From positions 1-39,425 of the IMG/VR virus record IMGVR_UViG_3300020477_000062: a stretch of 39,425 nucleotides of DNA. One strand, 5' to 3'. The position numbers were made by a program, and so were the translations under genes. Positions 1 through 39,425 of the stretch are shown here, piece after piece. The first letter of the stretch is position 1, and every line of letters starts with the position of its first letter. Below the pieces are notes generated by a model, which saw only the letters and a list, made by a program, of their open reading frames with translations, had not been told where the DNA came from and made no database searches. The DNA comes from a virus.

Positions 1-650
1 GCATCTTGTATTTCAGCATCATCTTTGTTTAATATAGCTTTAGCTAACTCCCCTGCTTCTTCTTGTAATTTTATGTATTGTGTTTTAACATCTCCCTTTT
101 CATATAAACCTCTAACTTTAGCCCACTCTCTAATATTCTCAAACATTTTAAGAGGTTTTTTAGAGCATTTAACTGTTGGTTTTTCATCTTTAACAATATA
201 ATCTTTAGGAAAATTATAAGCAAACGCTTTATTATATACATAACATCTAGATTCATTGTACATAGATGTTTTCGCATTGTCTAATATCCAAGGTATTGTA
301 TGTTCATTAATCTGAAATGTTCCATGTTCAGTTTCCCAAAGTAATCCATTATTTCTAAGTAGACTTCTTTTTAAATCCGACTTGGGACATGGAAATGTAG
401 TTGTTTGTTCTGTTACATTTATTCTCATATTGGTTTTTGGTTTTAAATTTTTGTATAATTTATGGTCTACTTTGTAGCCATATTGCTTCTGTAGTTCAAT
501 CTCCTTATTAGATATATAATCTACATCAGTAGATTTTTCTAATATTTCATATTCATCTGGAGTGTAACCTTGTTGAACAGTGACCCGGTTATTAAGATCA
601 CAGGTAACACCTATTTTTTTACCAGGAATATGGTATAAATAATATGTCAT
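1..650 (-). CDS. GIY-YIG-like / MazG-like fusion protein (partial, C-terminus outside window)
   Basis: The reading frame is open from the ATG at 650 to the window edge (216 codons seen). Residues 3-60 look like a GIY-YIG/T5orf172-type domain: an aromatic YYLY strand, then KKIGVT, an Arg at 22 and a Glu at 50 in a helix ending in QKQYGYK. Residues 168-216 look like an all-alpha MazG-type nucleotide pyrophosphohydrolase: a helix with LQEEAGEL followed by EIQD gives the ExxE...ExxD metal-binding pattern (E198, E201, E213, D216). The start overlaps the stop of the TS-like gene upstream (ATGA), so the two are translationally coupled. MazG-like enzymes hydrolyse (d)NTPs to NMPs and could supply or remove nucleotides for the TS-like neighbour. 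The MazG half is the firmer call; the GIY-YIG half is similarity by eye. Confidence 0.7.
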   Translation of the reverse strand, partial: MTYYLYHIPGKKIGVTCDLNNRVTVQQGYTPDEYEILEKSTDVDYISNKEIELQKQYGYKVDHKLYKNLKPKTNMRINVTEQTTTFPCPKSDLKRSLLRNNGLLWETEHGTFQINEHTIPWILDNAKTSMYNESRCYVYNKAFAYNFPKDYIVKDEKPTVKCSKKPLKMFENIREWAKVRGLYEKGDVKTQYIKLQEEAGELAKAILNKDDAEIQD

Positions 651-1309
651 TTTATATTTGGTAATTTATCGTTATAAATATGCATGTTTGAAGCATAATG
701 ATAGTACCAACCTATTGGTAATTTTAGCTTTTTAGCAACTAATTTCTGTAATTCACTAAAACAATATTGATCATTACAAAATCCATACCAAAGATCGTTG
801 CTTCTCATCATCACACTCATACATAACTTATTATCAATTATCTGAAAATGAATAGCACAAGTACACGGCGTATCGTATTCATAATTAAAGTTTTCCTTTC
901 CATCATATATACTAATTACCGCGTGTCTTGTATCAGGTTTGTTTTTTAGTTTTTCAACTATATAATCTAATTGACCACCTCTTTTCCATTGAAATCCATA
1001 ATTTGATCTAACGTGTCTAAATTGGTCTGCCATTTTCTCCCATATAGGTGGTATTTTACCATATATCTCACCAAGTTTATCTATATGTGGATCACCTGAT
1101 AAATACCATTGCCATTCAGCTTCAGCATATTCTTTACTCCATTTTCTAAATTCTACATCTATTGTATTTTCTTTTGGGTGATGCATATAAAATCCACAAT
1201 TAAATATAGCTTTTGTATTATCAAAATCTATACCACTGTCACATATATAATCCCAAAGAAAATTAAATGCATGATTCGCATTATAAAAATTCTGTTTTAA
1301 GCTTCCCAT
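647..1309 (-). CDS. Thymidylate synthase-family protein, possibly dCMP-modifying
   Basis: Thymidylate synthase-fold enzyme that would transfer a one-carbon unit from methylene-tetrahydrofolate to a pyrimidine nucleotide. Visible family marks are the catalytic cysteine in DTPCT (Cys149), the phosphate-binding MRSND (Arg169), and HIY near the end (His210, Tyr212), as in ThyA HxY. A gapless alignment from RSxD puts Asp180 where ThyA has the dUMP-selecting Asn177. In T4 dCMP hydroxymethylase this position is also Asp, which fits cytosine recognition, but Asn179 is adjacent and a one-residue shift would remove the argument. At 220 aa it is shorter than E. coli ThyA (264). It overlaps the primase-helicase gene by 13 nt and is coupled to the MazG-like gene. 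The family call is strong; the substrate is inference. Confidence 0.85.
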   Translation of the reverse strand: MGSLKQNFYNANHAFNFLWDYICDSGIDFDNTKAIFNCGFYMHHPKENTIDVEFRKWSKEYAEAEWQWYLSGDPHIDKLGEIYGKIPPIWEKMADQFRHVRSNYGFQWKRGGQLDYIVEKLKNKPDTRHAVISIYDGKENFNYEYDTPCTCAIHFQIIDNKLCMSVMMRSNDLWYGFCNDQYCFSELQKLVAKKLKLPIGWYYHYASNMHIYNDKLPNIK

Positions 1310-3030
1310 GGTAAATCTTCTTTTTGTAGTTCTTCATTAACCTCAGGTATATAACAACCTGACTTTGGTTCCCAAGTGAAAAAACACTCAGCGCCGTTTT
1401 CTCCTAAGTTTTGGAATTTTACTTTTAATACTTTTACTTTAGTATTTTTCTGTTCATAATTCCTATGTACCAGTATTCCATGATAACTTGCGTCATACCA
1501 TTCTCCACCACCTTTTATGTTATACATATTAGGTTCTTCCATTTTACCATCTTGTCCTTTATACATCTTTGTCGGATGTGCTACGATAAATGTTAATACA
1601 TCATACTTCTTACAAAATTGTTCAATCTTAGACAGATAATCCATCGTATAACGATTTACATCATCTGACATCGCGTTTGTGTCTCTAACCTTATTATATG
1701 GATCAATTACAAGGCATTTAATACCCTTACGTTTAACCAGTTCAGCTCCTTTAGCCAACACTGATTCTAAACTATATTTGTCCATATCAATAAAGTAAAA
1801 GTTATCATTAACATGATCAGCTACACTATTCCATGTTTTATTACCTATATCACTTGGTAATGGCATACCTTGCCAAACCTTACGCATAAGCTTATGTGCA
1901 TGTAAATATGTAGGTGCATTTTCTGGTGATGCAAATGCTGTTTTCCATCCATAGTTTTTATTATATCCAACTACCATTTGATCAACAAAATCACTCTTAC
2001 CACTACTAGGAATCCCAGTAACAGTAATAAATTGCCCAGTATATGTACTGAATATTTTATCAAAGTTATCAAGACCTATCTGAAACCCAGGTTTAAATCC
2101 ATGCTTAACAAAATCCTTAAGATCTTCTTCAACATCTTTTAGTTGTGTTACGTTTTCAAGAGGTACAGGTTTAGCTATTGCCACAACATTCCTGAGATCT
2201 TCAACGCTGTACTTGAGTAAATACTCATTAGCATCTTTACAATCTCTGAAATCTGCTAAATAACAATTTTCAGCACCTAGTCTACGAATAAACTCCTGCT
2301 GTAAAGCAACTCCTGCTTCATCTTGATCAACTGCTAGTATTATTTTTTCTTTATTCTCGAAATAATCTATACAATTATCGAGATAATCTAAATTGTTTTG
2401 GTTAAGTGTTGCTCCATTAGGTACAGATACAACATTTCTAATACCAGCTTCTACAAATGCTAATACATCCATTTCACCTTCTACAATTATACAGCTGTCA
2501 TGGCCTATAATACTATTAATATTATAAAATATCTTTTCAGCACCTTTGTATAACTTGAAGTTTTTACGACCATCTCTATATTTAATATTAATGAGTTCAT
2601 TACCCATAAAATAATTAAATCTGATCGTATTCTCTTCCTTGCCTGTTTGTGGCATCCACTCTTTACATTCAGTTACATTAACGTAATCTAAAGTTTCTTG
2701 AGATATACCACGATCTGCAAACCATTTTAAAACCTTATCACTAAGTTCAGTATTATATTGAATAACCTGTGGTGATGTACCTGGTTTTTCATATTCTTTA
2801 TCTGCATTACCTTTTCTTTTGTAGGTATGCATTTGAAATGTTGAGTTACAGTTGTGACAAGTACCGAGACCACGTTCCCAATCATACGAAGCACATTGCT
2901 TCTTTTGATTCTTAGGTTTCCTATCAGAAGAGCACAGAGGACACGTCCCCTGTGTTTTTCCTTCTGCAAGATCATATTGATTGAAATTATCAATCAAAAA
3001 TCCATTGATCTCTGTGTTTTCTACTTGCAT
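1297..3030 (-). CDS. Bifunctional DNA primase-helicase (T7 gp4 / DnaB-like)
   Basis: Replicative primase fused to a hexameric DnaB-type helicase. A zinc-binding domain has Cys30, Cys33, Cys58 and Cys61 (CPLC...CHNC). The TOPRIM core shows EGEMD (184-188) and VDQDEAG (234-240). The RecA-like helicase has Walker A GIPSSGKS (339-346), Walker B CLVIDPYN (439-446) and a later conserved His (IVAHP, His485). At 577 aa it matches the T7 gp4 size class. Downstream, the start overlaps nothing but sits 2 nt after the SSB-like gene; its end overlaps the TS-like gene. It would unwind the fork and lay primers. The DNA polymerase expected to work with it is not in this window. Confidence 0.95.
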   Translation of the reverse strand: MQVENTEINGFLIDNFNQYDLAEGKTQGTCPLCSSDRKPKNQKKQCASYDWERGLGTCHNCNSTFQMHTYKRKGNADKEYEKPGTSPQVIQYNTELSDKVLKWFADRGISQETLDYVNVTECKEWMPQTGKEENTIRFNYFMGNELINIKYRDGRKNFKLYKGAEKIFYNINSIIGHDSCIIVEGEMDVLAFVEAGIRNVVSVPNGATLNQNNLDYLDNCIDYFENKEKIILAVDQDEAGVALQQEFIRRLGAENCYLADFRDCKDANEYLLKYSVEDLRNVVAIAKPVPLENVTQLKDVEEDLKDFVKHGFKPGFQIGLDNFDKIFSTYTGQFITVTGIPSSGKSDFVDQMVVGYNKNYGWKTAFASPENAPTYLHAHKLMRKVWQGMPLPSDIGNKTWNSVADHVNDNFYFIDMDKYSLESVLAKGAELVKRKGIKCLVIDPYNKVRDTNAMSDDVNRYTMDYLSKIEQFCKKYDVLTFIVAHPTKMYKGQDGKMEEPNMYNIKGGGEWYDASYHGILVHRNYEQKNTKVKVLKVKFQNLGENGAECFFTWEPKSGCYIPEVNEELQKEDLPWEA

Positions 3031-3032
3031 GT

Positions 3033-3344
3033 TTAAAATGGTATGTCTTCGTCTACTGGTTTTGTAGGTTGAACAGTCTGAGTTCTACCTTGTTCAAAAG
3101 GTATTACCTCAGGAAATTTACCATTTGTCCAAACCACCCTGCAATTACCTAAGTAAGTTTTAGGGGCTTTGGCTTCACGCTCTTCCTTGGATTGATCAAC
3201 AACAACTGGACCTTGATTTCCAAATTGATCAGGTTCGTCGTTTACTGTAATCGCAATAGGAAGATACTTACCTTTCTTACCTACGATAATTTTATCTTTA
3301 GGTATCATTGAAAGATTTATACTTGTTTTTACAATTCCTGCCAT
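3033..3344 (-). CDS. Single-stranded DNA-binding protein-like
   Basis: A 103-aa protein that ends in an acidic-plus-hydrophobic tip, DEDIPF, nearly identical to the DDDIPF tail with which bacterial SSB proteins recruit partners. A basic N-terminal segment (KKGKYLPIAITVND) is followed by a linker rich in Glu/Lys and a YLGNCRVVWTNGKF strand region that fits a small OB-type fold. It lies directly upstream of the primase-helicase (2-nt gap) and near the exonuclease/annealing pair, where an SSB belongs. The fold is not proven by eye; the tail and the context carry the call. Confidence 0.65.
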   Translation of the reverse strand: MAGIVKTSINLSMIPKDKIIVGKKGKYLPIAITVNDEPDQFGNQGPVVVDQSKEEREAKAPKTYLGNCRVVWTNGKFPEVIPFEQGRTQTVQPTKPVDEDIPF

Positions 3345-3346
3345 AA

Positions 3347-3514
3347 TTAATATGTTGATAATTGGTTAAACATTCTGGATAACTGAATTTTTGAAGCTCC
3401 AGTTAACCTTCTTAAATTATCCACGGCTTTCACGTGGCTCTGGTTATTATAAAAATTATTTACACTCGTGTGTACACCAGTAACATCACAAGTTCTTTTT
3501 CTAGTTCTTGCCAT
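3347..3514 (-). CDS. Small basic conserved-type protein, unknown
   Basis: A 55-aa protein, MARTRKRTCDVTG at the start, with basic N-terminus and a helical C-terminal half (VKAVDNLRRLTGASKIQLSR). The start is set at 3514 rather than the upstream ATG at 3538, because the bases before 3514 (TTTAAATTTAATTTT) match the A/T leader seen before other genes here and the longer form would overlap the exonuclease coding region. The Cys-x-x-Thr-Gly piece suggests a small DNA- or zinc-associated protein but only one Cys is present. Function unknown. It sits 2 nt before the SSB-like gene in the replication operon. Confidence 0.6.
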   Translation of the reverse strand: MARTRKRTCDVTGVHTSVNNFYNNQSHVKAVDNLRRLTGASKIQLSRMFNQLSTY

Positions 3515-3524
3515 AAAATTAAAT

Positions 3525-4256
3525 TTAAAGTGTTTCACTAATAAAATACTGACTCGGATCGAAATCCTTGTCGTTAAAAAATAGATTATATACTTCAGAT
3601 GCTTTCTCTACTTTCCTCTCTCCGGATCGTAAAAACTCTTCTGAGCATTCAAACAATCCTATCTGATTAGTATTTTTATCTATTACTATAAATATAAAAT
3701 CATACCCAAACAATTTATTATAAATATATGCTTGGCTATCATAATTATATCTGAATGCCGATGTTCTAAATTTATTTATATCGGCAGTTGTTTTCAAATC
3801 AATAACTAATTCCTCTTCGTTATTAACAACATCTGCTTTACCTTTCCACTTATTCCCATACAACTCTGTTATCATAGGTACTTCATACTCACAATTCTTT
3901 TTGTTAATTAAATCTTTACACATCTGTGTATCAAGAATTTTGTCTGTCATTGATTTTACCATATCTACTTCACTCTGCAATAAGCAAAGCTCTCCCTCAG
4001 ATTTATCTTTATAGACTTTTGTATTTCTCGTTGCGGCAGCAATGATATTAAAGTCCTTTAATTTATCTGGTTCGAGCAATGCTGTATGGAAATATTTCCC
4101 AATTAAAATTGCAGGTGAGGATTTAACCTCACTTCCCAACGCTAATGGATTACTTAATAATGTTCCAATATCACTATTACTAAGGAACTGTTTTCCGAAG
4201 ACCCCGTAATAATGTTTATCGTCTTGTAACTTCTTAAGTACAGTTTTTTTATTCAT
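3525..4256 (-). CDS. PD-(D/E)XK exonuclease (RecE/exonuclease VIII-like)
   Basis: A Cas4/RecB-type nuclease of 243 aa that would resect double-strand ends to feed strand annealing. Motifs in order: the LSNSDIGTLLSNP helix, the IGKYFHTALLEP segment (53-63, His57), WKGKADVV with metal-binding Asp142, VIDLKTT with Asp153 and catalytic Lys155, and QAYIYN (Gln175, Tyr178). This is the arrangement of the PDDEXK family found in putative exodeoxyribonuclease VIII proteins. Its start overlaps the ERF stop by one base (ATGA-type), so exonuclease and annealing protein form a coupled recombination pair. Confidence 0.85.
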   Translation of the reverse strand: MNKKTVLKKLQDDKHYYGVFGKQFLSNSDIGTLLSNPLALGSEVKSSPAILIGKYFHTALLEPDKLKDFNIIAAATRNTKVYKDKSEGELCLLQSEVDMVKSMTDKILDTQMCKDLINKKNCEYEVPMITELYGNKWKGKADVVNNEEELVIDLKTTADINKFRTSAFRYNYDSQAYIYNKLFGYDFIFIVIDKNTNQIGLFECSEEFLRSGERKVEKASEVYNLFFNDKDFDPSQYFISETL

Positions 4257-4792
4257 TATATCTTACTAAGTTCAGCCTCTACCTCTTTATTCATTGAGTA
4301 TTTTTGCTTAATAGCATTAACTTTACCTCCAGCCTTTACATAATCAATAGCTTTATCAAAAGCATCACTGCCTTTATTAAGCCATTGTTTTGCATTAACT
4401 GAAGATTGACCGTGATCATTAGTAGCATCACTGTCTTGCGTATCATCTATTAAGAATAAATTACCCAAAGCATATTTCTTACCATATGAAGAAGCACTAC
4501 CAAATCTCTGTGGCATTTGCATACCCTTTTGACTGATGTCTACTCCAACTATAGCAGTCGCGTGTATAGCATCCATGCCATCACTGATCGTTGCTGTAGT
4601 TTTAATCACAAAATTATCGTTTATTAATTCCTCATTAATAGTTACGGTAATCCCGTGTTCCAATAAATATGGTTTGATTGCTTCAAGAATGTCCTCGGCA
4701 CTTCTGAAATAATATTTGCCGAAGCTGTTAAATCTAGATTTCTTAGATTTAAACTTAGTCTGAATTGTTGCTAATTTTTCGTTAAGTTTCAT
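4256..4792 (-). CDS. erf: ERF-family single-strand annealing protein
   Basis: A 178-aa recombinase that anneals complementary single strands, in the same functional class as P22 Erf. The family core is visible: an N-terminal helix, GKYYFRSAEDILEAIKPYL (25-43), the beta segment TTATISDGMDAIHATAIV, and the signature GSASSYGKKYALGNLFLIDD with a following TQDSDA (98-123). The C-terminal third is more polar and is probably a partner-binding or regulatory tail. It follows the sigma-factor gene after a 64-nt gap and is coupled to the exonuclease. Its leader (TTTAATTTAATTTT-ATG) is of the A/T type with no Shine-Dalgarno. Confidence 0.9.
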   Translation of the reverse strand: MKLNEKLATIQTKFKSKKSRFNSFGKYYFRSAEDILEAIKPYLLEHGITVTINEELINDNFVIKTTATISDGMDAIHATAIVGVDISQKGMQMPQRFGSASSYGKKYALGNLFLIDDTQDSDATNDHGQSSVNAKQWLNKGSDAFDKAIDYVKAGGKVNAIKQKYSMNKEVEAELSKI

Positions 4793-4834
4793 AAAATTAA
4801 ATTAAATTGCTTATATATATAATTACATAAAAGT

Positions 4835-4857
4835 GTTCACCATTTACATCAGTGAAC
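4835..4857. promoter_or_regulatory. Inverted repeat between sigma-factor and ERF genes
   Basis: The 6-bp arms GTTCAC and GTGAAC are separated by 11 bases, starting at the stop codon of the sigma-factor gene. On the minus strand the hairpin is followed by ACTTTTATG, so it could be a weak terminator that partly separates the sigma gene from the recombination genes. It could also be an operator. The stem is short and the T-run is poor. Confidence 0.35.
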
Positions 4858-5630
4858 TATTCAACTGGAAGATAATCAACCACTTGTGAATGATCTACGT
4901 TATCAACCAGTCTTTGTACAGCTTGTTTTTTAAGCTGTGATACTCTCACGTAAGCACTACTACCTTTTATACCCAATGCACTTGCTATTTGTTTAGCTGA
5001 ACGCCTAGGGCAATCAAGACCATAGCTTAACCGTAGCACCTCATATTCCTTTTTATTAAGATGTTTACTTAGTAAACTTTTTAAGTAAGTATTTAATAAT
5101 TCAGGATTATATTTTGAAGTGTTATCCGGTATTTGGTAAACCATATTGCTATCATCTTTAGGTTTTTCATCTATACTTAAAAATATAGAATTAAAAAACA
5201 TTGATACCATATGTTTATCTCTACCGAAATCTTTTCTTATCTCATTTAGTTTATGTTCAGGTATACGTAAACTTCCTCTGTTAGTATCAATTCCTCTTCG
5301 TATAGCCCCATTAATTCTCTTTGATAAGAATGATTTTATGGTTTTGTTTTTATCGTCTGATTCATCAAGTTTATTTTGCTTAAGTTTATCAACTGCATAA
5401 ATCAATCCCATGTTACCATATTGTATTAAATCTGGGAACTGTAAAACTCCCGATGCTACTTGAGCTGTTGAGAATTTTCTAGCTAAATTTATAACTAATG
5501 GTAAAAATTTAATAATTAACTGATCACGAGTTAAATTCTCATAATCATCTCTTTCGTATAATTTAGATCCTAATACTTTTTTCAGATCCGCTTCATACCG
5601 CATGTAATTTTCTACATTATATTTTCTCAT
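4857..5630 (-). CDS. Phage-encoded sigma-70 family RNA polymerase sigma factor
   Basis: A 257-aa sigma factor that would redirect host RNA polymerase to phage promoters. Region 2 is plain: LIIKFLPLVINLARKFS, then DLIQYGNMGLIYAVDKL (about 67-83) and a downstream arginine-rich stretch (KRINGAIRRGIDTNRGSLRIPEHKLNEI, about 105-132) resembling the region 2.4/3 join. The C-terminal part has a region-4-like HTH: LNKKEYEVLRLSYGLDCPRRSAKQIASALGI (about 191-221), followed by SSAYVRVSQLKKQAVQRL. Region 1.1 is absent. Its start overlaps the end of the upstream HTH gene by 14 nt, and that gene carries the repeated regulatory element in front of it, so the sigma gene may be controlled by that element. Confidence 0.9.
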   Translation of the reverse strand: MRKYNVENYMRYEADLKKVLGSKLYERDDYENLTRDQLIIKFLPLVINLARKFSTAQVASGVLQFPDLIQYGNMGLIYAVDKLKQNKLDESDDKNKTIKSFLSKRINGAIRRGIDTNRGSLRIPEHKLNEIRKDFGRDKHMVSMFFNSIFLSIDEKPKDDSNMVYQIPDNTSKYNPELLNTYLKSLLSKHLNKKEYEVLRLSYGLDCPRRSAKQIASALGIKGSSAYVRVSQLKKQAVQRLVDNVDHSQVVDYLPVE

Positions 5631-6240
5631 GTAGTTCTTTATTCAATCTCTCTTTTTCTTCTTTTAATTGTTTGTTTGTATTTCTATGGATAGTTCTGGT
5701 AGAACAACCACAAATTTTAGCTAATTTATCTATAGTTATTAATTCATCATTATGATTTATTTCTAACATAGCATCGTATATTAACTGTTTACTTATTTTT
5801 ATTCTACCAATTAAACTACCTACTATTCGAAGTTTTTCAGATATTTCTAATCCACACCCATCTTTAAAAATTACTTTACGTATTTTATTTCTAGGTGCAA
5901 CATTAACATCATACTGAATAACCTCGTTAATCACCCTATCTAAAAGATCTGGTGGTATATTAAACGTTATAAAGTTGTTATGTTTTTCACAGATAAATAG
6001 TACTAATTCTGCGAATTTCTCAGCATCAAAATCATTCAAGTACCATAAAACTAGTAAATGCCATTTTAGTGATTTGTATGTTGTTATCTTCGCTTTACTC
6101 CTAAATAATTCATAACACTCATGAGTACCGTCTTGATAGAACTCTCCCCAGTCAAAAACCTGGGTTGGTTTATCTAAGATCGGATGTCTCCGGTATATTA
6201 TTTTATTTCGATGTAAGTATTCTAAATTCCTGTGTGACAT
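5617..6240 (-). CDS. HTH-containing putative DNA-binding protein
   Basis: A 207-aa protein of unknown family. The C-terminal 35-40 residues form a convincing helix-turn-helix: ITIDKLAKICGCSTRTIHRNT followed by a charged Lys/Glu helix. The N-terminal two thirds (FDWGEFYQDG..., LKWHLLVLWYLNDFDAEKFAELVLFI) looks globular and matches nothing I recognise. The ATG at 6240 is preferred; a GTG at 6279 would add 13 residues, but those codons lie inside a 46-bp repeated element that also occurs in non-coding DNA at 13.02 kb, so they look regulatory. Translationally linked to the sigma factor, it may be a transcription regulator or sigma partner. Confidence 0.7.
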   Translation of the reverse strand: MSHRNLEYLHRNKIIYRRHPILDKPTQVFDWGEFYQDGTHECYELFRSKAKITTYKSLKWHLLVLWYLNDFDAEKFAELVLFICEKHNNFITFNIPPDLLDRVINEVIQYDVNVAPRNKIRKVIFKDGCGLEISEKLRIVGSLIGRIKISKQLIYDAMLEINHNDELITIDKLAKICGCSTRTIHRNTNKQLKEEKERLNKELHEKI

Positions 6241-6279
6241 AAGCCTGTTACTAATAGTATTATATAACCCTATTGTCAC
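6234..6279 (-). promoter_or_regulatory. Repeated element copy B (promoter/operator candidate)
   Basis: A 46-bp element starting GTGACAATAGGGTTATATA and ending TGTCAC. Its first 19 bases are identical to those of copy A at 13022, and the rest matches with two small gaps and a few changes. It points in the transcription direction of the HTH and sigma-factor genes and contains the HTH start codon at its 3' end. It may be a promoter or operator through which these regulators are controlled; no transcript data exist here. Confidence 0.6.
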
Positions 6280-6292
6280 ATATAAATGTGAC
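6275..6292. repeat. Perfect inverted repeat GTCACAT-4-ATGTGAC
   Basis: Seven-base arms around a 4-base spacer, overlapping both the stop codon of the 3D-domain gene and the start of element copy B. The symmetry and the short spacer suggest a dimeric repressor or activator site. The same half-site (TGTCAC/GTGACA) recurs in the 13.0-13.2 kb hub. Confidence 0.6.
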
Positions 6293-6636
6293 TATTCAGT
6301 TATAATACTTATTTTTACGTTCTCCCATTTACCTCCTTTTCTGGATTCATTAACTAAAAAATCAATACGCATTTCCCATCTCTCATTCATTCTGTCATTT
6401 ACGCACCATTCTCCACTTAAATCTCCAGCTCCTTCAACACAAACTTTTGTATCAAACGTAAAACCTAACTCTTCTAGATCCCGCGAAACTGCAATCCACC
6501 TATGACCTCCAGGATCACTTGGATTAATATTTGCTAATGACGCAGTCACAAAAGGAGTGCTATCTGTCTGCTCTGGTGTTGCATGGTATATGGTTGCAGT
6601 TACAAATGTAGCCGCTAAAATAATGCTTTTAATCAT
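6292..6636 (-). CDS. Secreted 3D-domain (double-psi beta-barrel) protein
   Basis: A 114-aa protein with a signal-peptide-like N-terminus (MIKSIILAATFVTATIYHA). The body reads as a 3D/RlpA-like barrel: TIYHATPEQTDSTPFVTAS, RWIAVSRDLEELGF, then VNDRMNERWEMRIDFLV, which carries the conserved Asp residues. Such domains occur in peptidoglycan-active enzymes and in cell-wall-binding proteins, so a role in lysis or entry is possible. Its place in the early DNA arm, just after ligase, is odd for a lysis gene. The last base pairs overlap a regulatory palindrome. Confidence 0.7.
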   Translation of the reverse strand: MIKSIILAATFVTATIYHATPEQTDSTPFVTASLANINPSDPGGHRWIAVSRDLEELGFTFDTKVCVEGAGDLSGEWCVNDRMNERWEMRIDFLVNESRKGGKWENVKISIITE

Positions 6637-6637
6637 A

Positions 6638-7486
6638 CTATTCGTAGTTTCTTAAACATTTGAATAACGGGTGGCGATAACTACCACGTTTAGTCTTTTC
6701 AAAATACGTAAACGTTGCTGTTTTACCAACCCATGTCTTCATAAAATTGAAATTCTTCTGGAGAAATTTAAAATTATCCATTACTGGCATTCCAAATTCC
6801 ATTCCTTCTGAATCTACTGCTATAAATTTACCTATAGTGCCACGTCTTTTACCCTTTCCTTCAACCCAATTTATAATTTTGGCCTCAGAATCTTGAAAAT
6901 CTTTGACTTTCAGTAAATTTTTGCTTCTTTTCTGCTCATATTCACCATTTAATCTGATGATTGAACCTTCATATCCTTTATCAAGAAAATCTTGATGTAA
7001 TACCTTTATCATCGCAGGTGTTGCCACTCTTTTAGTGGCAGTATAATGTATACTAGGACAATAAATGTCTGAGCATGTTAAATTATCTTGTCTACTTTTA
7101 TATTTAAGGTTTTCTAGTAGATTTGGTTTTTGACCTGTGTAGTCGTACACATGATATTGTATCAATCTACATGCCTCAAGTTTATCCTCAACTGTCGGTT
7201 TTTGTTTTCTGACTAAGGATATAATTTTTTCAAAATTATCTTTTAGACGATGATTATATAATTCACCGTCTAAAATTAAATGTGGACTATGTTTAAATAA
7301 ATCCTGCAGCTGCGCTTCGATGTGTTTCACGTTCATAAACCTTTTTCCTGTTCTGGAGAAGGCACCATCTTTCGTGAATATGCATCGCACACCATCGAGC
7401 TTAGGCTGCATGTATACTGGTTGACCCCAGTCTATCTGGTTCTGATCGGTATATACTTGTGCGAGCATTGGTTTAAAATCTTTCAT
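6638..7486 (-). CDS. ATP-dependent DNA ligase
   Basis: A 282-aa nucleotidyltransferase-type DNA ligase, close to the minimal phage/viral size. Motif I is KLDGVR (catalytic Lys29), followed by the SRTGK motif (44-48), motif III DGELY (73-77), motif IV EGSIIR (173-178) and motif V LLKVK (191-195). A compact OB-fold follows (GKGKRRGTIGKFIAVD... KTATFTYFEKTKRGSYRHP), so no extra DNA-binding domain is attached. It seals nicks after replication and recombination. The start overlaps the small coiled-coil gene by 4 nt. Confidence 0.95.
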   Translation of the reverse strand: MKDFKPMLAQVYTDQNQIDWGQPVYMQPKLDGVRCIFTKDGAFSRTGKRFMNVKHIEAQLQDLFKHSPHLILDGELYNHRLKDNFEKIISLVRKQKPTVEDKLEACRLIQYHVYDYTGQKPNLLENLKYKSRQDNLTCSDIYCPSIHYTATKRVATPAMIKVLHQDFLDKGYEGSIIRLNGEYEQKRSKNLLKVKDFQDSEAKIINWVEGKGKRRGTIGKFIAVDSEGMEFGMPVMDNFKFLQKNFNFMKTWVGKTATFTYFEKTKRGSYRHPLFKCLRNYE

Positions 7487-7677
7487 TTGTTTTTTATTTT
7501 TGTTTCTAAATATCTTTTTCTTTTTAATAATCTTTTTTGCTCTAATAACATAAGTTGAGCTTGTTCGTATCTTTCTTCTTCAACGTATTTTTCTTCTGCT
7601 ACCTCTAATTTTGTCAACATATATTCAATTTGGGATATTTCATCTCTCCATTGAATTATTTTTAATAAATCTTGCAT
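7483..7677 (-). CDS. Small UVR-motif-like coiled-coil protein
   Basis: A 64-aa, strongly helical, charged protein. The segment VEEERYEQAQLMLLEQKRLLKRKR resembles the UvrB/UvrC UVR interaction motif (a helical hairpin with a conserved ExAxxxxxxI/L pattern). No catalytic residues are present. It is coupled by an ATGA-type overlap to DNA ligase, so it could be a small adaptor for repair or replication proteins, though the motif match is by eye and a generic coiled coil is equally possible. Confidence 0.6.
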   Translation of the reverse strand: MQDLLKIIQWRDEISQIEYMLTKLEVAEEKYVEEERYEQAQLMLLEQKRLLKRKRYLETKIKNK

Positions 7678-7712
7678 ATATTATCTGAATTTATTCGTAT
7701 TTAGTTTGTATT

Positions 7713-8192
7713 CTAATCGTATCCTGATGGAAAATGTGAAATTTCATTTGATCTAGTTTCACCTTCTGCAAATTTAGTGTATTCCATATCGTGATAATAT
7801 TTCTTTATTATATTATCAGGTTTTAATACAAATACACACCTACTACTATATTGATCGTAGCAACTTACCCATATGTCATTACTATCACCTGTCCATATCA
7901 CGTATGTATATTGGTGATCAATAACTTCTGGGTGATTATATAGATAGCAACTGTCATACCACATATCGTGTGCTAATTTAGCAGCTAACTTGCTACTGTC
8001 ACCACATATTTTTTCATTAGCTTTTATCCAATTTGCTATTTGTACTCCTTGCCATTCAGGATACCCATCATGGTGTAAGTACATATTTATGTGGCTGTTG
8101 TCACCTAATTTCCAAGGATTTTGAGCAAATCCAGCCTCGTGGTTGCTCGCGTAGTCTCTTTCAACTACCATTGTCATATTTCTAGTACTCAT
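7713..8192 (-). CDS. Conserved-type phage protein of unknown function
   Basis: A 159-aa protein without a recognised domain. It has a striking MYLHHDGYPEWQGVQIANWI segment (about 37-56), a KLAAKLAHDMWYD helix and a YTYVIWTGDSNDIWVSCYD beta region. The HHDGYPEWQG motif recalls a family of small phage proteins of unknown role, but I cannot name it. Its start overlaps the preceding gene's stop by 11 nt. It is soluble with no signal peptide. Confidence 0.7.
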   Translation of the reverse strand: MSTRNMTMVVERDYASNHEAGFAQNPWKLGDNSHINMYLHHDGYPEWQGVQIANWIKANEKICGDSSKLAAKLAHDMWYDSCYLYNHPEVIDHQYTYVIWTGDSNDIWVSCYDQYSSRCVFVLKPDNIIKKYYHDMEYTKFAEGETRSNEISHFPSGYD

Positions 8193-8490
8193 TTAATAAT
8201 TGTTTAAATTGTTCTTTATTTATTTCTTTATTATTGTAAACATAGGTTATACTCCTATTGTCATGCTCGGTAATACATAATTCTCGTGGTTTTTTAAGAC
8301 TACCAAGATCTATACACATTTGTTTTCTACAAAATGTATATACTTTCCATACACTGGTTAATGTTCTACGCGGGTCATCAGTTGTACCAACTAAATGCTC
8401 GTCATCACATTTCATCCAGTATCTGTATTTTTTCTTTTTATATTGAGATCTCTTAATTAAGTTACCTCTTCTATCACTTCTTATTGGCAT
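8182..8490 (-). CDS. Hypothetical basic protein
   Basis: A 102-aa protein with a very basic N-terminus (MPIRSDRRGNLIKRSQYKKKKYRYW) and a C-terminal acidic/asparagine-rich end. No motif is recognised. The basic start suggests nucleic-acid binding but this is only charge. It overlaps the following microgene by 17 nt and the 159-aa gene by 11 nt, so it belongs to the same transcription unit. Confidence 0.65.
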   Translation of the reverse strand: MPIRSDRRGNLIKRSQYKKKKYRYWMKCDDEHLVGTTDDPRRTLTSVWKVYTFCRKQMCIDLGSLKKPRELCITEHDNRSITYVYNNKEINKEQFKQLLNEY

Positions 8491-8572
8491 TTCTCTCGTA
8501 TATATACGTTAGTAGCGCCATTGCTGCTGCAAACATTGCAGTAAAAAATATAGCTTCTTGTAATACTGTCAT
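8474..8572 (-). CDS. 32-aa single-membrane-segment peptide
   Basis: The product MTVLQEAIFFTAMFAAAMAL... has one hydrophobic helix (about residues 7-25) followed by a charged tail ERNANKK. It is linked on both sides: its ATG overlaps the stop of the 44-aa gene as ATGA, and its end overlaps the 102-aa gene. Such microproteins in phage early regions often interfere with host membranes or enzymes; the function here is unknown. Confidence 0.55.
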   Translation of the reverse strand: MTVLQEAIFFTAMFAAAMALLTYIYERNANKK

Positions 8573-8703
8573 ATTGATTCTTTTATATATACATCAGTTA
8601 ACTTATCACATAAGTGATCATAATCTGATGTGTTAATTAAATACTCTTGTTTTCCGTTTACAGTAACTTGTACTCTAAACATTACATCGTGCTTGAATTT
8701 CAT
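8569..8703 (-). CDS. 44-aa microprotein
   Basis: A short soluble protein (MKFKHDVMFRVQVTVNGKQE...) with an N-terminal beta-hairpin-like stretch and an acidic helix. Start and stop both sit in ATGA overlaps with the neighbouring microgenes, the best evidence that it is translated. No family recognised. Confidence 0.55.
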   Translation of the reverse strand: MKFKHDVMFRVQVTVNGKQEYLINTSDYDHLCDKLTDVYIKESI

Positions 8704-8861
8704 TTTAAGTCTGTTGTTATTAATTTATTAATAATCTCTCTTAAATACCCATGATAAACACCCCATTGGTCTCTATGTTCTTCATAAAAAGACTGTTCAC
8801 ACCTTCTTTTTATGTCATCTCTAGCTACTTCTAGTAGTTTTTGTAAATGATCTGTTCTCAT
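8700..8861 (-). CDS. 53-aa microprotein
   Basis: The product MRTDHLQKLLEVARDDIKRR... is a helical, charged peptide with a WGVYHGYLREI segment. It overlaps the preceding 103-aa gene and the following 44-aa gene through ATGA junctions. No known family, and it is too short for fold assignment by eye. Confidence 0.55.
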   Translation of the reverse strand: MRTDHLQKLLEVARDDIKRRCEQSFYEEHRDQWGVYHGYLREIINKLITTDLK

Positions 8862-9169
8862 CTTGATCTTTCTTTAAATAATGCTAAACCAAGGTGACAA
8901 TAGTTTATTATATCTGCAAATCTTGATTCAATACTCTCTGCTTTTTTTAAATTTGCATTGTTTAAATGCGCATAAATACTTGATATTTGCTTATCAAAAA
9001 ATGCACCCCATACTTTTAATTCTGTAGTATTTAATCTACTAGCAGTATTTTTAAAGTTTGCGAGTATATCTTTATCTTCCTGAGTGTATTCAGGACCTTT
9101 AGATTTCATAGTATCTTTTGCCATATAATCTAAAGCTTTACTTAATTTTGTAAACTCTCTTTGTGTCAT
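8858..9169 (-). CDS. Hypothetical helical protein
   Basis: A 103-aa, mostly helical protein (MTQREFTKLSKALDYMAKDTMKSKGPEYTQEDK..., then AFFDKQISSIYAHLNNANLKKAESIESRFADIINYCHLGLALF). It looks like a four-helix nucleotide-metabolism or regulatory scaffold in shape but no catalytic residues stand out. It sits 4 nt after the LPKWFDG-type gene and is coupled to the 53-aa microgene. Confidence 0.65.
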   Translation of the reverse strand: MTQREFTKLSKALDYMAKDTMKSKGPEYTQEDKDILANFKNTASRLNTTELKVWGAFFDKQISSIYAHLNNANLKKAESIESRFADIINYCHLGLALFKERSR

Positions 9170-9173
9170 ATCT

Positions 9174-9458
9174 TTAATCTAATAGTGTCATATATGCGTC
9201 TGAATTGTTCTTTCTGAACCAATCCCTACCTTTATCAAAATCATCAACCAATCCTTTTTCCCACTTACTTGCTTCTTTTGTTCCATCAAGAATTTGTTGT
9301 TGCGCTATCATAAGCGTATATTCAGCTCCTTTTAAGAAGTCATACATACTTAATTCATCTCTATTTAAATAGAAATCTTCTCCACTGAAAGGGTTAGTTA
9401 CAATATCTCCTTCAGTATATCTTTGCCCATCAAACCATTTTGGTAATTTACTCTTCAT
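9174..9458 (-). CDS. Conserved-type marine phage protein (LPKWFDG family look)
   Basis: A 94-aa protein starting MKSKLPKWFDGQRYTEGD, then VTNPFSGEDFYLNRDELSMYDFLKGAEY. This pattern is one I associate with small proteins of marine phages whose role is unknown. The ATG at 9458 is chosen over one at 9536 because the conserved block begins there and the longer form would run 89 nt into the upstream acidic gene rather than 11 nt. Possible roles cannot be read from the sequence. Confidence 0.7.
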   Translation of the reverse strand: MKSKLPKWFDGQRYTEGDIVTNPFSGEDFYLNRDELSMYDFLKGAEYTLMIAQQQILDGTKEASKWEKGLVDDFDKGRDWFRKNNSDAYMTLLD

Positions 9459-9786
9459 CTTCCCATTCTTCTGATTCTTCATCGTATAAATCCACAAATT
9501 CATCCTCCATGTAAACATCGTTCCATAGATCTTCATCTACATAAACCGTTTCACCTTCTTGTACTTTTTCTATTACAATCTGAGCTAAATCATGCTCATA
9601 ATAGTGTAAGTCATCCATCACATTAATATAATTATCTGCTTTATATTTAGCTATAAACACCTCATATCCGTCAGCGGTGTTTTCTCTATAAATATGAAAG
9701 CTACAGTTGTCTTCATCAGTATAGCTGGTATATATTTCAGCATCATAATGATCAAGATACCTTCTTAATTTTTCATTTTTCTCCAT
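9448..9786 (-). CDS. Acidic hypothetical protein
   Basis: A 112-aa protein with a very acidic C-terminal half (DEDLWNDVYMEDEFVDLYDEESEEWEDEE). Extreme acidity of this sort is seen in DNA-mimic and host-inhibitory phage proteins, but no specific family is recognised. Its start overlaps the stop of the 73-aa gene by one base and its end overlaps the LPKWFDG gene by 11 nt. Confidence 0.65.
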   Translation of the reverse strand: MEKNEKLRRYLDHYDAEIYTSYTDEDNCSFHIYRENTADGYEVFIAKYKADNYINVMDDLHYYEHDLAQIVIEKVQEGETVYVDEDLWNDVYMEDEFVDLYDEESEEWEDEE

Positions 9787-10007
9787 TATAATTTGTTTAA
9801 ATTGTCAAACATTGATTCTCCCCAAAGTACATCTGTTGACATCACATCACCAAATGCTCTGAGTTGCTTGATCTCACCTATTGTAAGATCATTATAATAC
9901 CTCTTAGTTTTAAGGGTATTCATTATACTTTCTATGCTAAGTGCATATCGATTACTATTTCTATGTAATCTTCTTTTAATTTCTGGTTTTAATTTATTGT
10001 ATAACAT
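9786..10007 (-). CDS. Hypothetical basic protein next to tRNA-like RNA
   Basis: A 73-aa protein with a basic N-terminus (MLYNKLKPEIKRRLHRNSNRYALSIESIM) and a GEIKQLRAFGDVM segment. It begins 2 nt downstream of the tRNA-like RNA, so the two are probably cotranscribed and processing of the RNA would set the 5' end of its message. Function unknown. Confidence 0.6.
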   Translation of the reverse strand: MLYNKLKPEIKRRLHRNSNRYALSIESIMNTLKTKRYYNDLTIGEIKQLRAFGDVMSTDVLWGESMFDNLNKL

Positions 10008-10009
10008 AG

Positions 10010-10114
10010 AGATCAGTGGAGGAATCGAACCTCCATTGTTTTCAACTCAAGATCTACTGAGTTTCCTGTATCGTTCACCTTTGCCGAAGCCGGGGTTGAA
10101 CCCATACCTGATCT
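10010..10114 (-). ncRNA. Non-canonical tRNA-like structured RNA
   Basis: A GC-rich 105-nt stretch in AT-rich surroundings. Its 3' end has a textbook T-arm (GGAGG-TTCGATT-CCTCC, 10018-10034). The outer 7 bp AGATCAG (10108-10114) pairs with CTGATCT (10010-10016) like an acceptor stem. An internal hairpin AACTCA/TGAGTT with an 8-nt loop (10044-10063) stands where an anticodon arm would be, and about 45 nt replace a normal D-arm. After the 5' stem comes TATGGGTTCAACCCC, which faintly recalls the TGGATTCGAC segment of tmRNA. It is too long and irregular for a normal tRNA and far too short for tmRNA. It may be a reduced or decayed tRNA, or a tRNA mimic. Confidence 0.6.
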
Positions 10115-10156
10115 ATCTGGTCTTACCGTGCCATATTGAGCCGCCGTCGCCGTCAC

Positions 10157-10288
10157 TCAAATTTCTACATAATTATCACCTTTTATAGTATACCATTTTG
10201 TATGCTCATTGGTGTAATTAATTTTAGTTAATAATGTTTTATTATTAAGTAAAATATTATTGTTTGGTAAAAATTTTATTGTTTTCAT
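10157..10288 (-). CDS. 43-aa microprotein
   Basis: Starts MKTIKFLPNNNILLNNKTLL and ends DNYVEI. It is rich in Asn, Lys and Ile with no recognised motif. Its stop falls just before the GC-rich stretch leading to the tRNA-like RNA, and the leader before the ATG is A/T-only. Coding status rests on position and on filling an otherwise empty gap. Confidence 0.45.
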   Translation of the reverse strand: MKTIKFLPNNNILLNNKTLLTKINYTNEHTKWYTIKGDNYVEI

Positions 10289-10325
10289 ATTATTATTATC
10301 CGTAGTAAATCGTATTTATTTTGTA

Positions 10326-10529
10326 TTAACTGTGGTTATATGCTTTACTATTATACTTTTCGAACACTATTTTAAGTGATCTTTGTACCATATAGTTAAA
10401 TAAATCCTCTTTTTCAGATAGAGTAACTGATGGTGCTTGCCATTCTAAATATCTTTCAACATCTCTTTCTAATTCTTCTGCAATTCCTTGACAGATTTTT
10501 TCTACATTCTTTTTATTTAATTCCTTCAT
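10326..10529 (-). CDS. 67-aa hypothetical protein
   Basis: A charged helical protein (MKELNKKNVEKICQGIAEELERDVERYLEW...). No domain recognised. It overlaps the end of the 145-aa gene by 17 nt, which supports translation as part of the same unit. Confidence 0.6.
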   Translation of the reverse strand: MKELNKKNVEKICQGIAEELERDVERYLEWQAPSVTLSEKEDLFNYMVQRSLKIVFEKYNSKAYNHS

Positions 10530-10950
10530 AGTAATTTTTTAGGTAATAGTTTAACATATAATTCATTCTCGCGAGTTGACTACCAATTAATTCTCTCGCT
10601 TGACCAATCCACTTACTTGTGTATAATTCTCCACCTCTCATATACATCCACCTCTTGTTTTGTTTATACACTGGATTTAGTTGATATGGTGACCATGCAC
10701 CATTTTGTTTTCTTACATAGCCACTTTTAAATATAGCTATTCTTAGTTTATCATTTGTTGGTTTTTCACCTCTATTCCACTTAATTACTTGTTTAGTCCA
10801 ACAAGTTACTGGAAATTCAAATTCTCTTGTGCCATTTTTGGCTTGTCTTTGTGTAGTTACTTCCTTAATATTATAATCAAGTAGTAATCTTCTTGCAAAA
10901 GCATTTTCTAATGCTTCTCTTTCTTGTCTATATTTATTCATTTTTTCCAT
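10513..10950 (-). CDS. 145-aa hypothetical protein
   Basis: A basic protein (MEKMNKYRQEREALENAFARRLL... then TCWTKQVIKWNRGEKPTNDK and LNYYLKNYYEGIK). There are many aromatic and Arg/Lys residues but no catalytic motif that I recognise. The first ATG (10950) overlaps the previous stop by 13 nt; a second ATG 9 nt later is also possible. Confidence 0.65.
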   Translation of the reverse strand: MEKMNKYRQEREALENAFARRLLLDYNIKEVTTQRQAKNGTREFEFPVTCWTKQVIKWNRGEKPTNDKLRIAIFKSGYVRKQNGAWSPYQLNPVYKQNKRWMYMRGGELYTSKWIGQARELIGSQLARMNYMLNYYLKNYYEGIK

Positions 10951-11129
10951 TTATATACTTTCTCATTCCACATACCATTTCTACCACTATATTTATTTTT
11001 TAAGTAGTTTGGTATTACTTTTCCATTATGATCTCTGGTTTCTATTGTGTCACCAAATAATTCATAAAGATCTTTTTCTGTTGTGTTCTCACCAAGTTTA
11101 ATACTTTGGTAAGCTTTGTAATTTGCCAT
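10938..11129 (-). CDS. 63-aa hypothetical protein
   Basis: A short soluble protein, MANYKAYQSIKLGENTTEKDLYELFGDT..., with a NYLKNKYSGRNGMWNEKVYKWKK tail rich in Lys, Asn and Trp. It has no known family. It overlaps the 145-aa gene downstream and the 43-aa gene upstream (32 nt). Confidence 0.6.
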   Translation of the reverse strand: MANYKAYQSIKLGENTTEKDLYELFGDTIETRDHNGKVIPNYLKNKYSGRNGMWNEKVYKWKK

Positions 11130-11229
11130 TGTATTTTATTTTATTATATTCTACATACTTTTTATAATCTTTTGTAGACACCCAAGAATCTATCTCATGT
11201 ATCCACACTTGCCCATCAATAACTGTCAT
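11098..11229 (-). CDS. 43-aa microprotein
   Basis: Starts MTVIDGQVWIHEIDSWVSTK. It is coupled to the 48-aa membrane peptide by an ATGA overlap and overlaps the next gene by 32 nt. No family recognised. Confidence 0.5.
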   Translation of the reverse strand: MTVIDGQVWIHEIDSWVSTKDYKKYVEYNKIKYNGKLQSLPKY

Positions 11230-11372
11230 AAGTATACACCAAAATCAGTTATTCCTCTTGTTGTGGCAAAGTAAATTCCACCTAATATGCCATAACCTAC
11301 TAATGCAGTCATTCCATACATTACTATTTTAAAAGCAATTTTTATTACTTTATGTGTAAATTTTCTATTCAT
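11226..11372 (-). CDS. 48-aa membrane microprotein
   Basis: A basic N-terminus (MNRKFTHKVIKIAFKIVMYG) leads into a glycine-containing membrane segment (about 12-38, including ALVGYGILGGIYFA). One of three single-segment membrane peptides in the microgene clusters. Function unknown; possibilities are membrane modification or superinfection exclusion. Confidence 0.5.
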   Translation of the reverse strand: MNRKFTHKVIKIAFKIVMYGMTALVGYGILGGIYFATTRGITDFGVYL

Positions 11373-11382
11373 TTTATTTAAT

Positions 11383-11481
11383 TTAAAATCCCCACTTGGT
11401 CACTAAAGTAAACCAAGTTAGTATTGTTAGTATAATTAAGAATACTATATCCTCAATTAATTTCTTTAAGTCTATATTCAT
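11383..11481 (-). CDS. 32-aa membrane microprotein
   Basis: The product begins MNIDLKKLIEDIVFLIILTI and has one hydrophobic helix (about 10-27) with charged ends. It follows the 35-aa gene after 3 nt. Coding status is inferred from tight packing and membrane-peptide composition. Confidence 0.45.
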   Translation of the reverse strand: MNIDLKKLIEDIVFLIILTILTWFTLVTKWGF

Positions 11482-11484
11482 ATT

Positions 11485-11592
11485 TTATATCCACACTGTA
11501 TTATCTTCTTTTTCTTTTAAGAATTTTAACAATTCTTTCAGTGACAAATCACCTTCAAGATACATAATCCAGTAATCTAATTTATTATTCAT
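11485..11592 (-). CDS. 35-aa microprotein
   Basis: A helical acidic/basic peptide (MNNKLDYWIMYLEGDLSLKE..., ending NTVWI). It sits 1 nt after the stop of the 50-aa gene, as expected in a compact operon. No known function. Confidence 0.45.
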   Translation of the reverse strand: MNNKLDYWIMYLEGDLSLKELLKFLKEKEDNTVWI

Positions 11593-11593
11593 T

Positions 11594-11746
11594 TTATTGT
11601 ATTTTATCCATTAAGATATTTAACTCATCAAAGAGTTCTCCATATGGTGAATCATATACAACATCTAGTGTATAAGTTAAACCATCAATAGTGATTTCAC
11701 TCAAATCATTATCACTATCTATTTCAAATGCTATAGTTTTAATCAT
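11594..11746 (-). CDS. 50-aa microprotein
   Basis: An acidic protein (MIKTIAFEIDSDNDLSEITI..., ending ELNILMDKIQ). Its leader AACAATTAAATAA-ATAACT-ATG is almost the same as the leader of the ORF at 12619-12774, which suggests a shared translation-start signal or a duplicated leader. Function unknown. Confidence 0.5.
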   Translation of the reverse strand: MIKTIAFEIDSDNDLSEITIDGLTYTLDVVYDSPYGELFDELNILMDKIQ

Positions 11747-11763
11747 AGTTATTTATTTAATTG

Positions 11764-11805
11764 TTAGTGACTAGGAGAAGAATTGCACTTCTCTTCCATT
11801 ACTAA
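11764..11805 (-). other. T-arm-like stem-loop in intergenic gap
   Basis: Within the 134-nt gap before the 75-aa gene, GAGAAG and CTTCTC pair around the 7-nt loop TGCAATT, and an outer TTAGT/ACTAA stem closes a 42-nt hairpin. The loop resembles a tRNA T-loop with G in place of the second T. No T-run follows, so it is not an obvious terminator. It may be a tRNA remnant or a message-stabilising hairpin. Confidence 0.4.
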
Positions 11806-11880
11806 TCTAGTCTAGTAGAATTTCAATTTTTATACTTGTAAAGAACTACTATTAACACAAGTTTGAAATAAAGGTTAGTA

Positions 11881-12108
11881 TTAAACTAACTCTTTATCTC
11901 TTAACACTACTGGAATATTATTAGTTGCAGTGTAACTTTTATATTTTAACCAACATGGTAAACTTTCTAAAGTGTCTTTCATTATAGAGAAAACTTTATC
12001 ATGATTGTACTTTATAGTTTTACCTTTTTTAGTTGTAAAAGTGATTTCTGTGTTTGTATTAAGAAGACTTTTTCTTACTACAAATCTTTTTGAAGTGATT
12101 GTATTCAT
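11881..12108 (-). CDS. 75-aa hypothetical protein
   Basis: A basic, beta-rich-looking protein (RFVVRKSLLNTNTEITFTTKKGKTIKYN, then MKDTLESLPCWLKYKSYT). No recognised motif. It is the first gene after a 219-nt A/T-rich non-coding stretch (12109-12327) that shows no clear promoter boxes, and its leader (AATAAATTAAATAAATTACA) is of the A/T type. Confidence 0.55.
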   Translation of the reverse strand: MNTITSKRFVVRKSLLNTNTEITFTTKKGKTIKYNHDKVFSIMKDTLESLPCWLKYKSYTATNNIPVVLRDKELV

Positions 12109-12327
12109 TGTAATTTATTTAATTTATTTAGTTATTAATATTATCTTTGTTGCTTTGTATTTAGTTTGTAAAAGTAGATTGTTTATTTATTACTATTTTT
12201 TTATTTATAATTATAGTGCAAACTCTCTCACTTTACAATTTCATATTTTAATTATTATTTTAATTTCTTTTATATATATTATCTATATACTTCTGTAAAT
12301 ACTTTGTAAATTATTTATTAATTAGTA

Positions 12328-12573
12328 TTATTTATTAATTAATATATAATCTAAATTCCAATCATCAGTTTTAATTGTGTATTTAATATTATTTTGATTT
12401 AGTGAATTTATAGTTTGATTAAAATCAGTTGTTGTATATTCAAATAAGATGAATTTATATTTTGAATAGTCATTTATATTTAGATTATTATCTAAGAAGA
12501 ATTGAGAGCAATCAGATTTGTAATGTATTTCTGAGTTGTTTTTTAAGATTGAATTTAATTTATTGTAAGTCAT
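12328..12573 (-). CDS. 81-aa hypothetical protein
   Basis: An Asn/Tyr/Ile-rich protein (MTYNKLNSILKNNSEIHYKS..., ending DDWNLDYILINK). Composition follows the extreme A/T of this end of the genome. A YKFILFEYTTTDFNQTINSL segment followed by IKYTIKTDDWNLDYILI could be two strand-helix units of a small alpha/beta protein. Function unknown. Confidence 0.5.
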   Translation of the reverse strand: MTYNKLNSILKNNSEIHYKSDCSQFFLDNNLNINDYSKYKFILFEYTTTDFNQTINSLNQNNIKYTIKTDDWNLDYILINK

Positions 12574-12618
12574 ATTGATTTATTTAAAAGGTTAAAAGAT
12601 ATAATATTTTATTAGAGA

Positions 12619-12774
12619 TTATTTAGATAATTTAAATAATCTATGTGATAAGTTTGAATAATTGGTATTATTATAGGTTATATAGTGATTATATAAGGAT
12701 GTATTAGATATTTTATAATAAGATAGGTGGTTAAGTTTGATATGGTTTGGAGAAATTATTTTGATTGAAAACAT
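12619..12774 (-). CDS. Possible 51-aa early microprotein
   Basis: Starts MFSIKIISPNHIKLNHLSYY and is rich in Asn, Tyr and Ser. It could be a chance ORF in A/T-rich DNA. Support comes from its leader (AACAATTAAATAA-TCAACT-ATG), nearly identical to that of the 50-aa gene at 11746. If real it is the first gene of the leftward arm next to the divergent hub. Confidence 0.4.
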   Translation of the reverse strand: MFSIKIISPNHIKLNHLSYYKISNTSLYNHYITYNNTNYSNLSHRLFKLSK

Positions 12775-12903
12775 AGTTGATTATTTAATTGTTATTAGTT
12801 ATTTATATGTATTATCTAGTGAGGTCTGTAGTTTATTTGTAATAGTCAGATCAAAAGGTAAAAAACATGGGATGAAATCATGACAAAAAAGGTAAAAAAA
12901 TGA

Positions 12904-12929
12904 GGGGAAAAAGGGAAAAAGGGAGGGGG
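12904..12929 (+). other. G-quadruplex motif
   Basis: Four G-runs (4, 3, 3 and 5 G) are separated by AAAAA, AAAAA and a single A, which meets the classical quadruplex pattern, followed by CCCGG. It ends a nearly homopurine stretch of about 70 nt in a genome where G-runs are rare. It could affect replication start, strand opening or transcription. Confidence 0.7.
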
Positions 12930-13021
12930 CCCGGTTGAGGAATTTCGGTTTTAGTTTGATGGGAGAAAAAAATTTAGTAGGGGTAACACTCTACTCCAAT
13001 ATATATAATGTAATTTTTATA

Positions 13022-13066
13022 GTGACAATAGGGTTATATAGTATACTAGTAATAGGCTAGTGTCAC
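13022..13066 (+). promoter_or_regulatory. Repeated element copy A (promoter/operator candidate)
   Basis: A 45-bp element from GTGACA to TGTCAC (6-base terminal inverted repeats), 85-90% like copy B at 6234-6279 by eye. It points toward the rightward virion arm and lies 142 nt upstream of the first late ATG. The 3' part matches copy C 83 nt downstream (17 of 19 bases). Confidence 0.6.
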
Positions 13067-13079
13067 CCTCTCCCCTTAT

Positions 13080-13102
13080 GATATTATACTAGGTATAATA
13101 TC
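13080..13102. repeat. Inverted repeat GATATTATAC-TAG-GTATAATATC
   Basis: Ten-base perfect arms around a 3-base spacer, between element copies A and C. It contains TATAAT-like sequence on both strands. The spacer is at the lower limit for an RNA hairpin, so an operator or a bidirectional promoter core is more likely than a terminator. Confidence 0.6.
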
Positions 13103-13112
13103 TAGTAACCTA

Positions 13113-13124
13113 CCTATATATAGG
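13113..13124. repeat. Palindrome CCTATATATAGG
   Basis: A perfect 12-bp palindrome just upstream of element copy C. It may be part of a diverged 5' half of that copy, since TATATAGG-ATTA aligns with TTATATAG-TATA of copy A. Confidence 0.4.
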
Positions 13125-13130
13125 ATTAAG

Positions 13131-13149
13131 AGTAATAAGCTAATGTCAC
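13131..13149 (+). promoter_or_regulatory. Repeated element copy C (3' part)
   Basis: AGTAATAAGCTAATGTCAC repeats the end of copy A with two changes and resembles copy B, including the ATGTCACAC that starts the HTH coding sequence there; here it is followed at once by a stop. It lies 58 nt upstream of the first late ATG. Confidence 0.5.
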
Positions 13150-13207
13150 ACTAGTAAATAATATATATAACATGTGATAATTATAAAGAACAATCTAAAT
13201 TTAAAAC

Positions 13208-14047
13208 ATGGTAAATAACGATAATAAAATAACAGCAACATATCCGGTAGATGAGAAGAAATCAAGAACACTATTTGATATAACAAATGACCCTAATTTT
13301 AAATTTGGAGATGAATTCAATCAAAGGTATTTTTCAAATTTACCAGAATTAGATATAACCACAGACCCTGTAACTGGAGAAGTAGTTTCAGGTGGAGCGG
13401 GTAGTAGCACAGGATATGACAAACTACAGAAAGATTGGGATGAATATAAAAAAAATCCTGAAGAATTTTGGAACAAAGAAGTAAAAACTGGTTTAGTATT
13501 ATCTGATAAAGATGCTATAAATACTATGGGTAGTATAGGAGAAGTATACAAACAAGGTATTTTCGGTAAATATAATAAGCGAAATTTTGATTTAGAAAAT
13601 CTAGAGGGTACAATAACAGATATTGATATAGAAGATAGAGCATTTAACAAAAATCTTCCAAAAGGAGAAGATAAATCATTAAATGCGAGACGTGCGGCCA
13701 CGATAGGAATTGCAAGGGGCGTTCATCAGGATGTTAAAAATGCGGATAATTATATTGGCATAAAAGATGGTGAAGGTATTAATTTAGAAAAGGTTAATAA
13801 TAGAATTGGTGAAATGACAAAAAATCTTGATCTAAAGACAGAAGAAGGGAGAAATAATCAATACCAGATAGAATTAGAGTACGCTAGATTATTAATGAAA
13901 AGAGGAATACCATTTAATTCAGGCCAGGGAAATACCAAAACTATAGACGGTAAATCACTTAAAGCAATGGGATTTAAATATGCAACAAACGTATTTAACC
14001 AATTATACAACGAACAAAACTCTGATGAAGTTGTCGGAGGAGTTTAA
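13208..14047 (+). CDS. Unknown 279-aa protein, first gene of the rightward arm
   Basis: A soluble, polar protein without signal peptide or membrane segment. The N-terminal half is Asp/Gly-rich (DPNFKFGDEFNQRYFSNLPELDITTDPVTGE) and the C-terminal half is helical (NNQYQIELEYARLLMKRGIPFN, then SLKAMGFKYATNVFNQLYNEQN). I recognise no family. Position at the head of the virion arm suggests an internal virion or assembly protein. Its leader, CTAAATTTAAAAC-ATGG, is almost the same as that of the gene at 33319. Confidence 0.75.
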   Translation: MVNNDNKITATYPVDEKKSRTLFDITNDPNFKFGDEFNQRYFSNLPELDITTDPVTGEVVSGGAGSSTGYDKLQKDWDEYKKNPEEFWNKEVKTGLVLSDKDAINTMGSIGEVYKQGIFGKYNKRNFDLENLEGTITDIDIEDRAFNKNLPKGEDKSLNARRAATIGIARGVHQDVKNADNYIGIKDGEGINLEKVNNRIGEMTKNLDLKTEEGRNNQYQIELEYARLLMKRGIPFNSGQGNTKTIDGKSLKAMGFKYATNVFNQLYNEQNSDEVVGGV

Positions 14048-14066
14048 ACAATAAAAATAAAAACAA

Positions 14067-14303
14067 ATGAAACTACTAACATACTTAATATACACACTAC
14101 TGATAACATGTTTTTTAGCATGTGGACCTAAGCCTTCACATAAAAGAAAGATGGAATGGAAAAAACATAAACTTGAACAAATAGACAGTTTAAAACTAGA
14201 ACACCCTGATTCGATAGTTAAATATAGAGAAAAGAGATTAGCAAGAAAAAAGAAAAAACAATGTTGCGCTCAGTGTGCGTGTATACAATCAGATAGCATT
14301 TAA
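14067..14303 (+). CDS. Small Cys-rich lipoprotein, possible outer spanin
   Basis: A 78-aa protein with a hydrophobic N-terminus (MKLLTYLIYTLLITCFLACG) ending in a lipobox-like FLAC, so it is probably a lipoprotein with Cys19 at the mature end. The mature part is very basic (KRKMEWKKHKLEQ, EKRLARKKKKQ) and ends in a cluster CCAQCACIQ. Size and topology fit an Rz1-like outer-membrane spanin, but no inner spanin partner is obvious nearby and the basic, Cys-rich tail is unusual. Confidence 0.65.
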   Translation: MKLLTYLIYTLLITCFLACGPKPSHKRKMEWKKHKLEQIDSLKLEHPDSIVKYREKRLARKKKKQCCAQCACIQSDSI

Positions 14304-14345
14304 TATTTGGTATTTATTTAGCGTAACAATAAACCTAATACTACT

Positions 14346-17300
14346 ATGGCAATATTAGATGGTAACACATTATCAGAGCATATTCAATATCTAAGAAGGC
14401 AAAATACCTTATTAAATAAAAAAATCGCTGGATTATCTGCGGGTGGAACCTCTACAACAATACAACAATCACCGAACACTCTTGGTGCAAATATATCAAT
14501 AACAAATTTACCGGTAAAAGACGAGGATAATATGTCCTCAAATTCTGATGTACATATCGCTACACAACAATCTATAAAAGCATACGCTGATTTAATGCTA
14601 CCTAAAGCAGGTGGTGTAATGACAGGTTCATTAACAGTTGGTGTTGATGACACTGGGCATGATGTAAAATTATTTGGTGCTACATCAGGTGCATATTTAT
14701 TATGGGATGAAAGTGCTGATAAATTATTAACAGCAGGTGGTGCAGTTATAGATATAGTAAAAGATAAATTATTAATTGGTGGTACTGCGGTAACAACTAC
14801 AGCAGCTGAACTTAATATATTAGATGGTGCAACTTTATCTACAACGGAGCTTAATTATGTTGATGGTGTAACATCTGCAATCCAAACACAACTTGATGCT
14901 AAACTTCCTTTATCAGGTGGGGCGATGACTGGTGCTATTACAACAAATAGTACTTTTGATGGTAGAGATGTAAGTGTTGATGGGGCTAAGTTAGATAATA
15001 TAGAAGCAAATGCTACAGCGGATCAAACTAACGCGGAAATAAGAGCAGCAGTTGAAGCGGCTAGTGATTCAAATGTATTTACTGATGCGGATCACACAAA
15101 GTTAAATGGTATTGCAACAGGTGCTGAAGTGAATGTGCAAAGTGATTGGAGTTCGGGTTCAGGGGATGCACATATACTAAATAAACCTACAATACCTAGT
15201 GGTAATCAAATAATAGATTGGACTACAGATCAAGGTTCTACTAATATACATGTAAATAATTTAACACCTGTAGCACTTACAACTGTGCAGACCGCGGCAA
15301 ATCAATCAGCAATGTTAGCATTAACAACACAAGAAGGTGATGTTGTTGTAAGAACAGATGAAAAGAAATCATATATGCACAATGGTGGTACCGCTGGTGA
15401 TATGAATGACTTTACACTTTTACAAACACCAACTGATGTTGTAACGAGTGTAAACGGTGCAGTTGGAGCGGTCACGTTAACCCATGATGGGTTTAGTGAT
15501 TTTGTAGCTAATGAGCATATAGATTGGACAGCAGACCAAGGGTCAACTAATATACATTCTGGAAATTATACAGATACAAATACTAATCAACTCACAACAT
15601 TTTACGCATTAGATGATGATAATGACAGTAAAACAATAGCGCAAGGAAAATATATAAAATTTGTTTCAGCAACTGGTACAGCTGGAACAAATTGGTCAGG
15701 AGCAGGTACTAGTGGTGATCCATGGGTGATGACAATTACAAGTCCAGACACACAGACAACAAATGCTATTGACGGGTCAGGCACAGCTAATGATGTAGCA
15801 ATGTTTTCTGATAGTAATACACTAACAGATGCACCAATAGCAATCAGTGGTGATAATGCTACTTTTGCAGGAAATGTAGATGTTAATGGAACTGAAATAA
15901 CAGTTGGTGGTACTGGTTCAATATTCGCTGAAAATAATATTAGATTTAAATCTTCAGGGGCAGCATATATAGACCACAATACAACAAGCCAGTCAATTAT
16001 ATTTAGGACATCTACAAGTTCAAGTTTAGATACAACAGCTTTAACAATAACAAATGCAGGTAATGCAACTTTTGCAGGGAATATTGGTCTTGGTGGAGCA
16101 ACTAGTCCTAGTAGACTTTTACATATAGATAATACAAGTTCAACTAGTACAGCTGGTGCTTATATTTATACAAATGCACAACATACAGGAGCAGATACCC
16201 AAGCACATGTTTCAATAAGATCAGATCATGCAAGTTCTACCGGTGATGTTCTTTACGTTAGAGGTGATGGTACTGGTAATTTACTTACGTTAGACAAAGG
16301 TGGTTCAGATAAACTTGTTGTTGATGATGATGGTAATGCAACTTTTGCAGGTAATATTTTAATGGGTAATACAGTTGTAAATCCAGCATCAGGTTTTTCA
16401 GATCAAACAGGTATAGGTTTAAAATATTCAGCAACGGTTCCAGAACTACAAGTATCTTCAGATAGTACAGCTTTACAGTTAGGTAGAACATCTACTGGTG
16501 GTAGTGGACAAATAATGGCAATGAGAGCTGCTTCTACTACAGTACATGATTTTAGAACAACTTATTATAGCACAACTGGTTGGGTAGATGCTGCTAATTT
16601 TAAAATTGGTGGTGCTCAAGGTAGTGACGGTCAAGTATTAACATCAACAGGTTCAGGTGTAGCTTGGGAAGCCGCGACATCAACTGATAGTACTAAAATG
16701 CCATTAGCTGGAGGAACATTTACAGGTGATGTAACATTTGATGGAGCTAATTATCATATGATGTGGGATAAATCTGCTAATGCTTTAGAATTCTGGGATA
16801 ATGCAAAGTTAACATTTGGTGACCCAGGAGGTTCTCCAAATTTAGAATTATACCATGATGGTAGTCATAGTTATATAGATAATGATCATACTGGTGATTT
16901 ATATGTTAGATCGCTTAATGATGATGTTGTAATTCAAGCCGCTGATGATGTCTTTATATACACGCAAGCTGGTGAAGATGCTATAATAGCAAGAGGTAAT
17001 GCAGCTGTAGAGCTCTACTACAATAATTCCAAGAAACTTGAAACAAGTGATGCTGGAGCAACAATAACAGGCGCATTAACTACAACAGGTAATGTTACTA
17101 TTAGTAGTAGTATAAATAGATCTATTATATTAGATTATACTTCTGGTAGTGGTGGTTATTCATGGATGTCATTTAAACAAAGTGGCACAGAACAGTTTAG
17201 AGTCTTTGGTAGTTATACTGGTGATTATTTAAGTTTTTATAATGACCAAAATTCTGTAGGTCATCAACTTACCTTAGCGGCAACTGGTGAGGTTGGAGTT

Positions 17301-20300
17301 GGTACTGACTCACCTTTAGCTAAATTAGATGTAAGGACTTCAGGCAATACCGCAATTCCAGGCTTAGATGCAGCACCAGGAACATCAACCTCAGCTATAT
17401 TTAGAAATAGTGGTAATACTGTTATTTTAGCGACAGGAGTAGATAATGCAAATACATCTTGGTTGCAAGGAAGACAAAAAACTGGAACGGGGAATGCTTT
17501 TCCTATAGCTTTAAACCCTTTAGGAGGCAATGTTGGAATTGGAGAAACCACACCTGACAAAAAATTAGACGTATATACAGCTACAAATACAGATGGTATA
17601 AGAGCATGGGGACCAGCAACTAATCTTGCTTTAATGTTAAAAAATACAGGTAGTAATGGTTCAGATTGGAATATAGCATCCACTGGTGGAGGTCATGGTT
17701 ATGGTGATGGTTCATTACAATTTGGTATTGCTTATGGTGTTCCTAAAGTAACATTTAAATCAGATGGTACAGTTGGTATAGGAACTTATGCCCCTGACTC
17801 TTTACTTCATGTACAATCTACAGGTTCAGCAGTAATACATCTTGAAAATACAGGTAATGCTCAAGCAAGAATACAATTAGACGGAGATCGATCTGGCGCA
17901 GATAATAACATAGGATATTTAGAAGGATGGTGGAATGGAACTTCTGTAGCTGAAATTCGTTTTAAAAGTGGACAAGACACTACAAATAAAGATGAAGGTT
18001 GGATTGACTTTTTAACCGCACCACCTGGAGGTACACCAGCATCTCGTATGGTTATTAGAGAAGACGGAGATGTTGGAATTGGTACTGCGAGCCCTGCACA
18101 ACAACTTCATATACAAGATAATAGTGGTGGTGGTGTAATATTATTAGAAAGACAAGATAGTTCAACAAGTGGAACCATGGGTGAGATTCTTTTTGGTAGT
18201 CGTGATTATGATGACTCGCTTGCTTCTATTAAAGCTGTTATGGCTGGTTCAACAACGAGTGGTAAACTAGTTTTTTCTACAGAAGCAACAGGTGCGGCAC
18301 TAACAACAGCTTTAACATTAAATTCAGACCAATCTGCAACTTTTGCAGGAAATGTTACCGCTTCATCTGGTACTGGTCATTTTTCCAATGTTAATTCTTC
18401 ATCTTATCAACTAAATGGAACTTATGTAATGGATTCTAGTAGAAATTTAGTTAATATAGCTGCAATTACAACTACAGGTGTTGCAACTTTTGGAGATGAT
18501 GGAATTATAAACACTGCAAATAAAGCCTTAAAAATTAGGTATTCTACAGGAAGTGCAAGTCATGAAGGAAGACTACGATGGGCAGGTTTACAACTAGGAA
18601 ACAATGGTACTAATAGAATAGTAGCTGGAAATACTCAAGCTGGTGGTTCTTTAGCAATATATACAAACAATACTAATGATGGTTCTGATTATAATGTAAC
18701 ACCAGATGGAGCACATGCGGCTTCGTTTCAAGCAGATGGTGATACTATTTTACATCAAAACGTAGGTATAGGAACTTCAAGTCCAGGTGCAAAATTAAAT
18801 GTATTTACAGGTGGTAATAGTATTGCGGCTGCAGCGGTGTTACAACATGATACTTTTGCTACAGATAGAAAAGTTGGTTTAGGTTTTGAATTAGGTGATA
18901 CTCAAATTAAAGCTGCTGTAGGTTTTATCTCAGACGCCTCAAGTCCAGGAACACATGGTAGAGGAAATTTAATATTCTGTGTAGATAGTAATGACGATGC
19001 GGCACCTGTTGGTCATGCGGATGAAAAAATGCGTATTACACATGCAGGAAAAGTTGGAATTAATATTGCTTCACCTACTTCTAAATTAGACGTAAGAGAA
19101 GATGCTAATAACGTATATACTGCATATTTTTACAATTCAGCTACAGACGCAAATGCTCATGGTATTAATGTACAAACCGCAACTACTAACGCCGGTGCTT
19201 ATGCTTTTAGAGTAAATTCAGGAAGTCATAGTAATGCTTTAGTTGTAAAAGGTGATGCTAACGTGGGTATAGGAACTTCATCTCCAGCTAGTTATTATGG
19301 AAAAAAATTAGTTGTAGTTGCCCCTGATGAAAATGGAATAACATTATTAGGTACTGGAGCTAATCAAAAACAATATTTATGTTTTGCAGATGGTACTTCC
19401 GGTGCAGAGCCTTATACTGGGCATTTAGCTTATGATCATAATGATAATACAATGGTTTTGGCTACTAATGGAGGAGCTTTTGCTCTTAAACTAGATAGTT
19501 CACAAAATGCAACTTTTGCAGGGACAATAATCTCTTCTAAATCAACAGATGCAGGTATTGGTGGACAATTAAAATTAATAAATCCTCATAATTCAAATAA
19601 TGTAAATGAAATTGTTTTCCAACACAGAGGTAGTGGAACAGCATACTCAAAAATTGAATCTGCATCTGTTAGTGGTGGTGATAATACACAATTAAAATTT
19701 AAAACAGAAGGTGGTGGTTCAATTGCTACAAGATTAACTCTTGATGAGAATGGATATGCAACTTTTGCAGGTAAAGTAATAGTAAGTTATGCTAATGCAG
19801 CTCTTGATTTAGCACAGGCAGATGGTGGAGCACATTTTAGAATGGAATTAGATGGTGGAGACGAAACATACTTAAGTACAATAGGAAGTAATAATATGAT
19901 TTTACGAACAAACTCTAATGCAGCTCTTACATTAGATACTAGTCAAAACGCAACTTTTGCAGGTAGAGTAGTAACAGGAAACACAACAATAGGAAATTGG
20001 AGTAATTCAGATAGAATAGAAACAAGCGGTGATGAACTTACTTTAGGAACCCATAGCAACCATGATGTTATTATTAAGAGACAAGCTAGTGCAGCTTTAA
20101 CTTTCTCATCTGGCACTGCAACTTTTTCAGGGAATGTAGGTTTTGCTGGAACAACCCCTTCATATCATGTTGATATTAATAGAGCAACTAACGATGGTTG
20201 GTTAGCACGATTTAAAAACACAGGTACAGCGCCTTACGGTATACAGGTTGACACAAGTGGCAATGCTAGTACCTCATATACATTTGCAGCATATACAGCT

Positions 20301-20885
20301 GCCGAAGATTTTTACATAAGAAATGATGGAAAAGTTATGATTGGAACTACCACACCTGGTAGAATGCTAAGTATAAATGGTGGGACAGGTAATGATGGCG
20401 CTGTGAAATTAGAAACAACAGCTACAGCTAGTAATTTTTGGTCTGGTGTGGAATTAAAATCTCCTAATGCCCAGAGTTTTATATATATGTCTGCAGATGA
20501 TACTGCTGGTACAATAAAGTTTGTGCCTGCGGGTACTGTAAAAGCACATATAAATGCTACATCTTTTGTTTGCGCAGGAGATGTTGTTGCATATGGTTCA
20601 CCATCAGATATATCATTAAAAGAAAATATACAACCAATAAATAATGCTTTAGATAAAGTTTCTAAACTAAAAGGTATTACATTTGATTGGAAAGAGTCAG
20701 ATAGTTTATTAAAAATAAAAGAAGATATAGGCTTTATCGCACAAGATGTACAAAAAGTGTTACCTGATTTAGTAAGAGAGAATGATGATGGTAAATTATC
20801 ACTTAGAGATAAAGGTATAATACCAGTATTAGTTGAGGCTATAAAAGAATTAGAAGCAAGAGTAAAAGAATTAGAAAACAAGTGA
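14346..20885 (+). CDS. Giant tail fibre with C-terminal S74 intramolecular chaperone
   Basis: A 2179-aa receptor-binding or tail-fibre protein. N-terminal part: tail-fibre motifs AGGVMTGSL and SGGAMTGAI, and two IDWT-DQGSTNIH copies. The middle is a long array of beta-repeat units with about nine VGIGTxxPxxxLxV motifs, many NATFAGN turns and a YHDGSHSYIDN unit. The C-terminus from Ser2087 (SDISLKENI... IGFIAQDVQKVLPDLV) is a peptidase S74 domain; by family knowledge this trimerisation chaperone cuts itself off at that Ser after folding, followed by a terminal coiled coil (EAIKELEARVKELENK). At DNA level GCAACTTTTGCAGG recurs many times. It probably binds the host surface. Confidence 0.92.
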   Translation: MAILDGNTLSEHIQYLRRQNTLLNKKIAGLSAGGTSTTIQQSPNTLGANISITNLPVKDEDNMSSNSDVHIATQQSIKAYADLMLPKAGGVMTGSLTVGVDDTGHDVKLFGATSGAYLLWDESADKLLTAGGAVIDIVKDKLLIGGTAVTTTAAELNILDGATLSTTELNYVDGVTSAIQTQLDAKLPLSGGAMTGAITTNSTFDGRDVSVDGAKLDNIEANATADQTNAEIRAAVEAASDSNVFTDADHTKLNGIATGAEVNVQSDWSSGSGDAHILNKPTIPSGNQIIDWTTDQGSTNIHVNNLTPVALTTVQTAANQSAMLALTTQEGDVVVRTDEKKSYMHNGGTAGDMNDFTLLQTPTDVVTSVNGAVGAVTLTHDGFSDFVANEHIDWTADQGSTNIHSGNYTDTNTNQLTTFYALDDDNDSKTIAQGKYIKFVSATGTAGTNWSGAGTSGDPWVMTITSPDTQTTNAIDGSGTANDVAMFSDSNTLTDAPIAISGDNATFAGNVDVNGTEITVGGTGSIFAENNIRFKSSGAAYIDHNTTSQSIIFRTSTSSSLDTTALTITNAGNATFAGNIGLGGATSPSRLLHIDNTSSTSTAGAYIYTNAQHTGADTQAHVSIRSDHASSTGDVLYVRGDGTGNLLTLDKGGSDKLVVDDDGNATFAGNILMGNTVVNPASGFSDQTGIGLKYSATVPELQVSSDSTALQLGRTSTGGSGQIMAMRAASTTVHDFRTTYYSTTGWVDAANFKIGGAQGSDGQVLTSTGSGVAWEAATSTDSTKMPLAGGTFTGDVTFDGANYHMMWDKSANALEFWDNAKLTFGDPGGSPNLELYHDGSHSYIDNDHTGDLYVRSLNDDVVIQAADDVFIYTQAGEDAIIARGNAAVELYYNNSKKLETSDAGATITGALTTTGNVTISSSINRSIILDYTSGSGGYSWMSFKQSGTEQFRVFGSYTGDYLSFYNDQNSVGHQLTLAATGEVGVGTDSPLAKLDVRTSGNTAIPGLDAAPGTSTSAIFRNSGNTVILATGVDNANTSWLQGRQKTGTGNAFPIALNPLGGNVGIGETTPDKKLDVYTATNTDGIRAWGPATNLALMLKNTGSNGSDWNIASTGGGHGYGDGSLQFGIAYGVPKVTFKSDGTVGIGTYAPDSLLHVQSTGSAVIHLENTGNAQARIQLDGDRSGADNNIGYLEGWWNGTSVAEIRFKSGQDTTNKDEGWIDFLTAPPGGTPASRMVIREDGDVGIGTASPAQQLHIQDNSGGGVILLERQDSSTSGTMGEILFGSRDYDDSLASIKAVMAGSTTSGKLVFSTEATGAALTTALTLNSDQSATFAGNVTASSGTGHFSNVNSSSYQLNGTYVMDSSRNLVNIAAITTTGVATFGDDGIINTANKALKIRYSTGSASHEGRLRWAGLQLGNNGTNRIVAGNTQAGGSLAIYTNNTNDGSDYNVTPDGAHAASFQADGDTILHQNVGIGTSSPGAKLNVFTGGNSIAAAAVLQHDTFATDRKVGLGFELGDTQIKAAVGFISDASSPGTHGRGNLIFCVDSNDDAAPVGHADEKMRITHAGKVGINIASPTSKLDVREDANNVYTAYFYNSATDANAHGINVQTATTNAGAYAFRVNSGSHSNALVVKGDANVGIGTSSPASYYGKKLVVVAPDENGITLLGTGANQKQYLCFADGTSGAEPYTGHLAYDHNDNTMVLATNGGAFALKLDSSQNATFAGTIISSKSTDAGIGGQLKLINPHNSNNVNEIVFQHRGSGTAYSKIESASVSGGDNTQLKFKTEGGGSIATRLTLDENGYATFAGKVIVSYANAALDLAQADGGAHFRMELDGGDETYLSTIGSNNMILRTNSNAALTLDTSQNATFAGRVVTGNTTIGNWSNSDRIETSGDELTLGTHSNHDVIIKRQASAALTFSSGTATFSGNVGFAGTTPSYHVDINRATNDGWLARFKNTGTAPYGIQVDTSGNASTSYTFAAYTAAEDFYIRNDGKVMIGTTTPGRMLSINGGTGNDGAVKLETTATASNFWSGVELKSPNAQSFIYMSADDTAGTIKFVPAGTVKAHINATSFVCAGDVVAYGSPSDISLKENIQPINNALDKVSKLKGITFDWKESDSLLKIKEDIGFIAQDVQKVLPDLVRENDDGKLSLRDKGIIPVLVEAIKELEARVKELENK

Positions 20886-20964
20886 TAATAAAATAGTAAA
20901 GAAATTCAAAAAACCAAAGATAAACTATAGTGATATAGTATGTTTAACCTTAAATACCAAAATT

Positions 20965-21255
20965 ATGACGTATTTTTATTATAAGACTAATACGTGGAGT
21001 AGTCAACCACAAATTTCCGAAGACCAAATTAACCTTTGGAAACATCTTTCAGAAAAGAAAAACTGGAGGATTGTACAATTACCAAATGGATACTTCCAAA
21101 CCGAATACCGAGATATGGAAGAAGATAAATGGTATGACGTTACTAGACGTGAAACAATGGAATCTGCAGAAGCAGCAATTGACGGTAGTATTGAACACTA
21201 CAATAAACGAGTGGATTTTCTAAAAGGTCCTAAAGTTGTAAAAACGTTTAAGTAA
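20965..21255 (+). CDS. 96-aa hypothetical protein before GroEL
   Basis: A charged, aromatic-rich protein (MTYFYYKTNTWSSQPQISED..., NGYFQTEYRDMEEDKWYDVTRRETMESAEAAIDGSIEHYN). The middle looks like a small beta sheet with a following helix, similar to short repeat domains that carry WYDVTRRETxxxAxxAID patterns. Function unknown. It precedes groEL by 27 nt and follows the first fibre after a 79-nt gap with no clear terminator, so it may share their transcript. Confidence 0.65.
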   Translation: MTYFYYKTNTWSSQPQISEDQINLWKHLSEKKNWRIVQLPNGYFQTEYRDMEEDKWYDVTRRETMESAEAAIDGSIEHYNKRVDFLKGPKVVKTFK

Positions 21256-21282
21256 TAATTTTAATCAATTAAATTTAATAAA

Positions 21283-22854
21283 ATGGAATATAATCAACCA
21301 AGTCAGATCGTTAAAGATCTAAATTTTGGCGAAGATGCCAAATCAAAGGTAATTTTAGGTGTGGATAAACTAGCTAAGGCAGTCAAATCCACCCTAGGAG
21401 CCTCTGGGAAATGTGTAGTATATGAAGATGCTAGAGGCAAACCGGTGATTACAAAAGACGGGGTAACGGTAGCGGAATCCGTTGTCTTATATGATCCGGT
21501 TGAAAATATGGGTGCTACTTTAATTAAAGAAGCAGCTAAAAATACTGTGAATGAAGCTGGAGATGGAACTACAACTGCTATTGTTTTAGCAGAATCGTTA
21601 TTAAAAAACGTAAACCACCCAGATCATTCAAGTAAATCAATAAGGGATATTAAAAATGGAATTAAATCAGGATATGAAAAGGTTATGGAATACCTTTCAA
21701 AAAACTCCAAAGCAGTATCTGGAGATATGCTCCAGCACGTATCGGCAATTAGTTGTAATAATGATAAAGAACTTGGCAGCATCATTGCGTCAGCTTACGA
21801 AAAAGTAGGTAAAGACGGTGTTGTTTTAATGGAAGAGTCTGATACAGAAAAAACGTATGTTAATATTGTTGATGGGGTTCAATTAGAATGTGGACTAACG
21901 TCACCTCATTTAATAACAGATAAAGATAAAAATATATCTATATTAGAAAATCCATATGTTTTAATTGTATCTTCTCCTATACCTAATATACGTAAGATAC
22001 AAAACATTTTAGAGCATGTAATAAAAACAAAGCAATCTTTATTAATTGTTGCTGAAGTAGATCAAAGTGTTAAAGCGGCGCTTTTAATGAATAAAGTTAA
22101 AGGAAATATTAAGGTAAATATTATTGATTTACCTGGATTTGGCCCAACAAAACAAGATACGGTAGAAGATCTAGCAGTATTAACAGGTGCTAAAGTTATT
22201 AATGAAGAATTAGGTGATGATTTAGATTTAATTGAACCTAGTGCTTTAGGTAGGGTATATAAATCTGTTACAGATAATAAAACAACTGTTTTAACTGTAG
22301 ATAGTAAAACCCAAGAACTAAAAGAAAGGATCAAATCTATTGAAAAGAAAATTAAAAATGAAAAAGATCCGTTTTTAAAAACTAAAATACAAGATAGATT
22401 AGCAATGTTAAATGGTAGCGTTGGAATGATTTATGTTGGGGGAAATTCAAAAGTTGAATTAAAAGAAAAGAAATATAGAGTTGAAGATGCTATTTATGCT
22501 ACAAAAGCTGCTCTAAAAGAAGGTATAGTATCAGGAGGTGGTATTGCATTGTTAAATGCCGCTACAAATATAAAAGCAGAAAATATTGGGGAGAAAATAT
22601 TAGTAAAGTCCATAAAATCTCCTTTCACCACAATTATGGAAAACGCTGGTATTGAAAACTACGAAACACCAACCACAGACGGTGTTGGTTTTAACGTAAT
22701 TTCCGGGAATACAGTTAACATGGTTAAAGCTGGAATCGTAGACCCCGTCTTAGTTACAAAAACCGCATTGAAAAATGCTATTAGTGTTGTTAGCACTATT
22801 ATTTCTGCTGATTGTGTAATTTCTAATGTAAGAGTGGATCATGCAGGCAGTTAA
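21283..22854 (+). CDS. groEL: Phage-encoded GroEL (Cpn60) chaperonin
   Basis: A full-length group I chaperonin of 523 aa. ATPase residues are intact: ITKDGV (Asp59, equal to E. coli Asp52), GDGTTTA (Asp94, equal to Asp87) and RVEDAIYATKAA (Asp402, equal to Asp398). The SGGG segment and the apical-domain block (LIVAEVDQSVKAALLMNKVKG, PGFGPTKQDTVEDLAVLTG) are also clear. It lacks the Gly-Gly-Met C-terminal tail of host GroELs and ends in VRVDHAGS; it is otherwise colinear. A 14-nt overlap with groES indicates joint translation. Placed between two giant fibre genes, it most likely folds phage structural proteins within its own GroEL/GroES ring. Confidence 0.97.
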   Translation: MEYNQPSQIVKDLNFGEDAKSKVILGVDKLAKAVKSTLGASGKCVVYEDARGKPVITKDGVTVAESVVLYDPVENMGATLIKEAAKNTVNEAGDGTTTAIVLAESLLKNVNHPDHSSKSIRDIKNGIKSGYEKVMEYLSKNSKAVSGDMLQHVSAISCNNDKELGSIIASAYEKVGKDGVVLMEESDTEKTYVNIVDGVQLECGLTSPHLITDKDKNISILENPYVLIVSSPIPNIRKIQNILEHVIKTKQSLLIVAEVDQSVKAALLMNKVKGNIKVNIIDLPGFGPTKQDTVEDLAVLTGAKVINEELGDDLDLIEPSALGRVYKSVTDNKTTVLTVDSKTQELKERIKSIEKKIKNEKDPFLKTKIQDRLAMLNGSVGMIYVGGNSKVELKEKKYRVEDAIYATKAALKEGIVSGGGIALLNAATNIKAENIGEKILVKSIKSPFTTIMENAGIENYETPTTDGVGFNVISGNTVNMVKAGIVDPVLVTKTALKNAISVVSTIISADCVISNVRVDHAGS

Positions 22855-23098
22855 TACATATGTTGTAGTTGATAAAATTAAAGAACCTGACAAGAAAGTC
22901 AAAGGTTTATTATTAACTGAAGAGTTAGATGAAGATAACAGGTATAATAGGGGTAATGTTATTAGCGTTGGAAATTTAGTAGAAGGTATAAAAGAAGGGG
23001 ATACAATACAATATGATAAACATGCTGGTCACGGTATGCAATGGAATGATAAACTATACTATGTTATACGGGTGAATGATATAGTAATAGTAGAATGA
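22841..23098 (+). CDS. groES: Phage-encoded GroES (Cpn10) co-chaperonin
   Basis: An 85-aa co-chaperonin. VVVDKIKEPDKKVKGLLLTEE (8-28) is the N-terminal strand plus mobile loop, with GLLLT in place of the usual GIVLT that docks on GroEL. RGNVISVGN (37-45), the VEGIKEGDTIQYDKHAG block (48-64), and YYVIRVNDIVIVE at the end complete the beta-barrel. It overlaps groEL by 14 nt, the order groEL-groES being reversed from the common bacterial groES-groEL. It would cap the phage GroEL or perhaps host GroEL. Confidence 0.93.
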   Translation: MQAVNTYVVVDKIKEPDKKVKGLLLTEELDEDNRYNRGNVISVGNLVEGIKEGDTIQYDKHAGHGMQWNDKLYYVIRVNDIVIVE

Positions 23099-23538
23099 AA
23101 ATATTAAGTTCATCTTATTTACGTGAAATTAAATTGCTTAAGTATTACAGGCTCGTTAGAAAATGGGCCTGTAAAACATATAATTTAAAAGATGCAGATT
23201 TAGAACTTTTAATTTACTTAGATTGTAAAGGTCAGTTTACACGTAATGATTTTATTAATGGAGTATATACGTACTCGTGGGATAAAAACAGGTGGGAGAG
23301 ATTAAGAAGAGATGGTTGGATAGAAGCGTGGAGACATAGAAATAGAACAACAATTAAATATAGTATTTTTAAAACATCATTTAAATGTTCACAACTAATA
23401 AGTAGAATTTATAGAATTTTACTAAATGAAGAAGATTTACCCACTTCAGAAAGAAGTGTTTTTTATAAAAATAAATCATATACAGATAAGGTTTTTAATA
23501 AATCTATAGATGATATGATAAAAGATAAAGATAGATAA
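23095..23538 (+). CDS. Winged-helix-like hypothetical protein
   Basis: A 147-aa basic protein. YYRLVRKWACKTYNLKDADLELLIYLDCKGQFTRNDF (about 17-53), followed by WDKNRWERLRRDGWIEAWRHRNRTTIKYSI, has the helix-helix-strand spacing of a MarR-type winged helix; RNRTTIKYSI would be the wing. A Ser/Lys-rich tail ends in KDKDR. It overlaps groES by 4 nt (ATGA) and so is part of the chaperonin operon. It may bind DNA, possibly as a late regulator or an internal virion protein. No family can be named. Confidence 0.7.
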   Translation: MKILSSSYLREIKLLKYYRLVRKWACKTYNLKDADLELLIYLDCKGQFTRNDFINGVYTYSWDKNRWERLRRDGWIEAWRHRNRTTIKYSIFKTSFKCSQLISRIYRILLNEEDLPTSERSVFYKNKSYTDKVFNKSIDDMIKDKDR

Positions 23539-23540
23539 GT

Positions 23541-23642
23541 ATGCCAAAAGTAGGAAAAAAACATTACCCATATACAAAGAAAGGAAAAGCTGCAGCAGCT
23601 AAAGCTAGAAAAAGAAAGAAAAAGGGTAATAAAAAGAAATGA
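23541..23642 (+). CDS. 33-aa highly basic peptide
   Basis: Starts MPKVGKKHYPYTKKGKAAAA and continues with alternating Ala, Arg and Lys to a poly-Lys end. Charge and composition fit a DNA-condensing or packaged core peptide. It ends in an ATGA overlap with the holin start, and begins 2 nt after the winged-helix gene. I recall similar short basic genes in marine phages but cannot name one. Confidence 0.75.
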   Translation: MPKVGKKHYPYTKKGKAAAAKARKRKKKGNKKK

Positions 23643-24046
23643 GTAAAATATTAGCAAAAATATTCGGTAATGCCGGTGGTAGTGTACTACAAAAACTATC
23701 TGGTGTTGCTGATAAATTTATTACAACCGGTGATGAGAAAAGAGCATTCCAAAAAGATATGGAACAAATTTTTCTTGACGCTGAAGCAGCGATGCAAAAA
23801 AACGTTACTGATAGGTGGAAAGCAGACCTAGAGCATGGTAATTTTTTAACACGATCAGTACGTCCACTGGTCTTAATCTTTTTAATTATATCTACTGTAA
23901 TCATGGTGTTTATTGATAGTGGATCAATAAACTTCAACGTGGAGCAAAAATGGACTGATTTACTTCAGTTAGTTCTGATGACAACCATCGGTGCTTATTT
24001 CGGCGGACGAAGCGTTGAAAAGTTCAATCAATTTAAAAAGAAATGA
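23639..24046 (+). CDS. Holin, 3TM family
   Basis: A 135-aa protein with an amphipathic N-terminal half that ends in DRWKADLEHGNFLTRSVRPLVL (about 57-78), followed by membrane segments VLIFLIISTVIMVF (77-90) and LVLMTTIGAYFGGRSVEKF. This is the layout of the 3TM holin family used by phages and gene transfer agents to permeabilise the inner membrane. The endolysin it would release is not obvious; the 3D-domain protein at 6.3 kb is one candidate. Confidence 0.85.
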   Translation: MSKILAKIFGNAGGSVLQKLSGVADKFITTGDEKRAFQKDMEQIFLDAEAAMQKNVTDRWKADLEHGNFLTRSVRPLVLIFLIISTVIMVFIDSGSINFNVEQKWTDLLQLVLMTTIGAYFGGRSVEKFNQFKKK

Positions 24047-24047
24047 T

Positions 24048-24794
24048 ATGCCAAGAATTAGTACATATGCGAGCGATACCGTTGATAAAAATGATAAACT
24101 AATTGGTACTAGTTCCGCTGGTGCAACTAAAAACTTTGAGGTAAAAGATATCTCTAAATTTTTAAGAGAAAATAATGCAGCAGGTGTAGCAGGACAACCA
24201 ACATATACATATGTATCAAATAGTAGTGATCAAGGATCTGGTACTGTTTATGTTAATGGCACAACGCCATTGGCTTTTTCTAGTGTTACAACATTAAGGG
24301 TAAGTAAATACAGAAAAGGAGATGATAATTCAATTGAAAATTTATTAGAAATATTTCAAGGTAATGACATTATAATAAATGATGTTGAAGATTTAGATAA
24401 CTTTGGAATATATGTTTGTTCTAATGTAGCACAAGATGCATCAACTGATTTTTGGACAATAACATTATCTTCAGTCACAACAAGTCAGGGTAGTTTTGTA
24501 AATAATAAAACGTATGCAATAGCAGTTTATTCAGTTGCTGGTGATAAATCAACATCATTAACCTTTTCACCAACAAATTTTGCAGGACATCCAAACTTAT
24601 CTGAAGAAACCGTTAATGGTTCAACAATGAATTATATTGATTGGCAACATAATTTAAATAAATACCCAAGCATTACTGTAACAGAAGCATTTTCAACAAC
24701 AGGAGCTGGGTTTGTACCATACAAATATGTAAATGCTAATAAAGTGAGAGTATATTTTACTGGTGGTACAAATGGAAAAATATACGCAAATTAA
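24048..24794 (+). CDS. Tail fibre/adaptor-like virion protein
   Basis: A 248-aa beta-rich protein. The ATG at 24048 follows the holin stop by 1 nt; an earlier in-frame start would overlap the holin. N-terminal MPRISTYASDTVDKNDKLIGTSSAGATKNFEVKDISKFL recalls baseplate/fibre attachment segments. The C-terminal MNYIDWQHNLNKYPSITVTEAF...VRVYFTGGTNGKIYAN has the same plan as the end of the next fibre protein (GMGASRLYKVEIIED...ALITKI), a likely small beta tip domain. Confidence 0.75.
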   Translation: MPRISTYASDTVDKNDKLIGTSSAGATKNFEVKDISKFLRENNAAGVAGQPTYTYVSNSSDQGSGTVYVNGTTPLAFSSVTTLRVSKYRKGDDNSIENLLEIFQGNDIIINDVEDLDNFGIYVCSNVAQDASTDFWTITLSSVTTSQGSFVNNKTYAIAVYSVAGDKSTSLTFSPTNFAGHPNLSEETVNGSTMNYIDWQHNLNKYPSITVTEAFSTTGAGFVPYKYVNANKVRVYFTGGTNGKIYAN

Positions 24795-24824
24795 AAATAT
24801 TAACAAAACTAAACAACTAACGTC

Positions 24825-26465
24825 ATGGCAATACCATTCTTAAGCGATATCGATTTAAACAAAAATCAAGCACTTCAGCTTGTTTTACATAATTCAACAT
24901 CAGATCCTTCCGGTGGGGTAGAAGGTCAAGTTTATTACAACACGGATGATAATAAATTAATGGCTCACAATGGAACTGCCTTCGCAAACGTTGGAAATAC
25001 AGATAATGAGGTAAAAGCATTAACCGGCGCGATGGTCACTGGAAATACAGAAACTGGTATTACTGTAACCTACGAATCATCAGATAGGACTTTAGATTTT
25101 GAAATAAATGCTGCACAAACAACTATAACATCAATTCTTAATTCGTCTTTAGTTGTTGGTAGAGACGGTCACAATCAAATTGATTTTTCAACTGATAATC
25201 AAATAAAATTTAAAACAAACAACGAAACACCAGTAATCATAATGAAAGCTTCTGGTGAAATTGAAGCCACTAAATTTGATGGTGCTTTAGAGGGTAACGC
25301 AGATACAGCAACAGCTTTAGCCACAGGTAGAACAATAGCTATGACCGGTGATGTTAATTGGACATCAGCTTCTTTTGATGGTTCTGGCAATGTAACTGGT
25401 ACATCAGCTATTCAAGCTGACGCTGTTCATGCCACTATGGTTAATGATGATATAATCTCTGCTCAAACTGAATTAACTTCAGGAAACGCAGTTGATGCTG
25501 ATGAAATGCTAATCAGCGACGGAGGTACTATTAAGAAAATTGGTTTAGATTCATTAAAAACATATTTTGATACTGATGTTTCTGTAGCAAATTTAAAAAC
25601 TAGATTAGCTGGGGGCTTTGGATCAAATGCTGTTACAATTGGTGATAGTGATGATGTTGTTACAATAGGTAATGATTTAATTATAACTGGTGATTTAACT
25701 GTATCAGGCGATACAATTACAGCCAACGTAGGAACGTTAGATGTAGAAGATAAAAATATAACAGTTAACAAAGGTTCAGGAGATACTAGTTCAACAGCAA
25801 GTGGAGCGGGTCTTACTATTCAAGATGCGGTAGACGCTTCAACAGATGCTACTATGTTATGGGATGCTAGTAATGATGAGTTTGACTTTTCACATGCAAT
25901 TAATATAACAGGTAAGATTTCTACAAGTGGAACTATAGAACTAGGACATGCTACAGATACAACAATAAGTAGATCTGCTGCTGGTGGAGGAGATATAGAT
26001 ATTGAAGGTAATATAGTTTATAGAGCTGGTGGTACTGATGTTGCTATAGCAGATGGTGGTACTGGAGCTTCTACAGCCGCAGCTGCATTTACAAATTTAA
26101 AACAAGCAGCAACTACTTCAGCTACTGGTGTTGTTGAATTAGCCACAACCACAGAAGCATCAACTGGAACAGATTCATCAAGAGCAATAACATCAGATGG
26201 TTTACAGCAATTTCATAACGATAGAAACAAAAGTTTTGAATTAGATAATAGTGCTTCAGGTGTTGCATCAAGTGATAATATTACATATACAATTACTCAT
26301 GGTATGGGTGCATCAAGATTGTATAAAGTAGAAATTATTGAAGATAGTAGTAATTATCAAACAGTACACGCGGACGTAAAAAGACCTTCAGATACAACAA
26401 TAACCGTTGCTTTCGCTTCAGCGGTAATAGCTGGCACTTATAGGGCTTTAATTACTAAGATATAA
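24825..26465 (+). CDS. Tail fibre protein with phage fibre repeat
   Basis: A 546-aa fibre subunit. The N-terminus (SDPSGGVEGQVYYNTDDNKLMAHNGTAF) is typical of phage tail structural proteins. Late in the sequence TSATGVVELATTTEASTGTDSSRAITSDGLQQF matches the phage tail fibre repeat, which is followed by a globular beta tip (NITYTITHGMGASRLYKVEIIED..., ALITKI). The middle includes repeated VTIGD/VTIGN and GDLTVSGD turns. No S74 domain. It lies 17 nt before the second giant fibre. Confidence 0.85.
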   Translation: MAIPFLSDIDLNKNQALQLVLHNSTSDPSGGVEGQVYYNTDDNKLMAHNGTAFANVGNTDNEVKALTGAMVTGNTETGITVTYESSDRTLDFEINAAQTTITSILNSSLVVGRDGHNQIDFSTDNQIKFKTNNETPVIIMKASGEIEATKFDGALEGNADTATALATGRTIAMTGDVNWTSASFDGSGNVTGTSAIQADAVHATMVNDDIISAQTELTSGNAVDADEMLISDGGTIKKIGLDSLKTYFDTDVSVANLKTRLAGGFGSNAVTIGDSDDVVTIGNDLIITGDLTVSGDTITANVGTLDVEDKNITVNKGSGDTSSTASGAGLTIQDAVDASTDATMLWDASNDEFDFSHAINITGKISTSGTIELGHATDTTISRSAAGGGDIDIEGNIVYRAGGTDVAIADGGTGASTAAAAFTNLKQAATTSATGVVELATTTEASTGTDSSRAITSDGLQQFHNDRNKSFELDNSASGVASSDNITYTITHGMGASRLYKVEIIEDSSNYQTVHADVKRPSDTTITVAFASAVIAGTYRALITKI

Positions 26466-26481
26466 TAAAATAAATTAAAAT

Positions 26482-29400
26482 ATGGCACAGAATTTTTTAA
26501 CCGGTATAAATATCGTAGGAGACGCTCTATCCATTAGTGGAAATTCTGTCATTTCTTCAGCAAGGCATGCCGCCTTCGTAAATTTAACAACAACAGGTGA
26601 TAATACATTAGGTAATGCTACTAGCGATAGTACGACTATTAATGGTAAACTAATTACTAATGGAGCTATTTTAGGTGGTTCTGATGGAGCAAATGGTGGT
26701 ATAAGAATTCATAGTGGAGGAACAAAATTTTTTAGTGTAAATTCATCTAACGCTGCAACAAATAACGTAATGGACGTTGGTGCATCAGATGCAAAATTCA
26801 AAGATGCGTATTTTGGAGGAACAGTAGATGCTGCAACAATAGGTAGTAATACAGCCGCATTACGAGGAACTTCATTAACTATAGATTCAAGATTAACTTT
26901 ACATGATGGAGAAATAGATAATAATTCAGGGGATTTAACTTTAGATTCAGCGGGAGATATTATTTTAGATGCTGATGGTGGGGATATTAAATTAAAAGAT
27001 GCTGGTGTATCAAAGCACACTATTTCTATGCAAGCAAATGGGGATACTTATTTTGTAAACGAAACTGCTGATGCTGATATAATGATTAGAGGTGTAGATG
27101 GTTCTTCAACTATAAGTGCAGTGACTTTTGATATGTCAAATGCTGGTTCAGCTTTCTTTAACCATGATATAGTTTTAGTAGATAATGGTAAAGTTACTTT
27201 TGGAGGTGGTTCGGATCTACAAATTTATCATGACGGATCTCATAATTATATAGATGCTACAACTACAGATCAAGATATTATATTTAAAGGTACAGATGGT
27301 GGTAGCGATATAACAGCATTAACCTTAGATATGTCAGAGGGTGGTAATGCAACCTTTGCAGGTAATGTAGATTTTTCCAATAATAAGGGTTTAACTTGGG
27401 CTGGCTCACACTCTGTTAGAGTTGAAAGTAATATTTTAAAAATGGCCGCTTCTAGTGGTATACAGTTACAAAATGCTACTCAAATATATTATGATGGCGG
27501 TGGTGCTGCTATGGGATTAGATATACACAATTCAGGAACTAATGCTGCTGATGACGCTAAAATAACATTTGAAACTCAAGGTCAATATGACTATATAGTA
27601 GGTATTGATAGAAGCGCAGGTGAATTTAAAATATCTCGTTCTGCTGCTTTTGGAACAAATGATGTTATTTCATTAGATAGTAGTAGTAATGCAACTTTTG
27701 CAGGTGATGTAACAGCCGAAGGTTCCATAGCATCACTTGATGGTTCTTCTCAAGTTTTTCTAGGTGAATATAGTAATGGAGCTGTTATTTGGTTAGATGG
27801 TTCTGATGGTGATTTATCTGGTGGTGATTATTTTGGTATACATGCTTACGGGACTGATACTTTAGCATTTAGTTATGGCGCTTCAACTAAAATGATAATG
27901 GACAATGAGGGTAAACTTGGTTTAAATGGAACAACACCTAATGATTATCATAACGATGCTGATGACCTTATTGTTGGTAGTGGTAGTGGAAATGCAGGTA
28001 TGACAATACGAAGTGGAACTACTGGTTACGGATCAATATTCTTTGCAGATGGTACAGCAGATGATGCTACAGAAAAAAGAGGTCAAATAAGATATTTACA
28101 AGGTAGTGAAGTTATGACTTTCCACACTGATAATGTTGCTACCGCGGCTTTATCACTTAACCTTGATCAAAGTGCAACTTTTGCAGGACATGTATTATTA
28201 GCTGATAGTAAAGTATTAAAAATAGGTACTGGTGCAGATCTTCAATTAGAACACAACGGATCACATAGTTTTATTACTAGTAACACAGGTAATTTAAATA
28301 TAATTGAAAATGCAGGTGCTTTAAATATAATTAACAATACCACTGATGGTAATATAGTATTTACTAATGATGATGGTAATGGTGGTACATTTGATTACTT
28401 CTATTTAGATGGTGGTAGCACAACATACGCTAGTGGTGCTACAACAGCGGCATATACTATATGGAAAGACAATTCAAGGGTAACATTTGGTAATGATAAA
28501 AATTTATCCATATTTCATGATGGAAATAATAACCAAATTAGAAATGAGATTGGTAATCTTGATTTTGAGCAACACGCTGATAATGGAGATATAAGATTTT
28601 ATGGTGATAATGGCGCTGGTGGTGTAAGATGTTATTTCTATATGGATGGTAGTTTAGCAGCAGATGGTGGTCTTTGTTATACTACATTCACTGATAATAG
28701 TGTATTAGATTTTGGAGACAGCCAAGATTTAAAAATATCACACCAAAGTGGTAATAGTTATATAGAAAATGGAACCGGTATATTAAATATTAATAACAGT
28801 GGTGGTAATCTTGTTTTTGATATTTCTGGTGATATAACATTAGATGCTGGTGGTAATGATATAAGATTATTTAAAGCAGGTGTTGAGTATGGTAAATTTA
28901 AAAATGATAGTGGCAATCTAGCAATGTATTCATCAATACAAGATGAAGATATAATATTCAGAGGCAATGATGGTGGTTCTATAATAGACGCTCTTACTTT
29001 AGATATGTCAAATGGTGGTTCAGCTACATTTTTAGATGATGTTGACATAGGTAAAAATCTTAATTTGATCAGTGCTTCAAGTCCTACCATACAGGTAAAG
29101 GACACAACAAACAACTGTATTTTAAAAATGTACGCTCAAGATAGTAATGCTATTATAGGAACTTACAGTAATCATCCTTTAGCATTTTACACTGATAGTG
29201 GCGCAACTTTAACATTAAACACCGACCACAGTGTGTTATTTGCTAGCACAGTAGAAACATCAGGGGTGTTTGCTGCAGGAAATGGCGCTGTTGGTGCTCC
29301 TGCGTTTACATTTGCAAGTGATTTAAATACTGGAATATACAGAACTGGTGCTGATAGTATAGGATTTGCAACTGGTGGTTCTCTTGCTTTAACTATAGCA

Positions 29401-32175
29401 AATAACGATGCAACTTTTGCAGGTAGAATAGCAGATCTTCATAAAAAATATTGTAGTGCATCAATATCTAATAGTTATGTTAGAATATATTTTGCTGACG
29501 ATTCAACCAATAGTGCAGGTGGCAGTGAAATGGGAACTATAGTTAGATTAACAGGTACTGCTCATGGTACAAGCCACGTAGGTTGTTTTACTGCACTTAT
29601 AAATGTTGGTCACTATCAAAGTGTTCATATAGAATCATTCAATAATTTTTATGGTACTCACACTTCCGGAGCAACTAATCCAATTTTAAAAGTAGAAAGT
29701 GATAACAATGGTTCATATACATTATCTATGAAAACCGCTAGTACAAATGCTGCTACGTATTACTTTACTATAGAGTGTTTAACTCCAGAATCAACAATAA
29801 CAACACTACCTGGTTCTACAGCATCAACAAGTACAACACATGAGCATACAATGATTCAAGGTTCACATAGTACTGGTGCTGGTGGATATAAGGGTGTCAA
29901 AATAACAGGTGATTTACATATAAAACAACTTGATGATGCAGGTTTTGATGAAGGATTTATAATTGAAAGAAGTGCTAATACGCAAAAACTTATTATTGGT
30001 ATGGATGGTGGCGCTGTTAATTTTAATAGCCCTGATGGTTTAAGTTATAAATTTAGAAATAACGGTAGCGAGAAATTTACAATAGATAGTTCTGGTAATA
30101 TAACCCCTCAATCAAGAATAACTTTTGATTATGGTGGTGACCATTATATGGAAACAGGCACTGATACCTTATCTTTTAAGGCTAGTAGCGGAACTGTTCA
30201 ATCTACGTTTAATTTTTCAGATTTATCTACAACTTTTGCAGGGAATTTAACAATCCCAGAATATATATATCATAGTGGTGATACAGATACTTATCTTAGA
30301 CTTGAAACTAATAATGTTGTTCTTGCTGCTGGTTTGGCAGGATATATTCAATTAGAATCTGATGGTGATATACAAATAGTACCAGAATACACCACTGATA
30401 ATGCTGTTCATTACATAGAATTAGGTAGAGTTGCTGGTTCAAATAGCGGTAGTTCAACTGGAGATAACCCTGTACACGTAACTGTATTAGGAGGTTATTC
30501 AGTAGATTGGAGTGGTGGTACAAGATTATCTAATGAAGGTTTCTTAATGTGGCATTCAGGTGGTGGTTGGACAGGTAATCAAAGACATTGGGCTTTAACT
30601 AATGCTTATGATATGGGTGGAACTGGTGGTCCAAAATTCGCTTTACTATTAGGTGATGATAGCACTACAGAACCTACATTAGGTTCAAATGGCGCGTTAG
30701 GTACTAACACATCCGTAGCAACTTATTGGAAAAATGATAAACATTTGATTCATGGTGGTGCTGCAACGTTTAATATGGGTAGTGGTGTAGCTACCATGAC
30801 TTCAACAACATCGCCTTTATTAGTATTAAATCCAACTGCTAATAATTACGGTGGTATTCAATTTCAGTACGGAGGTGCTGTAAAAGGTATGTCGATGTAT
30901 AATTCAGGCATGATGGTGTATGGTGGTGAGTCTGGTGTATTTACAAGATTACAAGCAGGTGGTGGATATGGTTTACATATTGATGCAACAAATCAAAATG
31001 TTCATGTAGGTTCAACAAGTGATACTAGTTACAAATTAGGAGTTAACGGAACATTTTATGCTTCTGGTGATGCAACTTTTGGAGGAAAAGTAGCTGTTGG
31101 TGGAGCATCACAAGTTGCAAACTCTGCAGTATTAGATGTAAATATAGACCAAACAAATGGTGCATTAGCCGCAGCTAATACAGTTCATTTTGGGAAACAC
31201 GGTGCACATACAGATGGTCAAATAAGTGGTATAACATTAGGTTATAAAGAAAATGGTAATGCTAGTTATAGAAAACTAGCTATTGTATCTGAAGGTAGAG
31301 GAGATGGAGCTGCTAGACAAAATTTACATTTATTAGTAGATATTGCAGCTGATAGTGGAAGCGCTGCTCTTACTGATTCAAAATTAAAAATTGATGGATT
31401 AACAGGAGTTACAACCCTTAATGGAACTAGTACTAGCGCAAGATTTAGTGTTGGTGGTGATGTATCTGTTTTAGGATCAACTGATTTTACAATCCCAACA
31501 GGTAGAAAACTCTTATTAGATGGTGCTGGTGGACACACTTATATAATGGAAGAAGGTGATAACAACATGAAGTTTTATGTTGGTGGTTCTGAACATATGG
31601 CAGTTGGTGGTGGAAATGTTACTATAAAACCTAGTTCTACTTTTACAGTAGATGCTGGAGGTCAAGTTAATCTTGATGCTGGTAATGCAGAAATTCACTT
31701 AAAAGGTTCAGGAACTACATTTGGTAAACTTTTCACATCAGGAAGTGATTTTTATATCAACCATCCTGTTTCAGATGAAGATATTATATTTAGTGGTAAT
31801 GACGGTGGTAGTTCAATAACAGCCCTAACTTTAGATATGTCAGAAGCTGGTAAAGCAACATTTAATAATGATGTTGTAGCGTTCTCAGATAGAAAGTTAA
31901 AGAAAGATATTAAGACTTTAGATGGTTCTAAGGTATATGATATGCGTGGTGTTAGTTTTACTAGAAAAGATACTGGTAAAGATGGTAGCGGTGTTATAGC
32001 TCAAGAACTACAAGAAATAGCACCAGAATTAGTTAATGAAACAAATGGTACATTAGGTGTATCTTATGGTAATATAACAGGATATTTAATTGAAGCTATT
32101 AAAGATTTAAAAGCAGAAATAGAAGAATTAAAGAAATGTAATAAATGTGAAAATTGTAATTGTGAAAATAAATAA
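26482..32175 (+). CDS. Second giant tail fibre with S74 domain and Cys-rich tail
   Basis: A 1897-aa fibre built of the same beta units as the first: ATFAG turns, YHDGSHNYIDA, LQLEHNGSHSFITS, KISHQSGNSYIENG, and DEDIIFRGNDGGS / DEDIIFSGNDGGS pairs. Around residues 1000-1140 is a non-repeat insert (ADLHKKYCSASISNSYVRIYF ... GSHSTGAGGYKG), possibly a receptor-binding head. The S74 chaperone starts at Ser1802 (SDRKLKKDIKTL) with GSGVIAQELQEIAPELV. After the terminal coiled coil the protein ends CNKCENCNCENK, an unusual cluster of four Cys absent from the first fibre. Confidence 0.92.
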   Translation: MAQNFLTGINIVGDALSISGNSVISSARHAAFVNLTTTGDNTLGNATSDSTTINGKLITNGAILGGSDGANGGIRIHSGGTKFFSVNSSNAATNNVMDVGASDAKFKDAYFGGTVDAATIGSNTAALRGTSLTIDSRLTLHDGEIDNNSGDLTLDSAGDIILDADGGDIKLKDAGVSKHTISMQANGDTYFVNETADADIMIRGVDGSSTISAVTFDMSNAGSAFFNHDIVLVDNGKVTFGGGSDLQIYHDGSHNYIDATTTDQDIIFKGTDGGSDITALTLDMSEGGNATFAGNVDFSNNKGLTWAGSHSVRVESNILKMAASSGIQLQNATQIYYDGGGAAMGLDIHNSGTNAADDAKITFETQGQYDYIVGIDRSAGEFKISRSAAFGTNDVISLDSSSNATFAGDVTAEGSIASLDGSSQVFLGEYSNGAVIWLDGSDGDLSGGDYFGIHAYGTDTLAFSYGASTKMIMDNEGKLGLNGTTPNDYHNDADDLIVGSGSGNAGMTIRSGTTGYGSIFFADGTADDATEKRGQIRYLQGSEVMTFHTDNVATAALSLNLDQSATFAGHVLLADSKVLKIGTGADLQLEHNGSHSFITSNTGNLNIIENAGALNIINNTTDGNIVFTNDDGNGGTFDYFYLDGGSTTYASGATTAAYTIWKDNSRVTFGNDKNLSIFHDGNNNQIRNEIGNLDFEQHADNGDIRFYGDNGAGGVRCYFYMDGSLAADGGLCYTTFTDNSVLDFGDSQDLKISHQSGNSYIENGTGILNINNSGGNLVFDISGDITLDAGGNDIRLFKAGVEYGKFKNDSGNLAMYSSIQDEDIIFRGNDGGSIIDALTLDMSNGGSATFLDDVDIGKNLNLISASSPTIQVKDTTNNCILKMYAQDSNAIIGTYSNHPLAFYTDSGATLTLNTDHSVLFASTVETSGVFAAGNGAVGAPAFTFASDLNTGIYRTGADSIGFATGGSLALTIANNDATFAGRIADLHKKYCSASISNSYVRIYFADDSTNSAGGSEMGTIVRLTGTAHGTSHVGCFTALINVGHYQSVHIESFNNFYGTHTSGATNPILKVESDNNGSYTLSMKTASTNAATYYFTIECLTPESTITTLPGSTASTSTTHEHTMIQGSHSTGAGGYKGVKITGDLHIKQLDDAGFDEGFIIERSANTQKLIIGMDGGAVNFNSPDGLSYKFRNNGSEKFTIDSSGNITPQSRITFDYGGDHYMETGTDTLSFKASSGTVQSTFNFSDLSTTFAGNLTIPEYIYHSGDTDTYLRLETNNVVLAAGLAGYIQLESDGDIQIVPEYTTDNAVHYIELGRVAGSNSGSSTGDNPVHVTVLGGYSVDWSGGTRLSNEGFLMWHSGGGWTGNQRHWALTNAYDMGGTGGPKFALLLGDDSTTEPTLGSNGALGTNTSVATYWKNDKHLIHGGAATFNMGSGVATMTSTTSPLLVLNPTANNYGGIQFQYGGAVKGMSMYNSGMMVYGGESGVFTRLQAGGGYGLHIDATNQNVHVGSTSDTSYKLGVNGTFYASGDATFGGKVAVGGASQVANSAVLDVNIDQTNGALAAANTVHFGKHGAHTDGQISGITLGYKENGNASYRKLAIVSEGRGDGAARQNLHLLVDIAADSGSAALTDSKLKIDGLTGVTTLNGTSTSARFSVGGDVSVLGSTDFTIPTGRKLLLDGAGGHTYIMEEGDNNMKFYVGGSEHMAVGGGNVTIKPSSTFTVDAGGQVNLDAGNAEIHLKGSGTTFGKLFTSGSDFYINHPVSDEDIIFSGNDGGSSITALTLDMSEAGKATFNNDVVAFSDRKLKKDIKTLDGSKVYDMRGVSFTRKDTGKDGSGVIAQELQEIAPELVNETNGTLGVSYGNITGYLIEAIKDLKAEIEELKKCNKCENCNCENK

Positions 32176-32177
32176 CC

Positions 32178-32711
32178 ATGGCAGTACCACCAGCAAACGG
32201 AGCAATATATTTATCTAAAATAGCTTTAGAAAAAGCATATGATAATTATGCACATAGTTCAGCTTGGACTACTTTAGAACCCAGTAACAATAAAATATCA
32301 TTAAAACATGTTACTATTGGAGGCGCGCCGCATGCTGGATTTTATAATGCTGGTGAAAGTCCAGAGGGTTTTGAAGCTACTAATACAAATGGTCCTAATT
32401 ATCCAAATAATGATGCACCTTATGGAATGCAGGAGTTTTTACAATACGACCATGATTTTGTTACCTCAACCACATCATATAGAACAGATTCTGGTGTTAA
32501 ATTTAATGTGTTATGTGCTTCTAATACAACAACAGCTATATATACTGTTGGTGCTATAGCTAATGGCTCAACTGTTTATACAAACGCAACAAGAACAGCA
32601 ACATTAGCAGCTGGAAAATATGGGTGGCATGTCAATTCCAATAGCACCCAATCAACACATAGATTTGAAACAGATGGTAGTGGTGTAGTAAGTAACCTCG
32701 CAAGTTGTTAA
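32178..32711 (+). CDS. 177-aa hypothetical virion-type protein
   Basis: A Ser/Thr/Asn-rich protein beginning MAVPPANGAIYLSKIALEKAYDNY, with a start 2 nt after the second fibre gene. The N-terminal phrase is like small fibre-adhesin proteins that begin with an AIYLSKI helix. A central MQEFLQYDHDF and the beta-rich C-terminal half (TIYTVG-type strands, AGKYGWHVNSNSTQSTHRFE) fit a small appendage domain. Function unknown; a fibre accessory or tip protein is the best guess. Confidence 0.65.
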   Translation: MAVPPANGAIYLSKIALEKAYDNYAHSSAWTTLEPSNNKISLKHVTIGGAPHAGFYNAGESPEGFEATNTNGPNYPNNDAPYGMQEFLQYDHDFVTSTTSYRTDSGVKFNVLCASNTTTAIYTVGAIANGSTVYTNATRTATLAAGKYGWHVNSNSTQSTHRFETDGSGVVSNLASC

Positions 32712-32714
32712 GAT

Positions 32715-33245
32715 ATGAAAATAGACGAAAATAAAATAAAAAAACATACGGGATCAAGTTTTAATATTACAAAAGAAGATGGTACTACGCACCTTCGCTT
32801 TAATAGTGGAGATTGGTTAAAAAATGAGAGTGTATATTCTGATGTGTATTTAGGGGAGTGTGACGGGTGTAATAGAGATAAAATAAAAGATATATTTGAT
32901 AGTTTTTCTTATGATAAAATATTAGTTGGTGGTTTAGGATTAGGATTAATACCAAACCATTTAGCTAATAAATCTAAATCAGTTATTGATGTTATAGAAA
33001 ATAATAAAGAGTTAATAGATTGGGTAAATAATGAAGATTATTTAGATAATTCAGTAAATATAATAGAAGCTGATATTTTTTCTTATACACCATCTAAAAA
33101 ATATGATTTAATTCTTATTGATATATGGTGGAATGAATCAGATATTACAGAAGAAATAAAAACTTCTTTAAAAAATAAATATTCTTCACATTTAAATAGT
33201 GATGGGAAATTATTTTTACCATTAACAGAAGAAGATATAAAGTAA
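32715..33245 (+). CDS. Class I SAM-dependent methyltransferase-like protein
   Basis: A 176-aa Rossmann protein of the spermidine-synthase/methyltransferase superfamily. ILVGGLGLGLIP (69-80) is motif I with the glycine loop, VIDVIENNKELIDWV (90-104) carries the acidic residue that binds the SAM ribose, and IIEADIF then YDLILIDIWWNE (130-141) form the later motifs. It is small and lacks a target-recognition domain, so the substrate is unclear; its place after the fibre genes suggests modification of a virion or host-surface component. It is the last gene before a terminator-like hairpin. Confidence 0.8.
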   Translation: MKIDENKIKKHTGSSFNITKEDGTTHLRFNSGDWLKNESVYSDVYLGECDGCNRDKIKDIFDSFSYDKILVGGLGLGLIPNHLANKSKSVIDVIENNKELIDWVNNEDYLDNSVNIIEADIFSYTPSKKYDLILIDIWWNESDITEEIKTSLKNKYSSHLNSDGKLFLPLTEEDIK

Positions 33246-33273
33246 AATACACAATAAAGGTGTAATAAGATAT

Positions 33274-33298
33274 TTAGCTGGCAACAGCTAATTTGTTT
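33274..33298 (+). terminator. Rho-independent-type terminator hairpin
   Basis: TTAGCTG and CAGCTAA form a 7-bp stem closed by the tetraloop GCAA (a GNRA loop), followed by TTTGTTT. It separates the fibre/methyltransferase block from the next group. The stem is only partly GC, so termination may be incomplete. Confidence 0.65.
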
Positions 33299-33318
33299 AA
33301 CATTTTAAATTTAAAAAC

Positions 33319-33690
33319 ATGGCATTAAAAGGATCATATGATTACAAAGGTATCACTGTAAGTGATGCGTATGTAAAGATTACGGGCGTAAATTGGACTT
33401 GTAATAGCAATTCTGAGAATTACGTAAAAACTGCAGCTGTGTACAATTCTGATGGTACAGTAAAGACACCTCAGGTAGATGATACTAGATGGGTACAAAC
33501 TACAGTTGGAAATTGGCACGCAAATGTTTATAAAGATAAAGCAGCTAGAGATGCAAACCCTCATGATCAAATCTGTTCAGTCAGTGGATCATTTGATATG
33601 GATCTTAAAGATAGTGCAAAAAATCCTGTAAAACAGGCTTATGTTGCAGCTAAAACTGTTGATACTTATAAAAGCATGGCAGACGCTTAA
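33319..33690 (+). CDS. 123-aa conserved-type small protein, unknown
   Basis: A 123-aa protein beginning MALKGSYDYKGITVSDAYVK, with NWTCNSNSENYVKTAAVY and SVSGSFDMDLKDSAKNPVKQAYVAAK. The folding plan looks like a small beta sandwich plus a C-terminal helix. It has its own leader (TTTAAATTTAAAAAC-ATGG) after a terminator-like hairpin, so it may be separately and strongly expressed. A virion protein is likely; no family recognised. Confidence 0.7.
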   Translation: MALKGSYDYKGITVSDAYVKITGVNWTCNSNSENYVKTAAVYNSDGTVKTPQVDDTRWVQTTVGNWHANVYKDKAARDANPHDQICSVSGSFDMDLKDSAKNPVKQAYVAAKTVDTYKSMADA

Positions 33691-33773
33691 TACACTATGA
33701 CAATAGGTTGTTAAGAATATTATTATTTGTGTAATAGTAATAGAGTAGAATTTTAACTAAAATTTAATAAATT

Positions 33774-34049
33774 ATGAATAAAAAAGTAGAAGACGCAAAA
33801 GTCACAAAAATTACTGATGAGCAGTTAACTGAACTTCAGGGACATGTAAACAGAATCAATGCAGCTCAATTACAATTGGGTCAACTTGAATCACAGAAAC
33901 ATGGTGTTGTAAACGCCATACCAGAACTTCAAAAACAATTAAAGGAATTCCAAGATAAAATGGAAGAAGAGTATGGTAAAGTAAGTATTAATATACAAGA
34001 CGGCACAATACAAGAAATACCCGAAGAAGATGGGCAAGCTAATACGTAA
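33774..34049 (+). CDS. 91-aa coiled-coil protein
   Basis: A charged helical protein (EQLTELQGHVNRINAAQLQLGQLESQKHGVVNAIPELQKQLKEFQDKMEEEYG). The heptad-like spacing of Leu/Ile and the short size suggest a scaffold or assembly helper, possibly related to packaging. The C-terminus is acidic (IPEEDGQANT). The preceding 83-nt gap has TGACAATAGG at 33698, a partial match to the repeated promoter-like element. Confidence 0.65.
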   Translation: MNKKVEDAKVTKITDEQLTELQGHVNRINAAQLQLGQLESQKHGVVNAIPELQKQLKEFQDKMEEEYGKVSINIQDGTIQEIPEEDGQANT

Positions 34050-34251
34050 GATAAGTATTGGTAAAGATTATAAAAATGAAGCTATGCATTACGCCGTTGG
34101 CCAAGAGGTTTACGGCGGGCATACTATTTGTAATATAATAGAAGAAGATACTAAATACAGTATTTATATTAAAAAAGATAAAGATGTATTACCATGGAAA
34201 GATTTTAATAAAAACATGGCGGTATCTATAGAATATAACTTAGAATATTAA
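34030..34251 (+). CDS. 73-aa hypothetical protein
   Basis: A small basic-then-acidic protein (MGKLIRKISIGKDYKNEAMHYAVGQEVYGGHTICNIIEEDTKYSIYIKKDKDV). A GGHTICNII turn between strands suggests a compact SH3-like barrel. It overlaps the coiled-coil gene by 20 nt and the tandem GroES-like gene by one base. Function unknown. Confidence 0.6.
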   Translation: MGKLIRKISIGKDYKNEAMHYAVGQEVYGGHTICNIIEEDTKYSIYIKKDKDVLPWKDFNKNMAVSIEYNLEY

Positions 34252-34853
34252 TGCGTGCATTATATAATTTTATAGTTGAACCAATAGGAGGAAGATATAA
34301 TAATAAAAAACAAATTGGTGATAAAGAGCTTATATTAAATACAGAAGTATTTAATCATCAATACGTTAATAGAGAAGCTAAGGTTATAGCTATACCTAAA
34401 TTATTACAAACTGATATAAAAGTTGGTGATACAGTATTAGTTAATCACAATATATTTAGAAGATGGCATGATATTAGAGGGAATGAGAAAAATAGTAGAA
34501 GTTATATTAAAAGCAATTTATATTCTATCAATGAAGATCAAATATACGCGTGTAAAAGAAATAATAAATGGAACGCTTTAGATGGATATTGTTTCTTACA
34601 ACCAATTGAATCAAAAGATAAATTTGATACTAACAAAGAACAACAAAATGTTGGTATTGTTCAATATATTGAGAGTAATAATATAAAAAATGTTAATATA
34701 GGTGATTTAGTTGGTTTTATACCAGGTGTTGAGTATGAATTTATAGTTAACAATACACGTTTGTATAGGATATTAATACAACACATTACAATTAAATATG
34801 AATATAAAGGAAACGAAAAGAAATATAATCCACGCTGGGCAGAAAGCAGTTGA
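34251..34853 (+). CDS. Tandem GroES-like fold protein
   Basis: A 200-aa protein whose first half (about 4-101) follows the Cpn10 plan: NFIVEPIG strand, a loop with ELILNTE (26-32) in the place of the GroES GIVLT docking motif, REAKVIAIP, DIKVGDTVLVNHN and a final SINEDQIYACK. A second, shorter copy (about 112-185) repeats it: DGYCFLQPIES, QNVGIVQYIE, NVNIGDLVGFIP, and LYRILIQHITIKYE. Thus the phage may carry two proteins of this fold beside its GroEL. The match is by eye, and SH3/OB-type barrels can look alike. It overlaps the next gene by 56 nt. Confidence 0.6.
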   Translation: MRALYNFIVEPIGGRYNNKKQIGDKELILNTEVFNHQYVNREAKVIAIPKLLQTDIKVGDTVLVNHNIFRRWHDIRGNEKNSRSYIKSNLYSINEDQIYACKRNNKWNALDGYCFLQPIESKDKFDTNKEQQNVGIVQYIESNNIKNVNIGDLVGFIPGVEYEFIVNNTRLYRILIQHITIKYEYKGNEKKYNPRWAESS

Positions 34854-35070
34854 TGAATTAATTAAAGTTGCTAAAGAACCTATTGTAGATTCAGAAGATG
34901 ATATATCTGCTGATAGATTAAAAAATGCCGCAGCTACAAAAAAATTAGCTATATTTGATGCTTTTGAAATATTGAATAGAATTGAAGAAGAAAGAAATAT
35001 ATTAGAAGATAAACCTTCACAGAAAAAAGATAATACATTTCAGGGTTTTGCAGAAAAGAGATCTAAATAA
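34798..35070 (+). CDS. Likely small terminase subunit (TerS-like)
   Basis: A 90-aa helical protein (GQKAVDELIKVAKEPIVDSEDD, ISADRLKNAAATKKLAIFDAFEILNRIEEERNILEDK). Size, helical character and direct coupling to the large terminase (one-base overlap) suggest a terminase small subunit or an associated DNA-recognition factor. No classical TerS HTH is evident, and I base this on position. It overlaps the preceding gene by 56 nt. Confidence 0.6.
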   Translation: MNIKETKRNIIHAGQKAVDELIKVAKEPIVDSEDDISADRLKNAAATKKLAIFDAFEILNRIEEERNILEDKPSQKKDNTFQGFAEKRSK

Positions 35071-37292
35071 TGCACGAACAAACGTTATATAAAATTATTG
35101 AACCAGTAAGAATTAACACGCTTAAAAGGTTAAATAAAAGTAAGAAATGGAAATATGGTTATAATAAAGAAAATGATATTATAGTCATAAGTAAGACAGG
35201 ACAAATAGGTGAGATATATGAAATACAAAATCTTAAAATAGCTTTACCACCTGCTACTAAAGTTTATAGTAGATCAAAAAAGAAAAAAGAACAATACTGG
35301 GAGCAGTTCGAATATCCAAAAGCATTGAAAAATGTTAAAACCATTTTTGATTGGAGAGATTATCCCAATGAACATAAAGATAAATGGTTTGATTATATCA
35401 ATGAGGAATTCAATCGTAGGGAAAATGGTTTTTGGTTTAATAATAATGGTAAGCCTACTTACATTACCGGTACTCACTATATGTATCTTCAGTGGTCAAA
35501 AATTGATGTGGGTGCTCCTGAATTTAGAGAATCAAATAGATTATTCTATTTATTTTGGGAAGCTTGTAAAGCAGATAAACGCAGCTATGGAATATGTTAT
35601 CTTAAAAATAGACGATCTGGTTTCTCGTTTATGGCAAGTGCGGAAACAGTTAACGCTGCTACTATCTCGAGTGATTCAAGATTTGGGATATTATCAAAAA
35701 CTGGTTGGGATGCTAAAAAGATGTTTACAGATAAGGTTGTACCAATATCTGTTAATTACCCGTTTTTCTTTAAACCGATTCAGGATGGTATGGATCGACC
35801 AAAAAGCGAACTTGCATATAGGGTCCCGGCTCAAAAGTTTACTAGAAAGAAACTTCAAACGAATGAGCAAATTGAAGAAATTGTAGGTTTAGATACAACT
35901 ATTGATTGGAAAAACACTGGCGATAACAGTTATGACGGAGAAAAACTTAATCTATTAGTACACGATGAGAGTGGTAAGTGGGAGAGGCCTGATAATATAT
36001 TAAATAATTGGAGAGTAACAAAAACATGTTTACGTTTAGGTAGTAGGGTTATTGGGAAATGTATGATGGGTAGTACATCAAATGCATTAGATAAAGGTGG
36101 TGATAATTTTAAAAGATTATTTAGAGATTCTGATGTAACAAAAAGAAATAAAAATGGACAAACTAAATCTGGATTATATAGTTTGTTTATACCAATGGAA
36201 TGGAATTATGAGGGATTTATGGATAGGTATGGTATGCCTGTATTTATAACACCTAAGGACGTAGTTTATAATATCTATAACGATATGGTTGAAACTGGCG
36301 TTGTTAATCATTGGGAAAATGAAGTTGAAGGTTTAAGAAATGATCAAGATGCTTTAAATGAGTTTTACAGACAGTTTCCAAGAACTGAAGAACACGCATT
36401 TAGAGATGAAGCGCAAAATAGTATATTTAATTTAGTAAAAATATACGAACAAATAGATTTTAATGAAGAATTAAAAAATTCAGTTGGTATATCAACTGGA
36501 AACTTCCAGTGGGTTAATGGAATTAAAGATAGTAACGTAATATTTTATCCTGATCCAAAAGGAAGATTTAATGTTTCTTGGGTACCACCTAGTCATTTAC
36601 AAAATAAAATTGTTGATAAAAATGGTAGAAAGTATCCTGGTAACGAGCATATGGGAGCTTTTGGATGTGATAGCTATGACATATCTGGAACAGTAGATAA
36701 TAAAGGATCTAAAGGTGCGTTACACGGTTTAACAAAGTTTAGTATGGAGGATTGTCCTCCTAACCAATTTTTTTTAGAATATATAGCAAGACCAGCAACA
36801 GCTGAAATGTTTTTTGAAGACGTATTAATGGCATTAGTATTTTACGGAATGCCAATACTTGCTGAAAATAATAAACCTAGATTATTATATTATTTAAGAA
36901 GAAGAGGTTATAGAGGTTATTCAATGAATAGACCTGATAAAGTATGGAATAAATTATCCGTTGCTGAAAAAGAAGTTGGTGGAATTCCAAATTCAAGTGA
37001 AGATATTAAACAAGCACACGCTGCTGCAATTGAAATGTATATACAAGAGCATGTTGGCACGAAGCAAGATGGATCTCATGGGAATATGTATTTTAATAAA
37101 ACACTTAATGATTGGTCAAGATTTGATATAAATAAAAGAACAAAATTTGACGCGACAATAAGTTCAGGTTTAGCAATTATGGCATGTAATAGAAATTTAT
37201 ATGCACCAAATGCTAAAATAGAGACACAAAAACTAAATATAAACATCGCTAAATATACTAATAGTGGTACAATATCTAAATTAATAGAGTAA
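35070..37292 (+). CDS. Terminase large subunit (crAss-like)
   Basis: The 740-aa packaging motor. ATPase: a deviant Walker A, LKNRRSGFS (178-186), Walker B LNLLVHDE (293-300) and coupling motif GSTSNALDKGG (334-344). The strongly conserved EFYRQFPRTEEHAF (431-444) is a mark I associate with crAss-like TerL. The nuclease domain has FGCDSYDISG (531-540) with metal-binding Asp534. A long, basic N-terminal region (1-130) is extra relative to minimal TerL. It overlaps TerS-like by one base and precedes the portal by 1 nt. Confidence 0.93.
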   Translation: MHEQTLYKIIEPVRINTLKRLNKSKKWKYGYNKENDIIVISKTGQIGEIYEIQNLKIALPPATKVYSRSKKKKEQYWEQFEYPKALKNVKTIFDWRDYPNEHKDKWFDYINEEFNRRENGFWFNNNGKPTYITGTHYMYLQWSKIDVGAPEFRESNRLFYLFWEACKADKRSYGICYLKNRRSGFSFMASAETVNAATISSDSRFGILSKTGWDAKKMFTDKVVPISVNYPFFFKPIQDGMDRPKSELAYRVPAQKFTRKKLQTNEQIEEIVGLDTTIDWKNTGDNSYDGEKLNLLVHDESGKWERPDNILNNWRVTKTCLRLGSRVIGKCMMGSTSNALDKGGDNFKRLFRDSDVTKRNKNGQTKSGLYSLFIPMEWNYEGFMDRYGMPVFITPKDVVYNIYNDMVETGVVNHWENEVEGLRNDQDALNEFYRQFPRTEEHAFRDEAQNSIFNLVKIYEQIDFNEELKNSVGISTGNFQWVNGIKDSNVIFYPDPKGRFNVSWVPPSHLQNKIVDKNGRKYPGNEHMGAFGCDSYDISGTVDNKGSKGALHGLTKFSMEDCPPNQFFLEYIARPATAEMFFEDVLMALVFYGMPILAENNKPRLLYYLRRRGYRGYSMNRPDKVWNKLSVAEKEVGGIPNSSEDIKQAHAAAIEMYIQEHVGTKQDGSHGNMYFNKTLNDWSRFDINKRTKFDATISSGLAIMACNRNLYAPNAKIETQKLNINIAKYTNSGTISKLIE

Positions 37293-37293
37293 T

Positions 37294-39425
37294 ATGGCTG
37301 AAACAGTTAGAAAAGCAAATTTTCCAAGTCAGATTGTAAGTGATTCAGAAAAGGCTAGTAAAGAATATGGATTAAAAATAGGTAAAGCAATTGAGCATGA
37401 ATGGTTTGGTGTTAATAGCAATGTTAATAAATTCCAATCAAACGAAAATGAATTTCATAAATTAAGATTATATGCTAGAGGAGAACAATCAATACAAAAA
37501 TATAAAGATGAACTATCGATAAATGGTGATTTATCTTATCTTAATTTAGATTGGAAACCTGTTCCAATTATACCTAAATTTGTAGATATTGTTGTAAATG
37601 GTATAGCGGAAAGAATATATGACATAAAAGCATACTCACAAGATCCAAGTGGAGTTGAACAGAGAACAGAATATATGGAATCAATGTTGCGGGATATGCG
37701 TAGTAAAGATATTAATGATTTTGTACAGCAAGCATTTAACAAAAACATGTATGAAAATGATCCTGGTAGTTTACCTGGTAGCGAGGAAGAATTACAACTG
37801 CATATGCAATTGGATTATAAACAATCTATTGAGATAGCTGAAGAGCAAGCATTAACCACATTATTTAATAATAATAAATATGAAAATACAAGGAAGAGAC
37901 TATATTATGATTTAACTGTTCTTGGTATTGGTTGTGTAAAAAATAATTTTGATACCGCAAGAGGTGTAACAGTTGAATATGTTGATCCAGCTAATATGGT
38001 TTGGTCACACACAGAATCACCATACTTTGATGATATATATTATGTTGGCGAGGTAAAAAATATACCTATTAATGAACTTAAAAAACAATTCCCTGACTTA
38101 AGTGAAGAGGAATTAAAAGATGCGGCAGAATCTGGTGTTCACTTAACACCAATGAATAGAAATAATATCTACAACAATACTAATATAGACAAGAATACCG
38201 TTCAGGTTTTATATTTTAATTATAAAACATTTATGAACGAGGTATATAAAGTTAAAGAATTAGGAAGTGGTGCAGATAAGGCAATACAAAAAGATGATAA
38301 CTTTAATCCACCTAACGATGAAAAATTTAGAAAAATTTCTAAATCACACGAGGTGTTATATGAGGGTGTATTAGTTTTAGGTACCAAGCAATTACTTAAA
38401 TGGGAAATGGCTAAAAATATGATGCGTCCTAAAAGTGATTCATCAAAGGTGAAAATGAACTATTCTATAGTAGCGCCAAGAATGTATAAAGGTAAAATTG
38501 AATCACTAGTTGGTAGAATAACTGGTTTTGCTGATATGATTCAATTAACACATTTAAAATTACAACAAGTGTTATCAAGAATGGTACCAGATGGTGTTTA
38601 TTTAGATGCTGATGGTTTAGCAGAAGTTGACTTGGGTAATGGTACAAACTATAATCCACAAGAGGCATTAAACATGTTCTTCCAAACTGGTAGTGTTATT
38701 GGTAGATCATTAACACAAGAGGGTGATATGAATCCTGGTAAAGTACCTATACAAGAAATAGCAAGTGGTAGTGGTGGTGCTAAACTACAGAGTTTAATTA
38801 CTACATATAATTATTATTTACAAATGATAAGAGATGTGACCGGATTAAATGAAGCTAGAGATGGTAGTACACCTGATAAAAACGCTTTAGTGGGTATACA
38901 AAAAATGGCAGCCGCTAATAGTAATACAGCAACAAGACATATTTTACAATCTGGTTTATTTGTTACTGTTGAAACAGCTGAGTGTTTGTCGTTAAGAATA
39001 TCTGATATACTTGAATACTCACCTACAAAAGATGCGTTTATACAACAAATTGGTGCGCATAATGTTGGTACGTTAAATGAATTAAAGAGTTTATATTTAC
39101 ACGATTTTGGAATATTTATTGAGTTAGCTCCAGACGAAGAAGAAAAACAACTTCTTGAAAATAATATACAGCAAGCATTAGCTAAAAATAGTATAGAACT
39201 TGAGGATGCTATTGATGTTAGGGAAATAAAAAATATTAAATTAGCTAATCAACTTTTGAAACTACGAAGACAAAAGAAAATAGCGCAAGATCAACAAATA
39301 GCACAACAAAATATTCAAGCTCAAGCACAAGCAAATGCACAATCACAGCAGGTTGCTGCGCAGGCTGAAGTTCAAAAGAATCAAGCTATAACACAACAGA
39401 AGGCACAGTTAGAGCAAGTTGAGTT
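37294..39425 (+). CDS. Portal protein (partial, C-terminus outside window)
   Basis: The frame stays open from the ATG at 37294 to the window end (710 codons). The N-terminal half has LNLDWKPVPIIPKFVDIVVNGI and VEYVDPANMVWSHTESPYFDD. The segment IRDVTGLNEARDGSTPDKNALVGIQKMAAANSNTATRHI is the hallmark I recall from crAss-like portal proteins. The visible C-terminus is a Gln/Ala-rich coiled coil (QQIAQQNIQAQAQANAQSQQ). The portal is the dodecameric channel through which DNA is packed by TerL. Confidence 0.9.
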   Translation, partial: MAETVRKANFPSQIVSDSEKASKEYGLKIGKAIEHEWFGVNSNVNKFQSNENEFHKLRLYARGEQSIQKYKDELSINGDLSYLNLDWKPVPIIPKFVDIVVNGIAERIYDIKAYSQDPSGVEQRTEYMESMLRDMRSKDINDFVQQAFNKNMYENDPGSLPGSEEELQLHMQLDYKQSIEIAEEQALTTLFNNNKYENTRKRLYYDLTVLGIGCVKNNFDTARGVTVEYVDPANMVWSHTESPYFDDIYYVGEVKNIPINELKKQFPDLSEEELKDAAESGVHLTPMNRNNIYNNTNIDKNTVQVLYFNYKTFMNEVYKVKELGSGADKAIQKDDNFNPPNDEKFRKISKSHEVLYEGVLVLGTKQLLKWEMAKNMMRPKSDSSKVKMNYSIVAPRMYKGKIESLVGRITGFADMIQLTHLKLQQVLSRMVPDGVYLDADGLAEVDLGNGTNYNPQEALNMFFQTGSVIGRSLTQEGDMNPGKVPIQEIASGSGGAKLQSLITTYNYYLQMIRDVTGLNEARDGSTPDKNALVGIQKMAAANSNTATRHILQSGLFVTVETAECLSLRISDILEYSPTKDAFIQQIGAHNVGTLNELKSLYLHDFGIFIELAPDEEEKQLLENNIQQALAKNSIELEDAIDVREIKNIKLANQLLKLRRQKKIAQDQQIAQQNIQAQAQANAQSQQVAAQAEVQKNQAITQQKAQLEQVE

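Follow-up and report, generated by a model that had tools for sequence, protein, structure and literature searches.

A conserved Cpn60-Cpn10 pair with an altered docking face and a predicted tandem co-chaperonin in a lineage of Bacteroidota-type podoviruses

Here, we report a virus that carries overlapping genes for a complete Cpn60 and Cpn10, in which the docking face of Cpn60 has been rewritten and the roof of Cpn10 is missing, together with a distant third gene predicted to encode two Cpn10 folds in tandem. On balance, we favour the view that these proteins make up a private, partly host-orthogonal chaperonin of Bacteroidota podoviruses, which would serve a virion protein and would work with Cpn10 and tandem lids. 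Such pairs are known and common in themselves; the novelty of the set lies in its roofless lid, its tandem second co-chaperonin and a docking surface whose change is fixed.

The stretch of DNA analysed in this study (the window) is a whole virus record of 39,425 bases. The terminase shares 62% identity with its counterpart in podovirus ctfjg026, 45% with those of the Flavobacterium elemo phages and 38-42% with those of Cellulophaga and Maribacter phages, which places the virus near the Bacteroidota podoviruses (Pervagoviridae, Pachyviridae and Elemovirus). A portal gene is located at the window end, and no capsid gene is reached inside the window. The left part holds a replication module on the opposite strand (647-7486, minus strand), containing genes for thymidylate synthase, a primase-helicase, an exonuclease-like protein, an ERF annealing protein, a sigma-70-like factor and an ATP-dependent DNA ligase. 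The chaperonin pair and the genes next to it are as follows.

20965..21255, plus strand: ORF of 96 aa of unknown function, directly upstream of Cpn60 and in the same conserved cluster
21283..22854, plus strand: Cpn60 (GroEL-like, 523 aa, ATG start; PF00118, PHROG 5725), without a GGM tail
22841..23098, plus strand: Cpn10 (GroES-like, 85 aa, ATG start; PF00166, PHROG 3188)
23095..23538, plus strand: ORF of 147 aa of unknown function (PHROG 17028); its start and the stop of Cpn10 share 4 nt (ATGA)

The original prediction had described a full Cpn60 and Cpn10 overlapping by 14 nt, and both genes were indeed found at exactly these coordinates on the same strand. The larger protein matched the Pfam family PF00118 (E-value 1e-52 over residues 30-515) and PHROG 5725 (chaperonin groEL, 2e-134), and it belongs to the group I Cpn60 proteins, with a full-length match that spans the equatorial, intermediate and apical domains. 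The smaller one matched PF00166 (6e-11) and PHROG 3188 (co-chaperonin GroES, 4e-15). Three other features named in the original prediction were also borne out: the reversed gene order (Cpn60 then Cpn10, the opposite of E. coli groSL), the absence of a GGM tail from Cpn60, whose C-terminal end reads ...CVISNVRVDHAGS, and intact ATPase residues. On alignment to E. coli GroEL, the latter comprise T30, L31, G32, K51, D52, D87-G88-T89-T90-T91, S151, D398, G415 and D495, while P33 of E. coli GroEL is Ala in the window protein.

A scan of IMG/VR revealed at least 590 confirmed relatives, and the best 80 loci (69-78% identity), each with at most 5 kb of flanking sequence, were used for neighbourhood counts. 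Cpn10 directly follows and overlaps Cpn60 in all of these 80 loci, by 14 nt in 46 and by 17 nt in 24. The ATP site and the catalytic aspartates (D52, D87 and D398) are present in the window and in all of the best 80 relatives, and dN/dS values of 0.05-0.16 in 12 close pairs indicate purifying selection on Cpn60. The pair is complete and conserved, and probably functional. Its conserved neighbours in the best 80 loci are the 96-aa ORF (73), the 147-aa ORF (72, median identity 82%) and a holin gene (66). The 147-aa ORF is better conserved than either the Cpn60 or the Cpn10 gene, and the 96-aa ORF gave no convincing E-value with any family in Pfam or PHROG.

It had been proposed that most phages with a chaperonin part carry only one of the two genes, which is contradicted by the 80 best relatives, all with the adjacent pair, and by loci like that of immuto, another Flavobacterium-phage type, where both genes lie side by side in 73 of 80. 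Among loci resembling SJC03, a set that may include bacterial DNA, about a quarter have both genes. In the elemo phages and ctfjg026 the gene order is the same as in the window and the pair is annotated in the deposited records, whereas immuto, phi38:1 and SJC03 have the opposite order. On the other hand, Vibrio phage Va1, K357 and AR9 have a Cpn60 with no Cpn10 nearby; thus, both situations exist in nature, and the complete pair is the rule in the window lineage. When the phi38:1 GroEL was used in a scan of viral contigs, it matched only itself and Calle.

Previous studies have reported both GroEL and GroES genes for Maribacter phage Panino (PMC11590407) and for Aoguangviridae (PMC10768690), GroEL/GroES analogues in most of the Southern Ocean viruses studied (PMC8407431), and a GroEL in 36 out of 78 genomes from the environment that belong to the phi38:1 group (Nishimura et al., PMC5332604). 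We also noticed several phage-labelled records with a bacterial-looking GroEL that is likely host DNA (OR848861, PQ520251, OR846590 and Salmonella records); one example of such labelling is a 'Listeria phage' of 3.4 kb. Records of this type inflate the count of phages with GroEL.

To place the Cpn60 of the window, we reconstructed a phylogenetic tree (FastTree, LG+gamma, SH-like support) of 85 sequences, including 31 bacterial GroELs of one phylum. The window protein fell in a phage-only clade, outside the 31 bacterial GroELs sampled and separated from them by long branches. The window group together with the MAG-binned phage contigs had a support of 0.996, the podovirus sequences as a whole 0.997, and the latter plus immuto 1.0; the branching inside the podovirus group was weakly supported (e.g., 0.56 for phi38:1 versus elemo). 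Placement within the host clade had been named in advance as the outcome that would speak against the finding, and the tree shows the opposite: Cpn60 is not inside that clade and hence is not a recent host passenger. A recently captured host groESL, carried along as a passenger gene, is therefore rejected as contradicted by the tree, and we regard it as extremely improbable. In its favour, the best PDB match of Cpn60 is a reconstructed ancestral GroEL of Fibrobacteres-Chlorobi-Bacteroidetes, and the ultimate source of the gene may be that group. However, besides the long branches in the tree, the reversed gene order and identities of at most about 40% to both annotated phage GroELs and the bacterial-looking GroELs in the phage collection argue against such a capture.

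Phage-type Cpn60 sequences of the window lineage were also observed on seven GTDB MAG contigs, six of them with Cpn10, which had been binned as Alphaproteobacteria, Maricaulis, Sphingobacteriales, Euryarchaeota, Flavobacteriaceae, Rickettsiales and Aliivibrio. These contigs with close Cpn60 copies are probably misbinned phage DNA.

The closest known counterparts are the elemo phages (Elemovirus) and ctfjg026 (MW202828), which have the same overlapping Cpn60-then-Cpn10 arrangement plus a tandem co-chaperonin gene beside the terminase. However, the elemo Cpn60 is only about 35% identical to that of the window, the elemo pair lies on the strand opposite to the structural genes, unlike in the window, and elemo and ctfjg026 do not share all of the apical residues Q234, K259 and M264 that are fixed in the window clade. 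The same packaging neighbourhood, together with Cpn60, Cpn10 and the tandem protein, is found in the Cellulophaga phages phi38:1, phi40:1 and Calle (Pervagoviridae) and in Panino, the presence of all three proteins having been tested for phi38:1 and Panino. In contrast to the window, phi38:1 has Cpn10 before Cpn60, with a small ORF between them, in the replication region.

The apical face of Cpn60, which binds substrate and GroES in E. coli, has been rewritten in this lineage, whereas no change is seen in the ATP site. Among 81 clade sequences, in an apical region where the block alignment is clear, Leu234 is replaced by Gln in 81, Val264 by Met in 81, Leu259 by Lys in 76 and Y203 by His in 80; in addition, Y199 has become Leu or Ile (Leu in the window) and V263 Leu or Met. 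Leu237, kept in all 81, is the only apical contact among those compared that the window protein retains. The window Cpn60 thus does not have the hydrophobic apical face of the bacterial type (Y199L, Y203H, L234Q, L259K and V264M), whose standard residues are kept in the sampled bacterial GroELs, which argues against docking of the host type and not against its being a Cpn60. In E. coli GroEL, polar changes at several of these apical positions abolish binding of GroES and of substrate. Going by the residues identified through E. coli mutants, we predict that the phage Cpn60 probably works apart from the host machine.

The Arg197-Glu386 salt bridge is also lost (R197 to Ser or Cys in 77 of 81 and E386 to Lys in 80 of 81), there is no conservation at the inter-ring residues R452, S463 and V464, and the loop of E434 is deleted. 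The loss of inter-ring residues suggests a weak or absent double ring, and, taken together with the reduced apical hydrophobic contacts, makes single rings plausible. Compared with the GroEL/GroES systems of E. coli and Bacteroidota, the window pair therefore shares the full domain structure and the ATPase site, but differs in the apical docking residues, the R197-E386 bridge, the inter-ring residues, the tail, the roof and the gene order.

Loss of the standard inter-ring and GroES contacts in a phage-encoded Cpn60 is also seen in the EL, OBP and AR9 chaperonins, of which EL goes to single rings with ATP while OBP and AR9 are single-ring (PMC7185714, PMC9598537). One alternative is that the window Cpn60 is an encapsulation-independent holdase of the same kind, with a vestigial Cpn10. 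Its reduced apical contacts and unconserved inter-ring residues would fit such a protein, and EL functions without any lid and fails to bind the GroES of its host (PMC7185714). On the other hand, Cpn10 is retained, intact and overlapping, in 80 of the 80 best loci, and Leu237 is kept throughout the 81 sequences. Moreover, EL, OBP and AR9 are distant proteins for which no co-chaperonin is known and no lid is required (PMC7185714, PMC9598537); AR9 and its relatives are only about 22-27% identical to the window Cpn60, which, having a co-chaperonin, falls outside their clade of jumbo-phage Cpn60s. We thus consider the holdase alternative unlikely, and the preferred reading remains a chaperonin with a lid of its own.

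The Cpn10 of the pair has a predicted beta-barrel fold (AF2 model, pLDDT 89) that superimposed on Thermus Cpn10 with Z 11.7 and 1.5 A over 75 residues. Its mobile loop segment comprises 20 residues in nearly all of the 81 sequences, versus 18 in E. coli, and the hydrophobic triad of this loop is present (LIM or LIL in most, LLL in the window). The roof segment, which has 18 residues in E. coli and mostly 13 in Bacteroidota, is only 9 residues long in all 81; thus, the roof hairpin is absent from the whole set, as in T4 gp31, which also has a longer mobile loop. The missing roof and longer loops of gp31 are thought to let its cage hold the larger gp23 (PMC6318259). A clear difference is that gp31 uses the host GroEL to fold the capsid protein of the phage, whereas the window phage supplies its own Cpn60 as well.

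A second gene of the co-chaperonin family, missed by the original prediction, was identified 11 kb downstream of the pair, beside the terminase gene.

34251..34853, plus strand: co-chaperonin-family protein of 200 aa, predicted to have two tandem Cpn10 folds (domain 1, about residues 1-106; domain 2, about 107-184)
34798..35070, plus strand: ORF of 90 aa, overlapping the end of the tandem gene by 56 nt and preceding the terminase large subunit
35070..37292, plus strand: terminase large subunit, a conserved neighbour of the tandem co-chaperonin gene

By its position, the 90-aa ORF is possibly the small terminase. The tandem gene is present in all 22 long relatives tested that carry the Cpn60/Cpn10 pair, and it is conserved in several families of Bacteroidota phages. 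In elemo, phi38:1, Panino and ctfjg026 its homologues immediately precede the terminase gene, and phi18:3 has a 200-aa 'chaperonin cpn10' at the corresponding position. Among 15 contigs with the tandem protein, five have Cpn60, although these contigs are fragmentary and, in several of those lacking it, the stretch expected to hold Cpn60 runs off the contig. The published core genes of Pervagoviridae include a 'chaperonin cpn10' (PMC8776804), which is probably the tandem gene, judged by its spread.

The window protein gave a match to PHROG 13932 'co-chaperonin GroES' (1e-16) and no Pfam match, and hhalign comparisons of each half with the clade Cpn10, and of one half with the other, gave no significant similarity. 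In its homologues from phi18:3 and phi38:1, domain 2 scores above the cut-off for PF00166 and the match of domain 1 is weak. The case for a Cpn10 relationship, with no direct sequence detection in the window protein, is therefore built on PHROG 13932, the homologues and the predicted fold. A model based on an alignment of 66 sequences had a mean pLDDT of 81.8, with 55 around residues 31-40, and its best full-length PDB match was Chlamydomonas Cpn20 (7ekq_R; Foldseek E-value 5e-5), aligned over residues 1-184 (Z 9.8, 3.7 A, 157 residues). Domain 2 of the model alone matches GroES (Z 9.2) and gp31. The protein is thus predicted to consist of two head-to-tail Cpn10 folds in a Cpn20-like arrangement, for domain 1 according to one model.

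In the window lineage, domain 1 keeps a segment resembling a mobile loop with the hydrophobic triad LIL, whereas the loop of domain 2 is short and has lost the triad. A Cpn20 has two such loops, and we therefore speak of a Cpn20-like fold and do not file the protein as Cpn20. Single and tandem Cpn10-type co-chaperonins coexist in the chloroplast Cpn60/Cpn10/Cpn20 system as in the window, but the phage protein has no close sequence similarity to Cpn20, besides the missing triad of its second domain. Chloroplast Cpn10 and tandem Cpn20 form mixed seven-domain lids, and a review has called the tandem type chloroplast-specific (PMC5780408). In the open literature searched, no description of a tandem Cpn10 in phages was found, and absence there is not proof. 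It is possible, although we would hold it only tentatively, that the single Cpn10 and the tandem double Cpn10 form mixed lids on the phage Cpn60, giving a host-orthogonal three-part chaperonin that resembles that of chloroplasts and arose independently.

A competing reading, which we rate below an even chance, is that the tandem protein is a head, neck or packaging protein reusing the Cpn10 fold, so that only the Cpn60/Cpn10 pair is a chaperonin. The tandem gene adjoins the terminase in every examined phage having it, its probable listing as a family core gene (PMC8776804) would suit a structural protein, domain 2 in the window is without a hydrophobic mobile loop, and a clade-specific C-terminal YNPSWA tail is strongly conserved. 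Against this stand the LIL segment of domain 1, the Cpn10 scores of the phi18:3 and phi38:1 homologues by Pfam, and phi18:3 itself, which has a separate single Cpn10 next to the tandem protein and no Cpn60, as expected of lids able to use the host GroEL. By Pfam, Gundel has none. One reading of the gene content of these two phages, inferred from few genomes, is that the lids came first and acted on the host GroEL, and that Cpn60 was added later. phi18:3 (NC_021794.1, 38430-48691) offers a natural comparison for whether such lids work with the host GroEL.

With regard to the client, the original prediction had pointed to two giant trimeric fibres on either side of the pair.

14346..20885, plus strand: giant fibre of 2179 aa with an S74 intramolecular chaperone at its C-terminus; not conserved in position among relatives
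26482..32175, plus strand: giant tail fibre of 1897 aa with an S74 intramolecular chaperone at its C-terminus; not conserved in position among relatives

The pair does lie between the two fibre genes in the window, but the second one is not adjacent: about 3.4 kb, holding the holin and other genes, separates it from the pair. The idea that the pair serves these fibres was weakened by the relatives. Only 6-10 of the 80 best loci have ORFs that match the fibres of the window, and 65 of the 80, within their flanks of at most 5 kb, have no other ORF of at least 500 aa; an S74 domain was found in seven of the 22 long relatives, all of which have the chaperonin pair. That the pair exists specifically to fold the flanking fibres is, in our judgement, quite improbable, even though an S74 protein is likewise encoded near the terminase of phi38:1. 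Beyond the poorly conserved neighbourhood, S74 fibres bring their own intramolecular chaperone, chains of 1900-2200 aa far exceed the GroEL cage, and the chaperonin genes of immuto and phi38:1 lie beside DNA polymerase genes. Because the giant fibres are not conserved neighbours and S74 occurs in so few of the long relatives, a core virion protein is the more likely client. That a chaperonin of this type is made is supported by phi38:1, whose GroEL was detected by mass spectrometry in infected cells and free virions (PMC13288928).

The preferred reading, a private phage chaperonin, would operate in the following way. The overlapping genes would allow Cpn60 and Cpn10 to be translated together, and the two proteins would assemble into a folding cage that is driven by ATP and has a lid of its own. 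Owing to Gln234, Met264 and usually Lys259, together with the divergent Cpn10 loop, the pair would be at least partly orthogonal to the host GroEL/GroES. The roofless Cpn10 may leave the top of the cage open, as in T4 gp31, giving room for a conserved virion protein whose size or unusual character puts it beyond the host cage; the most likely candidate would be a structural protein of the head or tail that every member has, and not the variable fibres. The tandem-Cpn10 protein may serve in the lid in place of Cpn10 or alongside it, in the way that Cpn20 joins Cpn10 in chloroplasts.

Phage GroEL and GroES are usually listed merely as auxiliary genes, whereas here the chaperonin is fixed throughout an abundant marine lineage. 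This raises the questions of which phage protein the host cage cannot fold, and how a chaperonin and its lid can change partners without losing function, and cultured relatives make both directly testable. If the pair is truly orthogonal, it would also be a useful laboratory tool.
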